NCBI GenBank assembly: GCA_019634795.1
Contig: JAHCAR010000009.1
Location: 82,163-146,162 of the forward strand
Direction: 5' to 3'
Length of the DNA: 64,000 nt
Origin: Dokdonella sp.
GTDB taxonomy: Bacteria; Pseudomonadota; Gammaproteobacteria; Xanthomonadales; Rhodanobacteraceae
Within the stretch, counting starts at the first letter, position 1, and each line of letters starts with the position of its first letter. The notes under the pieces were generated by a model. It was not told where the DNA came from. It searched no databases and saw only the letters and a list, made by a program, of their open reading frames with translations. A program made the position numbers and the translations under genes. Below, one piece after another: positions 1 through 64,000 of this stretch.

Positions 1-627
<627 letters not shown>

Positions 628-694
628 GGAGATAGGCGGAATTATTGGTGCGAAGAGGCCGTCATGGCCCTGATAGTATAGCGGGCTACCCTCC

Positions 695-1459
695 ATGACT
701 GTTCCTGCCGTGGCCGCACACTTCCCGCTTCGCCTCGTTTCCGCCCGCATGATCGCGCCTGCCGTACGCCACATGGCCTTCGAGCGGGCCGATGGCGAAC
801 CGTTCGCCTTCATCCCGGGCCAGTTCATCCAGGTCCATTTCAACTACGCCGACGGCAAGCCGACCAAGCGCAGCTATTCGGTCGCCACCATCGGCATCGG
901 CGACGCCACGCCGATCGGGCAGATCGAAATCGCCGTGTCCTATGTCGAGGGCGGCGCAGCGACCGAACTGCTGTCCAAGCTCGAGATCGGGGCCACGGTC
1001 GATGCGAGCGGCCCCTACGGACGCTTCTGCCTGATGGAGGCAGATACGAATTCGCGCTACCTGCTGGTCGCCACCGGCACCGGCGTGACCCCGTACCGGG
1101 CCATGCTGCCGCTGATCGCCCGGCTCACGCGCACACGCGGCTGCACCTTCGAGCTGATCTATGGCGCACGCAACGAGGGCGACCTGCTCTACGGCGAGGA
1201 GTTCGCCGCATTCGCCGAGGCGACACCGGGCTTCCGTTTCCACCCGTGCTTCAGCCGCGAACCGCGGACGCAGCCGCGACCGGGCGACACCCAGGGGCGC
1301 GTGCAGGTCGCCATCGAGGCGCTCAAGCCCGACGTGGCCGGCGATATCGTCTACCTGTGCGGCAATCCCGACATGGTCGACCAGAGCTTCAGCCTGCTCA
1401 AGGAGATCGGCCTGCCGGTGCCGCACATCCGTCGCGAGAAATACATCTCCTCGCGCTGA
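695..1459 (+). CDS. fpr: Ferredoxin--NADP+ reductase
   Basis: A 254-residue FAD-dependent reductase that moves electrons between NADPH and ferredoxin or flavodoxin in the cytoplasm. An FAD-binding barrel fills about residues 10-105, with the RSYSVA motif that binds the flavin. An NADP-binding Rossmann half follows, with ATGTGVTPYRAML near residue 130 and CGNPDMVDQS near residue 225. Length is typical of bacterial Fpr (about 250-260). The start is the first ATG after the divergent promoter gap. The C-terminus lacks a 2Fe-2S domain, which separates it from vanillate- or phenol-hydroxylase reductases. It is probably transcribed alone. The exact electron partner cannot be read from the sequence. 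Confidence 0.88.
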   Translation: MTVPAVAAHFPLRLVSARMIAPAVRHMAFERADGEPFAFIPGQFIQVHFNYADGKPTKRSYSVATIGIGDATPIGQIEIAVSYVEGGAATELLSKLEIGATVDASGPYGRFCLMEADTNSRYLLVATGTGVTPYRAMLPLIARLTRTRGCTFELIYGARNEGDLLYGEEFAAFAEATPGFRFHPCFSREPRTQPRPGDTQGRVQVAIEALKPDVAGDIVYLCGNPDMVDQSFSLLKEIGLPVPHIRREKYISSR

Positions 1460-1484
1460 GCCGATTTGCGCAAATGTAAAGGGT

Positions 1485-1537
1485 GCTTGACATGGCGCCT
1501 GTACGGTCGCTAGGCTATGTCAAGCGCCCTTGACATG
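1485..1537 (+). promoter_or_regulatory. Promoter with three copies of CTTGACAT around it (candidate operator)
   Basis: A TTGACA -35 (1487-1492) lies 18 bp before a TAGGCT -10 (1511-1516). The -35 is embedded in GCTTGACAT (1485-1493), which is repeated inverted as ATGTCAAGC just after the -10 (1517-1525) and again direct as CTTGACATG (1529-1537). The inverted pair spans the core promoter, as expected of a repressor site. The XRE regulator encoded at 1950 in the same operon is the obvious candidate binder; this is inference. Confidence 0.6.
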
Positions 1538-1545
1538 AGCATCCC

Positions 1546-1953
1546 ATGGATCTCCCGAATGCCCGTTCGCATCGCCTTCGTGGCTGTGCCCTTGCGTCCC
1601 TCGCCTATCTGGCCGCGACCGCGCTCAGCGTCTGGCTGCTCAAGGACGTGATCGCCGACGCCCCGACCAGCCTGCGCGCAGTGGTCAGCCTGCTGCCGCT
1701 GGTCCCGATCGCCTATGCGATCCGCGAGGTACTGCGCCTGGTCCGCGCCAATGACGAGCTGCAGCGGCGCATCGACCTCGAGGCTCTGGCGACCGCTGCG
1801 CTCGTGGTCGGATTGGCCTGCCTGAGCCTGGGCTTCCTGGTTTCCGCGCAGGTCTTCGAGATCAAGGGCGGCACCGTGCTGGTCTGGATGTTTCCGGCCT
1901 TGTCGATCACCTACCTGCTGGCCCGGATCCGTGCGCAGAGGCACTACCGGTGA
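1546..1953 (+). CDS. Small four-helix membrane protein of an XRE-regulator module
   Basis: A 135-residue protein of unknown function. Hydrophobic stretches near residues 15-33, 43-58, 82-102 and 113-127 suggest four membrane helices. A charged cytoplasmic loop sits in the middle, with the motif NDELQRRIDLEAL. The same loop motif (RDELRQRIEIEAI) occurs in the membrane protein two genes downstream, so the two flank the regulator as likely paralogues. Its stop overlaps the GTG start of the XRE gene (GTGA), which implies translational coupling. It follows the promoter with CTTGACAT repeats. I infer a membrane partner or sensor for the regulator; no enzymatic motif is visible. Confidence 0.7.
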   Translation: MDLPNARSHRLRGCALASLAYLAATALSVWLLKDVIADAPTSLRAVVSLLPLVPIAYAIREVLRLVRANDELQRRIDLEALATAALVVGLACLSLGFLVSAQVFEIKGGTVLVWMFPALSITYLLARIRAQRHYR

Positions 1954-2144
1954 ACAACCGCCTGCGCGAACTGCGCGCGGCGCAGCAGTGGTCGCAGGCC
2001 GAGCTGGCCGAGCGCCTCGAGGTTTCGCGACAGACGGTCAACGCCATCGAGACCGGGAAGTACGACCCGAGCCTGCCGCTGGCCTTCGCCATCGCGCGCC
2101 TGTTCGGCCAGCCCATAGAAATGATTTTCGACCCGGATGCCTGA
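1950..2144 (+). CDS. Small XRE-family (Cro/CI-type) transcriptional regulator
   Basis: A 64-residue protein that is essentially only a helix-turn-helix domain. RAAQQWSQAELAERLEVSRQ contains the HTH (about residues 7-30), followed by TVNAIETGKYDPSLPLAFAIA and the C-terminal helix ending MIFDPDA. This compact type (YgzD-like) often sits beside genes for small membrane proteins. Here it is coupled by a GTGA overlap to a four-helix protein, and its end reaches the next gene, which encodes a related membrane protein. It probably autoregulates through the CTTGACAT repeats at 1485-1537; that link is inferred from position and symmetry only. Confidence 0.85.
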   Translation: MNNRLRELRAAQQWSQAELAERLEVSRQTVNAIETGKYDPSLPLAFAIARLFGQPIEMIFDPDA

Positions 2145-2157
2145 GGACGATTCGCAG

Positions 2158-2547
2158 ATGAATACCCGCTGGAAGCGCTACCTGACCGATATCGGACCGG
2201 CCATGCTGTTCTATCTGGCCAGCGTCATCATCGCTGCACTGCTGACCAAGCGCATCGAACCCGGCGCGATGCGCACGCTCGCCGCAATGCTGCCGCTGCC
2301 CTCGATCGTCTACCTCGGCTACGCCGAACTCAGGCGTCTGCGCCGCCGCGACGAACTGCGCCAGCGCATCGAGATCGAAGCCATCACGATCGCGTTTTCA
2401 GTGTCGTTCTGCCTGATCCTGATGCTCTGCTTTCTTGATTTGTTCGGCGCGTTTCCGGTGCCGGTTTCGGTCGCCGCATTCCTGATGACGCTGTGCTGGG
2501 CCGGAGCTCAGCTGTGGGTCCGAATGCGCTATCACTTCTGGGCCTGA
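2158..2547 (+). CDS. Small four-helix membrane protein, paralogue of the gene at 1546
   Basis: A 129-residue membrane protein of unknown function with four predicted helices and a central charged segment, RDELRQRIEIEAI. That segment matches the segment in the protein encoded at 1546-1953, so the XRE regulator is bracketed by two related membrane proteins. The start used is the ATG at 2158, which has GAGGA about 10 bp upstream. An upstream in-frame ATG at 2137 overlaps the end of the regulator gene and has no visible ribosome site; it would add seven residues. No catalytic motif is seen. Confidence 0.7.
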   Translation: MNTRWKRYLTDIGPAMLFYLASVIIAALLTKRIEPGAMRTLAAMLPLPSIVYLGYAELRRLRRRDELRQRIEIEAITIAFSVSFCLILMLCFLDLFGAFPVPVSVAAFLMTLCWAGAQLWVRMRYHFWA

Positions 2548-2613
2548 GGCGGGAACGCGCGTCGAACGCGAATCAATCGATCAATAGAGAACGAATTCCA
2601 AGGACTGCTTGCC

Positions 2614-4155
2614 ATGAACCAGAAGAAACGCATCGCGATCATCGCTTTCCTCGTGATCGTGATGCTCGGCTACGCCGCGCTGCAGAAGCGCTCGGCCGGC
2701 TCTGCACACGAGCAGAGCCCGAGCGGCCGCTACCGGATCGCGGCCAATGCCGAAGCGTTCCGTTTCGGTACGCTCGAGTTCCATGCCTGCGAACTCGCGC
2801 GCGAGCACTCGGCAGCGACCACCGAAGCCTACTGCGCACCGTTCAAGGTACCGGAGAACCGCGCCGAGCCCGGCGGCCGCCAGATCAACCTGCGCCTCGC
2901 CCTGATCCGCAGCCCGCAGGCGGCCGACGACGACTTCATCGTCTACCTTGCCGGCGGGCCCGGCCAGTCGGCGATCGACACCTGGCCACAGATGGCCGCT
3001 TCGCTCGGGCCGGCACGCAAGCGCCGGCATGTCCTGCTGCTCGACCAGCGCGGCACCGGCGAATCGAACGCGCTCGACTGCAAGGCCATGGCCGAGCAGG
3101 AGGAAGCACTGGACTTCGACGTCGAGCGCACGCGAGCCGCGACGCGCGCCTGTCTCGAGCAAGTCGGCCAGCATGCCGATCCGCGCTTCTACACCACCAC
3201 CGAGGCGGTCGAGGATCTCGAAGCGCTGCGCCAGGCGCTCGGCGCACCGCGCTTCGACCTCGTCGGCGTGTCCTATGGCACGCGCGTCGCCCAGCAGTAC
3301 CTGCGCCGTCATGCCGACGGCGTGCGCAGCATCGTGCTCGACAGCGTCGCGCCGAATACGCTCGTGCTCGGCGGCGAATTCGCGCGCAACCTCGATGACG
3401 CGCTCAAGGCGCAGTTCGCCAACTGCGCGAAGGTACCGAGCTGCGCGAAGGCCTATCCTGATCCGTATGCGAGCCTGATGCAGTTGCGCGACACACTGCG
3501 CCTTGCGCCGCGCAGCGTACAGTTCCCCGATCCGGTCGACTTCAGCTTGCAGAACCGGCGCCTCGACGCCTATTCGATGGCCGGCCTCGTCCGCATGTTC
3601 GCCTACAGCCCCGAAACTGCGGCGTTGATACCGCATACCGTGAAGCAGTCCCTGGCTGGCAACGACGTGCCGCTGATGGGTCAGATCGGCGTGCTCAGCG
3701 AAGGCGTCGAAGCCCTGGTCGGCAACGGCATGCAGCTCTCGGTGATTTGCGCCGAGGACGCGGATCTGCTCGAACCCGATCCGCAAGCCGCACAGACCCT
3801 GCTCGGCAACCTACTCGTCGATGTCACCCGCACGCAGTGCGAGATCTGGCCGCATGGCCAGCGGCCGGCGGACTTCCGCGAGCCGGCCAGCGGCGACGCG
3901 CCGGTGCTGATCCTCGAAGGCGAGCTCGATCCGGTCACGCCGCCTCGCTACGGCGAGGAGGTCGCGAAAACGCTGGCCAACGCGAAGCTGATCGTGGCCA
4001 GGGGCCAGGGGCATAACGTGATCGGTCGCGGCTGCATACCCAAGCTGGTCGGCGAGTTCATGGACACGCTGGCTGCGAAGACGCTCGATACCACGTGCGT
4101 CGAGGATCTCGGGCCGATCCCGCACTTCATCGACTTCAACGGAGCCGCACCATGA
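2614..4155 (+). CDS. Alpha/beta hydrolase, S33 (tripeptidyl aminopeptidase-like), exported or membrane-anchored
   Basis: A 513-residue serine peptidase-like hydrolase. An N-terminal hydrophobic segment (RIAIIAFLVIVMLGYAAL) serves as signal or anchor, so the enzyme should act in the periplasm. The catalytic triad is visible: the nucleophile in GVSYGTR (near residue 217), the Asp in EGELDPVTP and the His in GQGHNVIG near the C-terminus. The oxyanion region YLAGGPGQSA and LLDQRGTGES are typical of proline iminopeptidase and TAP families. Cysteines in the lid (for example KVPSCAKAYP) fit an exported protein. It overlaps natA by ATGA, so it is cotranscribed with a NatAB exporter; the functional link is unknown. 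Confidence 0.85.
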   Translation: MNQKKRIAIIAFLVIVMLGYAALQKRSAGSAHEQSPSGRYRIAANAEAFRFGTLEFHACELAREHSAATTEAYCAPFKVPENRAEPGGRQINLRLALIRSPQAADDDFIVYLAGGPGQSAIDTWPQMAASLGPARKRRHVLLLDQRGTGESNALDCKAMAEQEEALDFDVERTRAATRACLEQVGQHADPRFYTTTEAVEDLEALRQALGAPRFDLVGVSYGTRVAQQYLRRHADGVRSIVLDSVAPNTLVLGGEFARNLDDALKAQFANCAKVPSCAKAYPDPYASLMQLRDTLRLAPRSVQFPDPVDFSLQNRRLDAYSMAGLVRMFAYSPETAALIPHTVKQSLAGNDVPLMGQIGVLSEGVEALVGNGMQLSVICAEDADLLEPDPQAAQTLLGNLLVDVTRTQCEIWPHGQRPADFREPASGDAPVLILEGELDPVTPPRYGEEVAKTLANAKLIVARGQGHNVIGRGCIPKLVGEFMDTLAAKTLDTTCVEDLGPIPHFIDFNGAAP

Positions 4156-4886
4156 TCGAGTTAAAGGGACTGACCAAGGCATTCGGCGAGGTCAAGGCCG
4201 TCGATGGCGTCTCGTTCACGGCGCGCGACGGCGAGATCACCGGCCTGCTCGGCCCGAACGGCGCTGGCAAGACCACGACCCTGCGCATGCTCTACACGCT
4301 GATGAAGCCGGACAGCGGCCAGGTCGTCGTCGACGGCATCGACGCCGCGGTCGACCCGGTCGCCGTGCGCAGGCGCCTCGGCGTGCTGCCCGACGCGCGC
4401 GGTCTCTACAAACGCCTGAGCTCGCGCGAGAACATCGCGTACTTCGGTCGCCTGCAGGGCATGGACGAGGCCACCATCGCCTCGCGCATCGACGGTCTGG
4501 TCAAGGCCCTCGACATGGGCGAGATCATCGATCGCCGCACCGACGGCTTCTCCCAGGGCCAGCGCGTCAAGACCGCAATCGCACGGGCCCTGATCCATGA
4601 CCCGAAGAACTGCATCCTCGACGAGCCGACCAACGGCCTCGACGTGATGGCGACGCGCGCGATGCGCGACTTCCTCCGCCATCTCAAGGCCGAAGGCCGC
4701 TGCGTGCTGTTTTCCAGCCACATCATGCAGGAGGTCGGCGCCCTCTGCGATCGCATCGTCGTCATTGCGCATGGCCATGTCGTCGCCGACGCGTCGCCGG
4801 ACGCCCTGCGCGAGCAGGCCGGCACGGCCAACCTCGAGGACGCCTTCGTCAAGGTCATCGGTTCCGCAGAAGGACTCGCCGCATGA
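4152..4886 (+). CDS. natA: ABC exporter ATPase, NatA-type
   Basis: A 244-residue ATPase that powers the NatB permease encoded next. It shows Walker A (GPNGAGKTTTLRML), LGVLPDARGLYKRL as the NatA-type Q-loop region, signature FSQGQRVKTAIARAL, Walker B (NCILDEPTNGLDV) and the H-loop (FSSHIMQEV). The start ATG overlaps the TGA of the S33 hydrolase, and its own stop overlaps the natB start (both ATGA), so the three genes form a coupled operon. In Bacillus, NatAB extrudes Na+; whether this pair moves Na+ or another substrate here is not shown by the sequence. Confidence 0.9.
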   Translation: MIELKGLTKAFGEVKAVDGVSFTARDGEITGLLGPNGAGKTTTLRMLYTLMKPDSGQVVVDGIDAAVDPVAVRRRLGVLPDARGLYKRLSSRENIAYFGRLQGMDEATIASRIDGLVKALDMGEIIDRRTDGFSQGQRVKTAIARALIHDPKNCILDEPTNGLDVMATRAMRDFLRHLKAEGRCVLFSSHIMQEVGALCDRIVVIAHGHVVADASPDALREQAGTANLEDAFVKVIGSAEGLAA

Positions 4887-6058
4887 AAACCATCCTCACC
4901 GTATTCCTCAAGGAAGTGCGCGAGAACATCCGCGACCGGCGCACGGTCATGAATACCCTGCTGACCGGGCCGCTGATGGCGCCGCTGATCTTCGTGCTGC
5001 TGATCAACGGCATCGTTTCGCGCGAACTCGAAAAGGCCGAGAAGCCACTGCCGGTACCGGTCATCGGTGCCGCCAACGCACCGAACCTGGTCGATGCCCT
5101 GAGGCAGAGCGGGATCATCGTCAAGGATCCGCTGCCCGACCCCGAGCGCGCCGTGCGCGACCAGGAAGCCGATCTCGTGCTGCGCATCCCCGACACCTAT
5201 GCCGAGGCCTGGAGCAAGGGCGAGCCGGCCCAGGTCGAACTGATCTTCGACGAATCGCAGCGCGATGCGCAGGGATCGGTGTCGCGCCTGCGGCGCATCC
5301 TCGACGGCTACGGCCAGCGCACCTCGACCTTGCGCGTCGTCGCCCGCGGTCTCTCGCCGACGATTCTGCGCCCGCTCGTCGTCGCCGATCGCGACCAGTC
5401 GACCGCGCAGGCGCGCGGCGGCATGATGTTCTCGATGCTGCCGTACTTCTTCATCCTCGGCGCCTTCATCGGCGGCATGGCGCTGGCGATCGACACGACC
5501 GCGGGCGAGCGTGAGCGGCAGTCGCTCGAGCCGCTGTTCGCCAATCCGGTGGCGCGCTCGAGGATCCTGCTCGGCAAGCTCGGCGCCACCAGCGCCTTTG
5601 CCCTGACCACCCTGCTGCTCAGCATCATCGCGTTTTCGTTCGCCGGCCAGTTCATGCCGACCGAGAAGCTCGGCATGACCCTGTCGATCGGCCCGCACTT
5701 CGCCCTGCTGACCCTGCTCGCGATGCTGCCGCTGGTGTTCCTGATCGCATCGCTGCAGACCCTAGCCGCGGCCTTCGCCAAGACCTTTCGCGAGGCGCAG
5801 ACCTATCTGTCGCTGCTGATGTTCGTGCCGGCCGTGCCGACGATGCTGATGTCGCTGTTTCCGTTCAAGGTCGAGACCTGGATGTATGCGGTACCGCTGG
5901 TCGGCCAGCAGATCACGATCACGCGGCTGATGCGCGGCGAGAACGTCGCCGCCAGCGAGGTCGCGCTGTGCTTTGCCTGCACTTCGCTGGCCGCGCTGCT
6001 GGTCTATCTGGTTACGGCGCGCATCTACCGCAGCGAACGCCTGGCGATTTCGACCTGA
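4883..6058 (+). CDS. natB: ABC exporter permease, NatB-type
   Basis: A 391-residue ABC-2 family permease. One N-terminal helix (about residues 24-42) is followed by a large extracytoplasmic domain (about 45-180). A block of hydrophobic segments between 190 and 385 then forms the membrane part. TAGERERQSLEPLFANPV is the cytoplasmic loop typical of NatB/CcmB-like permeases. It is coupled to natA by an ATGA overlap and ends the operon. A perfect 7-bp hairpin (6061-6077) directly follows the stop, between this gene and the converging pigment operon. The substrate is not known. Confidence 0.9.
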   Translation: MKTILTVFLKEVRENIRDRRTVMNTLLTGPLMAPLIFVLLINGIVSRELEKAEKPLPVPVIGAANAPNLVDALRQSGIIVKDPLPDPERAVRDQEADLVLRIPDTYAEAWSKGEPAQVELIFDESQRDAQGSVSRLRRILDGYGQRTSTLRVVARGLSPTILRPLVVADRDQSTAQARGGMMFSMLPYFFILGAFIGGMALAIDTTAGERERQSLEPLFANPVARSRILLGKLGATSAFALTTLLLSIIAFSFAGQFMPTEKLGMTLSIGPHFALLTLLAMLPLVFLIASLQTLAAAFAKTFREAQTYLSLLMFVPAVPTMLMSLFPFKVETWMYAVPLVGQQITITRLMRGENVAASEVALCFACTSLAALLVYLVTARIYRSERLAIST

Positions 6059-6060
6059 GC

Positions 6061-6077
6061 GGCGGGACGATCCCGCC
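6061..6077. terminator. GC hairpin between converging operons
   Basis: GGCGGGA-CGA-TCCCGCC, a perfect 7-bp stem with a 3-base loop, lies 2 bp after the natB stop and 24 bp from the end of the opposing dehydratase gene. There is no T-run on either side, so intrinsic termination is only possible; it may instead protect mRNA ends. Confidence 0.4.
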
Positions 6078-6100
6078 ACTGGTCCGGCGGCTGCCTCCAA

Positions 6101-6529
6101 CTACGGGCGCAGCATGACCGCCGCGCGACCGGAGGCGATCTCGCGGCCTGCGTGCTCGATGCGAAATGCGTACTGCCAGCTCGTCTCGCTGCCGAGCAGG
6201 CGATCGCCGTAGACGTCGAGCGGGCCGTCGAGATCGTCGATGCGGGCCAGCGCAAGGCTGACCCCGCGCAGCGAAACGAGGAAACCCGGGGCCGCGCCTA
6301 GCCCGGCTTCGCGCGCGATCAGGGCGCCGTGCACGGCCATCGACTGGGCCCCGTATTCGCACAGGTGCACGGCGCGCAGGATGCCGTCGCTGCGCAGCGG
6401 ATTGTCGGCGCGCCGGTGCGAATCGGTGCGCGCGTGGATGGCTTCGGGGGTCCAGGCGACGACCGAATCGAGCAGGCACATCGTGTCCTGGTGCGGGATC
6501 AGATGCCCCCAGTCCGATTTATCCAGCAT
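6101..6529 (-). CDS. Aryl polyene 3-hydroxyacyl-ACP dehydratase, ApeP-like hotdog protein
   Basis: A 142-residue hotdog-fold protein predicted to dehydrate 3-hydroxyacyl-ACP intermediates during polyene chain growth. It begins LIPHQDTMCLLDSVVAW, the PH-x-x-x-M start of ApeP/FabZ-like hotdogs. A central LCEYGAQSMAVHGAL helix carries the conserved Glu and Gln region of ApeP-type enzymes. It is the last gene of the leftward pigment operon and overlaps the end of the MMPL exporter gene by 11 bp. In aryl polyene and xanthomonadin clusters this protein works with a second, ApeI-type dehydratase, which is present at 10379-10681. Confidence 0.75.
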   Translation of the reverse strand: MLDKSDWGHLIPHQDTMCLLDSVVAWTPEAIHARTDSHRRADNPLRSDGILRAVHLCEYGAQSMAVHGALIAREAGLGAAPGFLVSLRGVSLALARIDDLDGPLDVYGDRLLGSETSWQYAFRIEHAGREIASGRAAVMLRP

Positions 6530-8852
6530 CGCGCGGGCGTCCCTTGCGTGCCATCAGGATCGACAGGCAGAAATGGAAGCCGACGCCGAGACTGACGGTC
6601 AGGCCGATCGCGCGCAGTACCGGCAGCGAGGACCAGGCCAGCAGGGCGAACACGAGCAGGGCCGAGATCACGCAAACCAGGGTCGCGTGCAGGGTGCGCC
6701 GCGCTTCGGCCGCATCCGGCGTCGTGCGCTCGAAGAACAGCGCGTAATGCAGGCCGAGGCCGGCGGCCAGGGTCAGCGCGACGAGGTGGAACAGCGACAG
6801 CGAGGTGCCCGTGAAGCGCAACACGGCGAGCACGAGGATCGTCGCCAGGGTCATCGGCGCGAGCACATGCCAGGCCCGGTGCAGGTCGCGGAAGGCGATG
6901 AAGACCGTGATCACGAGCAGCACGATGGCGATGCCGAAGGCCTGCAGAATGCGTTCCCGATAGGACGCGACCAGCGATTCCGAAGCGCCCTTGAGGTCGA
7001 GCAGGCGCACCGCGCCATTCGTTTCGGTGGCCAGCGCATCGAAGGCGGCCGCATCCTGCATGCCGATGATCGTGCCGAGGCCGAGCCAGTGGTCGCCGCG
7101 CTGGACCAGCATCGCATCGATGCGTGCACCGATCGGCGAGCTGGCGAAACGGGCCGGGGTCAGCGGTTCGAGCGTGCGCGCCGTTTCGACATCGTCGACG
7201 AAGGGTGCGAACAGGCCCTGGCGAAACGGCAGCTCGGCATTGGCGCTGGCCAGCATCGTTTCGAGCGCACCGCGATCCGGCAAGCGGGCCTGGCGTGCGC
7301 GCTGTGTGGCCAGGCTCGGCAGATAGCGGCTCGGCAGTTCGGCCGCGCCGACCGCACCCTGGGCGACCAGGGCGTCGATGCGCGGGCTGACCTTCTCCGA
7401 CAGTTCGAGCACGCCTTCGGCATCGGCCGCCTCGATGACCAGCAGGTAGCGCACGTCTGGCGCACCGAGCGCGGCGCGCAAGCGGCCTTCGCGTTTCATC
7501 AGGTCCTGCGGCACCGGGGTCAGCGCAGCGAGGTCGTTCTGCCAGAACGGCGTCGATGCCGTGCCCAGCATCAGCGCGGCGACCGCGAGCAGCAGTGGTG
7601 GCAACCAGCGCGGCCGCGGCAGGCCCTCGAGCCAGTTCCAGACCGCGCCGAGACCGGGCGTGTCGGCGGCATCGCGGAACTTCACCGGCAGCACGCGCGG
7701 CAACAGGTAACGCGTGCTGAAGCCGGCAACGAGCAGGCCGCTGATCGTGAACACGGCGAGCTGCATGAGCCCGGTCACGCCCGAGGCGAAGAAGGCGAGA
7801 TACGCGATGCAGGCCGAGGCGATCGCGGTCAGCAGCAGCGGCCACAGGCCGCGCACGCTTTCGAGCGCGGTTTCGCCGGCGCGGCGGTGGCTGAGCAGGC
7901 GGATCGGATATTCCTGGGCCACGCCGAGCAGGGTGAAGCCGAAGGCCAGGGTGATGCCATGCATCGTGCCGAACACGGCAGCAATTGCTGCGACGCCGGC
8001 CAGGGCCCCCGATGCGATCGGCAGGGCAGCGAGGCCGAGCACGGCCACGCTGCGGTAGGCGAGCAGCAACAGTACGATGAAACCGACCGTACTGATCCGG
8101 CCCAGCCATTCCGATTCGCCGCGCGTGCTGGCATTGACCAGTACGGTGAAATAGCCGGGACCGCTGATCACGAGGCGGGCCTCAGACTGCGCGCCGCGAA
8201 CCGACTCGAAGGCGGCGTGGATCGCATCGATCGCTTCACCCTGCGCGGCCGGATCGAAACCGGCGGCGCGGGTCTGCACGAGCAGCAGCGCTTCGCCTTC
8301 GGGCGAGAACCAGACGCCATCGCGGACCAGCGGCGCCTTCGGTGGCGACCAACGCTCGGCCAGCTTCATGATCTCGAGGGTCGGGTCGCGCGGCAGCAGC
8401 GGCTTGAGCAGGGTCGCGGCCGGCGAACCGAGGTCCTCGACGCGCTGGCTCAGTTCGTCGGCCAGCAGGTCCTCGTCGAGCGGCTCCTCGTCGAAGCTCG
8501 GGCTCAGCAGGTAGCGGTACGGCAACAGGCTTTCATCGAGCATGCCGGCATTGAATTCGCCATTGACGACCTGGCTGAAATGGGCGTCGGCGCGCAGCGC
8601 GCCGCTGAACGCGCGGCTGAGTTCGGCCAACTGCTCGGCATCGGCGCCGCTGATCGCGAGCAGCAGCAGACGCGAGCCGGGGCCCTCGCCGATCTGCTCC
8701 ATCAGCAACTTCTGGTCGGCGGTCTGCGCCGGCGGCATGAAGCTGCGCAGGTCGGTGCTGAGTTTCAGCGTGTGTACGGTAAACGCGGCGACGGCAGCCA
8801 GCACCCCGATCCAGCTGGCCAGCAGTAACAGTCGACGCAGCGGCGCCGTCAC
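6519..8852 (-). CDS. MMPL/RND-family exporter of the aryl polyene (xanthomonadin) pathway
   Basis: A 777-residue inner-membrane transporter of the MMPL/RND superfamily. It has the expected duplicated layout: one N-terminal helix (about residues 8-27), a periplasmic loop (30-230), a five-helix bundle (about 240-400), a second periplasmic loop (430-625) and a second helix bundle (630-770). In pigment clusters this protein is thought to move the finished polyene-lipid from the inner membrane towards the outer membrane, together with a LolA-like carrier. Such a carrier gene overlaps its start by 4 bp. Other MMPL proteins export glycolipids or hopanoids, so the substrate rests on operon context. 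Confidence 0.85.
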   Translation of the reverse strand: MTAPLRRLLLLASWIGVLAAVAAFTVHTLKLSTDLRSFMPPAQTADQKLLMEQIGEGPGSRLLLLAISGADAEQLAELSRAFSGALRADAHFSQVVNGEFNAGMLDESLLPYRYLLSPSFDEEPLDEDLLADELSQRVEDLGSPAATLLKPLLPRDPTLEIMKLAERWSPPKAPLVRDGVWFSPEGEALLLVQTRAAGFDPAAQGEAIDAIHAAFESVRGAQSEARLVISGPGYFTVLVNASTRGESEWLGRISTVGFIVLLLLAYRSVAVLGLAALPIASGALAGVAAIAAVFGTMHGITLAFGFTLLGVAQEYPIRLLSHRRAGETALESVRGLWPLLLTAIASACIAYLAFFASGVTGLMQLAVFTISGLLVAGFSTRYLLPRVLPVKFRDAADTPGLGAVWNWLEGLPRPRWLPPLLLAVAALMLGTASTPFWQNDLAALTPVPQDLMKREGRLRAALGAPDVRYLLVIEAADAEGVLELSEKVSPRIDALVAQGAVGAAELPSRYLPSLATQRARQARLPDRGALETMLASANAELPFRQGLFAPFVDDVETARTLEPLTPARFASSPIGARIDAMLVQRGDHWLGLGTIIGMQDAAAFDALATETNGAVRLLDLKGASESLVASYRERILQAFGIAIVLLVITVFIAFRDLHRAWHVLAPMTLATILVLAVLRFTGTSLSLFHLVALTLAAGLGLHYALFFERTTPDAAEARRTLHATLVCVISALLVFALLAWSSLPVLRAIGLTVSLGVGFHFCLSILMARKGRPRDAG

Positions 8853-9505
8853 TGCGCGGCGACTCCGCCGCGGCAGGCGCTCTCGACATTGCGCCGGGTC
8901 AGCGGTTCGGGCAGCTTCGCCGTGGCCAGGTTTTCGACCAGCATGATGCTGGCATCGTCATCGGCATCGAGGATGCTGAAGCAGCGCGCGGTGTCGGCGC
9001 TGCCGTCGACCTCGATCGCGTCGATGCGCTTCTTCAGGCGCGGATCGCGCGGAGCCAGGCGCAGCCGCCAGTGGCTCGTGTCGCCACTGCTGCTCAGCTC
9101 GAAGTCGCGCTGCACGGCGGCGACGTCGCCGCCGAGCAAGGCGCTGAACCCGCGCAGGAAGCCGTCCAGCTCGGGCACGCGTTCGAGCGAGATCTGGCGC
9201 GGCTTGCGCTTGCCGCGCTGCAGGGTGACTTCGCCATCGGCGATGGTCGTGGTTTCCTGGTACGGCGAGTCGACGCGCTTGCCGAGTTTGCCCGGACCGA
9301 GATATTCGAGTTCGCCGCGCGCGACCAGGGCGCGATCGTACATGTGCGAAAAGCGAACCTCGGTGTAGGCGGTGCGCGCCGGCAGCTCGCGCTTGAGACC
9401 GCCGATCAGGGCGATGGCGTCGATTTCAGCCGCGTTCGCCAGATACGGCAGCAGCAGGCTCAACAGACTGAGCGTGACCGGTCGAATCGGTTTTCCAGAA
9501 ATCAT
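8849..9505 (-). CDS. LolA-like outer-membrane lipid carrier of the pigment operon
   Basis: A 218-residue periplasmic protein. The signal peptide is MISGKPIRPVTLSLLSLLLP with cleavage likely after LANAAE. The mature part starts with a LolA-type beta-sheet (FSHMYDRALVARGELEYLGPG, split here by family pattern, residues about 50-70). Chaperones of this type shuttle lipidated products across the periplasm. It lies between an acyltransferase and the MMPL exporter in one leftward operon. The chosen ATG makes the gene overlap the end of the acyltransferase gene by 80 bp. That is long, but no later start keeps the signal peptide. The division of labour with the exporter is inferred from aryl polyene clusters. 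Confidence 0.75.
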   Translation of the reverse strand: MISGKPIRPVTLSLLSLLLPYLANAAEIDAIALIGGLKRELPARTAYTEVRFSHMYDRALVARGELEYLGPGKLGKRVDSPYQETTTIADGEVTLQRGKRKPRQISLERVPELDGFLRGFSALLGGDVAAVQRDFELSSSGDTSHWRLRLAPRDPRLKKRIDAIEVDGSADTARCFSILDADDDASIMLVENLATAKLPEPLTRRNVESACRGGVAAQ

Positions 9506-10382
9506 AGAAATTGAACCAGTTGTAGGGATAGGCGCGCACGTAGTGTTCGAGCCGTTGCGCATAGCGTTGCACGAAAGCGCGCAGTTCGGCTTCCCTGCCG
9601 CGCCGCGGCAGGTCGAGCTGTTCAGCCAGCGTCTCGAAAACGAGATCGTAGCTGCGCCCGCCGCGATAGAGGCCGAGGCAGAGCACGACCGGCACCTTGA
9701 GCATGCTCGCGATCAGGAACGGTGCGACCGGAAACTGCGCCGGTGCACCGAGGAAGTCGATCTCGATGGTTGCTTCATTGGGTCGCGCGCGATCGCCGAG
9801 CAGGGTCGCCAGGGCGCCCTCGTTCATCGCGTCGTGCAGGGCGAAAACGACTTCGTGGCCCGGTCGCGAAGCATCAATGACGTTCTTCGCGATCTCCGGA
9901 TTGAGCGCATGCAGCAATTCGGTCATGGCCGGCGTCTGCTGCGTATTGAGGACGACGCGCACCTTGACGTCCGGACGCTGCAGGGAGAGCACGCGCAGGG
10001 CCTCGAAGCTGCCGACGTGCGCGCCGAGCAGGAGCATGCCGCGATCGGGGCGCATCTGCGCATGGAGTTCGTCGAGGCCGAAGGTGCGCACGTCGAACTT
10101 GCGCAGGTTGTCGGTGAGCAGGTAGATGCGGTCGAGGATGGTCGAGGCGAAACAGTGGATGTGCCGGTACACCATGCGCCAGTTGGCCGGCCGCCCGGTG
10201 ATGCGCTGCAGGTAGTCGTAAGAGGCGCGTCGTTCGGCGCCGCGGCGCAGGAAGAAATACAGCGTGATCGGATACAGCAGCAAGCGCGAACAGGGTCGAC
10301 CGAAGCGCAGCCCGAAGGTGCGGATCAGCCACAGCGCGAACCGGCTGCCGCCTTCGCGATGCTCACTCCAGTGCGCACTCAT
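9426..10382 (-). CDS. LpxL/HtrB-like lysophospholipid acyltransferase of the pigment operon
   Basis: A 318-residue membrane-associated acyltransferase. An N-terminal membrane segment (PCSRLLLYPITLYFFLRRGA) precedes the catalytic part. LLLGAHVGSFEALR near residue 120 supplies the H-x-x-x-x-E/D-type motif in the variant HVGSFE, and GDRARPNEATIEIDFLGAPA near residue 205 resembles the second conserved block of this family. In xanthomonadin and aryl polyene loci this enzyme is thought to attach the polyene acyl chain to a glycerophospholipid-type acceptor. Its start overlaps the end of the ApeI-like dehydratase gene by 4 bp. The tail after the YNWFNFYDFW motif is Ala/Glu-rich and overlaps the next gene. 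Confidence 0.8.
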   Translation of the reverse strand: MSAHWSEHREGGSRFALWLIRTFGLRFGRPCSRLLLYPITLYFFLRRGAERRASYDYLQRITGRPANWRMVYRHIHCFASTILDRIYLLTDNLRKFDVRTFGLDELHAQMRPDRGMLLLGAHVGSFEALRVLSLQRPDVKVRVVLNTQQTPAMTELLHALNPEIAKNVIDASRPGHEVVFALHDAMNEGALATLLGDRARPNEATIEIDFLGAPAQFPVAPFLIASMLKVPVVLCLGLYRGGRSYDLVFETLAEQLDLPRRGREAELRAFVQRYAQRLEHYVRAYPYNWFNFYDFWKTDSTGHAQSVEPAAAVSGERG

Positions 10383-10681
10383 GCCAGCTCGCCCTCGCCA
10401 CTCATCAGCAGTTCTTCTCCCCGGGTAGCGCGAAAGCCGACGCGATGGCCGCCGAGTGTGATGTGCAACTCCGCCTGCTCGCCGGGCAACAGCGGTGAAC
10501 GGAACTTGACGCTGGAAATCCGGCCGAGCCGACCGGCCTGCTCGCGCTCGATGCGCGCAGCCACCCGGTCGAGCAGGAGCACGCCAGGCACCACCGGCTG
10601 GCCCGGAAAATGGCCCGGCAGGCAAGGATGCGAGGCCGCCACCGAGAGCGGCTCGATCCACTCGATCGATTCAGCCGGCAT
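10379..10681 (-). CDS. ApeI-like 3-hydroxyacyl-ACP dehydratase (short hotdog protein)
   Basis: A 100-residue hotdog protein with the FabA/FabZ-type signature HPCLPGHFPGQPVVPGVLLL near residues 18-37. The HFPG motif carries the expected active-site His, and the VVPGVLLLD helix start is well preserved. It resembles the ApeI family of aryl polyene clusters. The gene overlaps its upstream neighbour (COG4648 protein) by 11 bp and its downstream neighbour (acyltransferase) by 4 bp, so it belongs to the same transcript. In typical ape clusters an AMP-ligase gene sits between the COG4648 gene and this one; here there is no room for it. Confidence 0.75.
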   Translation of the reverse strand: MPAESIEWIEPLSVAASHPCLPGHFPGQPVVPGVLLLDRVAARIEREQAGRLGRISSVKFRSPLLPGEQAELHITLGGHRVGFRATRGEELLMSGEGELA

Positions 10682-11360
10682 GCCGCGCTCCGCGCCCCGG
10701 GATCGCTTCCCTGTCGTGCAACAGCTGCGGCCAGTTCTGCATGAGCCGCCTGAAGAACTGCTGCGGCGGCATGTGCGGCACATGGCGCAGGTACCAGCGG
10801 CGGAAAGCATACTCGGCGAGCATGAACAGGGCCGGCACCAGCAAACCGCCGACATGCAGGTAGGAGAGTGCCCAGCCGTGCATCGGATCGCTGCCATCGG
10901 TGCCCGGCAGCCAGCCGCCGAGCAGGATTGCGAACAGCAGCGCCTGCACCAGGAACAGCGCGGTCCATGCGGCGGTCAAGGCACGCGCGTAGCCGGCCAC
11001 TTTCGGCAGGGCCAGATGCTCCGCTCCCTCGATGGCGACGATGGCGCGCGCGATCAGCGGCGTATGCGTGCCGAGCAGGGTATGACCGAACAGGGCGGCG
11101 AGGGCCAGGTTGACCGCCAGCGGCACGAGGTCGAGCGAGGTCCGCCCATGTCCGGCCAGAGTCATCGCGACCACGCCGCCGACGAGGGCCAGCCACAGGA
11201 TCCAGGGTCCGCGCGCCTGGCGGCCGAGGCGCGGCGCCAGCACCGCGCTGACCAGCAGCACGACGCAGACTGCCGAAAGCAGGTCATCGCCGGTGATCCA
11301 GGCCGTTGCGACGAGGGCGACATAGCCGAGCGCCAGGGCGACGATGCGCAGCTGCGACAT
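10671..11360 (-). CDS. COG4648-type membrane protein of the aryl polyene cluster (ApeG-like)
   Basis: A 229-residue membrane protein with about six hydrophobic segments spread from residue 5 to 195, ending in a basic cytoplasmic tail (RRWYLRHVPHMPPQQFFRRL). Its closest named relatives are the COG4648 membrane proteins found in aryl polyene and xanthomonadin clusters, where they are conserved but biochemically undefined. It is the first gene of the leftward operon. The 196-bp gap to the divergent phosphopantetheinyl transferase gene should hold both promoters. The start is the ATG at 11360; an upstream ATG would add a Pro/Thr-rich stretch and is less likely. Confidence 0.75.
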   Translation of the reverse strand: MSQLRIVALALGYVALVATAWITGDDLLSAVCVVLLVSAVLAPRLGRQARGPWILWLALVGGVVAMTLAGHGRTSLDLVPLAVNLALAALFGHTLLGTHTPLIARAIVAIEGAEHLALPKVAGYARALTAAWTALFLVQALLFAILLGGWLPGTDGSDPMHGWALSYLHVGGLLVPALFMLAEYAFRRWYLRHVPHMPPQQFFRRLMQNWPQLLHDREAIPGRGARHAG

Positions 11361-11556
11361 GACTGCGCTGGCCGGTCGGGTAGTGGTTGGGATGGGGCGG
11401 TCTGCAGGCACGGAGAGGCTTTCGCCCGGGAAACGGAGCGGAAATGTAACATGGCCGATGCCGCCGACCGATCGGTCGATGCCGGCGCGTCGGAGCCACC
11501 GGAGGGTCGAACGTCAGCATGCCTACACCCGAGCCTGAGTTGGTACGCGGCATCGC

Positions 11557-12324
11557 ATGCGCGACCAAATCGCTGCGCTTCCGCAGTGGCGCCGGATTCG
11601 CGGCAGGCTTCCGGTCGTGAGCGCCGATCGCGGCATCGATTGCCTGCTCGGGGCCGACGAGTTCGCCGACCGCGATCCTCCCGTTGCGCTGGCAGCGGAC
11701 GAATTGCACTTGTGGCTCTGGCATTCGGAGCAGCCATTTCCGCCGCGCCAGGTATCGGCCCTCGCCCGGGATGCCCTCGGTCGGCTCTTGCAGGCGTATG
11801 GCGGCGCCGGAGCCCCGCCTCCGATCCTGCGCGGCGAACACGGCAAGCCGTTCGTGGCCGAGGCAGGCTTCCCGCAATTCAACCTGAGCCATTCAGGATG
11901 TTGCGTCGTTTTCGCCTTCGCCAGGGACCATGAGATCGGCGTCGATGTCGAGATGATCGGCCGGCGCCACTCCAGCCTCGAACTGGCCCGGCGCTTTTAC
12001 GCCGCCGAAGAGGCGGCAGCACTGGGTGCCCTTGCGGAAAGCGAGCGCGAAGCCGCGTTCATGCGCATGTGGACCTGCAAGGAGGCGGTGCTCAAGGCGC
12101 TCGGCCAGGGCCTTTCATTCGGGTTGCATCGGGTCCGTTTCGCCATCGGGCCGGACTCACCCGCAATCGCCCTGCAGGAAATTGCGGCGGAAGCGGGTCG
12201 ACGGGAAGACTGGCAGCTGAAACGGTTCGAGCCTGCCGCTGGCCATGCCGGTGCGCTGGCCTGGCGCGGACCGCCGTTGCATGTCCGCACCTTCCGTTTG
12301 CACCCTGAAGCCGCCGTCGATTGA
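11557..12324 (+). CDS. 4'-Phosphopantetheinyl transferase, Sfp-type
   Basis: A 255-residue enzyme that transfers phosphopantetheine from CoA onto a serine of acyl carrier proteins. The Sfp-family motifs are present: RGEHGKPFV near residue 88, FNLSHSG near 107, IGVDVEMI near 129 (Mg-binding acidic residues) and MWTCKEAVLKALGQGLSFGL near 171. The likely client is the carrier protein encoded tail-to-tail at 12356-12646. It is divergent from the COG4648 gene, so it heads the rightward side of the pigment locus. The first about 60 residues before LHLWLWH are variable, and a later GTG start at 11620 is possible. Confidence 0.88.
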   Translation: MRDQIAALPQWRRIRGRLPVVSADRGIDCLLGADEFADRDPPVALAADELHLWLWHSEQPFPPRQVSALARDALGRLLQAYGGAGAPPPILRGEHGKPFVAEAGFPQFNLSHSGCCVVFAFARDHEIGVDVEMIGRRHSSLELARRFYAAEEAAALGALAESEREAAFMRMWTCKEAVLKALGQGLSFGLHRVRFAIGPDSPAIALQEIAAEAGRREDWQLKRFEPAAGHAGALAWRGPPLHVRTFRLHPEAAVD

Positions 12325-12355
12325 GGCGGCCCTCGAGCAGCGGACGTGTCGTGGA

Positions 12356-12646
12356 CTATTTGGCCCGCTGCTGCTCGATGTGTGCCGACAAGGCCCGCAG
12401 GCTGCTGAAAATCTGCCGGTTGTCGGGATTGTCCGAGCGCAACTGGAAGCCGTAATGCTTGGAGACCGCCAGGGCGAGTTCGAGGGCATCGATCGAGTCG
12501 AGTCCGAGATCGCCTTCGCCGAACAGCGGGGCTTCCGGATCGATGGCATCCGCCTGGACGCCTTCGATATTGAGGCTGCTGACCACGAGTTGGGCGAGCT
12601 CCAGTTCGGCGGGAGATTGTTGGGTGGATGCCGGTACGTCGGTCAC
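12356..12646 (-). CDS. Acyl carrier protein of the aryl polyene pathway
   Basis: A 96-residue carrier protein. The phosphopantetheine attachment serine is in GEGDLGLDSIDALELA (about residues 44-59), the usual DSI/DSL context. A variable Gln-rich N-terminus precedes the four-helix domain. The start appears to be GTG at 12646; no ATG is available before the domain. It converges on the phosphopantetheinyl transferase gene (31 bp apart) and is divergent from the XanB2-like gene. In pigment clusters the ACP carries the 3-hydroxybenzoyl starter and the growing polyene, which fits both neighbours. Confidence 0.88.
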   Translation of the reverse strand: MTDVPASTQQSPAELELAQLVVSSLNIEGVQADAIDPEAPLFGEGDLGLDSIDALELALAVSKHYGFQLRSDNPDNRQIFSSLRALSAHIEQQRAK

Positions 12647-12751
12647 GAAATGGCCTGCCTGTTCAGTTTGTCAATGGATCGGGGCGCCGCAGTGTATCAT
12701 CCGCGACCGCCCACCTTGCGGCGCCTTCCGGAACCGGCGACCCTTCCAATC

Positions 12752-13759
12752 GTGCGACTGATCGAACCGACAACCACGCCGACGACGCGACCGCTGCCGG
12801 CCCTGCGCGCAAGCTACGTCGAAGGGGATGCGCAAAGCCTGCTGGCCGAACCCGATGTGCTGGCCGTGATCGATTTCGGCGTGGCCGGACCGCAATGCAC
12901 GGACCCGCGTTTCCTGCGCATCGGACTCGAACCGCTCGGCAGGCCGCAGCTCGAGGTCTGGCGAGGCCACGGCCCGGTCAGCAGGGGACGTCACGATGCC
13001 CTGGCCTGGAGCGCCGATGGCGACTATCTCTACTTCGCCATCGAAGTCGATGAGGCCGCCCACGGCGGCCTCAATGTGGCGGCCGAACAGGCTTACGCGG
13101 AGATCTGCCGGTTTCTCGCCGACTTTCGCTTCGGCGACGGCTCGGGTGGACACATCCTGCGCCTGTGGAACTACATGGACGCCATTAACCTTGGCGAAGG
13201 CGACGATGAGCGCTATCGGCATTTCTGCTGTGGTCGCGCCCGTGGCATCACGCCTGCGGCGCGTAACGGTTATTCGGCGGCCACGGCGATCGGCCGCCGC
13301 GATGGCGTGCGGGTCCTCCAGGTATATGGCCTGGCCGCCCGCCTGCCCGGCGTCGCCGTCGAAAACCCGCGCCAGGTCAGCGCCTGGGCCTATCCGCGCG
13401 AATACGGCCCGGTCGCACCGACCTTCGCCCGTGCCACGCGTACGCCGGCCGGGCAATTGCTGGTGTCGGGCACGGCCGCCGTGGTCGGGCATCGCTCACA
13501 GCACGTCGGCGACACCCCGGCCCAGCTCGAGGAAACCCTGCTCAACCTCGATGCGCTGCTGGCTGCGGCCGGCCCACAGATTTCGGCGCGCGGTATCGAC
13601 GCGACCCTGCTCAAGATCTATCTGCGCCAGGCAGATGACGCCGCCGCCGTGCTCGCCTGCATCGATCGGCGCCATCCAGATGCGCCCGGTCGCATGGTCC
13701 TGCTCGGTGACATCTGTCGGCACGACCTGAGCATCGAAATCGACGGCATCCAGGTCTGA
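12752..13759 (+). CDS. xanB2: XanB2-like chorismatase (3-/4-hydroxybenzoate synthase), FkbO/Hyg5 family
   Basis: A protein of about 335 residues resembling the chorismatases that hydrolyse chorismate. XanB2 of Xanthomonas makes 3-hydroxybenzoate, the aryl starter of xanthomonadin, and 4-hydroxybenzoate, the ubiquinone precursor. Family-like blocks seen here are ARATRTPAGQLLVSGTAAVV near residue 220, VGHRSQHVGDT near 242 (typical of the YjgF-like half) and LLKIYLRQADD near 288. The start is uncertain. GTG 12752 is used because a plausible -10 (TATCAT, 12695-12700) lies before it, whereas ATGs at 12674 and 12650 lie upstream of that. It may also feed the ubiA product encoded at 45667-47334. Confidence 0.8.
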   Translation: MRLIEPTTTPTTRPLPALRASYVEGDAQSLLAEPDVLAVIDFGVAGPQCTDPRFLRIGLEPLGRPQLEVWRGHGPVSRGRHDALAWSADGDYLYFAIEVDEAAHGGLNVAAEQAYAEICRFLADFRFGDGSGGHILRLWNYMDAINLGEGDDERYRHFCCGRARGITPAARNGYSAATAIGRRDGVRVLQVYGLAARLPGVAVENPRQVSAWAYPREYGPVAPTFARATRTPAGQLLVSGTAAVVGHRSQHVGDTPAQLEETLLNLDALLAAAGPQISARGIDATLLKIYLRQADDAAAVLACIDRRHPDAPGRMVLLGDICRHDLSIEIDGIQV

Positions 13760-14035
13760 TTCAATCCGACTTGGATCAAACGCTGCCCGCCGCGCCCGCA
13801 AGCAGCGGGCCGCCGGCGGATTGTGCGGCGCAGCAGCAGCACCCTGCGCCCAGACCCGGGCGCGAGAAACCCCGCGCAATGTGCTAATTTCGGCCAAACT
13901 GTGACCGGGTTCACACTCCCTGCGTGTTCGAAACCCGGTTTTCGTTGCGATGCGTTGTACGAATATGTGCGGGAACCCGGTGCTAGCATTTGATTCCGCA
14001 GCATCACTACCGGCGCCTGGCGCCACGGAGACACC
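13760..14035 (+). promoter_or_regulatory. Upstream region of the Ser/Thr kinase gene with a perfect CRP/Clp-type box (13900-13915)
   Basis: The 276-bp gap holds TGTGA-CCGGGT-TCACA at 13900-13915, an exact match to the CRP consensus TGTGA-N6-TCACA. The kinase ATG is 120 bp further on. Xanthomonads have the CRP-family regulator Clp with this specificity. A possible -10, GAATAT (13961-13966), would place the box centre about 65 bp before the start of transcription, close to class I activator spacing; the -10 is weak evidence. GGAGA sits before the ATG as ribosome site. Confidence 0.65.
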
Positions 14036-15949
14036 ATGAAAACGCGATTGGGACACTACGACATCGTTGCCGAGCTGGGTCGAGGAGGCATGGGCGTGGT
14101 CTACAAGGGCCACGAGTCCTCACTCAACCGCTATGTCGCCATCAAGGTACTGGCTGATTCGCTCGCCCATGACGAAGGCGTCAAGGAACGCTTCCTGCGC
14201 GAGGCGCGCAGCATGGCCGCGCTCAACGACCCGCACATCATCCAGATCTACTACATCGGAGACGACGAAGGCCAGACCTACTTCGTCATGGAGTTCGTCG
14301 AGGGCGAGTCGCTCGGCACCCTGCTCAAGCGCGAGCACAAGGTAGCGGTCGGTCCGGCCGCGAAGATCATCTACCAGACCGCGATGGGCCTGGCCACGGC
14401 GCACGACAAGGGCGTGATCCATCGCGACATCAAGCCCGGCAACCTGATGGTGTCGAGCCGCGGCTCGATCAAGATCGCCGACTTCGGCATCGCCCTGTCG
14501 AACCAGGACATCTCGAAGAAGCTGACTTCGACCGGCGAATTCGTCGGCACCCCGGGCTATCTGTCGCCCGAGGTCTGCCTCGGCAAGCAGGTCGACCGCC
14601 GCTCCGACATCTTCTCGCTCGGCATCGTGCTGTTCGAGATGCTGGCCGGACGCATGCCGTTCACCGATGAATCGCCACTCGGCCTGATGCTCGAAGTCGT
14701 GCGCGCCGAGATTCCCGACGTGCGTCAGCTCAACGGCGAAGTCGACGAGCAGATCGCCTGGATCCTGTCGAAGATGATCGCCAAGGAGCCGGACGACCGC
14801 TACCAGAGCTGCCACGAACTGGCCGAGGACCTGGCCGCGCATCCGCTGGTCGCCAAGGGTGGCCCGATCACGATCGTGCCGAAGGTTTCTGCCGCCGCAG
14901 CGACCCTGATCGGGCAGAAGACGCCGGTCTCCAATGCCGCCGTCGCGAATACCCGGATCACGCCCTCGGCGCAGCCGATGCCGCCGGCGCATAGCCCCGC
15001 GGCCACGGCTCCGGGCAGCGCGCAGCCAGCCTTCGAGCGCCAGTCCGTGCTCGATCGCCCGACCGATGCCGGCGCCAAGCGCGGCAGTCCGGTGCTGCCG
15101 ATCGCGATCGCCGCGATCCTCGTACTTGGCCTGATCGGCGGCGCCTGGGCTTTCCGCGACAAGATCCCTGGACTCAGCGGTCTTGGCGGCGACAAGGTCG
15201 TGGCCACCGATACGGGCACGACAAAGACCGTCTCGGCGACCGATTCGCCGTCGTCCAATACCCAGAACGTGGCGACCGATCCGGTCGATGCGAGCGCTGC
15301 ATCGAACACCGGCGACAGCACGTCCAGCGGCGATGCACTGGCCGACAACGGTGCCGAGGGCCCGAGTCCGCGTGCCTCGCAGGCCGATGTCGACGCCTTG
15401 CGCGACCTGCCGGCCGCACGCGCCTCGGAAGACGCCCAGGACGGCGTGCCCGTTCCGCGCGCCGACGAGGCGACCGATGTCGCGATGGTGACGCCGAAGA
15501 AGACCGTGACCACGCCGCCGAAACCGCACGTGCCGACCATCGCGGTCGTCGTCGGCGGTGACGACGTGATCACCGAACCGGCCCGTGATGCCATCGTCAG
15601 CCTGCTGCAGCGTCGCGGCTTCCGTGTGATCGAGGCCGGCGAGGCTTCCGGCAGCAAGCCGAACATGGGCTCGCTGCGCGGCCGCGCCGACGCCGTGGTT
15701 TTCGTCCAGGCCAAGCCGGTCGGCTCCCAGCAGCTCAACTACTACGGCCAGAGTTCGACGCTCTACACCGTGCAGATGGGGGTCAAGGCCTATCGCGTTT
15801 CGGACGGCAGCACGCTCTGGAGCAGCGGCATGGAGCAGGTCAACTTCAGCACGCTGAACGCGACCGAGAAGGCCCAGGAAGCAGTCGAACCGCTGCTCGA
15901 TGCGGTCGACAGCAACCTCGACGAGTTCCGTTCGCGCCGCCGCGGTTAG
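14036..15949 (+). CDS. Transmembrane Ser/Thr protein kinase (Hanks type) with periplasmic C-terminal domain
   Basis: A 637-residue eukaryotic-like kinase. Its kinase domain (about 6-275) has the glycine loop LGRGGMGVVYKG, the ATP lysine in YVAIKVLAD, the catalytic loop VIHRDIKPGNL, the DFG motif (IADFGIAL), GTPGYLSPE and RRSDIFSLGIVLFEMLAG, so it should be active. A Pro/Ala-rich linker follows, then one membrane helix (about 353-373, PIAIAAILVLGLIGGAWAF). A Thr/Asp/Ser-rich segment (385-500) and a C-terminal domain (about 510-630) lie outside the membrane. That domain's two-layer pattern (IAVVVGGDD ... FRVIEAGE ... YTVQMGVKAYRVSDG) resembles CsgG/FlgO-like folds. No PASTA repeats are present. 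The gene is single and ends at a strong terminator. Confidence 0.9.
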   Translation: MKTRLGHYDIVAELGRGGMGVVYKGHESSLNRYVAIKVLADSLAHDEGVKERFLREARSMAALNDPHIIQIYYIGDDEGQTYFVMEFVEGESLGTLLKREHKVAVGPAAKIIYQTAMGLATAHDKGVIHRDIKPGNLMVSSRGSIKIADFGIALSNQDISKKLTSTGEFVGTPGYLSPEVCLGKQVDRRSDIFSLGIVLFEMLAGRMPFTDESPLGLMLEVVRAEIPDVRQLNGEVDEQIAWILSKMIAKEPDDRYQSCHELAEDLAAHPLVAKGGPITIVPKVSAAAATLIGQKTPVSNAAVANTRITPSAQPMPPAHSPAATAPGSAQPAFERQSVLDRPTDAGAKRGSPVLPIAIAAILVLGLIGGAWAFRDKIPGLSGLGGDKVVATDTGTTKTVSATDSPSSNTQNVATDPVDASAASNTGDSTSSGDALADNGAEGPSPRASQADVDALRDLPAARASEDAQDGVPVPRADEATDVAMVTPKKTVTTPPKPHVPTIAVVVGGDDVITEPARDAIVSLLQRRGFRVIEAGEASGSKPNMGSLRGRADAVVFVQAKPVGSQQLNYYGQSSTLYTVQMGVKAYRVSDGSTLWSSGMEQVNFSTLNATEKAQEAVEPLLDAVDSNLDEFRSRRRG

Positions 15950-15965
15950 GCGTTTCGCAATCCGA

Positions 15966-15994
15966 AAAAGGGCGGGCCTCGGCCCGCCCTTTTT
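15966..15994 (+). terminator. Rho-independent terminator after the Ser/Thr kinase gene
   Basis: AAAGGGCGGGCC-TC-GGCCCGCCCTTT, a 12-bp perfect stem with a 2-base apex running into TTT, starts about 17 bp after the kinase stop. Both flanks are A- or T-rich, so it could work in either direction. Confidence 0.9.
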
Positions 15995-16082
15995 CATTCG
16001 GCGCGCTTGGGATCTCGCACGTCCCCGCATGTTTGCAGGAAGAGTCTTGAGGCTCGACGCTCTTTGATATCGTGCGGGAAGA

Positions 16083-16492
16083 GCATCGCGGCTGAAGCAA
16101 CAACGAAGCGGAAACGCGTCAAGCGCCATCAAGCCCGCGCCACTCATCCGCGCACCTGTCGCCTTCGCAAGAGCGCGTTCACGCGCGATGCTTTTCGTCA
16201 CGGTGCGCAAAAGGCATCGCGGCTGAAGCCGCTTCCTACAACGAAGCGGCAACGCAGCGACAGCCATCGAAGCCCGCGCCGCAGGTCGCCCGCTCTTCGT
16301 AGGAGCGCGTTCACGCGCGATGCGTTTCGTCACGATGCGCAAGACGCATCGCGGCTGAAGCAACAACGAGGCGGAAACGCGTCAAGCGCCATCAAAGCCC
16401 GCACCACTCATCCGCGCACCTGTCGCCTTCGCAAGAGCGCGTTCACGCGCGATGCGTTTCGTCACGATGCGCAGAAGGCATCGCGGCTGAAG
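16083..16492. repeat. REP-element cluster (GAGCGCGTTCACGCGCGATGC / GCATCGCGGCTGAAG units)
   Basis: The gap between the kinase terminator and uvrD (15995-16547) is filled by REP-like units. GAGCGCG-TTCA-CGCGCGATGC occurs at 16171-16191, 16303-16323 (with a GTAG prefix from 16299) and 16435-16455. Each is followed after 21-23 bp by the opposing unit GCATCGCGGCTGAAG (16213, 16346, 16478), and a fourth lies at 16083. About 108 bp (16083-16191) is repeated almost exactly at 16346-16455. Each unit pair can form a long hairpin. No gene is credible here; apparent reading frames only follow the repeats. Confidence 0.85.
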
Positions 16493-16547
16493 TCGCTACA
16501 ACAAAATTCAGCGAACGAAGCCCAAGCCTCCGGCCGACATTTCTGCT

Positions 16548-18839
16548 CTAGACCGCCGATAGATTCGCGTAGGCCAGCACCAGCCACTTCTGTCCGGAGC
16601 TCTCGAAGTTGACCTGGACGCGCGTGTGCGCGCCGCTGCCTTCGTAATCGACGACCACGCCCTCGCCGAAATTGGCATGGCTGACCCGCTGGCCGAGCTT
16701 GAGCGATGGCGCTTCGGTTTCGAACGATCCGGGTCGCGACGACAGCGACATCGGTCGACTCACCTGCACGCGCGGGCGTACCTCGTGCAGCAGGTCGGAC
16801 GGGATCTCGCTGAGGAAGCGCGAGGGTCGACCGTACATTTCCATGCCATGCATGCGCCGGGTTTCCGCGTAGCAGAGCAGCAGGTGCCGGCGCGCACGGG
16901 TGATGCCGACATAGGCCAGGCGACGCTCCTCCTCGAGCCGGCCCGGTTCCTCGAGCGACTTGTGGCTCGGAAACAGGCCGTCCTCGAGCCCAACCAGGAA
17001 CACCAGCGGGAATTCGAGGCCCTTGGCCGAGTGCAGGGTCATGAGCTGTACGCAGTCCTGCCAGGCCTCGCCCTGGGTTTCGCCTGCTTCGAGGGCCGCA
17101 TGCGAGAGGAAAGCGGCGAGCTCGGAGAGGCCGGCTTCCAGGTCTTCCGGGGTGCGCTCGAAGCGACTCGCCACGTTGATCAGCTCGTCGAGGTTCTCGA
17201 GACGTGACTCGGCGCTGGTCTTGTCCTTCTCGTGGTATTCGCGCAGGCCCGAACGCACGATCGCGTGGTCCATCTGCTCGGCCAGCGGCAGCGGTTCGTC
17301 GGCGTTCGCCGAATCAGCATCCGCAATCGCTGCGTCGACCTCATCCGCGGCCAGACCTGGATCGCCCGCTGTCGTTGTGTATTCGGCCGCTTGCACGAGC
17401 GCCGGTGCCGGCTCGGCCACGAGGCAGTCGCGAGCCAGCCCCTCGATCAGTTCGAGGAAGGCGCGCAGGGCGTTCTTCGCGCGACCCGCCAGGGTGCTGT
17501 CTGTCAGCTCGCCGAGCACGGCCTCCCACATCGAGGTGTCCTCGCGGCGCGCGCGTGCGCGCAGCAGGTCGATGGTGCGGTCGCCGATGCCGCGCGGTGG
17601 CGTGTTGACCACGCGCTCGAAGGCGGCATCGTCGTGGCGGTTGGCGATCAGGCGCAGGTAGGCCAGCGCATCCTTGATTTCGGCGCGGTCGAAGAAGCGC
17701 TGCCCGCCATAGACGCGATAGGCGATGTTGTTCTGGACCAGCTGCTCTTCGAAATTTCGCGATTGCGCGTTCGAGCGATAGAGGATGGCGACCTCGCTGG
17801 CGGCGTGATCAGCCTTGATGTACTCGCGGATGCGCTCGATGACGAAGCGTGCTTCGTCCTGCTCGTTGTAGGCCGCATAGACCTCGATCGGATCGCCGCT
17901 GCCGTCGGCTGTCCACAGCTGCTTGCCGAGCCGGCTCGGATTGTGCGCAATGACCGCGTTGGCGGCGCCGAGGATGTTCGCCGTCGACCGGTAGTTCTGC
18001 TCGAGGCGGATCGTCTTCGCGTTCGGAAAATCGCGCAGGAAATGCTGCACGTTTTCGACCCGCGCGCCGCGCCAGCCGTAGATGGCCTGATCGTCGTCGC
18101 CGACGACGAACACCTGCCCGCTGTTGCCGGCGAGCACGCGGATCCACGCGTACTGCAGGGTATTGGTGTCCTGGAACTCGTCGATCAGCAGGTGCCGGTA
18201 GCGCTCGCGGTAGTGCGCGAGCAGGGCCTCGTCATTGAGCCAGAGCTCGTGCGCGCGCAGCAGCAGCTCGGCGAAATCGACCAGCCCGGCCCGCTGGCAG
18301 GCCCGCTCATAGGCGACATAGATGTCTATCAGGGTGCCGGCCAGCGGATTGCCGGCGGCATCGATCGCCTCGGGTCGCTTGCCTTCGTCCTTGGCCGAGT
18401 TGATGAACCAGGCGGCCTGGCGCGGCGGAAAGCGGGCCTCGTCGATGCCGAGACCCTGGATCGTGCGCTTGATCAGGCGCTGCTGATCGTCCGAATCGAT
18501 GATCTGGAAGGATTCGGGCAGGTTCGCCTCACGCCAGTGCCGGCGCAGCAGGCGGTGGGCGATGCCGTGGAAGGTACCGATGCTGAGCCCACGCGGGCCG
18601 TCGCCGACCAGGGTCTGCGTGCGCAGGCGCATCTCGGCAGCGGCCTTGTTGGTGAACGTGACGGCGAGAATCGACCACGGCGAAACGCGCTCGACCTCGA
18701 GCAACCAGCCGATGCGGTGGGTGAGCACGCGGGTCTTGCCCGAGCCGGCCCCGGCCAGAACCAGATAGTGGCCGGCAGGTGCCGTTACCGCTTCGCGCTG
18801 GGCCGGATTGAGGTCATCCAGCAGGTGGGAAACATCCAT
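16548..18839 (-). CDS. uvrD: DNA helicase II (UvrD)
   Basis: A 763-residue superfamily 1A 3'-5' helicase for nucleotide-excision and mismatch repair. The motifs are in order: LNPAQREAV (Q motif), VLAGAGSGKTRVLTHRIGWL (Walker A), TFTNKAAAEM (Ia), IDEFQDTNTLQYAWI (II), VGDDDQAIYGWRGA (III), LEQNYRST (IV), VEVAILYRSNAQSR-like region, TLHSAKGLEFPLVFLVG (V) and EERRLAYVGITRARRHL (VI). It is slightly longer than typical UvrD (about 720-730) because of an acidic insert (about residues 485-520, ADEVDAAIADADSANADE). The C-terminal GQRVSHANFGEGVV domain is the UvrD tail that binds RNA polymerase in relatives. Confidence 0.95.
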   Translation of the reverse strand: MDVSHLLDDLNPAQREAVTAPAGHYLVLAGAGSGKTRVLTHRIGWLLEVERVSPWSILAVTFTNKAAAEMRLRTQTLVGDGPRGLSIGTFHGIAHRLLRRHWREANLPESFQIIDSDDQQRLIKRTIQGLGIDEARFPPRQAAWFINSAKDEGKRPEAIDAAGNPLAGTLIDIYVAYERACQRAGLVDFAELLLRAHELWLNDEALLAHYRERYRHLLIDEFQDTNTLQYAWIRVLAGNSGQVFVVGDDDQAIYGWRGARVENVQHFLRDFPNAKTIRLEQNYRSTANILGAANAVIAHNPSRLGKQLWTADGSGDPIEVYAAYNEQDEARFVIERIREYIKADHAASEVAILYRSNAQSRNFEEQLVQNNIAYRVYGGQRFFDRAEIKDALAYLRLIANRHDDAAFERVVNTPPRGIGDRTIDLLRARARREDTSMWEAVLGELTDSTLAGRAKNALRAFLELIEGLARDCLVAEPAPALVQAAEYTTTAGDPGLAADEVDAAIADADSANADEPLPLAEQMDHAIVRSGLREYHEKDKTSAESRLENLDELINVASRFERTPEDLEAGLSELAAFLSHAALEAGETQGEAWQDCVQLMTLHSAKGLEFPLVFLVGLEDGLFPSHKSLEEPGRLEEERRLAYVGITRARRHLLLCYAETRRMHGMEMYGRPSRFLSEIPSDLLHEVRPRVQVSRPMSLSSRPGSFETEAPSLKLGQRVSHANFGEGVVVDYEGSGAHTRVQVNFESSGQKWLVLAYANLSAV

Positions 18840-18925
18840 CAGCCCATCCTAGCCGATGGGCCGAAACGATGCCGGTGACGGTCGCGACGCCGTGTTGCAG
18901 CCGTCGCGACCGCGGGTCGCAGGGG

Positions 18926-19144
18926 TCAGCCCTTGCGCATGGCGCCGGCAGCGACCAGGCCCAGTCCAACCAGGGCTCCGATTCCCCCGATCCATTGCGG
19001 CACCGTTTTTTCCTGCTTTACGGTCGCCGAGAAATCGCCGACCTTGAGCACTTCCTTGTCCTTGCTGAAGTTGAGATTGCCGGTAAAGGCGGCGGCACCC
19101 ACGGCGATCAGCAGGATTCCCGCAATGATCAGGCCCATGCGCAT
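18926..19144 (-). CDS. Small two-helix membrane protein, DUF3185-like
   Basis: A 72-residue protein with two hydrophobic helices (about residues 3-20 and 50-67) separated by a short charged beta-like segment (VLKVGDFSATVKQEKTVPQ). It resembles the DUF3185 family of small inner-membrane proteins; the function is unknown. The ATG at 19144 is chosen because GGGGAAA lies 7 bp upstream. A longer frame starting at 19207 has no such site. It lies between uvrD and the YqhA-family gene in the same orientation. Confidence 0.75.
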   Translation of the reverse strand: MRMGLIIAGILLIAVGAAAFTGNLNFSKDKEVLKVGDFSATVKQEKTVPQWIGGIGALVGLGLVAAGAMRKG

Positions 19145-19263
19145 GGTGATTTCCCCAGTCTGGTTGTTTGAAGTCCCGAGCATGTCGGTCGCTTGCTGAA
19201 CGCACAATAGCCGGCGCTGCCGGCACGCGGCTGGCGTTCAGAAACGGAATCACGAGCGACGCC

Positions 19264-19887
19264 TCAGTGGGCGCCGGCCGGTTTCGTTCGCGGAATGCCC
19301 TGCATGATGCGGTCGGTATAGGCGATACCGATCGCGGAAAGGATGAAGACGCAGTGGATGATGGTCTGCCACATGACGCCGGCCGAGGTCAGGGTCGAGC
19401 AGGTCTGTACAGCGCCGGTGAGGGCCGCCTGAGCGGCGCTGACGAGCGCGTCACCTGTGCAGAACGGAAGTCCCTCGAGCGTTCCGGCCGCGATGAAGGT
19501 CTTGAGCAGGTGGATCGAGGAGATGCCGATGATCGCCATCGCCAGCTTGACCTTGAGCACCGAGGCATTGACGTGGCTCAGCCATTCGGGCTGGTCCGGA
19601 TGGCCCTGCAGGCCGAGCCGCGAAACGAAGGTTTCGTAGCCGCCGACGATGACCATGATAAGGAGGTTCGAGATCATCACGACGTCGATCAGGCCGAGCA
19701 CGATCAGCATGATCTGCTGCTCACCGAACGAGGTCGCATGCATGATCAGGTGCAGCAGTTCCTTGATGAACAGCACCACGTAGACGCCCTGGGCGACGAT
19801 CAGGCCCAGATACAGCGGCAGCTGCAGCCAGCGCGATGAGAAGATCAGGGCGGGGAAGAAGCTCAGTGGCGGCTTGGCGGACGTCAT
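19264..19887 (-). CDS. YqhA/UPF0114 family inner-membrane protein
   Basis: A 207-residue membrane protein. [20 protein letters not shown] at the start and [19 protein letters not shown] near residues 67-85 are the hallmarks of the UPF0114 (TIGR00645, E. coli YqhA) family. [20 protein letters not shown], near residue 107, is the third conserved block. Four helices are predicted. The usual family length is about 165 residues. The extra here is a 50-residue C-terminal extension with a Cys-containing loop ([14 protein letters not shown]) and a further hydrophobic helix. The molecular function is not established. Confidence 0.85.
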
Positions 19888-19949
19888 TCGGCGACCTGGT
19901 CGGAAGGTAGGGCGCGCGATTCTAGCAAGTGATTCCGTCCGCGATCATT

Positions 19950-20822
19950 TCAGCGTCGCGAAAAGGACCCGCTCTGCAGGTCGCGAATCGCCTCGACGAT
20001 CTGTTCGGGCGTATTCATGACGAACGGGCCGTACTTGCTGACCGGCTCGCGCAAGGGCTTGCCGGCGATGACGAGCATTCGCGTGGCGATGTCGCCCGTG
20101 GCGACGGGCACGCGGTCACCCGCCTCGAGGACGCCGAGCTCCCCATGCAGGAGAACCTGGGTATCCGCACCCAGTCCGACCGCAGCACCGCCTTCGTAAA
20201 CGTAGACAAAGGCGCTGTGCGTGGACGGTACCGGCACATCGATCCGCGCCCCGGCCTCGAGCGCGAGGTCGAAAAATACGGGTGCCGTCGCCACGCCGCG
20301 GATCGGCCCGACCAGGTTGCCGAAGCTACCGGCGATCACGCGCACCTCGACGCCGCGCGCCACCTGGACCAGCGGAATGCGCTCGGGAGCGACATCCTGG
20401 TAGCGCGGATCGGCCATCTTCTCGCCGGCCGGCAGGTTGACCCAGAGCTGGAAACCCCAGAGCAGGCCGTCGTCAGCCTCGGGCATTTCCGAATGGACGA
20501 TGCCGCGACCGGCCGTCATCCATTGCACGCCGCCGGGAACCAGCACCCCGCTGTGGCCCTGGTCGTCGCCGTGCCGCATGCGCCCGGCGAGCAGGTAGGT
20601 GACTGTCTCGAAACCTCGGTGCGGATGGTCGGGAAACCCCGCCCGGTAATCGCCCGGCCGGTCGGAGCGGAACTCGTCGAAAAGCAGGAATGGATCAAGC
20701 ATGTCGAAATCGCGCTGCCCGATAATCCGGTTCAGTTTGACGCCCGCGCCGTCGCTGACCGGCTGGCCACGGACAACCCGGCCGAGGGCTCGAGGCGGAT
20801 TGCGGACTAGGGTGTTGGCCAT
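19950..20822 (-). CDS. Pirin family protein
   Basis: A 290-residue bicupin of the pirin/YhhW family. The metal ligands are present in the first cupin: FPDHPHRGFETVTYLLAGRM (two His) and TAGRGIVHSEMPE (His and Glu). The C-terminal cupin (about 170-285) lacks such residues, as usual. Some pirins are quercetin dioxygenases and others act as regulators, so the role is open. The ATG at 20822 is used; a TTG eight codons upstream is less likely. The gene is divergent from the peptide-system cyclase across a 390-bp gap. Confidence 0.88.
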   Translation of the reverse strand: MANTLVRNPPRALGRVVRGQPVSDGAGVKLNRIIGQRDFDMLDPFLLFDEFRSDRPGDYRAGFPDHPHRGFETVTYLLAGRMRHGDDQGHSGVLVPGGVQWMTAGRGIVHSEMPEADDGLLWGFQLWVNLPAGEKMADPRYQDVAPERIPLVQVARGVEVRVIAGSFGNLVGPIRGVATAPVFFDLALEAGARIDVPVPSTHSAFVYVYEGGAAVGLGADTQVLLHGELGVLEAGDRVPVATGDIATRMLVIAGKPLREPVSKYGPFVMNTPEQIVEAIRDLQSGSFSRR

Positions 20823-21212
20823 GCGAAGTTCCGGAAACGGTTGCAAATCGTCGGGCGGCAGGCGCCGGTGCGGCCGCCGGCCTGTCCAAATCGAGGCAAG
20901 AAACCTGCCAAATGCGGCCCGGGCACGTCCCGTCCGGACCCGTTGTGGCGGCTCCTTGCAGAGCGCACCCGGACCGCTCTTCCAGGCGACCCGACGGCTG
21001 CCGCCAGCCCATCGGGTCGCCTTTCCGACTTACGAAAGACGGCGTAGATCGACGAAACGTCGCAGGATTGGACCTGCGCAAGTCTCGCCGTCGCGTATTC
21101 CCGAGTCCCTGCGCGGACGGACGAAAATCATGCACCATCCTGAATACAGTGGAATTTTTGCACTCTTCGGCGCAGAATCCGGTGTCCTGCCCGTGGAGAA
21201 CAGGGAATCGTC
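20823..21212. other. 390-bp intergenic region before the peptide-system locus
   Basis: The gap lies between the divergent pirin and first cyclase genes. No convincing coding frame is seen. It holds a GC-rich imperfect inverted sequence around 20980-21020 (AGGCGACCCGACGG and CCCATCGGGTCGCCT), which could be a terminator-like hairpin, and AGGGA before the GTG start of the cyclase. No clear sigma-70 pair was recognised. Confidence 0.5.
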
Positions 21213-23879
21213 GTGAACGCAGGCGTGGCCACCGAAGTCGACCCGCAATCCCTCGCCAGCTCGATGCTGCGTACGCTGGTGCTGTGCGACCTGGTCGACT
21301 CGACCGGCCTCGTCGAGCGCCTCGGTGACCGCGAGGCGGCCGAACTGATCCGCAAGCACGATCGCCTGGCACGCACCCTGGCCGACCGCCACGGCGGCCG
21401 CGAGATCGACAAGACCGACGGCTTCCTGATGATGTTCGAACGCCCGATCCAGGCGGTCGCCTTCGCCCTCGATTACCAGCGCGGCCTGCGCCAGCTCAAT
21501 GCCGCCGAGCAGACCGCCCTCAGTGCCCGGGTCGGCATCCATGTCGGCGATGTCGTGGTCTGGGACAACAGCAGCGAGGACGTGGCCAAGGGCGCCAAGC
21601 CGGTCGAGGTCGAGGGCCTGGTCAAGCCGATCACCTCGCGCCTGATGGGCCTGGCCCTGCCCGGCCAGATCCTGCTCTCTAACATCGCCTACGACCTCGC
21701 CCATCGTGCCCAGGGTGAGCTTGGCGACCTGCTCGAGAGCGTGCGCTGGCGTACCCACGGGCGTTACCGCTTCCGTGGCGTGCCCGATCCGGTGGCCGTG
21801 TTCGAAGTCGGCGAGGAAGGCCTGGCCCCGCTCAAGGCGCCGCCGTGGTCGAGCAAGGCGCATCGCGAGGTGCCGTTCTGGCGGCGCCCGGCGACCGTGG
21901 TCATCGAGGCCCTGGTCGTGGCCGCCCTGATCGCCGTGCCGATCGTGATGTTCCTGAGGCCGGACCCGGCCATCGCCTTCGCCAACCGCGACTGGGTCGT
22001 GGTCGGCAGCCTGCACAACCTGACCGGCGAGACGGTCTTCGACGATGCGCTCGAAAGCGCCCTGCGCATCGGCCTGGAGCAGTCGCGCTACGTCAACGTG
22101 ATGCCCGACCTGAAGGTCCGCGACACGGTCACGCGCATGCAGCGCGATCCGGACAAGACCGAGATCGACCGCGCGGTCGGCTCCGAAGTGGCGATCCGCG
22201 ACGGCGCCAAGGCCCTGATCCTGCCGACCATCGCCGAGATCGGCGGACGCGTGCGCATCACCGCCGAGGTGATCGACCCGCAGACCCAGACCACGGTCTA
22301 CTCCGAGACCGCCGACGGCATCGGCAAGGAATCGATCCTGCCCTCGCTCGACACGATCAACAGTCGACTGCGCGTGCGTCTCGGCGAGGCCCTGGCCACG
22401 GTATCCAAGGAATCGATGCCGCTGGAGAAGGTGGCGACGAAAAATATCGACGCCTTGAAAGCCTATTCGTTAGCCGTCGAGGCGATCGATGCCGGCGACC
22501 GGGAGCAGACGACCGTCCTCTTGCGCAATGCCATCGCATTGGACAGCGGCTTTTCACGGGCGCGCATCGAGTTGGCCAATTCGCTCCTCATTGGCGGAGA
22601 ACGCAAGGAAGCCCGGATGCAATTGGAGACGGCGCTCGAAGCGAGTGATCGGCTGGGGACCCGCGATCGATTCATGGCCGAGGCGCTGCTGGCTGACTTC
22701 ACTTCTCCCCGACTCTCCCTGCGGAAATGGAAGGCGCTTGCAGACTCCTATCCGGATTTCTTCCAGGCGCAAGGGTCCTACGGCTACTTTGCCTGGACCT
22801 ATGCCAATGACTTCCAGGAAGCGATCATCGCCACGCGAAGGAATGCCGTGGTGCAGAACCCCCATGCCGGCGTCGGACACTATCTTCTCGGCACCTTGCT
22901 GACCGGGGTCGGCAAGTACGCAGAAGCCGAGAATGAATTCGACCAAGCCGAGCGGCTCGGAACGCGCTTCCAGAACACCTATCTTGGTGCGTCCTGGGCC
23001 GCCCAGCGCCGGTTCGACAAGATGCGCGACGTACTGGATCGGGGCCGAAGCAGCGACACTCCGGTGGATCGCTTGACCACGCGTATTTTCCAGATGGCGT
23101 TTGCCCTCGACGAGGGCGACTGGCAGGCACTGCGATCGATGCTGGGCAATGAAGACCATGCACGCCCCGAACTGGATGCGGACCAGGAGAACATGCTGCG
23201 GGATGCCGAGGTCAGCGCGTCCATGGCCCTGGAATCCGATGCAAGGCCCATCTTTCAGCGCGATCGCGATGCTACTCCGTCATCCGGCGAGAACGATGAC
23301 GTGTTTTCGCGCAATGCCAGCCTGTTGGTGCGCGCCCTGTTGGCGAGCCGGTCAGGCGACGAGGCCGCGACGACCGCCTTGCTGGCGAGAGTCGACCCCT
23401 CATCGACCAACGGCGATTTCCCCGACCTGCAGAAACTGAATGAACTGGTCGGCGCACAGCGCCTTCTGACCAAGGGAGAAATGCAGGCGGCAGCGACGAA
23501 GCTCGGTCGCCTGATCGATGGCAACGAGCTCAACGCAACCCATCTTCTGCTGATGGACGCCCTCGCCGGCCAAGGCGACTTCGCCGGGGCACGCGAACAG
23601 GCGCGCTGGTTGGCGTCCCATCGCGGCCGGGCCTATGCGCAAGCCAGCGTCAATTTGGCATTCGCCCCGTTCGACGTGGCCCAGTCCAATCTGGCGCTAC
23701 TCTACGATGCGGAGTACTCGGCACGTCTTGGTGAGAACGAAATAGCGCAGGAAAAGCTTGCCGGATTCCTGCGAAACTGGGCGCTGGAGCGAGGCCCGGA
23801 CTGGATCGCAAGCCGGGTAACCGCATTGCGCTCCAGTCTCGAATCGGCGCCGGCCAACGGCCTACCGGCGAAGTCTTAG
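21213..23879 (+). CDS. RiPP-system cyclase-like/TPR transmembrane protein, copy 1 (mod_pep_cyc type)
   Basis: An 888-residue protein. A class III nucleotide cyclase homology domain fills about residues 22-200, with VLCDLVDST (first metal Asp) and IDKTDGFLMMF (Lys and second metal Asp). The later VN-x-AARL-type motif reads VKPITSRLMGLALPGQILLS, keeping the Arg but not the usual Asn. One membrane helix (about 230-250, VVIEALVVAALIAVPIVMFL) follows. Next come a TolB/FlgO-like extracytoplasmic domain (about 258-400) and a TPR-rich C-terminal half (about 415-880). This matches proteins named putative peptide modification system cyclase. Residues about 27-396 are identical to copy 2; the TPR half is not. 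The stop overlaps the convergent peptide gene by 18 bp. GTG is the start, with AGGGA 6 bp upstream. Confidence 0.85.
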   Translation: MNAGVATEVDPQSLASSMLRTLVLCDLVDSTGLVERLGDREAAELIRKHDRLARTLADRHGGREIDKTDGFLMMFERPIQAVAFALDYQRGLRQLNAAEQTALSARVGIHVGDVVVWDNSSEDVAKGAKPVEVEGLVKPITSRLMGLALPGQILLSNIAYDLAHRAQGELGDLLESVRWRTHGRYRFRGVPDPVAVFEVGEEGLAPLKAPPWSSKAHREVPFWRRPATVVIEALVVAALIAVPIVMFLRPDPAIAFANRDWVVVGSLHNLTGETVFDDALESALRIGLEQSRYVNVMPDLKVRDTVTRMQRDPDKTEIDRAVGSEVAIRDGAKALILPTIAEIGGRVRITAEVIDPQTQTTVYSETADGIGKESILPSLDTINSRLRVRLGEALATVSKESMPLEKVATKNIDALKAYSLAVEAIDAGDREQTTVLLRNAIALDSGFSRARIELANSLLIGGERKEARMQLETALEASDRLGTRDRFMAEALLADFTSPRLSLRKWKALADSYPDFFQAQGSYGYFAWTYANDFQEAIIATRRNAVVQNPHAGVGHYLLGTLLTGVGKYAEAENEFDQAERLGTRFQNTYLGASWAAQRRFDKMRDVLDRGRSSDTPVDRLTTRIFQMAFALDEGDWQALRSMLGNEDHARPELDADQENMLRDAEVSASMALESDARPIFQRDRDATPSSGENDDVFSRNASLLVRALLASRSGDEAATTALLARVDPSSTNGDFPDLQKLNELVGAQRLLTKGEMQAAATKLGRLIDGNELNATHLLLMDALAGQGDFAGAREQARWLASHRGRAYAQASVNLAFAPFDVAQSNLALLYDAEYSARLGENEIAQEKLAGFLRNWALERGPDWIASRVTALRSSLESAPANGLPAKS
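21291..22399 (+). repeat. 1.1-kb direct repeat, copy A (within cyclase 1)
   Basis: This stretch matches 24430-25538 at a constant offset of 3139 bp with only three base differences (21326, 21440 and 22355). All three are synonymous, and over 900 bp in a row are identical. Sequence before codon 27 and after about codon 396 is strongly diverged. The pattern indicates recent recombination or gene conversion limited to the cyclase, membrane helix and middle domain. Confidence 0.95.
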
Positions 23880-24140
23880 GCGCGGTGGTTCCATTGTCAT
23901 GGTTTCGGCAATGATCACCTGATCGAGTTTTTCGGCCGCATCGCCAAAAAGGCTCTTGTCCGCAAGTTCCCTCGGACACAAACACTTTGCATCAAGCCCT
24001 ACGATGGTCTCGGCCGGGATCCCGGCTTTATGCAGGGCCAGTGCAGGTTTGCTCTCGAACAGCGCACGAAACGTATCGTCGCTGCCCAGTTTGCGCAACA
24101 AGGCAACGGCTTGTTCGTTGCTCAACTTCGTATCGGCCAT
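23862..24140 (-). CDS. NHLP-like RiPP precursor peptide 1
   Basis: A 92-residue peptide. The leader-like part, LLRKLGSDDTFRALFESKP then ALHKAGIP, aligns with the second peptide of this locus (LLKKLSTDDEYRARFEKSP, ALREIGVP). The similarity runs through ELADKSLF and AEKLDQ near residue 74. After that the last 18 residues (VIIAETMTMEPPRLRLRR) share nothing with peptide 2 and would be the core. It carries two cysteines in KCLCPREL within the conserved region. This fits the NHLP-related precursor family that accompanies these cyclases. The ATG at 24140 has AGGGGGGAA upstream. The gene faces cyclase 1 tail-to-tail with an 18-bp overlap and is divergent from cyclase 2 (211-bp shared upstream region). 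Confidence 0.8.
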   Translation of the reverse strand: MADTKLSNEQAVALLRKLGSDDTFRALFESKPALALHKAGIPAETIVGLDAKCLCPRELADKSLFGDAAEKLDQVIIAETMTMEPPRLRLRR

Positions 24141-24351
24141 CGGCATTCCCCCCTGAATTCGGTCGAACAGGTCCGCCGCTCCGGATCCTTCTGACCGGGT
24201 CATGACGGAAGTATCGCCAACACATCTTGATTGGCGCAGCGAGTCTAGCGTCGGGATTGCGGCAATGCGAGGACCGGGATTCTGGCAACCGGGGACCATG
24301 CAGCGCAGAATGGGGCGGTTGCTTGTCAGACCAGTCGAGGATTGAGGGACT

Positions 24352-27024
24352 GTGAGCGTTGCCGAGACCCCGGTGGGGGAGTTGGGAGGTCCGACCAGTT
24401 CGCTGCTGCGAACGCTTGTCCTGAGCGATCTGGTCGACTCGACCGGCCTCGTCGAGCGCCTCGGCGACCGCGAGGCGGCCGAACTGATCCGCAAGCACGA
24501 TCGCCTGGCACGCACCCTGGCCGACCGCCACGGCGGCCGCGAGATCGACAAGACCGACGGCTTCCTGATGATGTTCGAGCGCCCGATCCAGGCGGTCGCC
24601 TTCGCCCTCGATTACCAGCGCGGCCTGCGCCAGCTCAATGCCGCCGAGCAGACCGCCCTCAGTGCCCGGGTCGGCATCCATGTCGGCGATGTCGTGGTCT
24701 GGGACAACAGCAGCGAGGACGTGGCCAAGGGCGCCAAGCCGGTCGAGGTCGAGGGCCTGGTCAAGCCGATCACCTCGCGCCTGATGGGCCTGGCCCTGCC
24801 CGGCCAGATCCTGCTCTCTAACATCGCCTACGACCTCGCCCATCGTGCCCAGGGTGAGCTTGGCGACCTGCTCGAGAGCGTGCGCTGGCGTACCCACGGG
24901 CGTTACCGCTTCCGTGGCGTGCCCGATCCGGTGGCCGTGTTCGAAGTCGGCGAGGAAGGCCTGGCCCCGCTCAAGGCGCCGCCGTGGTCGAGCAAGGCGC
25001 ATCGCGAGGTGCCGTTCTGGCGGCGCCCGGCGACCGTGGTCATCGAGGCCCTGGTCGTGGCCGCCCTGATCGCCGTGCCGATCGTGATGTTCCTGAGGCC
25101 GGACCCGGCCATCGCCTTCGCCAACCGCGACTGGGTCGTGGTCGGCAGCCTGCACAACCTGACCGGCGAGACGGTCTTCGACGATGCGCTCGAAAGCGCC
25201 CTGCGCATCGGCCTGGAGCAGTCGCGCTACGTCAACGTGATGCCCGACCTGAAGGTCCGCGACACGGTCACGCGCATGCAGCGCGATCCGGACAAGACCG
25301 AGATCGACCGCGCGGTCGGCTCCGAAGTGGCGATCCGCGACGGCGCCAAGGCCCTGATCCTGCCGACCATCGCCGAGATCGGCGGACGCGTGCGCATCAC
25401 CGCCGAGGTGATCGACCCGCAGACCCAGACCACGGTCTACTCCGAGACCGCCGACGGCATCGGCAAGGAATCGATCCTGCCCTCGCTCGACACCATCAAC
25501 AGTCGACTGCGCGTGCGTCTCGGCGAGGCCCTGGCCACCGTATCAAAGGAATCAATGCCGCTCGAAAAGGTCACCACAACAAAACTCGATGCGTTGAAGG
25601 CCTATTCTCTGGGAATCCTCAACAACGCGCGCGGGCGGTTCAAGGAATCTCTCGCTCTGTATCAGCAAGCTTTGAGCGTCGACCCGGAATTCGCTTCCGC
25701 CACTTTGCGGATTGGCATCATCTACGCGAGCTCAGGAAGAACCGACGAGGCGTCAGCTGAGTTCCGCAAGGCACTGTCGCTGAGCAATCGACTCTCTGCA
25801 CGGGACGTCCTGTACGCAAAGGTCATGCTTTCAACAGTTGAACGCAGGGACGACATTCCCTCCAAATGGGCTGCGCTCGCAAGCACTTACCCCGATTTTT
25901 TCGCCGGCACGGGTGGGTTCGCCTACATCAGTTGGCGCGACGAAAACAGATTTGACCAAGCCGTCGTGTCACTGGCCCAGAATTCGGCTTCCCCCCAAAA
26001 CCCCTCGCGCCTGCCCTCATTGCACTTGCTGGGGATACTGCAGCTTGGGAACGATCGCTTCGACGAAGCACTGAAGGCATTTGGCGAAGGTGAGGCGCGC
26101 GGATTCGTGCGCACCGAATACCACGCTGCCACATTGATGGCCAAACGAGATTTCGAAGGCGCAATCGCCGCACTTGCGCGCTCGCAGGACGCAAGCGCTT
26201 CAGAAAATCCCGTCGTTCGTGGATCACGCATGGCGCTGCACAGCGCACTCCTGGTGGAGCGTGGGGATACGACTCAAGCCCGGAATTTGCTGGCCGATGC
26301 AGACTCGACCGTGCCTGCAGGCAGCGAACTTTACGGTATTTTCAAGACCGCTTCCCTGAGCCTTGGCGCTGATCCCGCTGCTGCCGACCGACCACAGCGG
26401 CTGGAGGATGTTGGAGCGGCTCTCGAGAGTCTTTCGAAGGAGCTCAGGCACGCATCGGCGAGCCGCGCCGACGCCATCGCCGGGCAGATTCTCGTTCTCG
26501 GCTACATCGCCGCTCACCTCGATGACAAATCGCTCGCTCAATCGGCGCTCCGGCTGATCGGCGAGGACGGAGTTCCGGCATACTCGATGCGGCGCAAGTT
26601 GCGTATTGTACTAATGGCGGAAATTGATCGAATTTCCGGACGGCCAGCTGCTGCTATCGAAAATCTTAAAAAGCTATCGGACGATACGGAGCCTTTTGTC
26701 GCTCACGTAGTTTTGCGGAACGCCTATTCATCTGCAGGAATGCCCTCGCTGGCTCTCGATGAAGCCCGCTGGCTTGCGAACCATCGCGGGCGCGCGTATG
26801 CCGAATACTATCCCGGCAATCTGCTGACGGCCTTCAATGTCGAACAATCTAACCTGTCGTTGCTCTATGGGGCCGAGTTCGCCCTGACCATGCATGACTA
26901 TGGTACCGCTCGGGCGATGCTCGACGAATTTCGGAAGGCATGGCCGGATGCCCACAGCCATCCGGTCTACTCCCGGCAAATCAACAGGGTTCAGGAGGGT
27001 TTGCCGGAACCCGGGGCCCCATAG
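24352..27024 (+). CDS. RiPP-system cyclase-like/TPR transmembrane protein, copy 2
   Basis: An 890-residue paralogue of the protein encoded at 21213. The cyclase homology domain, membrane helix and TolB/FlgO-like domain are identical at the protein level over about 370 residues. The first 26 residues and the C-terminal TPR half (about 410-885) differ. The 3' half also has a different base composition, with many A/T-ending codons (for example around 26600-26700), unlike the GC-rich 5' half, which suggests a separate origin. Both copies end with a related motif, LDEARWLANHRGRAYAEYYP here and a similar LASHRGRAYAQ in copy 1. The stop overlaps the convergent precursor peptide 2 gene by 34 bp. The GTG start follows GAGGGA closely. 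Confidence 0.85.
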   Translation: MSVAETPVGELGGPTSSLLRTLVLSDLVDSTGLVERLGDREAAELIRKHDRLARTLADRHGGREIDKTDGFLMMFERPIQAVAFALDYQRGLRQLNAAEQTALSARVGIHVGDVVVWDNSSEDVAKGAKPVEVEGLVKPITSRLMGLALPGQILLSNIAYDLAHRAQGELGDLLESVRWRTHGRYRFRGVPDPVAVFEVGEEGLAPLKAPPWSSKAHREVPFWRRPATVVIEALVVAALIAVPIVMFLRPDPAIAFANRDWVVVGSLHNLTGETVFDDALESALRIGLEQSRYVNVMPDLKVRDTVTRMQRDPDKTEIDRAVGSEVAIRDGAKALILPTIAEIGGRVRITAEVIDPQTQTTVYSETADGIGKESILPSLDTINSRLRVRLGEALATVSKESMPLEKVTTTKLDALKAYSLGILNNARGRFKESLALYQQALSVDPEFASATLRIGIIYASSGRTDEASAEFRKALSLSNRLSARDVLYAKVMLSTVERRDDIPSKWAALASTYPDFFAGTGGFAYISWRDENRFDQAVVSLAQNSASPQNPSRLPSLHLLGILQLGNDRFDEALKAFGEGEARGFVRTEYHAATLMAKRDFEGAIAALARSQDASASENPVVRGSRMALHSALLVERGDTTQARNLLADADSTVPAGSELYGIFKTASLSLGADPAAADRPQRLEDVGAALESLSKELRHASASRADAIAGQILVLGYIAAHLDDKSLAQSALRLIGEDGVPAYSMRRKLRIVLMAEIDRISGRPAAAIENLKKLSDDTEPFVAHVVLRNAYSSAGMPSLALDEARWLANHRGRAYAEYYPGNLLTAFNVEQSNLSLLYGAEFALTMHDYGTARAMLDEFRKAWPDAHSHPVYSRQINRVQEGLPEPGAP
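24430..25538 (+). repeat. 1.1-kb direct repeat, copy B (within cyclase 2)
   Basis: This is the second copy of the 21291-22399 repeat, with three synonymous differences in 1109 bp. Divergence starts abruptly at both edges. The right edge falls at the junction between the middle domain and the TPR half of the protein. Confidence 0.95.
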
Positions 27025-27296
27025 TCGACGCGCAGCATCGGGAAGACCATACATGCGTGACCCAGGAGCGACTCCTGATCGAGCTTCTTGTGCGCGTCGG
27101 CAATGGCGTCCTTGTCCGCAAGCTTTCCTGGTTTCAATGTCGCGGGATCCAAGTCCGCCATGGCAGAGTCGGGCACACCTATCTCCCTCAGCGCATCGGA
27201 TGGGCTCTTCTCGAAGCGAGCTCGATACTCGTCGTCGGTCGACAGCTTCTTGAGCAGATGGAGTTCGTGTTCTTTAGGCAGTCTGGTGGCTTTCAT
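26991..27296 (-). CDS. NHLP-like RiPP precursor peptide 2
   Basis: A 101-residue peptide. It shares the leader pattern of peptide 1: HLLKKLSTDDEYRARFEKSP, ALREIGVP, KLADKDAIADAHKKLDQ (ending near residue 74). The remaining 27 residues are different and would be the core: ESLLGHACMVFPMLRVD then a Gly/Pro-rich YGAPGSGKPS end. A single Cys is present, inside this variable part. AGGGGAA precedes the ATG at 27296. The gene overlaps the 3' end of cyclase 2 by 34 bp in the opposite orientation and is divergent from the maturation dehydrogenase (182-bp gap). No cleavage motif such as GG or GA is obvious at the leader border. Confidence 0.8.
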   Translation of the reverse strand: MKATRLPKEHELHLLKKLSTDDEYRARFEKSPSDALREIGVPDSAMADLDPATLKPGKLADKDAIADAHKKLDQESLLGHACMVFPMLRVDYGAPGSGKPS

Positions 27297-27400
27297 GTTT
27301 CGTTCCCCTGTCTTGAGTGGAATTGTGTTCAGGCATTCCTGGCCCGAAGAACACAGGTCCAGACGATCTTGCTTGCTGGATTACGGGTATCCCGACGCTT

Positions 27401-27429
27401 TTGGCATCGACAATTCGCCCTTGTGATAT
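27401..27429 (+). promoter_or_regulatory. Sigma-70-type promoter of the peptide maturation dehydrogenase
   Basis: TTGGCA (27401-27406) and TGATAT (27424-27429) are separated by exactly 17 bp. Transcription would start near 27436, about 43 bp before the dehydrogenase ATG. It lies in the 182-bp region shared with the divergent peptide 2 gene. Confidence 0.6.
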
Positions 27430-27478
27430 GGCCCCCGCACTGCGTAGGCTAGCAGAAGTTTTGTTTCGGAAGCGCTCC

Positions 27479-28672
27479 ATGCAGGTACGTCGTTGTGCCG
27501 TGGTTTTCATCGAACCACGGGAACGCCTGGATTTTGATCTGGCCAGACTGGTTTCCGGCAGCACCGGTGTCGAGATGGTTCTCGAATGGATCGCGCTGGC
27601 GGCGCATCTGGATGACGAGGTGCTGCTCGATGTGGACGAGATGCAGGCCCTTGGACGGGTATCTCCGGAGACGTGGGTTGCCTTCGACTCGATGGGCGAC
27701 GAGGCCTATCTGCAGGTCCTGCGAAACCTTTTGGACAAGGGTCTGCTGATCACCGATGCCGGGACCCATGCCGATGTTCGACGCCGCGACGAAGACGTGC
27801 GGGCAAGCCACTGGCGAGGCATCTCGGCCACACTGCACCGGCATACGCGCTGGCAGGGTGTCGATACGCTCGAAGCCGAGCAGCGTTTCGGCCGTGAAAG
27901 CGACCGCCCGTTTCTCGATCGCCTCGGCGCGCCCGAAACCCCGGTTCGCGAACGCGTCGAACCGGGCCGGCGTGTCGCGCTTGGCAAGCCGGCCGACAGC
28001 GGACTCGAGGCGCTGATCCGGCAACGCGTCACCTGCCGAAACTGGGATATCTCGCGGCCGCTCCCGGCCGAGGATTTCGCCACGACGCTGTACCGGACGT
28101 TCGGCGCTCGCGCGACCAGCGACGAGCCGGGCATCACGGTCATGAAGCGCGCCGTACCGTCGGCTGGCGGCCTGCATCCGACCGAGGCCTACCTGCTCGT
28201 GCAGAATGTCGAAGGCGTCCAACCGGGCCTGTACCACTATCACCCGATCGATCATGCGCTCGAGCCGCTGGGCCAGGTTGCCGCCGAAGACAGCCAGGCC
28301 TTGGCCCTGCGTCTCGTCGCCGGCCAGCGCCATTTCATGAAGGCGCATGTCGTGGTCGTGCTGGCCAGCCGCTTCCGCAGGACATTCTGGAAGTACCGCA
28401 ACCACGCCAAGGCCTATCGCGCGGTAATCCTCGATGCCGGGCATCTGTCGCAGACCCTATATCTCGCCGCCGCCGAGCGCGGCCTCGCTGCATTCATTAC
28501 CGCCGCCGTCAACGAGCGTGACATCGAGGAGATCTTCGGCCTCGATCCGATGCTCGAGGGCGTGCTCGCGGTCAGCGGATTCGGCTGGCGTGGCGAGCTC
28601 GTCGATGAAATCGAGTTCGACCCGCTTGGCAGTGTGTGGTCGAATGGCGGTGGCATGAAGAAGGTCGTATAG
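27479..28672 (+). CDS. Putative peptide maturation dehydrogenase, SagB-type
   Basis: A 397-residue protein. The C-terminal two thirds (about 170-390) are an FMN-dependent nitroreductase/SagB-type oxidoreductase: RQRVTCRNWD (substrate/FMN Arg region), AVPSAGGLHPTEAYLLVQNV, GLYHYHPIDHALEPLG and ILDAGHLSQTLYLAAAERGL are the classic blocks. SagB-type enzymes oxidise azolines to azoles in peptide natural products. The N-terminal about 160 residues are predicted helical and unrelated to SagB, and may bind the leader. It matches the dehydrogenases that accompany NHLP-type peptides and the cyclase-like proteins. No YcaO cyclodehydratase is encoded nearby. The ATG at 27479 has CGGAAG upstream and a good promoter. 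Confidence 0.85.
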   Translation: MQVRRCAVVFIEPRERLDFDLARLVSGSTGVEMVLEWIALAAHLDDEVLLDVDEMQALGRVSPETWVAFDSMGDEAYLQVLRNLLDKGLLITDAGTHADVRRRDEDVRASHWRGISATLHRHTRWQGVDTLEAEQRFGRESDRPFLDRLGAPETPVRERVEPGRRVALGKPADSGLEALIRQRVTCRNWDISRPLPAEDFATTLYRTFGARATSDEPGITVMKRAVPSAGGLHPTEAYLLVQNVEGVQPGLYHYHPIDHALEPLGQVAAEDSQALALRLVAGQRHFMKAHVVVVLASRFRRTFWKYRNHAKAYRAVILDAGHLSQTLYLAAAERGLAAFITAAVNERDIEEIFGLDPMLEGVLAVSGFGWRGELVDEIEFDPLGSVWSNGGGMKKVV

Positions 28673-29009
28673 GAAAGGTATTTGCGCGGCTGGCGTTGAT
28701 TTGACCGAAGCACTCGGACTTGAAGACTTCATCCCCGAAACCCGGTCCTGATGGCGGGCATTGTTGATCGTGCTGCTAACGGCAGGATGATCCCCGGCGA
28801 TATGCCGGTCAGGCGCGCAAAATGGTGAGGCTCCTCAGCCGTTCGCCCTGAGCCGGTCGAAGGGCCGCTCCAGGATGGCGGTCCATCGAGGCATCTCCGA
28901 TCGCGATTCGACAGCCCGGGCGTTGCCGGGAATCGGGCAGCGGCATGGTTGGGCGGGCGCTGATCCGGCCGTTGTTTCCGCCACCTGTCGAGCGCATCAG
29001 CCTGCTTGG
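28673..29009. other. 337-bp intergenic region with a TTCGCCCTGAG/CGAAGGG repeat motif
   Basis: No credible gene is seen between the dehydrogenase and the convergent mocA gene. At about 28842-28863 lies GTTCGCCCTGAGCCGGTCGA followed by AGGG, a quasi-palindrome that recurs in many proteobacterial intergenic regions. No terminator with a T-run was recognised. Confidence 0.5.
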
Positions 29010-29591
29010 CTATTCGAGATCGCCCTGACAATCGATGTCGCGCTCGAGTTGCGGTGCCGGCAGCACCTGCACCCGATCCTTTCTGGCGCGCAGCAGTTCG
29101 CGGGCACCCATATCGCCAGTGCCATCGATCAGCAGGCCGAACCAGCTGCGCGGCAACAGCGCGGGTACACCGAGCGTTCCGCCGTAGCCGCTGGCCGCAG
29201 CGCCGGCGGGATCCGCCAGCCAGGCGTCGCGCAAGGCCTGCAGGTGCGCGGCATCGAGCTCGGGTTGGTCGGTCAAAAGAACGAGGACACCCTCGCAGTG
29301 TGCGTCAAGTTCGCAGAGGCCACAGCGCAGCGAGGCGGACAGTCCGAGATCCGCATCAGCGCAAATCACGCGGCGGCAAGCCAGGTCGGCAACTGATGCT
29401 GCGACGGGTTCGGGTTCGGGACCGCAGACGACGACGCAATCGAGCGGGCCGGTTCGCAGCGCCATCCGCACTGCACGATGAACCAGGGTTTCACCGTCGA
29501 CGCTCAAGAGTTGCTTGAGTTGGCCAAGGCGCCGCGAGCGTCCCGCCGCGAGCACGACGACGCCGTGCCTCGCCGGCACCGGCTCAGGCAT
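29010..29591 (-). CDS. mocA: MocA-like nucleotidyltransferase (molybdenum cofactor cytidylyltransferase family)
   Basis: A 193-residue MobA/MocA-family enzyme that would attach CMP to molybdopterin to give the MCD cofactor used by xanthine-dehydrogenase-type enzymes. The N-terminal nucleotide-binding motif is HGVVVLAAGRSRRLGQLKQL. VLLTDQPELDAAHLQAL holds the metal-binding Asp, and GYGGTLGVPALLPRSW is the conserved GxxGxPxLL block. Its start overlaps the end of the xdhC gene (ATGCCTGA), so the two are coupled, consistent with a cofactor-insertion pair. No molybdoenzyme gene lies in the window, so the client is elsewhere. Confidence 0.85.
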   Translation of the reverse strand: MPEPVPARHGVVVLAAGRSRRLGQLKQLLSVDGETLVHRAVRMALRTGPLDCVVVCGPEPEPVAASVADLACRRVICADADLGLSASLRCGLCELDAHCEGVLVLLTDQPELDAAHLQALRDAWLADPAGAAASGYGGTLGVPALLPRSWFGLLIDGTGDMGARELLRARKDRVQVLPAPQLERDIDCQGDLE

Positions 29592-30654
29592 GCACGTCGT
29601 GGGCGAGGTAGTACTGCATCTGCGCGACGATCGCCAATGCGCTGGCCTCGGGGCCCTCGCCGCCCAGGCGCAGACCGACCGGCGCATAAAGGCGCGGCTC
29701 GAGCTGGGTCGCGATGATGTCGCCGAGTCGCCCGAGCAGGGCATCGCGACGTTCGGGCGGCCCGAGCAAGCCGACGTAGCCGATACCCGAGGCGCCGAGA
29801 TGGCGCAGGTGACGCATGTCCAAGTCGAAGTCATGGCCGCCGACGACCGCGGCATCGAAATGGCGCTCCGCCAATAGCGTCGGCAGCATCTCCGGTGCGA
29901 TGGCATGAACGCGATCGCCCCCCTCGCTATCGAAATAGGTATCGCGCTCGGTCCGCTGATCGACCACTTCGATGTACCAGCCGAGCAGACGGGCCATGCG
30001 CACCAGGGTGCGGGATTCGGGCCCGGCGCCGAGCAGCGCAATCCGTGGCGGTGGCGCAAAACTCAGGCTGGCATGACGGACGAACTCGTGCGGACCGGCA
30101 CAGGCTTCGCCGCGGCTGTTGAAAATGTAGACCTCGGGTCCCGTGCGCGCCTCGCCGAATCCGAGGTCGCCGCCTGCACCGGGGTCGCCACCAAGGTCCA
30201 GACGCAAACGCAGCCAGGAGCTGCCGACACACGCGCTGATCAGGGCATCGCGCAAGGGCGAGCCCTGCGCAGGCATCGGCAGCAGGGCAATCTGCATCGA
30301 ACCGAAGCTGTCGCTGGCCAGGGCCGAGGCATGACTGCTGTCATCGAACGCATCGATCTCGACCGTGTTCGCACGGCCGCCTTCGAGCACCGCACGCGCT
30401 GCTTCGAGCAGGCGTTGCTCGAGTTTGCCACCGCTCAGCGATCCCGACTGCACGCGCTCGGCATCGACGAGACCCATGGCGCCGCGCGGACGCGCCGAGG
30501 TGCCGGAACTGCTGACCACGAGGGCAAGAACGGTGTCGACCGAGCGCGCAGCCAAGGCCTGCGCGGTTTCGACAAGACCTCGCATGCCGCCGCCGACTGG
30601 CAGTGGCGCCAGGCGAGCTGCGGGTGGCGCAACGGCGGACAAGTGACTGGGCAT
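29584..30654 (-). CDS. xdhC: XdhC-family molybdenum cofactor accessory protein
   Basis: A 356-residue protein of the XdhC/CoxI family, which binds and inserts sulfurated Mo cofactor into xanthine-dehydrogenase-type enzymes. The N-terminal domain (about 20-95) has the block RPRGAMGLVDAERVQSGSLS followed by GGKLEQ. The C-terminal Rossmann-like domain (about 205-355) starts RIALLGAGPESRTLVRMA and contains IGYVGLLGPPERR. In typical XdhC proteins the GG is followed by Cys-Val-Glu; here it reads GGKLEQ, so the usual Cys is replaced by Lys. The start used is the ATG at 30654; 30702 and 30585 are possible. It is coupled to mocA. Confidence 0.85.
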   Translation of the reverse strand: MPSHLSAVAPPAARLAPLPVGGGMRGLVETAQALAARSVDTVLALVVSSSGTSARPRGAMGLVDAERVQSGSLSGGKLEQRLLEAARAVLEGGRANTVEIDAFDDSSHASALASDSFGSMQIALLPMPAQGSPLRDALISACVGSSWLRLRLDLGGDPGAGGDLGFGEARTGPEVYIFNSRGEACAGPHEFVRHASLSFAPPPRIALLGAGPESRTLVRMARLLGWYIEVVDQRTERDTYFDSEGGDRVHAIAPEMLPTLLAERHFDAAVVGGHDFDLDMRHLRHLGASGIGYVGLLGPPERRDALLGRLGDIIATQLEPRLYAPVGLRLGGEGPEASALAIVAQMQYYLAHDVHA

Positions 30655-30747
30655 GTCCGCACAAGTGTACCCGGGACAGGAGCGGGATGGCAGCGATGTC
30701 AAGGCTCGCCGCCGGGCATCGGCCCAGGCGTGGTGCGAGCCGGTAAA

Positions 30748-32253
30748 TCAGAGCCGGGCCGGGTCGAACCGGCGAAACTGGATCGCTTCGGACAGATGAA
30801 CATCACCGATGCGCGGGCTGGCCGCGAGATCGGCAATGCTGCGGGCGACCCGCAAGACCCTGTGGTAGGCACGCGCGGACAGGCCGAGGCGCTCGACGGC
30901 ACGGTCGAGCAAGGCGTGCTCGTGGCCTCCGAGGACGCAATCGCGCTCGGTTTCGCGATTGTTGAGCCAGGCATTGGGTTTGCCCGATCGCGCCAGTTGG
31001 CGCTCGCGTGCAGCCACCACCCGTTCGCGCACCCGCGCCGAAGTCTCGCCGGGCGTCGATTCGCGTAGTTCGGCGTGGTTGACCCGCGGTACTTCGAGCT
31101 TGAGGTCGATGCGATCGAGCAGCGGGCCCGAGATGCGCGCACGGTAGCGCGCGATCTGGTCGGGTGTGCAACGGCAACGACCGCCCGGATCACCGGCATG
31201 GCCGCACGGACACGGGTTCATCGCCGCGACCAGCTGGAAGCGGGCCGGGAAGTCAGCCTGGCGGGCGGCCCGCGAAATCGTGATGTGCCCCGACTCGATC
31301 GGTTCGCGCAGGACTTCGAGCACGCGGCGGTCGAACTCGGGCAATTCGTCGAGAAAGAGCACGCCGTGATGGGCCAGCGAGACCTCGCCGGGGCGCGGCA
31401 CCGAGCCGCCACCGACCAGGGCCACCGCCGAGGCCGTGTGATGCGGGGCCCGGAAGGCACGCCGCATCCAGTCCTCGATGCCGGCGCCGAGGCCCGCGAC
31501 CGATCGCACCGCGGCCAGTTCCAGCGCCTCGTGTTCGGCCAGCGGCGGCAGGATGCCGGGCAGCCGGCAGGCCAGCATGGTCTTGCCGGTGCCGGGCGGA
31601 CCGACCAGCAGCAGGTTGTGCGCGCCGGCAGCAGCGATCTCGAGGGCGCGACGCGCATGTGGCTGGCCGCGCACCTCGGCGAGGTCCGGTTCGTTGCTCT
31701 CGCGTGGCTGCGGTTCGGCGCGCTCGGCAACCGGGAGCTGATCGCGTCCGCACAGGTGCGCGCAGACTTCGAGCAGGGTGTCGGCGCAACGCACGTCGAC
31801 GTCGCTGACCAGGGCCGCTTCGGCGGCGTTGTCGCGTGGCACGACGACACTGCGCCCGGTGCGCGCTGCGCGCAGGACCGCGGGCAGCACACCGTGCACG
31901 GCACGCAATTCGCCGGACAGGGCGAGCTCGCCGAGGAATTCGTAGCGCTCCAGCGCATCGCGTGGAATGCTGCCATTGGCGGCCAGGATGCCGAGCGCGA
32001 TCGGCAGGTCGAAGCGGCCACCGTCCTTGGGCAGGTCGGCCGGGGCCAGACCGACCGTGACCTTGCGCTGCGGATAGTCGAGCTGGGAATTGAGGATCGC
32101 CGCACGCACGCGGTCGCGGGCCTCACGCACTGCAGTCTCGGGCAGACCGACGATCGACGTGCTCGGCAGGCCGCCGGAAAGATGCACCTCGCAGATCACC
32201 AGCGGTGCGCTGACGCCTTCCTGAGCACGACTGTAGACAACGGCGAGGCTCAT
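30748..32253 (-). CDS. comM: ComM/YifB family Mg-chelatase-like AAA+ ATPase
   Basis: A 501-residue AAA+ protein. In naturally competent bacteria ComM is a hexameric helicase that promotes branch migration during integration of transforming DNA. The N-terminal Lon-like domain (1-190) starts MSLAVVYSRAQEG. Walker A is LLVGPPGTGKTMLACRLPGI near residue 220, and Walker B is HHGVLFLDELPEFDRRVLEV near 302. A zinc-like PCPCGHAGDPGGRCRCT insert near 365 is typical of the family. The start is the ATG matching the family N-terminus; an upstream extension is low-complexity. A comF gene is also in the window (41599). Regulation is not visible. Confidence 0.92.
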   Translation of the reverse strand: MSLAVVYSRAQEGVSAPLVICEVHLSGGLPSTSIVGLPETAVREARDRVRAAILNSQLDYPQRKVTVGLAPADLPKDGGRFDLPIALGILAANGSIPRDALERYEFLGELALSGELRAVHGVLPAVLRAARTGRSVVVPRDNAAEAALVSDVDVRCADTLLEVCAHLCGRDQLPVAERAEPQPRESNEPDLAEVRGQPHARRALEIAAAGAHNLLLVGPPGTGKTMLACRLPGILPPLAEHEALELAAVRSVAGLGAGIEDWMRRAFRAPHHTASAVALVGGGSVPRPGEVSLAHHGVLFLDELPEFDRRVLEVLREPIESGHITISRAARQADFPARFQLVAAMNPCPCGHAGDPGGRCRCTPDQIARYRARISGPLLDRIDLKLEVPRVNHAELRESTPGETSARVRERVVAARERQLARSGKPNAWLNNRETERDCVLGGHEHALLDRAVERLGLSARAYHRVLRVARSIADLAASPRIGDVHLSEAIQFRRFDPARL

Positions 32254-32315
32254 CGGCGGCAGGGTCTTCAGGTCAGGTGGAGAGAATGCGGCCGGTGACC
32301 GGGCGGCCGCCGTGA

Positions 32316-32576
32316 TCAGTGTCGCGGTTGCGCGTTCAGCGCGGCTTCCAGCGCCGCGAGTTGGCGCTCGAGCGTTTCGAGCTTTTCCCGGGTGCGCAGC
32401 AGGACGCAACGCTGCACGTCGAATTCCTCGCGGGTCACGAGGTCGAGCTTGCCGAGCCCGGCTTGCAGGACGCTGCGGAAATTCGCGCCAATGTCCTCAC
32501 GGGCCTCCTTGAGCCCTGGCGGAAGGATGGCGGCGAGACGCTGGGCGAGTTCATCGATGCTGCTGGCGGGAATCAT
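32316..32576 (-). CDS. ubiK: UbiK (YqiC) ubiquinone biosynthesis accessory factor
   Basis: An 86-residue protein with two parts: an N-terminal amphipathic region (IDELAQRLAAILPPGLKEAR) and a C-terminal coiled coil (LRTREKLETLERQLAALEAA). REEFDVQRCVLLRTREKL is the conserved family block. UbiK assists aerobic ubiquinone synthesis together with UbiJ in E. coli. It is usually linked to comM or glnK in related genomes, as here. The ATG at 32576 matches the family length (80-100); upstream in-frame sequence is repetitive and not homologous. Confidence 0.85.
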   Translation of the reverse strand: MIPASSIDELAQRLAAILPPGLKEAREDIGANFRSVLQAGLGKLDLVTREEFDVQRCVLLRTREKLETLERQLAALEAALNAQPRH

Positions 32577-32945
32577 GGCAAACCTCGGTACAAACGAAGG
32601 GTCAAATGGTACTCGTCGAACGCCCTCTCGGCTGCCCGGCACGACGATTCCAGGCGCATGTTCGGGCAGTTCCGTGCCGGGGTGCCGGCTGCGCCGACGC
32701 AAAGCGTCGACGCGGCCGGCTGCAGATCCCTGCGTGCCTCCTTGCCTGCCTCCCTGCGTGCATCCCTGCGCCTGCGTCAGCGGTAGTGCCGACGAGCCAT
32801 CCCTTGAGCCAAAGTCTAGGCAGCCGTTGGCAATCGCGCAGTGGGCGAATTCGGATTTTCTTGTAGGAAATTTCCTACACGGTTCCCGCGACACGGCATT
32901 CCGCTATAGTCGGCACCGCCTTCACCGCAATGACAGGACACGCCG
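32577..32945 (+). promoter_or_regulatory. glnK upstream region with an 18-bp perfect palindrome (32862-32879)
   Basis: The 369-bp gap between ubiK and glnK holds no gene. It includes a run of CCTGC/CCCTGCG tandem-like repeats (32735-32775). TGTAGGAAATTTCCTACA is a perfect palindrome at 32862-32879. A -10 TATAGT (32905-32910) lies so that the palindrome centre is about 46 bp before the start of transcription, over or just before a poor -35. This is a typical activator position. The half sites TGTAGG-N6-CCTACA resemble LuxR/FixJ-type response regulator sites such as the GacA/UvrY box (TGTAAG-N6-CTTACA). AGGACA is the ribosome site of glnK. Confidence 0.7.
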
Positions 32946-33284
32946 ATGAAAATGGTCATGGCGATCATCAAGCCCTTCAAGCTCGACGACGTGCGCGAGG
33001 CGCTGGCCGACATCGGCGTGCAGGGCATCACGGTCAGCGAGGTCAAGGGTTTCGGTCGGCAGAAGGGCCATACCGAGCTCTATCGCGGCGCCGAGTACGT
33101 CGTCGATTTCCTGCCCAAGATCAAGATCGAGATCGCCGTCGCCGAGGATCAGCTCGAGCGCGTGGTCGAGGCCCTGCGCCAGAGCGCCAACACCGGCAAG
33201 ATCGGCGACGGCAAGATCTTCGTCTGGCAGCTCGACCAGGTCATGCGGATACGCACGGGCGAACTGGACGACGACGCCCTGTAG
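32946..33284 (+). CDS. glnK: PII nitrogen regulatory protein (GlnB/GlnK)
   Basis: A 112-residue trimeric signal protein that senses 2-oxoglutarate, ATP/ADP and glutamine and controls ammonium transport and glutamine synthetase. It has the PII signature at the T-loop with the uridylylation Tyr in GHTELYRGAEYVVDFLPK (Tyr51), the start MKMVMAIIKPFKLDDVREAL, and the C-terminal signature ANTGKIGDGKIFVWQLD. The full family length is present. GlnB and GlnK are hard to tell apart by sequence alone. No amtB follows, so the GlnK label is tentative; the upstream palindrome suggests regulated transcription. Confidence 0.93.
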   Translation: MKMVMAIIKPFKLDDVREALADIGVQGITVSEVKGFGRQKGHTELYRGAEYVVDFLPKIKIEIAVAEDQLERVVEALRQSANTGKIGDGKIFVWQLDQVMRIRTGELDDDAL

Positions 33285-33881
33285 GCGCGGAGCCTCGCGG
33301 CAACGGTCTTTCGCTGGCGCGTCGTGGCGTCTGGAATCGGTGCCATCTTCTGTCGTTCCCCGATCTTCGCGGTTATTGTCTTTGGGCAGGCTCAAGTCTA
33401 TTCGCCTTGTGTCCACGCAAAGACCCGATGACCCCGCATTGCGCCCGTCCTGCACCGCTTCGCGGCGCATGATACGCACTTTCAATACAGAGCCTTCACG
33501 CGCCTGCGGTGGGCCGGCCGCTCCGAATCCGCCGTAGGAGCGCCTTCAGGCGCGATGCCGTTCGACAGGCATTCAATAGCTCAAGCCGTCGTCGCGGCGC
33601 AGGCCGGGATGACGGCTATGGGCATTGGGCATCCGGCGAAAGCATCGCGCCTGAAGGCGCTCCTACAGCGAATTGCGAGCGACTCGTTCGTGCAACTGGG
33701 GCAGAGTTGTGACCGATATCCAGGAATGCGCCGCAAGGCGATATCCAACAGTGCGCAAAGTAGAGTCACTGGATCCATGCCTGCACCGGGATGACGGTTC
33801 GGGGTACTGAATCCCCGCCAAAAGCATCGCGCGTGAAAACCGCTCCAGGGCACCAAACCTGGCCACGGAACCCCGAGTGAA
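33285..33881. repeat. Intergenic region with an inverted pair of REP elements (33534-33666)
   Basis: The 597-bp gap after glnK has no credible gene. GTAGGAGCGCCTTCAGGCGC followed by GATGC at 33534-33558 reappears as its exact reverse complement at 33642-33666 (25 bp, 83 bp apart). Each unit itself is a small hairpin. A decayed third unit is at 33822-33848. Between and after them GGGATGACGG occurs twice (33606 and 33790), part of a second short repeat family. The units are related to the cluster at 16083-16492. Confidence 0.85.
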
Positions 33882-34439
33882 TCATCGAACCAGGATCCAT
33901 ATCCCCAAGGCCGCAAACAACCCGGCCGCGCCGAGGCGCGCCGCCCGCAACGGCAGGCGCTGAGCAAACCGCGCACCAAGCCAGACCACCGGTACATTGG
34001 CGAGCAGCATGCCTATCGTCGTTCCGGCGACGACCTGCCAGAGCGGGGAATAGCGGGCGGCCAGCACGACCGTGGCGACCTGGGTCTTGTCGCCCATTTC
34101 GGCGAGGAAGAACGCGATCACCGTGGCGATCAGCACGCCGTATCCGCGCATGTCGCGGACGTCATCGGCATCGACCTTGTCGGGGACCAGCGTCCACAGG
34201 GCAATCGCGAAGAACGACAAGGCGACGATCCAGGTCAGTACCGAGGGTTGCAGCCAGGCTGCGACCATCGCACCGAACCAGCCGGCCAGGGCGTGATTGA
34301 GCAGGGTCGCGACGAGGATGCCGAGACAGATCGGCATCGGCCGGCGATATTTGGCAGCGAGGATCAACGACAGCAGCTGGGTCTTGTCGCCGATCTCGGC
34401 AATCGCCACGGCGGCAGTCGAAATGAACAGGGTTTGCAC
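33882..34439 (-). CDS. TMEM165/GDT1 (UPF0016) family manganese exporter
   Basis: A 185-residue membrane protein with two copies of the family signature, AEIGDKTQLLSLILA near residue 14 and AEMGDKTQVATVVLA near 113, each in a three-helix repeat. Members export Mn2+ in Vibrio (MneA) and Xanthomonas, or exchange Ca2+/Mn2+ for H+ in eukaryotes. The acidic and polar residues of both E-x-G-D-K-T motifs are intact. The gene starts with GTG at 34439 and has GGAG 5 bp upstream. Its leader holds a yybP-ykoY Mn2+ riboswitch, which directly supports a manganese role. Confidence 0.93.
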   Translation of the reverse strand: MQTLFISTAAVAIAEIGDKTQLLSLILAAKYRRPMPICLGILVATLLNHALAGWFGAMVAAWLQPSVLTWIVALSFFAIALWTLVPDKVDADDVRDMRGYGVLIATVIAFFLAEMGDKTQVATVVLAARYSPLWQVVAGTTIGMLLANVPVVWLGARFAQRLPLRAARLGAAGLFAALGIWILVR

Positions 34440-34450
34440 GGAGACTCCAA

Positions 34451-34501
34451 CGGGCCGGGGCGATCAGGGACACGATGATCCACACGCGCGGCCCCGGCCC
34501 G
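34451..34501 (-). promoter_or_regulatory. Hairpin next to the ribosome site, likely riboswitch expression platform
   Basis: CGGGCCGGGGC (34451-34461) and GCCCCGGCCCG (34491-34501) are perfect complements (11 bp). The hairpin ends 2 bp before the GGAG of the exporter gene. It follows the Mn2+ riboswitch aptamer, has no T-run, and so would control translation rather than termination. Confidence 0.6.
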
Positions 34502-34504
34502 GGA

Positions 34505-34661
34505 TCGTCGCGTGCGAACCAGCGGTCTTGTCGGTATCCGCGTGGCGCATTGCTGCGCACGGATGCGTTCGCGCCATGGCGTGGTCGCCAAGTGTGTTGA
34601 CGCGGACCCCGCAGCGTTTCGATGCGGTCGACTACTCCCCGTTGGAGCGGACGCGATTCTA
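34505..34661 (-). promoter_or_regulatory. yybP-ykoY (Mn2+) riboswitch with its promoter -10
   Basis: Read on the minus strand, the leader of the TMEM165-family gene contains the conserved yybP-ykoY elements in order: GGGGAGTAGT (34640-34631), CGTCAACACAC (34605-34590 region) and GACAAGACCGCT (34532-34521). TAGAAT (34661-34656) is a -10 placed so that transcription starts about 34650, immediately before the aptamer. Mn2+ binding by this class turns on Mn exporters. The class, gene partner and position all agree. Confidence 0.85.
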
Positions 34662-34714
34662 GCAGCTCGGCCTCGTCGGCAGAATACGAACCCCGGTCCG
34701 CCTCCGGATTTGCC

Positions 34715-35782
34715 TCAATACCATTCGATCAGCGACAGGCCGACGCCGGCGTACCAGGCGCGGTGGTTGTAGTCGATCAGGCTCTCGCCGTAGCCATTGA
34801 ACACCTGCACGTGCCCGCGCAGCGGCGGCGCAATCGGAAACGCCCAGTCGAACTGCACGGCGCCGTGGCTGCGATCGCCGCCACGCAGCGAGTGGCGCAG
34901 CAGCAGGGCGAACTGCGAGTCACCGGCAACGCGGATGATTTCGACATCGCCGCGACCCATGTAGTCGCTGATGTCGGGGTTGTTGTCTTCGCCGAACTCG
35001 AGCACGCGCCACCAAGGACGCACGGTGATCGTCCAGTTTTCGCGTTCGAGGCCGATCGAGGCCGTGGCCCGGTTCCAGCTGCGCGAGAGCGGATCGCTGC
35101 GGCCATTCGACTGGTGCACGAGGCCGAAGCCGAGCAGGCGGGCCTTCCATCCGAGCACGTCGTAGTCGGTCCGGAAAACCAGATTGGCGTCGGGCTCGTA
35201 GTTGGTTTCGCGGAACGGGCGCGAACGCTTGGCATTGAAGATCTGCCAGTGCGAGATCTGGGTATAGCCCATCCAGAAGTCGCCGTTGTCACCGAAGATG
35301 TCGTCGAGGATCTTGGTTTTCAGGCTGAGCTGGTACTTCAGTTCGCCGCGCGTGATGTCTTCCGGCTCGGTCACGGTGTTTTCGGGCGACGGCGAACTCG
35401 GCAGCCGATTGGTGCGCGAAGTGTAGAACGGCATCAGATAGATGGGACGGTAAGGCCGGATGCAGAACGGTGCGGCCCTGCCGGATTCGGCGGTCGCGGC
35501 GTCGAGTTCCCAGCGCGAATCGAGCAGCGAGCTCGGCGGTCCCTTGTCGCATCGGCTCGTGGGCAGCGCCGATGAGCGAGCGAAGACATCGGTAGTCGGG
35601 AGCGGTCGCACCGTCTTCTTGTCGGCATGGGGTTGGGCAAAGGCCTGGTCATAGCAGGCGAGCCGCGCGGCGTCGGCGGTGATATTGGCGCAGCGGCTTG
35701 CATCCGGGACCGGCTCGGCTGCACGCGCGTTCATGCAGGGCGCCAGCATCAGGAGTAGCAGGAACTGGAGCGGGCGGCTCAT
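34715..35782 (-). CDS. pldA: Outer-membrane phospholipase A (OmpLA/PldA)
   Basis: A 355-residue outer-membrane enzyme that hydrolyses phospholipids in the outer leaflet. The signal peptide is RPLQFLLLLMLAPCMNARAA. An N-terminal extension (about 30-110) with paired cysteines precedes the 12-strand barrel. The active-site motif GFGLVHQSNGRSDPLSRSWNR, written with its key residues His and Ser in HQSNGRS near residue 230, is intact. The C-terminal SLIEWY ends in an aromatic residue, as outer-membrane barrels do. The start at 35782 (ATG) gives the best signal peptide. It is probably monocistronic, between bioC and the Mn exporter leader. Confidence 0.9.
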   Translation of the reverse strand: MSRPLQFLLLLMLAPCMNARAAEPVPDASRCANITADAARLACYDQAFAQPHADKKTVRPLPTTDVFARSSALPTSRCDKGPPSSLLDSRWELDAATAESGRAAPFCIRPYRPIYLMPFYTSRTNRLPSSPSPENTVTEPEDITRGELKYQLSLKTKILDDIFGDNGDFWMGYTQISHWQIFNAKRSRPFRETNYEPDANLVFRTDYDVLGWKARLLGFGLVHQSNGRSDPLSRSWNRATASIGLERENWTITVRPWWRVLEFGEDNNPDISDYMGRGDVEIIRVAGDSQFALLLRHSLRGGDRSHGAVQFDWAFPIAPPLRGHVQVFNGYGESLIDYNHRAWYAGVGLSLIEWY

Positions 35783-35851
35783 GTCGCAGCATTCCATGAA
35801 CGGCAAAGTGTGCGCATCGTAGCGGAACCAGGCCCGCGCCCGCGGACCCGA

Positions 35852-36733
35852 CTAACGCCGGACGCGTCGCGAGCCACGCAGCTGGTCGAGCGGAAAACTG
35901 GCGACGGCGCCTTGCGCCGAGCGCCTGGGTTGGCCGGCCTTGGGCGCCCAGGCCAGTGCGTAGACCACCTCGTACGTCGCCGCCACGCGGCCCTCTTGCC
36001 GATTCACATCATAAGCCTCGATGACACGCTGTAGATGGGCCTTTCCGGTCAGACCGCGGGCACGTCCGCTGTCGGCGTTGGTCGCACCGATCGCGCGCAG
36101 CTCATGCATCAGGCCGAGGACGTCGGCATAGGTCAGGGTGAAGACATCGCGCTCGAGTACCGGGTCGCGGAATCCGGCCGCGAGCAGGGCATCGCCGATC
36201 TGGTGGATGTCGAGGAAGCGACTGACGTGCGGCGTCTCGTCGACTTCGGCGAAGGCCGTGCGCAATTCGCTCAGGGTTTGCGGGCCGAAGGTGCTGAACA
36301 GGACCACGCCATCGGCACGCAGCACGCGGCGAAACTCGTCGAACACGGCATCGAGCCGACCGCACCATTGCAGGCAGAGATTGGAATAGAGCAGATCGAT
36401 GCTGTTCTCGGCCAGTGGCAGCGACTCGGCATCGGCACAGATACGGGCAAACGGCCGCAACCATGAACGATGCCTGCGTGCCGCGCGCAGCATCGGCATT
36501 GCCAGATCGAGCGCGATCGTCTGCGCCTGTGGAAAGCGCTTGCGCAAAGCCGCCGTGCCGCGCGCCGTGCCACTGCCGACATCGAGTACGCGCTGCGGGT
36601 TCAGCGACAGATCGTCGAGGCGCTCCTGCAGGCGCCGCTGGACCTCATCCTGCAGGGCCGCATGCGCTTCGTAGCTCTCTGCCGCGCGGCCGAAGGCACG
36701 GCGCACGTGCCGGCTGTCGAAGGGACCGCTCAT
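35852..36733 (-). CDS. bioC: Malonyl-ACP O-methyltransferase (BioC)
   Basis: A 293-residue SAM-dependent methyltransferase that caps malonyl-ACP at the first step of pimeloyl synthesis for biotin. The N-terminus VRRAFGRAAESYEAHAALQ is the typical BioC start. SAM-binding motif I is RVLDVGSGTARGTAAL near residue 49, and DLLYSNLCLQWC near 113 is the BioC-type motif with the Asn/Gln-Trp core. STFGPQTLSELRTAF near 150 is also family-specific. The C-terminus is extended by about 20 basic residues. Its ATG overlaps the bioH stop (ATGA), so bioF, the small hypothetical gene, bioH and bioC form one operon. Confidence 0.93.
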   Translation of the reverse strand: MSGPFDSRHVRRAFGRAAESYEAHAALQDEVQRRLQERLDDLSLNPQRVLDVGSGTARGTAALRKRFPQAQTIALDLAMPMLRAARRHRSWLRPFARICADAESLPLAENSIDLLYSNLCLQWCGRLDAVFDEFRRVLRADGVVLFSTFGPQTLSELRTAFAEVDETPHVSRFLDIHQIGDALLAAGFRDPVLERDVFTLTYADVLGLMHELRAIGATNADSGRARGLTGKAHLQRVIEAYDVNRQEGRVAATYEVVYALAWAPKAGQPRRSAQGAVASFPLDQLRGSRRVRR

Positions 36734-37506
36734 GCCGGCTCGGTCGCGTTCGCCAGGGCCGCGATGGCCTCGGCGACTTCATCGGCGTGACTGAGAAACG
36801 GCGCATGCCCGGCCGAAAGTTCGAGATAGTTGCCGTGCGCGCATTGCGCGGCCGCCCAGCGCAGGGCGCCGGGCGGAACGATGCGATCGCGGCGGCCGGC
36901 GATCCACAGGCTCGGCATCGACAGCGCGGACAGCTGCGCGCGGAAATCACAGCGGTCGAGCAGATCGAGCCCCTCGTGCAATGCTTGTTCCGACGGTTCG
37001 CCGCGCTCGTAGACATGGGCCTTGAGTTCGCGCAACTCGTCCTGGGCGTGGGCCGAACCGAGCGTCTCGAGGGCCAGGAAGCGCTCGATCGCCGGTCGGA
37101 ATGAGGCCACCAGGTTCGATCCGAATTCGCGAAAGATCGCCGCCGGCACCGCATGCGGCCAATCCGCGGCGCGCACGAAGCGCGGACTCGACGCAATCTG
37201 CACGACTGCGCTGACCTGGTCGGGCAGTTCGAGTGCAGCCTGCAGGGCAATCAGCCCACCGAGTGACCAGCCGAGCCAGAGCGCCGGCGGCGTGGCGGTC
37301 GCGATGGCTCGCGCCAGGCGCGCCGGATCGAGATCGCCGGGCTTGAAGTCGCGACTGTGGCCATGCCCCGGCAGGTCGACGAGATGCACGCGAAAGCGCC
37401 CGACCAGGCGCTCGCTCAGCGGTGCGAAGATGCCGCCGTGCATGGCCCAGCCATGCAGCAGCACGAGATCGGGGCCTTGCCCCAGGGTTCTGATCGAGAG
37501 ATTCAC
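36730..37506 (-). CDS. bioH: Pimeloyl-ACP methyl ester carboxylesterase (BioH)
   Basis: A 258-residue alpha/beta hydrolase that removes the methyl cap added by BioC, so that BioF can use pimeloyl-ACP. LVLLHGWAMHGGIFAPL is the typical BioH N-terminus. The nucleophile Ser lies in LWLGWSLGGLIALQAAL near residue 80, the acid Asp in LWIAGRRDRIVPPGAL near 205, and the His in LELSAGHAPFLSHADE near 234. The start is GTG at 37506; longer in-frame sequence overlaps the upstream gene. It sits between the hypothetical gene at 37511 and bioC (ATGA overlap). Confidence 0.92.
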   Translation of the reverse strand: MNLSIRTLGQGPDLVLLHGWAMHGGIFAPLSERLVGRFRVHLVDLPGHGHSRDFKPGDLDPARLARAIATATPPALWLGWSLGGLIALQAALELPDQVSAVVQIASSPRFVRAADWPHAVPAAIFREFGSNLVASFRPAIERFLALETLGSAHAQDELRELKAHVYERGEPSEQALHEGLDLLDRCDFRAQLSALSMPSLWIAGRRDRIVPPGALRWAAAQCAHGNYLELSAGHAPFLSHADEVAEAIAALANATEPA

Positions 37507-37510
37507 CGGG

Positions 37511-37903
37511 CTATTTTGACGTGTTCTGCGATATTGCGGAGCCGGCACCGCGCAGCCGGGCGATGCGCGGCTCCAGCTCGCGCCATGAGGCCTTCGCCGT
37601 GGCCGCAAGCAGCCCGGCCGGCAGGCGCAGCCAAAGCGGGCGGGCCAGGCGTGCGGCGATGCGTGCGCAAAGCCAGTCGGGATCAAAGCCATTCCAGACG
37701 CCGGCGCTGGACAGCAGGTTGCCGCGCAGGACTGGATGCACCTCCTCCAACAGGATCCGGCGCAGCTCGCCCAGCGGATACGGCGATGCTGCCAGGATGC
37801 GCGCAAGACAGTCGTAAGCCGGCGCCGGATCGGTGTCTAGGTAGAGTTCGGAGAAACCGACCCAGACGCCACGTCGCGTGCCGATATCCGCAATTCCGAT
37901 CAT
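37511..37903 (-). CDS. Small conserved protein within the biotin operon, function unknown
   Basis: A 130-residue cytoplasmic protein without membrane helices or a known catalytic motif. The N-terminal half resembles small DUF7079-type helical proteins (WVGFSELYLDTDPAPAYDCL, then LGELRRILLEEVHPVLRGNL), and the C-terminal half is basic (RLPAGLLAATAKASWRELEP). Its ATG overlaps the bioF stop by ATGA and its stop is 4 bp before the bioH start, so it is translated as part of the biotin operon. A role in biotin synthesis is suggested only by position. Confidence 0.7.
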   Translation of the reverse strand: MIGIADIGTRRGVWVGFSELYLDTDPAPAYDCLARILAASPYPLGELRRILLEEVHPVLRGNLLSSAGVWNGFDPDWLCARIAARLARPLWLRLPAGLLAATAKASWRELEPRIARLRGAGSAISQNTSK

Positions 37904-39081
37904 TGCCGCGGCGGCGTCCAGGCGGCAGCGAGTGCTGCCAGCAGTGCATCGACATGGGCTTCTTCGTGGGCCGCGGAAAGGGTCACGCGCAATCGCGCGC
38001 CATTTTCGGCCACGGTCGGTGGCCGGATCGCCGGCACGAAGAATCCGGCCGCCTCCAGTTGCGCGGACAATCGGGTCGCCTCGTCGCTCTGGCCGACCAG
38101 GACCGGCTGGATCGGCGTCCGCGATTCAGCCAGGGCAATTCCGCGTCGGGCGGCGCCATCGCGAAACTGCGTGACTAGTCGGGCCAGCTTTTCGCGCCGC
38201 CAGGCTTCATCGCGGACCAGTCTCAGGGCGACTCGGGTCGCCGCAGCCAGGGCTGGCGGCATGGCCGTCGTGTAGACATGGGTGCGGGCGAACTGGATCA
38301 GCCCGTCGATCAGAACTTCGGAGCCGGCGACAAATGCCCCGGCGACACCCAGAGCCTTGCCCAGGGTCGCCATGTAGACCGGCACGTCGGCCTGGCCGAG
38401 CCCCGCGTCGGCGACGCTGCCACTACCGTCCGCACCCAGCACGCCAAGTCCGTGCGCATCGTCGACCACGAGCGTGGCCTGCTGTTCGCGGCAGAGCCTG
38501 GCGAGTGCCTGCAGGGGCGCGATATCGCCGTCCATGCTGAACACACCATCGGTGGCGAGCAGCGCGGCCGCGGCCGGGTCCGAATCGAGCTGGCGACGCG
38601 CGCTGTCGACATCGGCGTGCACATAGCGGCGCAGCCGTGCGCCGGAAAGTCGTGCGCCATCGATCAGGCAGACATGGTTGAGCTTGTCCTGGATGCAGAC
38701 CGCGCGCGGATCGAGCAGCGCCTGCATGATGCCGAGGTTCGCCATGTAGCCGGTCGAGAACAGGAGCGCGCGGTCGCGCCCGCACCAGGCCGCCAGCTCG
38801 GCTTCGAGCAGGTCATGTTCCTGGCGGTGGCCACCGAGCAGATGGGCGGCCGAAGCGCCAACCCCCCACTGGCCGGCAGCGGCAACCAGGGCCTCGACCA
38901 CGGCCGGATGCTGGGCCAGGCCGAGGTAGTCGTTGCTGGCAAAATGAATCAGGCGCTTGCCATCGACGACGACATGCGGTCCGTCGACCTCGGTGATCGT
39001 GCGCAGGCGTCGCAGCAAGGCGTCGCGGGCGCGGTCCTCGACGGCCCGGGCCAGACGGCCGAGCAAGGGAGGACGGGTCAT
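37900..39081 (-). CDS. bioF: 8-Amino-7-oxononanoate synthase (BioF)
   Basis: A 393-residue PLP enzyme that condenses pimeloyl-ACP with alanine. Conserved blocks are HFASNDYLGLAQHPAVVEAL near residue 48, GSGASR-type region here as GVGASAAHLLGGHRQEHDLL, LLFSTGYMANLGIMQALL, LVVDDAHGLGVLGADGSG near 205 and the PLP lysine region VYMATLGKALGVAGAFVAGS near 238. It is the first gene of the bioF-(hypothetical)-bioH-bioC operon. Upstream and divergent lies an NDH-2-like gene instead of bioB, which is the more common neighbour. Confidence 0.94.
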   Translation of the reverse strand: MTRPPLLGRLARAVEDRARDALLRRLRTITEVDGPHVVVDGKRLIHFASNDYLGLAQHPAVVEALVAAAGQWGVGASAAHLLGGHRQEHDLLEAELAAWCGRDRALLFSTGYMANLGIMQALLDPRAVCIQDKLNHVCLIDGARLSGARLRRYVHADVDSARRQLDSDPAAAALLATDGVFSMDGDIAPLQALARLCREQQATLVVDDAHGLGVLGADGSGSVADAGLGQADVPVYMATLGKALGVAGAFVAGSEVLIDGLIQFARTHVYTTAMPPALAAATRVALRLVRDEAWRREKLARLVTQFRDGAARRGIALAESRTPIQPVLVGQSDEATRLSAQLEAAGFFVPAIRPPTVAENGARLRVTLSAAHEEAHVDALLAALAAAWTPPRQ

Positions 39082-39188
39082 GGCCGCGAGCCTGCGTTGG
39101 CGGCGCCGACCGGCCAATGGATGGACCTGCGATGCGGAGCGGATATGCTGCGTAACCGACACTTCGACCGGGAGTCCGCCAGGCCACC

Positions 39189-40466
39189 ATGCACTACGAG
39201 ATCGTGATCATCGGAGGCGGCGCTGGCGGCCTCGAACTGGCCGCGCGGCTGGGCCGCAAGCTCGGCAGGAAGGCGGGGCGCGACAAGGTGCTTCTGGTCG
39301 ATCGTTCGGTCGTCCACATCTGGAAACCGACCCTGCACGAAGTCGCCGCGGGCACGCTCGATGCGCATCAGGAAGGCCTCTCCTACATGATCCTTGCGCG
39401 ACGCAACCACTTCAGCTTCACGCTCGGCGAAATCGCCGCCCTCGATGCAAAGGGAAAAACGCTCAGCCTCGCCGAAGTCCTCGATGACGCCGGCGAGCAG
39501 ATCGTACCTGCGCGCACGATCAGTTTCACCTGGGCCGTGCTGGCCATCGGCAGTGGCTCGAACTTCTTCAATACACCCGGTGCCGAGCATGCCTTCGTGC
39601 TGGAAAGGGCTAGCGACGCGATTCATTTCCAGCGTCGCCTGCTGGCGGCGTTCACGCGCGCGGCGTTCTCCCGCGAGCGCAGGCTCGGCATCGCCATCGT
39701 CGGCGCCGGTGCGACTGGCGTCGAACTTTCCGCCGAGCTGCTCGAGGCGCACCAGCTCATGTTGCTCGGCCTGTCCCGCGAACAGCACTTCCGACTCGAC
39801 ATCAGCCTGATCGAGGCCGGGCCCCGGATTCTTGCCGCACTGCCGGAGCGGATTTCGGCCAAGGCCCAGGCTGCGCTCGAAGCGCGCGGCGTCACCGTGC
39901 TGGTGTCGGCGCCGGTTTCGCAGATCGGGGAAGGCCATCTCGTCGCCGGCGAGCGGACGATCGAGGTCGACCTGATCGTCTGGGCGGCCGGCATCAAGGC
40001 GGCCGAGAGCAACGCCGGCTTCGGTCTCGATATCAACCGGGCCAACCAGTTCGTCGTCAGCGCCCGCCTCGAGACCTCGGCCGCCAGCGTTTTCGCCCTC
40101 GGCGACTGCGCGGCCTGTGCCTGGGGCGACGGGCTCGTGCCGGCGCGCGCCCAGGCGGCGCATCAGCAGGCCAGCTATCTGGCTGATCTGCTGATTGCCC
40201 GCCTGCGCGGTCGACGCTTCGATCGCGATTTCGTCTATCGCGACTTCGGTTCGCTGGTTTCGCTCGGCGAAAAGCGCGGGCTCGGCAGCCTCATGGGCGG
40301 CCTTGGCGGGCGCAACTTCTTCGTCGACGGCCTGATCGCCAAGGGCATGTACATGGCACTGCATCTCGATCATCACCGGGCCATCCTGGGCTTCTGGAAC
40401 ACGCTGGTGCTGGCCCTTGCGCGACTCCTGCAGCGCCGCGTTTCGGGTCGTCTGAAATTGCACTGA
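39189..40466 (+). CDS. ndh: NADH dehydrogenase, type II (NDH-2-like) flavoprotein
   Basis: A 425-residue single-subunit flavoprotein expected to pass electrons from NADH to quinone at the inner membrane without pumping protons. The FAD Rossmann motif is YEIVIIGGGAGGLELAARLG at the start. The second dinucleotide motif is LGIAIVGAGATGVELSAELL near residue 170, and the FAD-binding block VFALGDCAACAWGDGLVPAR is near 305. QAAHQQASYLADLL precedes the C-terminal membrane-anchoring segment. The gene lies between bioF and bioB in the opposite direction, splitting the biotin genes. Other flavin oxidoreductases share this layout, but the aligned signature favours NDH-2. Confidence 0.85.
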   Translation: MHYEIVIIGGGAGGLELAARLGRKLGRKAGRDKVLLVDRSVVHIWKPTLHEVAAGTLDAHQEGLSYMILARRNHFSFTLGEIAALDAKGKTLSLAEVLDDAGEQIVPARTISFTWAVLAIGSGSNFFNTPGAEHAFVLERASDAIHFQRRLLAAFTRAAFSRERRLGIAIVGAGATGVELSAELLEAHQLMLLGLSREQHFRLDISLIEAGPRILAALPERISAKAQAALEARGVTVLVSAPVSQIGEGHLVAGERTIEVDLIVWAAGIKAAESNAGFGLDINRANQFVVSARLETSAASVFALGDCAACAWGDGLVPARAQAAHQQASYLADLLIARLRGRRFDRDFVYRDFGSLVSLGEKRGLGSLMGGLGGRNFFVDGLIAKGMYMALHLDHHRAILGFWNTLVLALARLLQRRVSGRLKLH

Positions 40467-40496
40467 TCGCTGTCGCCCGGACACAGGGCCACGCGT

Positions 40497-41534
40497 TCAG
40501 GCGGTGACTGTTTCCTCGGCATCATCGCAGGCTGATTCGTGGATCGACGCATGCACGGTGCACGCGCCATCGGAGTCGTTGGCATCGAGCTGCATGGCAT
40601 GGATGCCGAGACGGGCGAAGAGCTGCTGGTCGGCGACGACGTCGGGATTGCCGGTGGTCAGCAGTTTTTCACCGTAGAAGATCGAATTTGCGCCAGCGAA
40701 GAAGCACAGGGCCTGCAATTCATCGCTCATCTCCGCACGACCGGCCGACAGGCGCACCATCGAGGCCGGCATGACGATGCGCGCCGTGGCGATCGTGCGC
40801 ACGAATTCGAACGAGTCGAGCATCGCGGTGCCGGCCAGCGGCGTGCCTTCGACCTGGACCAGGCGATTGATCGGCACCGATTGCGGGTGCTCGGGCAAGG
40901 TCGCCAGGGTGTGCAGCAGACCGGCGCGCTGATCGCGCGACTCGCCCATGCCGACGATGCCGCCGCAACAGGTCTTCAGGCCGGCCTTGCGCACGTGGCC
41001 GAGGGTATCGAGGCGATCCTGGTAGTCGCGCGTCCGGATCACATCGGCGTAGAACTCGGGCGCGCTGTCGAGGTTGTGGTTGTAGTAGTCGAGTCCCGCT
41101 GCCCGCAGCGCGGCGGCCTGCTCCTCGGACAGCATGCCGAGGGTGGCGCAGGTTTCCATGCCGAGCTCGCGCACCGCACGAATCATCGCGGCAACCTTCG
41201 GCACGTCCCGATCCTTGGGCGATCGCCAGGCAGCGCCCATGCAGAAGCGCGTCGCCCCGGCCGCCCTGGCCTGTCGGGCCCGTTCGAGCACGGTTTCCAG
41301 CGGCAACAGCTTTTCCGCCTGCACGCCGGTCGAATAGCGCGCCGCCTGCGGGCAATAGGCGCAATCCTCCGGACATCCGCCGGTCTTGATCGAAAGCAGG
41401 GTCGAGACCTGCACGGCGTTGGCGTCGTTATGGGCCCGGTGCACCGCGTGGGCGCGCTGAAGCAGGTCGGCGAACGGAAGTTCGAGGATCGCGAGGACTT
41501 CATCGCGAGTCCAGTCGTGGCGCAGGGCTGACAT
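40497..41534 (-). CDS. bioB: Biotin synthase (BioB)
   Basis: A 345-residue radical SAM enzyme that inserts sulfur into dethiobiotin. The 4Fe-4S cysteines are in [20 protein letters not shown] near residue 52. [25 protein letters not shown] and [13 protein letters not shown] hold the other conserved cysteine and substrate residues. [17 protein letters not shown] is the standard C-terminal block. The ATG at 41534 matches the family N-terminus ([13 protein letters not shown]). It is divergent from comF with 64 bp between the starts. Confidence 0.96.
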
Positions 41535-41598
41535 CAGGGCGTCCGCAGTTCGGTAAAGTGTGGCCGGAAGTCTGGGTTCGGCATGGGAGGCTGTCAAC

Positions 41599-42327
41599 TT
41601 GGAATGGACGCGACGGGTTGACGACGCGGGCGATCGCCTGCTACGCGCGCTGCTGCCGACGCGCTGCCTCCTCTGCGGCAACGCAGGTGCGGCGGGACGC
41701 GACCTCTGCGCGGGCTGTCAGGCCGACCTGCCGCGCAACACCATCTGTTGCGCGCGCTGCGCCCTGCCCTTGGCCCATGCCGCCGCGCAGTGCGGCGAAT
41801 GCCTGCGTCGCGAGCCGGCGTTCTCCCGGGCTTGGGCGCCATTCCGCTATGGCCATCCACTCGACCTGCTCGAAGCCCGCTTCAAGTTCCGCCGTGACCT
41901 GGCCGCCGGTCGCGTGCTGTCGGAACTCCTCGTCGAGTCCGCCCGAGGCGAGCCTACGCTGCCGCTTCCGCAGCGCCTGCTATGCGTGCCCCTGCACGCC
42001 TCTCGCCTGCGCGAACGCGGCTTCAACCAGGCCCTCGAGCTGGCCAGGCCGCTGGCCCGTGCGCTCGACATTCCGCTCGACTTGCAGCTGTTGCGACGCG
42101 TGCGCCCGACCGCCGCGCAAACCGGGCTCGATGCCAGCGAGCGCCGGCGAAACCTGCGCGGTGCGTTTGCCGTCGTCGGGAGCGTTGGCATTCCCGATCA
42201 CGTGGCCATCCTCGACGATGTGATGACGACAGGCTCGACCCTGAACGAGTGCGCCCGCGTGCTGCGTCGCGCTGGCGTCGGACAGGTCGACGTCTGGGCC
42301 CTGGCGCGCGCGCCGGCGCGAGCATGA
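41599..42327 (+). CDS. comF: ComF family phosphoribosyltransferase-like protein
   Basis: A 242-residue protein of the ComF/GntX family, linked to DNA uptake in competent bacteria. A zinc-finger-like N-terminus has four Cys pairs (RCLLCG, LCAGC, CCARC, CGEC). The C-terminal phosphoribosyltransferase domain has [18 protein letters not shown] and the PRPP loop [20 protein letters not shown] near residue 205. The start is chosen as TTG at 41599 because GGGAGG lies 8 bp upstream; a GTG at 41560 is possible. It is divergent from bioB, a neighbour pair common in xanthomonads. Confidence 0.88.
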
Positions 42328-42353
42328 CCGGGATCGCCCTCCTCACCTGAAAG

Positions 42354-42369
42354 TGTGATGGAAGTCACA
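42354..42369 (+). promoter_or_regulatory. Perfect CRP/Clp-type box upstream of the TIR-TPR gene
   Basis: TGTGA-TGGAAG-TCACA is an exact CRP consensus, extended to a 9-bp inverted repeat (AAAGTGTGA / TCACACTTT, 42350-42373). It lies 67 bp before the TIR gene start. If TATCCT at 42381-42386 is the -10, the box overlaps the -35, which would suggest repression or a different start site. Confidence 0.7.
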
Positions 42370-42435
42370 CTTTATCGGTGTATCCTTGCGCCGACGGAGG
42401 TAATCCGGACCGCTCGCACGGGAATGGGATGCAGG

Positions 42436-44631
42436 ATGACGCAGCGTCAGCCAGCTTCGGAATTCCGCTACTGGGCTTTCATCAGCTACAGCCACAAGGA
42501 CAAATCCTGGGGGCGCTGGCTGCACAAGGCCCTGGAGACCTATCGCGTCCCGAAGCGCCTGCAGGGCATGCCGACCGCTGCCGGCCGTGTTCCGGCTCGA
42601 CTGACCCCGATCTTCCGTGACCGCGACGAACTGCCGACCGCCAGCAACCTCGGCACCGCCATCGAGGAGGCCCTGCGCCAGTCCTGGTGCCTGATCGTCA
42701 TCTGCTCTCCCGATGCCGCGCAATCGCGCTGGGTCAACGAGGAAGTGCTGGCCTTCCAGCGCCTCGGCCGCGGCAACCGCATCCACTGCCTGATCGTCGA
42801 TTCGGGTGACGACGCGGCGGCGCCGCTGGCCTTCCCTCCGGCACTGGGCGAGCGCGAGGAAGCCGAAGGCAACCGCAGCGGCGAACCGATCGCGGCCGAT
42901 GCGCGACGCTTCGGTGACGGCCGGACCGGCGCAAAGCTCAAGCTGATCGCTGGCATCCTCGGCATCGGCTACGACACCCTGGTCCAGCGCGAGCAGCAGC
43001 GCCGCCATCGTAACTTGCTAGCCGTGACCTGTGCGTCGCTGGCCCTGGTCGTCGTGCTCGCCGCCGCCACCGTGATCGCGATCACCTCGCGGCGCGATGC
43101 CGTGGACCAGCGCACGCATGCCGAGAGCCTGGTCGAATTCATGATCGGCGACCTGCGCAAGAAGCTCGAACCGGACGGCAAGCTGGCTACCCTCGATGCG
43201 GTCGGCAAGGAAGCCCTCGCCTACTATGCCTCGCAGAAGTCGCAAGATCTCGATGCCGACGGTCTCGCCCGCCGTGCCCGCGCCCTGCACATGATCGGCG
43301 AAGTCTACGACCTGCGCGGCGAACTCGATGAAGCCCTCAAGGTTTTCGAACAGGCTGCCGACAGCACCGCTGAACTCGTTGCACGCGAGCCCGACAACGG
43401 TCAGCGCATTTTTGACCACGCACAGAGCGTGTTCTGGGTCGGCTACATTGCCTATCAGCGTGGCAACGTCACCGTTGCCGAGCCAGCGTTCCTCGAATAC
43501 AAGCGGCTCACGGAGCGCCTGGTAGCCATCGACCCAAGCAACGACGATTGGCAGGCCGAACTTGGTTATGCGAATAGCAACCTCGGTACGTTGCTCTATG
43601 AACAGGGTCGGCTCGACGAGGCAGCCAACATCTACTCATCGGAACTCGACACTGCGAAAAGGATGGGCCAAGAAGATCAGGAGACATACGATCGGCAGGT
43701 GAGGATCGCGCAAGCCTATGCGCGCCTGGCCAACATTTTCTATGTTCAGGGAAGATTGCGCGAGTCTGCTGATTTTCGACAGAGCGAAGGCAAAATATAT
43801 GAAGAAGCCATCCGCAAGAATCCCAACAACAATGATGCAAAAGAAGCACTTTCGATTAATCAGCGTAGTTTGGGTCGCATCTTGCTCGATCTCGGTGACT
43901 TGACCTCGGCGACAGTCAAATTCGAACGTGCTGAGAAACTCGCGGCGACCTTGTTCGCCACCGATCCGGACAATGCGAACTGGGTCGATAGCGCCGTGGC
44001 TGCGCAAACTAGTTTGGCTGAAGCATTGACCTTCGCAAACCAGATCCACCCCGCGATCGGAATGAGCGCAAATGCGCGCAAGCTCGCGGAAGAGCTCGTA
44101 GCGAGGGATCCGACTGTCACTGCATGGCAGCTGCGCTGGTTGAACGTGCTCTTGCTCCAGGCAAGGCAAAGGCTGGAGTTCGGCTCTTCAGACGAAGCGC
44201 TTCGCTTGGCCACAGACATCGTGAATAGGGTTGACGGACTTCCTCAAGGAAAGCTTCGCGACTGGGAGCGCACCAATGTTTTGGTACAGGCTCTTGTTCT
44301 CGTTGGCGAGGCCGGCGCTCGCTCCGGGGAAATCACTAATGCCGAAATGGCTTGGGACAGAGTCCTCGAAGTCTTGGACGGAGGCGTCGAGGCACAAATT
44401 CCCAAGAACCTGGCAGCGCGTGCTCTTGCACTCTCCGCGTTGGGAAGAGGCAAGCGGGCAATCACCGCCATCGAGTCACTTCGAAAAATCGGATATCGCG
44501 AATACACGTATCTGGAAGCATTAAGTCAAGTTGCGGGAACGACCAGCCTTATGGATTCCCACAGTGTTGGCGCTAGTGTGGTAGACTCACGACACAAGAT
44601 GAAGGGGATACGAACATGGCGAACGACGTAA
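42436..44631 (+). CDS. Membrane-anchored TIR-domain protein with TPR-like C-terminus
   Basis: A 731-residue protein. The TIR domain (about 8-130) starts FRYWAFISYSHKDKSWGRWL, has the BB-loop region LTPIFRDRDELPTASNL, and carries SRWVNEEVLAFQRLG with the Glu position used for NAD+ cleavage in active TIRs. A membrane helix (about 193-213, LLAVTCASLALVVVLAAATV) follows. The rest (about 230-710) is helical TPR-like repeats, for example LYEQGRLDEAANIYSSELD and LANIFYVQGRLRESADF. The ATG at 42436 puts the TIR fold near the start. Base composition drops in the 3' part (from about 43500), as in cyclase 2, suggesting mosaic origin. Whether the role is signalling or antiphage is unknown. Confidence 0.85.
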   Translation: MTQRQPASEFRYWAFISYSHKDKSWGRWLHKALETYRVPKRLQGMPTAAGRVPARLTPIFRDRDELPTASNLGTAIEEALRQSWCLIVICSPDAAQSRWVNEEVLAFQRLGRGNRIHCLIVDSGDDAAAPLAFPPALGEREEAEGNRSGEPIAADARRFGDGRTGAKLKLIAGILGIGYDTLVQREQQRRHRNLLAVTCASLALVVVLAAATVIAITSRRDAVDQRTHAESLVEFMIGDLRKKLEPDGKLATLDAVGKEALAYYASQKSQDLDADGLARRARALHMIGEVYDLRGELDEALKVFEQAADSTAELVAREPDNGQRIFDHAQSVFWVGYIAYQRGNVTVAEPAFLEYKRLTERLVAIDPSNDDWQAELGYANSNLGTLLYEQGRLDEAANIYSSELDTAKRMGQEDQETYDRQVRIAQAYARLANIFYVQGRLRESADFRQSEGKIYEEAIRKNPNNNDAKEALSINQRSLGRILLDLGDLTSATVKFERAEKLAATLFATDPDNANWVDSAVAAQTSLAEALTFANQIHPAIGMSANARKLAEELVARDPTVTAWQLRWLNVLLLQARQRLEFGSSDEALRLATDIVNRVDGLPQGKLRDWERTNVLVQALVLVGEAGARSGEITNAEMAWDRVLEVLDGGVEAQIPKNLAARALALSALGRGKRAITAIESLRKIGYREYTYLEALSQVAGTTSLMDSHSVGASVVDSRHKMKGIRTWRTT

Positions 44632-45196
44632 ATATCAACGTTTCTGTATGGCTCAAGGAGCCTGGCAAGCCGCCGGAGAACACCGATTCGTTCAAGAACG
44701 TGATTTTGGCTTCAAGAGCGTAGCCCACACTGCCTTGGGTGTCGTTTTGCACAAGGACGGCACGAATCGATATCAGCGACGCTGCTAACAGACTCGATAT
44801 CAAGTTCTACCTTGAGACAAAGTTGCTAGCCGACGAGCAGGGAAGCATCTGTACGGACTATGGCGTCAGTTTCAAACCGGTTGTTGTAGCGCACCGTACC
44901 AGACAAGTGCAAGGCAGCTGATGTGGATTGCGCCAGGCGAAAATCCGCCGATGGGGAGAATGGCCATCAACCTCGGGGTTCTCAAGCTTCAAGCACAACG
45001 TCTATGGTGACGAGTCGAGCATGTCGGTCTCGATAAATAGGAAAAGGTTAACCGCTGAGACCTATTCGTACAGTCTCGCCGTGTTTCGCAACAGACACCA
45101 AAGGCGGAAAAGCCGGCGCACTAGTTCGAGATGACCCGCAAATCAAGAATGGAACGACGCATCATTTCTTTCCACCCTACCTCCTGCCGGGTCTGC
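44616..45196 (+). pseudogene. Frameshifted remnant of a small protein gene after the TIR-TPR gene
   Basis: An ATG at 44616, overlapping the TIR gene end and preceded by AAGGGGA, begins MANDVNINVSVWLKEPGK and stops after 35 residues. Coding-like sequence then continues in changing frames: DFGFKSVAHTALGVVLHKDG (from 44702), ISDAANRLDIKFYLETKLLA (from about 44745), SSFKHNVYGDESSMSVSINR (from about 44974) and TDTKGGKAGALVRDDPQIKN (from about 45091). Together these would make one protein of about 190 residues with at least four frame changes or stops. I read it as a decayed gene; sequencing errors are an alternative. No family is recognised. The rest, to 45378, shows nothing convincing. Confidence 0.45.
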
Positions 45197-45382
45197 TTCT
45201 TGGCATCGTACTGGGGCCTTGGGCACCGCGGTCCTGTGTTGCTGCGCGACAGAAATCGATCGCGCCCCGCCTGGGCCGCACACACCTTGCTCCAAGCCCA
45301 TTTCAGTCGATCCGCCGGCCCGCACGATTCACTCGAGGCGCGAGAGCAAGAGGTCCGAAGCCAGGTTGGGGTGAGCGCCTAG

Positions 45383-45666
45383 GGAGGCTCTGAACAAGTG
45401 GCGCAATCGTCATGGCGTTCAGAAGGCTCGCCACAGGTGCTGCGTGGCGAAGTGAAGGCTGGTTGCCTTGACGAGCCGCGTGGTGCCTGTGGCGGGCCTT
45501 CTGGACGCCACCCTTGTTCCATTGAATCAATTGCTTGGGCGACGCCTGCCTGCGCGCAGCTCTTTGTTGCGCCGACTTGAAAGACGGCCAGTCTGTCTGC
45601 GTCGGCGCGCCGCGATCTGCACGCAGGCAGTCGTCGTGACGGTTGTGCCACTTGTTCAGAGCCTCC
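45383..45666. mobile_element. 284-bp MITE or relic IS with GGAGGCTCTGAACAAGTGGC inverted ends and CTAG duplication
   Basis: The left end GGAGGCTCTGAACAAGTGGC (45383-45402) returns as its exact reverse complement at 45647-45666. Weaker pairing continues for about 15 bp (GCAATCGTCA against ACAACCGTCA). CTAG flanks both sides (45379-45382 and 45667-45670), matching the YTAR target duplication of IS5-family elements. There is no transposase frame, so it is non-autonomous. The right CTAG supplies the TAG stop of ubiA. Confidence 0.85.
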
Positions 45667-47334
45667 CTAGCGAATCGCCAGCGCCAGCAGCAGGCCTATC
45701 CACAACACGCAGCCCACCCAGTTGTTGTTGCGGAAGGCGGCGAAGCAGGCTTCGCGTTCGCGCTTGCGGATGATCCATTGCTGCCAGCCGAACAGCGCCG
45801 CGGCGATCGCGAGTCCGGCGAAGTAGGGCCAGACCAGCTCGGCGCGCGTGCCGGCGAGGAGCATGGCGAACAGGAAGGTGGCCATGAGGATGCCGATGAT
45901 CGGGCGGTCGGCGTCGGCGAACAGGATCGCCGTGGACTTGGCGCCGACGCGGATATCGTCCTCACGGTCGACCATCGCGTACTCGGTGTCGTAGATGGTC
46001 GAAAACAGCACGTTGGCGAGGAACAGCAGCCAGGCCAGGGCCGGCACCCCTCCGGTGACGGCGGCGAAGGCCATCGGGATCGACCAGCCGAACGCGGCAC
46101 CGAGGACGACCTGGGCCAGGTGCGTATAGCGCTTGCAAAATGGATAGACCGCCGCAAGGGCGGCACCGGCGAACGAAAGCTTGATGGTCAGCGCATTGGT
46201 GAACAGGACCAGCACGAAGGCGAAGGCGAGCAGGCCGAGAAAGAGCAGGATCGCCTCGCGTCGGGATACCCGCCCCGCCGCCATCGGTCGACCACGCGTG
46301 CGCTCGACATGCGCGTCGAGCCAGGCGTGGTCGGCATAGTCGTTGATCACGCAACCGGCCGATCGCATGACAAAGACGCCGAGCGTGAAGATGACCAGCG
46401 CGCCGATCGGCGGAAAATCGTTGGCGGCGAACCAGAGTCCCCACCAGGTCGGCCAAAGCAGCAGCAGGGCGCCGACCGGGCGATCCAGGCGCATCAGCAC
46501 GAGGTATTGGCGGATGCGTTCGCGCCACGGCTCGCGCAGATGGTCGGTCAACCATTCGATCACGCGCATCGAGCGCGTCGAGGCGTCGGCCGGATGCGGT
46601 TGCGTAGGCATGGCGGCGTGCTTGCGGCCCGGTTTTGCGGGGACACTTGCTGACGGGACCGCTTCGACAGCCCAGGGCGGTGGTGCGGCCTGCGCTTCCC
46701 GACCACTGGCCGAGACCGATTGGGTCGGTTTTGGCCTGGAGTCCTCGTCGGAGCCGTACGTCGCTGCAGGGCTTGGCGCGCGTCGGACCGGCGGTGCCGC
46801 CGAAGTGGACCTGTCGGTTGGACGCATCCCGGTGTAGGCCGGATCCCGCAGCGAAGGCTCGACAGCAGGTGGCCGGGCGCGCGTCTGCTCCGCGCGCGCC
46901 TGCAATGGCGCTTCGCTGCGGGGGGTCGACTGCCGCGCAAGGATTTCCGATTCTGCGGGTGGCTCGGCGGTGGAAGCGGAAGCGGAGACTGGAGGCCTGG
47001 CTCGACCCGGTGGCGATGCACTTGGGCGCGTGGCGACCGTTCGCCTGGTCGCCGCAGGCGACCCGTTGCCGGACAGCTCCGGCTTGTCAGGCGCGGCCTT
47101 GGCCGGTTCGCGTGTTGCTGCCCGTTCCGGCTCCGCGGATGTTTTCGGCACGACGCGGCGCGGCGTCGCCCGCGCTCGCGGCAAGGGCGCCTGCTCGCCG
47201 GTGCTGCCCTCGTCCGCGACGCTCTTGCGTGCTGCAGTCTTGCGCGGTGCCGGTGGTGAGTCGGGCGCGCTCGTAGAGGGCGAGCGCGGTCGCCTGCGGG
47301 GTGGATCGCTCGGGGGTGGAGGCGTGTCGCTCAT
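45667..47334 (-). CDS. ubiA: 4-Hydroxybenzoate polyprenyltransferase (UbiA) with a long disordered N-terminus
   Basis: The C-terminal about 290 residues are UbiA, the membrane enzyme that prenylates 4-hydroxybenzoate in ubiquinone synthesis. RLDRPVGALLLLWPTWWGLW precedes the first Asp motif in CVINDYADHAWLDAHV (N-D-x-x-D). The second is in IYDTEYAMVDREDDIRVG. Nine hydrophobic helices follow the family pattern. The frame extends about 255 residues upstream from the enzyme as a Pro/Ala/Arg-rich, low-complexity stretch starting MSDTPPPPSDPP (ATG 47334). Ordinary UbiA starts near MPTQPHPADAST (ATG 46611) or MRVIEWLTDHL. Whether the extension is translated is uncertain. The stop codon lies in the CTAG duplicated by the MITE. 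Confidence 0.85.
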   Translation of the reverse strand: MSDTPPPPSDPPRRRPRSPSTSAPDSPPAPRKTAARKSVADEGSTGEQAPLPRARATPRRVVPKTSAEPERAATREPAKAAPDKPELSGNGSPAATRRTVATRPSASPPGRARPPVSASASTAEPPAESEILARQSTPRSEAPLQARAEQTRARPPAVEPSLRDPAYTGMRPTDRSTSAAPPVRRAPSPAATYGSDEDSRPKPTQSVSASGREAQAAPPPWAVEAVPSASVPAKPGRKHAAMPTQPHPADASTRSMRVIEWLTDHLREPWRERIRQYLVLMRLDRPVGALLLLWPTWWGLWFAANDFPPIGALVIFTLGVFVMRSAGCVINDYADHAWLDAHVERTRGRPMAAGRVSRREAILLFLGLLAFAFVLVLFTNALTIKLSFAGAALAAVYPFCKRYTHLAQVVLGAAFGWSIPMAFAAVTGGVPALAWLLFLANVLFSTIYDTEYAMVDREDDIRVGAKSTAILFADADRPIIGILMATFLFAMLLAGTRAELVWPYFAGLAIAAALFGWQQWIIRKREREACFAAFRNNNWVGCVLWIGLLLALAIR

Positions 47335-47439
47335 GCCCACAGTGTAGTGTGCGCCATCGCAATCGACGACCATCGGTCAGCGGATTAGGCTCGGCCCAAC
47401 CGACCACAGCCGGATGAACAACCTATCGAATCGCAACAC

Positions 47440-48123
47440 CTAGCGTCGTGCGCGCCGGGCGATTCCGGGACGCCAGATGAGCGCAAAGACGATGCCGAGC
47501 AGGAATCCGGCGATATGGGTCCACCATGCCACCGCACCGAAGGCCGGGCCCACATAGGTGAACAGAATCTGCAGCACGGCCCAGAAGCCGATCAGCAACG
47601 GGGCCGGCACGCGCACGAATTCGAGGAAGAACCCGAGCGGCAGGACCAGGCCCAGGCGCGCGCGTGGATACAGTGCGAGGTAGGCGCCGACGACGCTCGA
47701 TACAGCGCCGCTGGAACCGATGATCGGCGAGTTGGTCGTGGCCAGGGTCAGCGCGCCGACCAGGTTGGCCAGGGCGCCACCGATGACGAAGAGCACCAGA
47801 AAGCGTCCGGCGCCGAGGGCGCGCTCGGTCGGCACGCCGAAGATGATCAGGAACAGCAGGTTCGTGGTCAGGTGAATCCAGTCGGCATGGATGAACAGCG
47901 CGGTGACCAGGCGCGCAAAGCGCAGTTCCGCCAGCTGGATGGCCCAGGGCGCCGAGGTGTCCAGCAGGGTCGAGGGCACCGTACCCCAGACCATCAGCAG
48001 TCGGGTGCGGCCGCTGGCCGGCTCGGTGGCGATCCACAGGAACATGGCCACGCAGATGCCGACCAGCAACAGGGTCGCCCAGGTCGGGGGCGGCCGGCGG
48101 CGGCTCTCGAGCTGGATGAACAT
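47440..48123 (-). CDS. Rhomboid family intramembrane serine protease
   Basis: A 227-residue membrane protease with six to seven helices. The catalytic Ser is in SPIIGSSGAVSSVVGAYLAL (GSSG) near residue 138 and the His in AVAWWTHIAGFLLGIVFAL near 204. LFIHADWIHLTTNLLFLIIF is the conserved HxxxxHxxxN helix (two His, Asn). These match active GlpG/YqgP-like rhomboids. Start and length are typical. It lies between ubiA and the gspB gene in the same direction, but gaps of 105 and 16 bp leave the operon structure open. Substrates are unknown. Confidence 0.92.
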   Translation of the reverse strand: MFIQLESRRRPPPTWATLLLVGICVAMFLWIATEPASGRTRLLMVWGTVPSTLLDTSAPWAIQLAELRFARLVTALFIHADWIHLTTNLLFLIIFGVPTERALGAGRFLVLFVIGGALANLVGALTLATTNSPIIGSSGAVSSVVGAYLALYPRARLGLVLPLGFFLEFVRVPAPLLIGFWAVLQILFTYVGPAFGAVAWWTHIAGFLLGIVFALIWRPGIARRARR

Positions 48124-48139
48124 GCCGGCGCTGGCCGCC

Positions 48140-49078
48140 TTAGCGACCGCCGCGCGGATACAGGAAGCGCTGGCCTTCGCGCTCGAAAACCACGCCGTCG
48201 CTGCGGATCTCGACGAGCTTCATGCCGTCGATTTCATCGCCTTCGACATGGCGGGCATCGTTGATGATGACGAAGCGGTTTTCCGGAGCGTTGGCGAACA
48301 CGTGCATGGTCAGCTTGATTTCCGGCAACTCGCGTCGAACCGCGTAGGGCAGTTCCCAGATCAGCTTGATTGCATCCGCCGGGGCGGTTCCGGCAACCGG
48401 CGCGGAAACCACAGGATTGCCCGGCGCGGCGGCCGCGGCCTCCGGCCTGGGCGGCGTTCTTGCCGGCGCGGTGGCCCTGGCGGACCTTGCTCCGGCCGCT
48501 CCCGGCGGCGGTGCTGGCGGTACCGCAACGGCCTGCGCATCGAGGGCCGCACGCGCCGTTTCGACAGCGCCAGGATCGGCGCTCGCCGGTTGCGGCTCCG
48601 ATTCCTTGATCGTGGCCGGCTCGCCCGGTTTGAGCAGCTGCGGATTGGCCACGACCAGCTCGCCGCTTTTCACTTTCTCGCGCAGGTCGGGGCGCATGCC
48701 GGCGGTAGCGTCGGGTGCGACCTTGCTGCGCGGCAGCCGCGTGGCGGCGCTGCTCTGCGCCGTTTCCGCGGCGGGTGCGCTCGGTGGCAAGCCGTCGAAG
48801 GTAATGGCACTGCGCGCTGTTGGGCGGGCCGTTTCCTCCTTGCTGGCCACCGTCTGTGCAGGCGGGCTAGGAGGAACAGCCACGGCCTCGGGCGGCGGGG
48901 TCTCGCTGGCGCGGCGCATCCACCACAGGCCGAGCAGCGCAATCGCGATCAGCGCGACGAGCACCGGCAGCAGGCTGCGACGGCGGCGCACCGCCATGAT
49001 CGGCGAGCCGATCGACGGCGACTCGCCAAGCCGGCGCTGGCGTTCGGATTTCTTCAGGGCTTCAAGGATCAGCGACAT
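48140..49078 (-). CDS. gspB: Type II secretion assembly protein GspB
   Basis: A 312-residue inner-membrane protein. It begins MSLILEALKKSERQRRLGE, the classic GspB/ExeB start, followed by one membrane helix (about 38-55). A long Pro/Ala-rich periplasmic linker (about 60-220) leads to the C-terminal domain (about 225-312, IKLIWELPYAVRRELPEIKL and HVEGDEIDGMKLVEIRSDGV). GspB works with GspA to place the secretin in the outer membrane past the peptidoglycan. The gspA gene lies 13 bp upstream in the same operon. Confidence 0.9.
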   Translation of the reverse strand: MSLILEALKKSERQRRLGESPSIGSPIMAVRRRRSLLPVLVALIAIALLGLWWMRRASETPPPEAVAVPPSPPAQTVASKEETARPTARSAITFDGLPPSAPAAETAQSSAATRLPRSKVAPDATAGMRPDLREKVKSGELVVANPQLLKPGEPATIKESEPQPASADPGAVETARAALDAQAVAVPPAPPPGAAGARSARATAPARTPPRPEAAAAAPGNPVVSAPVAGTAPADAIKLIWELPYAVRRELPEIKLTMHVFANAPENRFVIINDARHVEGDEIDGMKLVEIRSDGVVFEREGQRFLYPRGGR

Positions 49079-49091
49079 GGTGCGGTGCGTT

Positions 49092-50693
49092 CTACTCGAT
49101 GTTGCGGGTCAGGTGCGGACCGGATTCGTCCAGTGCGGACAGGGCAAACAGGGTTTCCGGACCGATGATGCCATCGGCCTGGATGCCGTAGGCGAGCTGC
49201 AGCTTGCGCACGCGCTCCTCCATCTCGGCGTCGAAATAGGCCGGGCCGCTGTCGGCGCCCGCGCCGCCGTCGAGGTGACGCAGGCTTTCCTTGGCCCAGG
49301 CCACGCCTGGCCCGGCATCGCCACGCCGGATCGGGCCGTTGATGCTGGCGGGAACGCGCCAGATGGCCATGAATTCACCGGTCCAGAAGCGCTCCAGATC
49401 CGCACGCGGGAGGTTTATGGCCTCGCCTGCCAGATCAAGGTGCACCTGCTGGCGGCCGGCGCCCTGAAGCAGGGCGTGGGCAGTGTGACTATCCTGGCCG
49501 AGCACGAGGATCAGCGGGCGATCGAAGCGCAATACCTGCTCGAGCGTGCCGTGCCCACGCAGGCAATAAAGGCCGGCCCCAATCATCGGTGGACACCGCG
49601 TGGCGACTCGTACCGAGGTCTCGGCGGAACCGACCTGCCAGCGTGAAAGCAGTTGGGTCACCGTCGACAGCTCGGTCTCGGGGGCTTTCGCCAGGCGCGC
49701 CTGCAGCAGGGCCGCGCCGTTCTCGGCCGGCGCCGGCGCTGTTGCGGGGGGCGTGCTGGCTTGCGGCGCCGCATCGCCCACGCCTGCTTGCTGGCGCAGT
49801 AACAGGGCGCCGCCCACGGCCACCAGCAGCAGGGCGGCGATTACCCAGCGCGCGTAACGACGCACCCAGTAGCGGGCGTGACCGGGCAGGGTTTCGTCGG
49901 CCGAGCGATCGACCAGGCGTTCGCCGATGCTCTGCTGTTCGCGCGCGTAGCCGGCCATCAGCGCGCGATCGGCGATGACGTTGATCAGGCGCGGAATCCC
50001 GGTCGAGCGCTGGTAGAGCGCACGCAGCCCAAGTCTCGAAAACGGGATGTGCTGGCAACCGGCCACGGCCATGCGGTGCTTGACGTAGGCCTCGGTTTCG
50101 GCCGCGTCGAGCGGGGTCAGGTGGTAGCGCGCGGTGATGCGCTGGGCCAGCTGGCGCAGCTCGGGCCGGGCCAGCATGTCGCGCAGTTCGGGCTGGCCGA
50201 GCAGGATGATCTGCAGCAGTTTCTGGGTCGGCGTTTCGAGATTGGTCAGCAGGCGGATCTGTTCGAGGGCGTCGAGCGAGAGGTTCTGCGCCTCGTCGAC
50301 GATCAGGACCACGCGCAAGCCCTGCGCGTAGGCATCGAGCAGGTAGGTATTGAGCGTATCGGTCAGGCCCTTGAGGCTGCCGCGCTTGCCGGTGATGTCG
50401 AGCTTGAGCTCCTCGCAGACGGTCTCGATCATCTCGACCGGCGAAAGCTTGGGATTGAGCAGCAGGGCGACCTGGGTGTTCTCCGGCAGCTGCTCGAGGA
50501 GCAGGCGGCTCAAGGTGGTCTTGCCGGTGCCGACCTCGCCGGTGAGCTGGACGAAGCCGCCGCTGCCGCCCTTGCCGACGCCGTAGAGCAGGTGCGCGAG
50601 CGCGTCCCGGTGCCTTTCGGACAGGAATACATAGCGCGGGTCCGGCGTTATCGAAAACGGGGCCTCGCGCAGGCCGTAATACTCGAGATACAT
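49092..50693 (-). CDS. gspA: GspA/ExeA-like AAA ATPase with peptidoglycan-binding domain
   Basis: A 533-residue ATPase. The cytoplasmic AAA domain (1-250) starts MYLEYYGLREAPFSITPDPR and carries Walker A (LTGEVGTGKTTLSRLLLEQL) and Walker B (LRVVLIVDEAQNLSLDALEQ). A membrane helix (about 283-302, WVIAALLLVAVGGALLLRQQ) follows. The periplasmic part ends with a PG_binding_1 domain (about 475-525, RVRKLQLAYGIQADGIIGPE). With GspB it remodels the cell wall for type II secretion assembly. The gspCDEF genes are not in the window. Confidence 0.92.
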   Translation of the reverse strand: MYLEYYGLREAPFSITPDPRYVFLSERHRDALAHLLYGVGKGGSGGFVQLTGEVGTGKTTLSRLLLEQLPENTQVALLLNPKLSPVEMIETVCEELKLDITGKRGSLKGLTDTLNTYLLDAYAQGLRVVLIVDEAQNLSLDALEQIRLLTNLETPTQKLLQIILLGQPELRDMLARPELRQLAQRITARYHLTPLDAAETEAYVKHRMAVAGCQHIPFSRLGLRALYQRSTGIPRLINVIADRALMAGYAREQQSIGERLVDRSADETLPGHARYWVRRYARWVIAALLLVAVGGALLLRQQAGVGDAAPQASTPPATAPAPAENGAALLQARLAKAPETELSTVTQLLSRWQVGSAETSVRVATRCPPMIGAGLYCLRGHGTLEQVLRFDRPLILVLGQDSHTAHALLQGAGRQQVHLDLAGEAINLPRADLERFWTGEFMAIWRVPASINGPIRRGDAGPGVAWAKESLRHLDGGAGADSGPAYFDAEMEERVRKLQLAYGIQADGIIGPETLFALSALDESGPHLTRNIE

Positions 50694-50814
50694 ATGCCTA
50701 CTCTAACCGACCCGGCCGTGCCCACGCCCGCCGGGCGTCTCGGCGCGGTCGCAATGCGGCGTCCGGACTGCAAGGGACCCCGCCAATCGGCGACAAGTTC
50801 GCCGCGGCGGCCGT

Positions 50815-51573
50815 TCAGCTTGCGCTGCCGAGCCGCTTCGGCGCCCGTTTCAGGGCGCGGATCCATTCTTCGTTGAGGCGCCGCGAACCGGCCGGCATGT
50901 GCTTGATATGCCGGAGGGATTCCTCGACCAGCGCGTCGGCGGCAGCGTCCTCGCCCCAGTCGCGCAGGATTCCGACATAGCGGGCGCGCGGCTCGATGCC
51001 GGCGAAATAGCCGATCAGGGCCTCGAATTCCTCGCGCGCCCTGGCCCGATCGCCACTGGCGGCGAGGGCGCGCGCGTAGATCAGGTGCCCTTCCGGGGAT
51101 TTGTAGTCGGGATGCTGGCTGATCAGCGCCTCGAGCCGCTCGCGCGCCGGGCCCGGCTGGCCATCGTCGAGCAGGGCGCGGGCCAGCTTCACCTGGATAT
51201 CGGGATCGTCGCTGTGCACGCCACGCAAGGCTTCGCGATAGGCCTCGATCGCCTCGCCATGGCGCCCGGCGCCGTACAGGGCATCGGCAACGCGGATGCG
51301 GTTGGCGATGGTCGCCGAGTGCTCGAATTCGGCCTGTGCCTCGCGCAGCTCGCGACCCGGATCGAGCGACTGGCGGATGCCGCGCACGACACGTCGACCA
51401 CTGCGCGAATCCGACAGCTGCGGCAGGACCACGGCCAGCGCATAGATGAAGCTGCCGAGCAACGGAAAGATGAACAGGACCAGCAGCCAGTAGCGCTCCT
51501 GCCCGGTCCGCAGGACATGCACGGCACACAAAACGGCGACGATGACATGCAGGCCGAGGCCAAAGATCGGCAC
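50815..51573 (-). CDS. Inner-membrane TPR protein with PLDc_N-like helices
   Basis: A 252-residue protein with two N-terminal helices (about 5-22 and 27-50, YWLLVLFIFPLLGSFIYALA) that resemble the PLDc_N/cardiolipin-synthase N-terminus. TPR-like repeats follow from about 95 to 240 (RVADALYGAGRHGEAIEAYR, VKLARALLDDGQPGPARERL, LIYARALAASGDRARAREEF). Such proteins often scaffold complexes. The gene ends 121 bp from gspA and starts 4 bp before the stop of the acetyltransferase gene, so these two are coexpressed. The function is unknown. Confidence 0.75.
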   Translation of the reverse strand: MPIFGLGLHVIVAVLCAVHVLRTGQERYWLLVLFIFPLLGSFIYALAVVLPQLSDSRSGRRVVRGIRQSLDPGRELREAQAEFEHSATIANRIRVADALYGAGRHGEAIEAYREALRGVHSDDPDIQVKLARALLDDGQPGPARERLEALISQHPDYKSPEGHLIYARALAASGDRARAREEFEALIGYFAGIEPRARYVGILRDWGEDAAADALVEESLRHIKHMPAGSRRLNEEWIRALKRAPKRLGSAS

Positions 51574-51576
51574 GCT

Positions 51577-52185
51577 TCAGACTCCCGATGTGGACGACGT
51601 GGAAGTCTGCGGGGATGCACCGGGGCTGTCCACGCCGGGCTCATGTGCCGGCGCATTCCAGGCGAACAGGCGGATTGCGTCCTCGTCATCGCGCACCTGG
51701 ACCATGCGCTCGAAACGCAGGCCGAGCCGCTCGAGCAGGGCCGCCGAGGCCGTGTTGCCGGGCGAGGTGATGGCAACGATGCGCCGCAGGCCGAGCTCCT
51801 CGAGGGCCAGGCGCATGACCGCACTGGCCGATTCGAAGCCGTAACCGCGCGCGCGAAACGGCGGCAGGAAGGCAAAGCCGATGTCGACCGCATCGAGGGT
51901 TTCGCGCCGGGCCAACCCGCAGATTCCGGTGCGCGCGCCGCTGCTGCGCTCGACGACGCACCAGAAGCCGAAGCCGTGCTTTTCGTAGCTGGCCATCGGG
52001 CCGTTGACGATATAGGCGCGCGCGTCGTCGAGGGTCCTCACGCCGCGGTCGCCGATATTGGCCAGAAACGCGGCGTCATTGAGCAGTTCGAGCATGAAGT
52101 CGGCGTCGTCGACGCCGAGTTCGCGAAGGGTCAGCCGTTCGGTGGCCGGCGGCGCGCATCGGCGCGGCGTGGCATTGACCGTCAT
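51577..52185 (-). CDS. GNAT family N-acetyltransferase (RimJ/RimL-like)
   Basis: A 202-residue acetyl-CoA-dependent acetyltransferase. TERLTLRELGVDDADFMLEL near residue 15 is typical of RimJ/RimL-like enzymes. The acetyl-CoA loop lies around PPFRARGYGFESASAVMRLA near residue 107, a variant of the Q/R-x-x-G-x-G/A motif (RARGYG). ITSPGNTASAALLERLGLRF and FERMVQV form the C-terminal part, followed by a Ser/Thr-rich tail. The start is the ATG at 52185; upstream in-frame sequence overlaps prlC antisense and is not homologous. The acceptor is unknown. Confidence 0.85.
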   Translation of the reverse strand: MTVNATPRRCAPPATERLTLRELGVDDADFMLELLNDAAFLANIGDRGVRTLDDARAYIVNGPMASYEKHGFGFWCVVERSSGARTGICGLARRETLDAVDIGFAFLPPFRARGYGFESASAVMRLALEELGLRRIVAITSPGNTASAALLERLGLRFERMVQVRDDEDAIRLFAWNAPAHEPGVDSPGASPQTSTSSTSGV

Positions 52186-52231
52186 GATCGCGGCCGTCCG
52201 CGCTTGCCGCCGCATCGCGCCGATCTCGCGA

Positions 52232-54268
52232 TCACGCGGCGACGCCGTAGCTGCGCAGCAGTGCGTCCGGACTCGGTTCGCGGCCGCGGAACTCGACGAA
52301 GGACTCGAGCGCCGGGCGTGATCCGCCGACGGCGAGGACGGCCTTGCGCCAGGCTTCGCCGACCTCGCGGTTGAACACGCCTTCCTGCTCGAAGCGCTCG
52401 AAGGCATCGGCCGAGAGCACTTCGGCCCACAGGTAGCTGTAGTAACCGGCGCCGTAGCCGCCGGCGAAGATGTGCGTGAACGCATGCGGAAAGCGATGCC
52501 ACTCGGGCGGCATCAGCACCGAGACTTCGCGCCGCACCTCTTCGAGCAGTTCCATCGTGCGCGCGCCGCGGACCGGATCGAATTCGTGGTGCAGGCGAAA
52601 ATCGAACAGGGCGAATTCGAGCTGGCGCACGAGGAACAGGCCCGAATGGAAATTGCGTGCCGCCTGCATGCGTTCGAACAGGTCGTCGGGCAGGCGCGCA
52701 CCGGTCTGCCAGTGACGCGCGATCAGGTCGAGGCCTTCGCGTTTCCAGGCGAAGTTCTCCATGAACTGGCTCGGCAGTTCGACCGCGTCCCATTCGACGC
52801 CGCTGATCCCGGAGACGCCGGCATAGTCGACCTCGGTCAGCATGTGGTGCAGGCCGTGGCCGAATTCATGGAACAGGGTGATGACGTCATCGTGGGTCAG
52901 CAGGGATGGCTTGTCCCCGGTGGGCGGTGCGAAATTGCAGGTCAGGAAGGCGACCGGCAGCTGCAGCGAATCGTGTTCGCGCAGGCGTGAGGTGCAGACA
53001 TCCATCCATGCGCCGCCGCGCTTGCCGGTGCGTGCATAGAGATCGATATAGGCACCGGCGAAGACCTTGCCGTCGGCATCGACGAGGTCGTAGTAGCGCG
53101 CATCGGGATGCCAGACATCGACATCGGCGCGCGCGCGCACGCTGACGCCGAGCACGCGCTCGATCACGCCGAACAGGCCATCGAGGACGGCCGGCAGTGG
53201 AAAATACGGCTTCAGTTCCTCCTCGCTCAGCGCGTACTTGCGCTCGCGCAGCTTTTCGGCGGCGTAGCCGACATCCCAGGGCGCAAGGTCGTCGAGGCCG
53301 AGTTCGTCGGCGGCGAAACGCTTCAGCTCGGCGAGATCGTTCTCGGCCATCGGCCGCGCCTTGGCGACGAAATCGCGCAGGAAGTCGATGACCTGGTCGG
53401 CCGAGCCGGCCATCTTGGTCGCCAGCGACTCCTCGGCGGTGCTGGCGAAGCCGAGCAGGCGGGCCGATTCGTGGCGCAGGGCCATGATCTTCTCGATCCG
53501 CGCGCTGTTGTCGAACTGGCCGGCGTTGGCGTTCTCCGAGGCGCGCGTGCCGTAGGCGCGATAGACCCGCGCGCGCAGCTCGCGATCGTCGGCATAGGTC
53601 AGCACGGCCTGCACGCTCGGCTGCTTGAGCGTCACCAGCCAGCCGTCGAGGTCCTTTTCCTGCGCATAGGCACGCAATACCGCGCGTCCCGACTCGGGAA
53701 TCCCGGCCAGTGCCGACTCATCGGTCAGATGCTCGCTCCAGGCATCGGTCGAATCGAGCACGGCTTCCTCGAACTCGGTCGAGAGCCGGGCCAGCTCGCC
53801 CGAGATTTCGCGAAAGCGCGAGCGGGCGGGTTCCTCGAGGGCGACGCCGGCCAGTTCGAAGTCGCGCAGTTCATGCTCGACCAGGGTCCGCGCCGGGCGC
53901 GGCAAGGTCTCGAATTCGGCCGAATCGCGAACTGCCTTGACCGCGGCATAGAGTTCGCGGTTCTGGCCGAGCGCGGTCTGGAAGGCGACGATCTTTTCCT
54001 GCGCGGCCGAGTAGGCCTGGCGCAGCGCTTCGGAATCCCTGACCCCGTGCAGATGGCTGACCGGCGCCCAGACCCGCGACAGACGGTCATCGAGGCGTTC
54101 GCCGACCTGCATCACCGTCTCGAAGCTGCGCGGCTGGTCCGAAGCGAGCATGGCATCGATGCCGGCCTGGTATTCGGCCAGCACCGCATCGATCGCGGGT
54201 TCGACATGGGACGGCTCGATCGCGCTGAATCGGGGCAGTTCGGTGATGGCGAGCAGCGGGTTGGTCAT
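52232..54268 (-). CDS. prlC: Oligopeptidase A (M3 family zinc metallopeptidase)
   Basis: A 678-residue cytoplasmic metallopeptidase of the thimet oligopeptidase family that degrades short peptides and signal peptides. The zinc motif HEFGH is in VITLFHEFGHGLHHMLTEVD near residue 460. The third ligand lies in GISGVEWDAVELPSQFMENF (Glu). LRQAYSAAQEKIVAFQTALG near residue 95 and DVCTSRLREHDSLQLPVAFL are family blocks. The length equals that of E. coli PrlC (680). The start ATG at 54268 gives the usual MTNPLL. It is divergent from the patatin-like gene (81 bp apart). Confidence 0.95.
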   Translation of the reverse strand: MTNPLLAITELPRFSAIEPSHVEPAIDAVLAEYQAGIDAMLASDQPRSFETVMQVGERLDDRLSRVWAPVSHLHGVRDSEALRQAYSAAQEKIVAFQTALGQNRELYAAVKAVRDSAEFETLPRPARTLVEHELRDFELAGVALEEPARSRFREISGELARLSTEFEEAVLDSTDAWSEHLTDESALAGIPESGRAVLRAYAQEKDLDGWLVTLKQPSVQAVLTYADDRELRARVYRAYGTRASENANAGQFDNSARIEKIMALRHESARLLGFASTAEESLATKMAGSADQVIDFLRDFVAKARPMAENDLAELKRFAADELGLDDLAPWDVGYAAEKLRERKYALSEEELKPYFPLPAVLDGLFGVIERVLGVSVRARADVDVWHPDARYYDLVDADGKVFAGAYIDLYARTGKRGGAWMDVCTSRLREHDSLQLPVAFLTCNFAPPTGDKPSLLTHDDVITLFHEFGHGLHHMLTEVDYAGVSGISGVEWDAVELPSQFMENFAWKREGLDLIARHWQTGARLPDDLFERMQAARNFHSGLFLVRQLEFALFDFRLHHEFDPVRGARTMELLEEVRREVSVLMPPEWHRFPHAFTHIFAGGYGAGYYSYLWAEVLSADAFERFEQEGVFNREVGEAWRKAVLAVGGSRPALESFVEFRGREPSPDALLRSYGVAA

Positions 54269-54349
54269 GGCGGGTTTCCTTCGGGACCCGTGAACTTGGA
54301 GCGTGGATGGCGCAAAATCAAGCGCATTCCCGATGCCGGCCCGATTTGC

Positions 54350-56107
54350 ATGGACAGCGTGGATTCCAGCCAGACCCGCGAGATCCTGCGTGCCCTGCCG
54401 CTGTTCCGCCATCTCGACGACGCCGCCTTGGCCGAGCTCGGCAGCGAACTGCAGTTTTTCGCGCTGCCCGGCGGCGCCTCGCTGTTCGAACAGGGCGATC
54501 CCAGCGACGCCTTCTACGTGCTCAAGAGCGGCAGCCTCGGCGCCTTTCGCGAGGATGCCAACGGCCAGCCGCGCCTGGTCGGCGTGGTCGCTGCCGGGGA
54601 AACCGTCGGCGAGGTCGGCATGATCGTCGACATGCCGCGCAACGCCAGCGTTCGCGCGCTGCGCGATTCCGAGCTGCTGCGCCTGTCCCGCGAGGCCTTC
54701 GACAAGCTCGTCAACCACCATCCGAAATCGATGCTGGCGATGGCGCGCCTCGCCGTGCGCCGGCTTTCCGCTGGCGAGGGCGACGGCTCGGGCTCATCGC
54801 TGCGCACCTTCGCCGTGCTGCGCCATGATGCCGGAGTCGACGTGCACGGCTTCGCCGACGAGCTGGTGCGCATGCTCGGCGCCTTCGGCGAATGCGCGAT
54901 GATCGACCGCGAAACCGGCGAAGGACGCCTGAGCAGCTGGTTCAACGAACTCGAGGCGCGCACGCGCTACGTCGTCTACGTGGCCGATGCCGACGACCAC
55001 TGGCAGGCCCTGTGTGTGCGTCAGGCCGATTGCCTGCTGCTGCTGGCCAATGCGGCCGAGTCGCCGGGCGAATGGCCGGCCAGCGCCTGCGCGGATGCCT
55101 CGAGTGCGCTGTCGCGCCCACGCCATCTGGTCCTGCTGCATCCGGGCAAGCTGATTCGCGGCGCGGCGCGGCGCTGGCTGACCCGCACGCCGCTGGTTCC
55201 GCATCACCACGTGCGCGACGGGCACGACATCCGGCGCATCGCGCGCCTGCTGACCGGGCGTTGCCTGAGCCTGGTCCTGTCGGGCGGCGGCGCCCGCGGC
55301 TTCACCCAGATCGGCATCGTCCGCGCGCTGCGCGAAGCCGGCCTCGAGATCGACTGCGTCGGCGGCACCAGCATCGGCGCGATCATCGGCGCCGGCGTCG
55401 CTCTCGAATGGTCGGACCAGGAAATGTTCGACAACTACCGGCACAGCTTCGTGGCCAGCCGACCGCTCGGCGACTACACCCTGCCGCTGGTCGCCCTGAC
55501 CCGCGGGCGCCGCGTCGCCCGCCTGCTTCGCGAACAGTTCGGCGAGAGCGACATCACCGACCTGCCGCTGCCCTATTTCTGCTGTTCCTCGAATCTCAGT
55601 TCAGGCGAACTCGAGACCCACCGCAGCGGGCCCTTGTGGCTGTGGCTGCGCGCATCCTGTGCGATCCCCGGGGTGCTGCCGCCGGTCTGCCATCGCGGCC
55701 AGGTCTATGTCGATGGCGCCGTGATCAACAACCTGCCGACCGACATCATGCATGCCCAGCAACCCGGCGCGATCGCGGCGGTCGACATCGGCGCCGACGA
55801 CGCCCTGCATACGAGCCTCGAGGAATACAACACGCCGCCGGTCTGGAAGCTGATGTTCGAGTTCGGCCGCGGTCAGCGGCCGGGCATCTTCGACATCCTG
55901 ATCCGTTCCGGCATGGTCAACGCGGAGCTGGCCAGCGCCGAGCGCCGGCACCTCGCCACCCTGTTGCTCGAGCCGCCGGTCAGCGACATCGGCCTGCTCG
56001 ACTGGAAGGCCTACGAGCGCGCGGTCGAGGCGGGTTACCAGTATGCCTTGCGCGTCATCGGCGGCCGCCTCGAACGCCTGCACGAACAGATTCCGCTGCG
56101 GGTCTGA
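54350..56107 (+). CDS. Patatin-like phospholipase with N-terminal cyclic nucleotide-binding domain (NTE-like)
   Basis: A 585-residue protein. The cNMP domain (about 12-130) has GGASLFEQGDPSDAFYVLKS and GETVGEVGMIVDMPRNASVR, matching the phosphate-binding cassette pattern. A linker domain (140-300) precedes the patatin domain. That domain has the oxyanion loop VLSGGGARGFTQIGIVRAL near residue 310, the nucleophile GGTSIGAIIGAGVAL near 338, and the acid in VDGAVINNLPTDIM (DG-A). So the Ser-Asp dyad is present. The layout matches bacterial neuropathy target esterase relatives. cAMP or c-di-GMP control is suggested but not shown. The start is the ATG at 54350. Confidence 0.9.
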   Translation: MDSVDSSQTREILRALPLFRHLDDAALAELGSELQFFALPGGASLFEQGDPSDAFYVLKSGSLGAFREDANGQPRLVGVVAAGETVGEVGMIVDMPRNASVRALRDSELLRLSREAFDKLVNHHPKSMLAMARLAVRRLSAGEGDGSGSSLRTFAVLRHDAGVDVHGFADELVRMLGAFGECAMIDRETGEGRLSSWFNELEARTRYVVYVADADDHWQALCVRQADCLLLLANAAESPGEWPASACADASSALSRPRHLVLLHPGKLIRGAARRWLTRTPLVPHHHVRDGHDIRRIARLLTGRCLSLVLSGGGARGFTQIGIVRALREAGLEIDCVGGTSIGAIIGAGVALEWSDQEMFDNYRHSFVASRPLGDYTLPLVALTRGRRVARLLREQFGESDITDLPLPYFCCSSNLSSGELETHRSGPLWLWLRASCAIPGVLPPVCHRGQVYVDGAVINNLPTDIMHAQQPGAIAAVDIGADDALHTSLEEYNTPPVWKLMFEFGRGQRPGIFDILIRSGMVNAELASAERRHLATLLLEPPVSDIGLLDWKAYERAVEAGYQYALRVIGGRLERLHEQIPLRV

Positions 56108-56146
56108 GGCCGCTGCGCGGCTTCGCAATGGAAGCCGGGCCGGAGC

Positions 56147-60092
<3,946 letters not shown>

Positions 60093-60241
60093 GGCAGGGA
60101 ATTCGCGCGGACGACATCGCGACAGGGTTTCCCGCCGGGATGCCGTCGCGGTCGGCGAACGATCGCCGGTGTACCAGCAACCAGGCACCAGGGCGGGCTT
60201 GGGTGGATCCGCCCGCGGGCGAGGAACTTCGGAGCGCTAGC

Positions 60242-61129
60242 ATGCAAATGATCGAAGAGGAATCCAGCGAAATCGCCAGTTCGAACCGCGGACCGGGCCG
60301 CTACGCCGTTTTCGGTCAGCCGATCGCGCATTCGCTGTCGCCGCGCATCCACGCGGCCTTCGCGCGCCAACTTTCGATCGCCCACGACTACCGGGCCATC
60401 GAGGCCTCCGCCGAGGAGTTCGTCGGTGCGCTGGCGGCCTTTGCCGAAAGCGGCGGTGTCGGTGCCAATGTTACCCTGCCGCTCAAGCAGCATGCAGCGC
60501 GCCTGTGCCTGTCGATCAGCGAAACTGCGCGCCGCGCGGACAGCGTCAATACCCTGGTTCGCCGTGGCGAAGGCTGGCATGGCGAGAGCACCGATGGCGC
60601 CGGCCTGATCCGCGACATCACCGGTCGCCAGCGCCTGTACGTGCGTGGCCGGCGCACCCTGCTGCTCGGTGCCGGTGGCGCCGCGCGCGCGGTGGCCTTT
60701 GCCCTGCTCGACGCCGGCATCGCCGAACTGACCATTGCCAATCGCACGGCGGAACGCGCCGATGCGCTGGCCGACGCGATCGGCCAGCCGGAGCGCGTGC
60801 ATACGCGCTACTGGAACGATCTCGGCCACTGGGGCGGATTCGACCTCGTCGTCAACGCGACCTCGGCCGGCCACGCCAACATGTCGCTGGCCCTGCCGAC
60901 CTCGTTGCTGGCCTCGCGCGCGATCTGCTACGACCTCTCCTACGGAAAGGCCTCGTTCGGCTTCCTGGCCTGGGCGCGCAGCGCCGGCGCCGGCCACGCC
61001 CTCGACGGCCTCGGCATGCTCGTCGAGCAGGCCGCGGAAGCCTTCGAGATCTGGCACGGCAAACGCCCCGAAACCGACGCCATCTACGCCGAACTTCGCG
61101 CCTACCTGCCCGGCGACGCCGAAGATTGA
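60242..61129 (+). CDS. aroE: Shikimate 5-dehydrogenase (AroE)
   Basis: A 295-residue NADP-dependent enzyme of the chorismate pathway. [20 protein letters not shown] near residue 20 binds shikimate. [19 protein letters not shown] near 77 carries the catalytic Lys, [11 protein letters not shown] the conserved Asp, and [20 protein letters not shown] near 142 the NADP loop. The C-terminus [19 protein letters not shown] is typical. GGAG lies 7 bp before the ATG at 60242. The stop overlaps the TTG start of the Cys-cluster gene. Its product route feeds chorismate to XanB2 and the quinone pathway. Confidence 0.94.
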
Positions 61130-61398
61130 GCGCGTTTCCCTGCCGAGCCGGTTGTGGCGCCTGCTGCATTGCCCCGTCGATTTCCTCGGCCATCCCAGGC
61201 ATGCCGCTGGGCAAACCGGCCGGGGTACGCTGCATCCAACTGACCGACGACAACGCCTGCGCGATCTTCGGCCGACCCGAGCGACCGGAAGTCTGTCGCC
61301 AGTTGCGGCCCGAGCCGGCCATGTGCGGAAGCAGCGCCGAGCAGGCCCTGCGTTATCTCTCCCGGCTCGAATCCCTGACCCGGCCGGCTGCGGCCTGA
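61126..61398 (+). CDS. YkgJ-family cysteine-cluster protein
   Basis: A 90-residue protein with the Zn/Fe-chelating cysteine-cluster pattern. CRAGCGACC near the N-terminus begins the family motif C-x3-C-G-x-CC. Then [20 protein letters not shown] and [20 protein letters not shown] follow, with Cys in each. It starts at TTG 61126, overlapping the aroE stop (TTGA), so it is coupled to aroE. The ligand and role are unknown. The short size and TTG start make it easy to miss. Confidence 0.85.
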
Positions 61399-61401
61399 CC
61401 C

Positions 61402-61755
61402 TCAGAGCCCGGCCGGCGGCAGGGTCAGCAGGTACATGGCGACAATGCCCCAGCCGATGTTGATCGTGCTGAGCAAGGCCAACAGGCCCGAACAGACCGC
61501 GCTGGCCTGCTTCCACGAGGGGGCCATGCCCTCGACGCGGGCGATGGCGGACAGGCCGCCGGCAAGCAGGCCGGCGCCGAGCCACCACGGCTGCATGGCC
61601 AGAAAGGATTGCGTCAAAGCCGGCAAGGCACTCCTGTCGGCGGTATCGAACAGTCGGGAAAAGACGAGCCAGCCAAGGGCTGCGAACACCACTGCCGTCA
61701 ACGGCGAGACAATCTCGAGAGAGCGCAGGCCTGTGGCCTTTACCGGGTCCGGCAT
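61402..61755 (-). CDS. Small membrane protein of unknown function
   Basis: A 117-residue protein with three predicted helices, near residues 17-35 (LTAVVFAALGWLVFSRLFD), 54-70 and 85-112. No family was recognised. It lies 3 bp after the start of the carbonic anhydrase gene region in the same direction (both leftward, 3 bp between stop and start), so the two are probably cotranscribed. It converges on the Cys-cluster gene. Confidence 0.6.
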   Translation of the reverse strand: MPDPVKATGLRSLEIVSPLTAVVFAALGWLVFSRLFDTADRSALPALTQSFLAMQPWWLGAGLLAGGLSAIARVEGMAPSWKQASAVCSGLLALLSTINIGWGIVAMYLLTLPPAGL

Positions 61756-61758
61756 GCC

Positions 61759-62298
61759 TCAGGCTCCGCTCTTGCCGAGACAGCGGTTCTTCAGGCCGAC
61801 ATAGTTTTTCGCCGAGTAGTGGAGCATCTCGATTTCAGTGTCGCTGAGGGCGCGTACGCGACGCGCCGGATTGCCGAGCCAGAGTTCGCCAGCGCCGACG
61901 AGCTTGCCCGGGCTGACCACCGCACCGGCGCCGATCATGCTGTGCCGCTGCACGCGCACGCCGTCGAGCACGGTCGCATGCATGCCGATCAGGCACGCGT
62001 CCTCGACCGTGCAGGCATGCAGGATGGCGCCGTGGCCGATCGTGACGTCGGCGCCGATCAGCAGTGGCGATCCGCCCGGCGTGTACGGCCCATCGTGGGT
62101 CACATGCAGGACCGCGCCATCCTGGATGTTGCTGCGCGCGCCGACGCGGATGTGGTGGACGTCGCCGCGGGCGACCGCGCAGGGCCAGATCGAGACATCA
62201 TCGGCCAGTTCGACATCGCCGATGAGGACCGCATCGGCATCGACGTAGACGCCCGCGCCGAGTCGCGGGCTAATGCCATTGTAGGCTCGGATACTCAT
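61759..62298 (-). CDS. Gamma-class carbonic anhydrase family protein (hexapeptide repeat)
   Basis: A 179-residue left-handed beta-helix protein. Hexapeptide turns run from ADAVLIGDVELADDVSIWPC to MIGAGAVVSPGKLVGAGELW. Three His of the YrdA/CamH type are seen in DVHHIRVGARSNIQDGAVLH and GADVTIGHGAILHACTVEDA. It starts MSIRAYNGISPRLGAGVYVD, the usual family start. The CO2-hydration activity of these proteins is often unproven. The gene is followed after 3 bp by the small membrane protein gene. Confidence 0.92.
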   Translation of the reverse strand: MSIRAYNGISPRLGAGVYVDADAVLIGDVELADDVSIWPCAVARGDVHHIRVGARSNIQDGAVLHVTHDGPYTPGGSPLLIGADVTIGHGAILHACTVEDACLIGMHATVLDGVRVQRHSMIGAGAVVSPGKLVGAGELWLGNPARRVRALSDTEIEMLHYSAKNYVGLKNRCLGKSGA

Positions 62299-62428
62299 CG
62301 AGGCGGCTCCGCAAGGGGATGGCGCAAGTTAGCACGCGTGGTGTCGCATCGATCGGAATCCGCCACGCGTTCGCGGTTGTCGCGCAATGCGGCGGCGAGC
62401 ACGCAGGCAGGAGCGGTAGACTGGGGCC

Positions 62429-63838
62429 ATGAATAGCGAACCCGAGCTGGATCTCCCTGCCCTCCTCGACCGCCAGCGTGCGGCCTGGCAGGCCTGCGTA
62501 CCGAGCCCGGCCCAGCGCCTGCGTGATCTCGGCGCCCTGCGCGAAGTGCTGCGTCGCCGCTTCGACGAGCTGGTCGCCGCGATGAGCGCCGATTTCGGCC
62601 GCCGCTCGACGCATGAAAGCCGGCTCACCGACGGCATGACCGTACTCCACGAGATCGACTTCATGCGCAAGCGGCTGGCGCGCTGGTCGCGCTCGCGCCA
62701 TCGCCTCGCCGACTGGCTGTTCTGGCCGGCGCGGACCGAAGTGCAGTACCGGCCGCTCGGCGTGGTCGGCATCATTTCGCCGTGGAACTACCCGGTCAAC
62801 CTGGCCCTGATCCCGCTGGTTTCGGCGATTGCCGCCGGCAACCACGTCATGCTCAAGCCCTCCGAGCACACGCCGCGCACCTCCGCCTTGCTGCGCGACC
62901 TGCTCGCCGAAGTGTTTCCCGAAGAACGCGTCGCCACGGTGCTCGGCGATGCCGGGGTCGCTGCGCGTTTCGCCGGCCTGCCGTTCGATCATCTGTTCTT
63001 CACCGGGTCCACCGCGGTCGGGCGCAAGGTCATGGCCGCGGCCGCGCCGAACCTGACCCCGGTCACCCTCGAACTCGGTGGCAAGTCGCCGGCGATCGTC
63101 GCCCCGGACTATCCGGTCGAGACCGCGGCTACCCGGATCGCCGCAGGCAAGCTGCTCAACGCCGGCCAGACCTGCATCGCCCCGGACTACGTGCTGGTGC
63201 CGAATGACCGGCGCGGCGCCTTCGTCGCCGCGCTGCGCGACTACGTGGCCCGACACTATCCCCGGCTCAAGGACGGTCCGGACTACACCAGCATCATCCA
63301 CGACGCGCATTACCAGCGCCTGCAGGCGCTGGTCGAGGAGGCGCGCGCGGCCGGCGCCGCCATCGAGACCTTTCCCGACGCGTCCGCACATGACCCTGAG
63401 CGGCGCATCTTCGCACCCACCGTCATCGTCGATCCGGGGCCGGACCTGCGGGTCATGCAGGAGGAAATCTTCGGGCCGGTGCTGCCGGTACTCGGCTACG
63501 AACGGATCGAGGACGCGATCGCCTTCGTCAATGCACGGCCACGGCCGCTGGCCCTGTATCACTTCGATCAGGATCGCCGGCGTACCCGGCAGGTGCTCGC
63601 GGCGACCCTGGCCGGCGGCGTCACCGTCAACGACTGCGTGCTGCATATCGCCCAGAGCAACCTGCCGTTCGGCGGTGTCGGTCCGTCCGGCATGGGCCAT
63701 TATCACGGCCACGCCGGCTTCCTGACCTTCTCCAAGCAGATGCCGGTACTGCACCAGGCGCGCTGGTCGTCGATGGCCTTGATGCGTCCGCCCTATGGGA
63801 AGCTGGCCGACTTCCTGGCCCGCTTCCTGACCCGCTAG
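62429..63838 (+). CDS. Coniferyl aldehyde dehydrogenase-type aldehyde dehydrogenase
   Basis: A 469-residue NAD(P)+-dependent aldehyde dehydrogenase. SPWNYPVNLALIPLVSAIAA near residue 115, the NAD-binding HLFFTGSTAVGRKVMAAAAP near 190, the catalytic Glu in LTPVTLELGGKSPAIVAPDY and the catalytic Cys in LLNAGQTCIAPDYVLVP near 247 are all present. The short N-terminus and C-terminal SPFGGVGPSG-like VNDCVLHIAQSNLPFGGVGP fit the coniferyl aldehyde and fatty-aldehyde class. The substrate is inferred from resemblance to CalB-type enzymes. The TAG stop is inside the left CTAG of the MITE that follows. Confidence 0.88.
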   Translation: MNSEPELDLPALLDRQRAAWQACVPSPAQRLRDLGALREVLRRRFDELVAAMSADFGRRSTHESRLTDGMTVLHEIDFMRKRLARWSRSRHRLADWLFWPARTEVQYRPLGVVGIISPWNYPVNLALIPLVSAIAAGNHVMLKPSEHTPRTSALLRDLLAEVFPEERVATVLGDAGVAARFAGLPFDHLFFTGSTAVGRKVMAAAAPNLTPVTLELGGKSPAIVAPDYPVETAATRIAAGKLLNAGQTCIAPDYVLVPNDRRGAFVAALRDYVARHYPRLKDGPDYTSIIHDAHYQRLQALVEEARAAGAAIETFPDASAHDPERRIFAPTVIVDPGPDLRVMQEEIFGPVLPVLGYERIEDAIAFVNARPRPLALYHFDQDRRRTRQVLAATLAGGVTVNDCVLHIAQSNLPFGGVGPSGMGHYHGHAGFLTFSKQMPVLHQARWSSMALMRPPYGKLADFLARFLTR

Positions 63839-63996
63839 TGTGGTGTCCCGCAAATAACGCGAAGAAATGCCGGATGGATTTCATGGCGAGACAAGGCGCG
63901 AGGAGGAGTCATAGTGGGCACTATGGCGACGACGAGCAACGCAGTATCGCCGTGAAAGACGCCGGAATTATTTGATGGTATTTGTGGGACACCACA
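63839..63996. mobile_element. 158-bp MITE with TGTGGTGTCCC inverted ends and CTAG duplication
   Basis: The left end TGTGGTGTCCCGCAAATA (63839-63856) returns inverted at 63979-63996 (TATTTGTGGGACACCACA), with one mismatch. CTAG flanks both sides (63835-63838 and 63997-64000). The middle holds a near-palindrome around CATAGTGGGCACTATG (63912-63927). No coding frame is present. The TIR differs from that of the MITE at 45383, so it is a second family with the same target preference. The right CTAG is the last base run of the window. Confidence 0.85.
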
Positions 63997-64000
63997 CTAG

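Follow-up and report, generated by a model that had tools for sequence, protein, structure and literature searches.

Peptide, SagB-type dehydrogenase and TPR cyclase in a Dokdonella locus: a candidate ligand-and-receptor half of a cGMP pathway

Introduction

What would two small precursor-like peptides and a single SagB-type dehydrogenase do beside two large TPR-bearing cyclases? The question is raised by a locus in a 64,000-nucleotide stretch of DNA from Dokdonella sp. (GCA_019634795.1, contig JAHCAR010000009.1; hereafter "the window"). A sequence-only reading had described it as a RiPP-like peptide modification system. The NCBIfam names of the families concerned (TIGR04509, TIGR04510 and TIGR04511) assign no pathway or ligand role, and a literature search on these names found only another system.

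In Xanthomonas campestris, XC_0250, a class III cyclase with a TPR domain, and XC_0249, the adjoining cNMP-binding GGDEF protein, form a pathway from cGMP to c-di-GMP, according to passages of PMC3770947. There, An et al. describe a mutant whose biofilm was restored by the cyclase domain alone; the TPR part is therefore not needed for output. Passages of the literature on the pathway describe the TPR domain of this type of cyclase as uncharacterised, and the searched passages of PMC3770947 mention neither a peptide nor XC_0251 or XC_0252.

Results

The two cyclases, two peptides and one SagB of the earlier reading are all present between 21213 and 28672 (Table 1). Their profile scores bear out each of the family names it had given, exceeding the curated NCBIfam cut-offs of 400 bits (TIGR04510, cyclase), 34 bits (TIGR04509, peptide) and 240 bits (TIGR04511, SagB), and all five proteins are members of the system that NCBIfam predicts from these families. 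The peptide genes do lie at the 3' ends of the cyclase genes, as had been noted; they are, in addition, antiparallel to them, with overlaps of 18 bases (pep1 with cyc1) and 34 bases (pep2 with cyc2). The order of forward cyclase, reverse peptide and forward SagB is kept in 84 of 121 loci, which were picked for having SagB. The start of SagB, placed earlier at GTG 27317, is more likely the ATG at 27479, judging from an alignment of 14 family sequences. The gap between pep2 and SagB may be a regulatory region common to both.

Table 1. Features of the locus, in window coordinates.
Feature	Position	Strand	Description
cyc1	21213..23879	+	TIGR04510 nucleotide cyclase, 888 aa; 836.2 bits; in order: cyclase domain, one TM helix, TolB-like region, TPR domain
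Homogenised tract, cyc1	21256..22468	+	Cyclase domain, TM, TolB-like region; 97.9% identical to 24395..25607
Specificity cassette 1 (proposed)	22469..24140		cyc1 TPR domain and pep1
pep1	23862..24140	-	TIGR04509 precursor-like peptide, 92 aa; 59.7 bits
cyc2	24352..27024	+	TIGR04510 nucleotide cyclase, 890 aa; 838.2 bits
Homogenised tract, cyc2	24395..25607	+	Counterpart of 21256..22468
Specificity cassette 2 (proposed)	25608..27296		cyc2 TPR domain and pep2
pep2	26991..27296	-	TIGR04509 precursor-like peptide, 101 aa; 58.9 bits
pep2-SagB gap	27297..27478		182 bases separating divergent gene starts
SagB	27479..28672	+	Flavin dehydrogenase, 397 aa, TIGR04511; 484 bits (score from longer ORF)

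In Pfam, cyc1 matches TPR_19 and, weakly and below the gathering score, Guanylate_cyc; several TPR models exceed the gathering score in cyc2. A role for the "cyclase" as a peptide-cyclising enzyme was rejected, as the TIGR04510 and Pfam matches and the residue pattern are those of a nucleotide cyclase. The sub-gathering Pfam match and the altered state of the usual Asn/Arg also raised the idea of an inactive pseudo-cyclase, which was dropped because XC_0250, having the same residue pattern, is reported in passages of PMC3770947 to be active on GTP. Compared by spacing from the positions published there, the XC_0250 residues D41, D71, L73, A150, L157 and A161 are all matched in the Xanthomonas cyclases L040 and L042, and five of the six are matched in the window cyclases, which have F for L73. 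XC_0250 itself is probably a member of TIGR04510. Exactly one TM is predicted in 113 of 129 cyclases, and 123 of 127 have more K/R ahead of the TM than behind it; the TPR domain is therefore predicted to be periplasmic.

Selection on the peptide reading frame is purifying: 27 close pairs, not fully independent of one another, give a pooled pN/pS of 0.24. No signal peptide is obvious in the peptides, and the only PDB match to their profile, nitrile hydratase, is non-significant (E 0.28). A weak match of pep2 to NF038399 (Os1348 NHLP clan) falls below the cut-off, and a second copy of TIGR04509 in the window's genome also scores over its cut-off. Simple motif patterns sorted the cores of all but 44 of 169 peptides into classes.

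In the PDB, the SagB profile matches CyaGox 5lq4, 8pz5, BmdC and McbC. The earlier reading had noted the absence of YcaO and left a choice between oxidation by SagB alone and partners elsewhere. A search at E<=1e-8 found no YcaO match in the 45 SagB-positive genomes among 147, the window's own included, so the absence holds well beyond the locus and a YcaO partner elsewhere in the genome was set aside; the four YcaO-positive genomes of the 147 all lie outside the 45. The cyclodehydratase that marks YcaO-dependent azol(in)e RiPPs (TOMMs) is thus absent from 45 of 45. Dehydrogenation without YcaO does have a precedent: passages of PMC12636437 describe a nitroreductase domain, that of PflD, which acts on a RiPP precursor to give Z-dehydrophenylalanine. 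PflD resembles SagB in its nitroreductase family, in having a RiPP precursor as substrate (proposed in the case of SagB) and in the lack of YcaO; it differs in its fusion to MNIO, in the other enzymes of its cluster and in the absence of a cyclase. Graspetides can also feature a SagB-like nitroreductase (PMC8939145), but no ATP-grasp ligase was found among the ten window proteins scanned (19264..32409).

The earlier reading had made its case depend on co-occurrence of the families beyond chance. Among 147 genomes of the window's bacterial family, SagB was found in 45, the cyclase and the peptide above their cut-offs in 47 and 46, and the cNMP-GGDEF protein in 50; SagB and cyclase were jointly present in 44, SagB and peptide in 44, and cyclase and peptide in 45. 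Pairwise Fisher p values for the four families are 1e-32 to 1e-35, well beyond chance. A second set of 198 Xanthomonadaceae-type genomes gave 119 with SagB, 116 with cNMP-GGDEF and 108 with both (p 2e-32), leaving, at the thresholds used, 11 with SagB and no GGDEF and 8 with the reverse. We fetched 120 loci: besides the window's genome, its family has 44 that are SagB-positive, of which 40 are covered, and the second set has 119, of which 80 are covered; divergent members are under-represented because the 16 omitted regions mostly hold low-scoring SagB. No conserved exporter, transporter, protease or second modifying enzyme was found among the immediate neighbours of the loci. In Duganella rivi (L043), peptide and SagB occur with no cyclase found in the 21-kb locus.

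In 105 of 121 loci, a same-strand gene for a cNMP-binding GGDEF protein lies at most 1.5 kb upstream of the cyclase; an isocitrate-lyase-like upstream neighbour is present in 60 of 110. A class III cyclase had seemed unusual in peptide maturation; as a nucleotide cyclase, its presence is explained by this conserved neighbour, which is absent beside the window's own copy. The window's genome encodes its cNMP-GGDEF protein elsewhere (402.7 bits), with an intact GGDEF motif and with S in place of N145, which contacts cGMP together with E146; among 106 GGDEF partners, this diad is NE in 67, SE in 35 and GE in 4. The locus family thus resembles XC_0250/XC_0249 in having a class III TPR cyclase beside a cNMP-GGDEF gene and in the spacing of key residues, and it adds a peptide, SagB and a polymorphic sensor half. 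The window departs from that pair in its two cyclases and in its unlinked partner with S for N145.

Within the window, evidence for cassettes comes from DNA and protein comparison of cyc1 with cyc2, apart from the inter-genome statistics. Over their first 1.2 kb the genes are 97.9% identical in DNA, including a perfect run of 914 bases, and the C-terminal halves share 27% protein identity; the similarity breaks at about residue 418. The near-identical 5' parts do not figure in the earlier reading.

Of 122 cyclase-peptide-SagB sets, the 105 whose cyclase domain is complete and whose GGDEF gene is adjacent entered the distance statistics; this requirement places the window and other Dokdonella-type tandem loci outside the triple, pair and break statistics. 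Close relatives share the GGDEF protein and the cyclase domain (90-100% identity) and carry TPR and peptide from different alleles, sometimes with a different allele of the first half of SagB as well; some TPR/peptide alleles are common to different genera. In 78 close pairs (cyclase domain at least 90% and GGDEF protein at least 75% identical), median identities were.88 for the GGDEF protein,.95 for the cyclase domain and.85 for the TolB-like region, against.41 for TPR,.58 for the leader and.43 for the core; SagB gave.61 in its first part and.83 in its catalytic part. The DNA of loci L167 and L168 is 94.8% identical over 7.4 kb, lacks similarity over 2.5 kb and is then 88% identical over 10 kb. 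A 13-residue core stretch is identical in L167 and in L130/L137, of another genus code, and L168, the sister of L167, has another core type. The median break lies at residue 419 in 48 inter-genome pairs, matching the boundary in the window.

Correlations of distance are weak alone (partial r of 0.475 between TPR and SagB; for the peptide, 0.27 with TPR and 0.22 with the cyclase domain), and discordant-triple and tree tests were therefore used. Where the TPR domain runs against phylogeny, the peptide is also discordant in 343 of 367 triples, compared with 8436 of 41765 otherwise (triples and pairs are not independent, having 35 distinct first members). SagB follows TPR in about half of these triples (first part 196/367, catalytic part 158/367), and strict thresholds leave 158 discordant triples. 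TPR trees reject groups supported by the cyclase domain (X, p-AU 7e-74; Y, p-AU 0.0035), with p values that are post hoc because the groups were chosen by cyclase-domain similarity and were known to hold several TPR classes. Groups V and W each stay single in the TPR tree. The rejection of group U is not counted because U is not one clade in the cyclase-domain tree either (2 changes).

Discussion

Given the observed gene identities, co-occurrence, layout, cassette polymorphism and linked switching of TPR and peptide, we think it rather probable that this locus is the ligand-and-receptor half of a cGMP pathway of the XC_0250/XC_0249 type, with a SagB-matured peptide sensed by the TPR domain. 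We infer the direction of control, the chemistry and export of the ligand and its binding as follows. SagB would oxidise the precursor without YcaO; our guess is that a residue of the C-terminal core undergoes alpha,beta-dehydrogenation. Once mature, the peptide would reach the periplasm and bind there to the TPR domain of the cyclase, a single-span protein whose cGMP output would change; the cNMP-GGDEF protein would convert this signal to c-di-GMP, with biofilm-type outputs. TPR domain and peptide would form an exchangeable specificity cassette with which the first half of SagB sometimes travels; the window would hold a tandem pair of such cassettes, each joined to its own copy of a near-identical cyclase module, with one SagB serving both.

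The peptide modification system proposed earlier stands as to its families, their co-occurrence and the absence of YcaO, and is incomplete: because of the nucleotide cyclase and its conserved cNMP-GGDEF neighbour, a peptide ligand with its receptor is a better reading of the locus than a cluster for natural-product maturation. If SagB instead matured a secreted antimicrobial or other bioactive RiPP, the TPR part could serve as a sensor for immunity or regulation, and a toxin-immunity arms race could have left the polymorphism. The NCBIfam name of the precursor family is RiPP, the SagB profile matches azoline oxidases of known RiPPs, and trans-clade alleles could also fit toxin-immunity pairs. 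Yet the immediate neighbours include neither a transporter nor a protease nor a further modifying enzyme, YcaO is absent and the partner that is conserved belongs to a second-messenger cascade, which makes a natural product quite unlikely. It is also unlikely that peptide and SagB are a separate redox or sensing unit, merely co-located with the cyclase, whose peptide stays in the cell or is no ligand at all: the two co-occur with the cyclase, and the peptide switches with the TPR domain, even if Duganella rivi has them without a cyclase and neither a signal peptide nor a neighbouring exporter is seen.

The switching itself might reflect a C-terminal half that simply evolves fast, without specificity or exchange. 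TPR repeats tolerate change, and TPR identity is low between most loci; fast evolution, however, cannot bring distant genomes closer than near ones, as the strict discordant triples, the AU rejections and the core shared by L167 and L130/L137 require, and we give this account very little credence. Physical linkage alone could also make TPR and peptide switch together. An anti-phage or conflict system built on nucleotide signalling, of the Pycsar or CBASS kind, is likewise very improbable. A cyclase with a cNMP-binding effector does resemble Pycsar logic, and PycC is weakly matched (25.2 bits) by the cNMP domain of the GGDEF protein; against this, PADLOC models match none of the cyclases, peptides or SagB at E<=0.01, the GGDEF partner, as a diguanylate cyclase, is no killing effector, and the chromosomal neighbourhood is stable.

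The ligand-and-receptor reading has parallels elsewhere. Animal natriuretic-peptide receptor guanylate cyclases combine an outer ligand domain, one TM and an inner guanylate cyclase, a working plan that appears similar; we claim no homology, and the sensor fold here is TPR. The agr system of Staphylococcus comprises a modifying enzyme, a precursor with a variable C-terminus, a variable sensor and a conserved output and regulator. Passages of PMC4008528 describe the same plan for ComQXPA of Bacillus, in which the receptor joins a variable sensor to a conserved output and the downstream regulator is conserved. Unlike in those systems, the receptor here is a guanylate cyclase with a TPR domain predicted to be periplasmic, the enzyme is a SagB-type dehydrogenase, the hosts are Gram-negative and communication is a proposed role. 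As in pherotypes, peptide and receptor sensor show linked polymorphism with a conserved output, here sampled at one genome per species; the combination of conserved GGDEF and cyclase domains with exchangeable TPR and peptide alleles is new. We suggest, tentatively, a Gram-negative pheromone: an oxidised ribosomal peptide and a TPR receptor guanylate cyclase, with cross-genus pherotypes that may decide whose cGMP-to-c-di-GMP cascade responds.

These results connect a predicted RiPP locus, so far an orphan, with a second-messenger pathway already described in the literature and make the adjacent peptide a candidate signal. They offer a RiPP-type ligand, with a pheromone-like polymorphism of specificity, in Lysobacterales, and the question of what an XC_0250-type guanylate cyclase senses becomes directly testable through two small genes.

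Two cyclase-peptide units share one dehydrogenase

The sequence-only reading had described two membrane cyclase-like proteins (cyc1 and cyc2, here assigned to the TIGR04510 nucleotide cyclases), two small peptides (pep1 and pep2; TIGR04509) and one SagB-type dehydrogenase (SagB; TIGR04511), and all five genes are present in the window as stated. A single SagB serves both units; its nearest named relative is that of D. immobilis (89%), and the host organism is close to Dokdonella.

Features of the locus, its surroundings and the unlinked partner gene (window positions unless a contig is named)
Feature	Position	Strand	Remarks
pep1		minus	tail to tail with its own cyclase
pep2		minus	tail to tail with its own cyclase; head to head with SagB
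SagB	start 27479		start from alignment with 13 relatives
cNMP-binding GGDEF partner	G000:C48:90073-91017 (window's genome)		unlinked; 402.7 bits, 60% identity
PknB-type Ser/Thr kinase	13994-15949		318 bits to NF033483, under the cut-off of 450; a few kb from the locus
G+C within the units	22469-27296		TPR 0.59-0.63; peptide parts 0.56-0.59; cyclase-domain halves 0.68
G+C dip	44001-46000		0.585, versus about 0.66 for the window

From just past the start codon to about residue 418, cyc1 and cyc2 are 97.9% identical in DNA, with a perfect run of 914 bases; beyond that point nothing is alike at the DNA level. The first parts of the proteins are 96-98% identical, the last part 27%. Such tandem units occur in 4 of the 121 loci analysed (the window and 120 loci fetched with up to 20 kb around SagB), namely the window, L106, L111 and L113. 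Among these, like-position TPR domains share 39-40% identity with those of the window for the cyc1 type and 43-55% for the cyc2 type, versus 27-31% in unlike positions. As like-position domains are the closer, the two units are two old cassettes, each a TPR domain with its peptide. We infer that gene conversion or unequal recombination homogenised the N-terminal halves of the cyclases.

Occurrence, layout and the GGDEF partner

A genome-wide search of 147 genomes from 26 genera, all in the bacterial family to which the window belongs, found SagB in 45, and the cyclase and the peptide above cut-off in 47 and 46, respectively. The co-occurrence proposed as a check on the sequence-only reading is near complete (SagB with cyclase in 44, SagB with peptide in 44; p 1e-32 to 1e-34). 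The exceptions (G059, G079, G128 and G132) have partial matches that probably fall at, or close to, points in the contigs where flanking genes may be truncated. The lack of YcaO, first noted near the locus, extends to every SagB-positive genome of the 147; the four YcaO-positive genomes are all SagB-negative. A second family has SagB in 119 of 198 genomes, and in thin class and phylum samples the cyclase (5/369) and SagB (8/398) are rare. The locus is very probably one functional module.

Profiles from the window proteins matched 134 SagB, 132 cyclases (120 loci) and 169 peptides (121 loci). Of the 121 loci, 84 have the order cyclase> <peptide SagB>, and nine have it with one additional peptide. 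Expanded arrays occur at L201, L200, L182 and L147: several SagB genes accompanied by roughly ten peptides or more at L201 (genome G909), five near-identical tandem 80-aa peptides at L182, and a run of four at L147. In the L122-L126 subgroup the layout is reversed (SagB> peptide> <cyclase), and the peptides are shorter and more divergent. A Duganella rivi contig (L043) carries peptide and SagB homologs, and no TIGR04510-like cyclase was found in its 21-kb locus; the peptide-SagB pair is therefore not confined to Lysobacterales and may work with a different receptor there.

Neighbour clustering and domain scans show that the gene preceding the cyclase encodes a fusion of a cNMP-binding domain with GGDEF. 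In 105 of the 121 loci this gene is on the same strand, at most 1.5 kb upstream; it is absent from the window's own locus. The protein (E<=1e-60) is present in 50 of the 147 genomes, among them every one of the 45 SagB-positive genomes. Of the 198 second-family genomes 116 have it, 108 of them together with SagB; 8 have it alone and 11 have SagB alone (p 2e-32).

This arrangement recalls the Xanthomonas pair XC_0250/XC_0249, a cyclase and GGDEF protein of a cGMP to c-di-GMP pathway, both of which affect biofilm and virulence according to An et al. 2013 (PMC3770947). The XC_0250 residues pointed out there (D41, D71, L73, A150, L157 and A161) have counterparts at matching spacing in the cyclases of L040 and L042, two loci from named Xanthomonas, where GGDEF gene, peptide and SagB are all present in the same order. 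The window cyclases match five of the six, with F in place of L73. XC_0250 would very probably belong to TIGR04510. The best PDB match of the partner's cNMP domain is a 129-residue chain, 5h5o; 4KG1 is the entry given for XC_0249 by An et al. (PMC3770947). In the window genome's protein (L207), S replaces N at the residue aligned to XC_0249 N145, of the cGMP-contacting pair. SE stands at this pair in 35 of the 106 proteins, and lineages may therefore differ in the nucleotide they prefer.

The TPR domain and peptide vary as a cassette

Over 105 sets, distances of the cyclase domain follow those of the GGDEF protein (r 0.88), whereas those of the TPR domain correlate with SagB (0.64) and peptide (0.52) and only at 0.35 with its own cyclase domain. 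Median identities in 78 close pairs are.88 for the GGDEF protein,.95 for the cyclase domain,.85 for the TolB-like region between TM and TPR,.41 for TPR,.58 and.43 for peptide leader and core, and.61 and.83 for the first and catalytic parts of SagB. At a 50% identity threshold, 13 of the 19 close-locus groups include two or more TPR classes. Loci L167 and L168 are 94.8% identical in DNA over 7.4 kb ending midway through the cyclase gene, unrelated across the next 2.5 kb, which spans the peptide gene and reaches into SagB, and then 88% identical over 10 kb. In 48 such pairs similarity stops at cyclase residues 294-566 (median 419), the same junction at which cyc1 and cyc2 diverge, and restarts in SagB at median residue 10 (range -11 to 281; one pair unmatched). 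G+C is lower than in the cyclase domain for 93 of 105 TPR domains and 103 of 105 peptides.

Alleles are also shared across lineages. Against a reference phylogeny of cyclase domain plus GGDEF protein, 367 of the 42132 ordered triples have a discordant TPR domain. In 343 of these (93%) the peptide is discordant too, versus 8436 of the 41765 others (20%); the corresponding figures are 196 (53%) versus 9% for the first part of SagB, 158 (43%) versus 8% for its catalytic part, and 204 (56%) versus 8% for the TolB-like region. For 33 loci, the cyclase-domain tree supports groups X (96*) and Y (99*), both of which the TPR tree splits; forcing them together on TPR is rejected (p-AU 7e-74 for X, 0.0035 for Y) in tests on quick trees with partly post hoc groups and long branches. 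The L167 TPR (genus g494) groups with those of L130/L137 (g502), and the peptides of these loci have THTVVHCFEAGSV in common; L168, sister of L167, has a peptide of HNPHCFEA type. The peptide tree on its own is weakly resolved. This shows that TPR and peptide form a cassette. Binding is not implied, since linkage alone could move both together.

A putative peptide-sensing receptor cyclase

Among the 129 cyclases whose cyclase domain is complete, a simple Kyte-Doolittle scan gave exactly one hydrophobic span in 113, two in 14 and none in 2, and positive charges are commoner before the span than after in 123 of 127. The single span and charge bias predict a cytoplasmic cyclase domain and a periplasmic TPR domain. 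A 2019 review still terms the TPR domain uncharacterised (PMC8042644). The searched text of PMC3770947 leaves 'peptide', XC_0251 and XC_0252 unmentioned, and in the open-licence literature we found no paper tying the XC_0250/XC_0249 pathway to the peptide or SagB.

PDB matches of the SagB profile are CyaGox, a SagB-type dehydrogenase (8pz5), BmdC and McbC. Conserved Cys, Ser or Thr are often missing from the cores and YcaO is absent, so azole products are unlikely. In the PflD system (PMC12636437) a nitroreductase domain without YcaO yields dehydrophenylalanine, and the authors suggest other dehydroamino acids from other such enzymes. By analogy, dehydroamino acid formation would be the likeliest type of reaction for SagB, if a distinctly tentative one.

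The peptide is probably the ligand of the TPR domain; that it is a secreted signal between cells is possible, if somewhat less likely than not. Leaving the guessed chemistry aside, we lean, with slightly less assurance than for the ligand itself, towards a system in which SagB matures a peptide ligand that would be sensed by the periplasmic TPR domain of a receptor guanylate cyclase.
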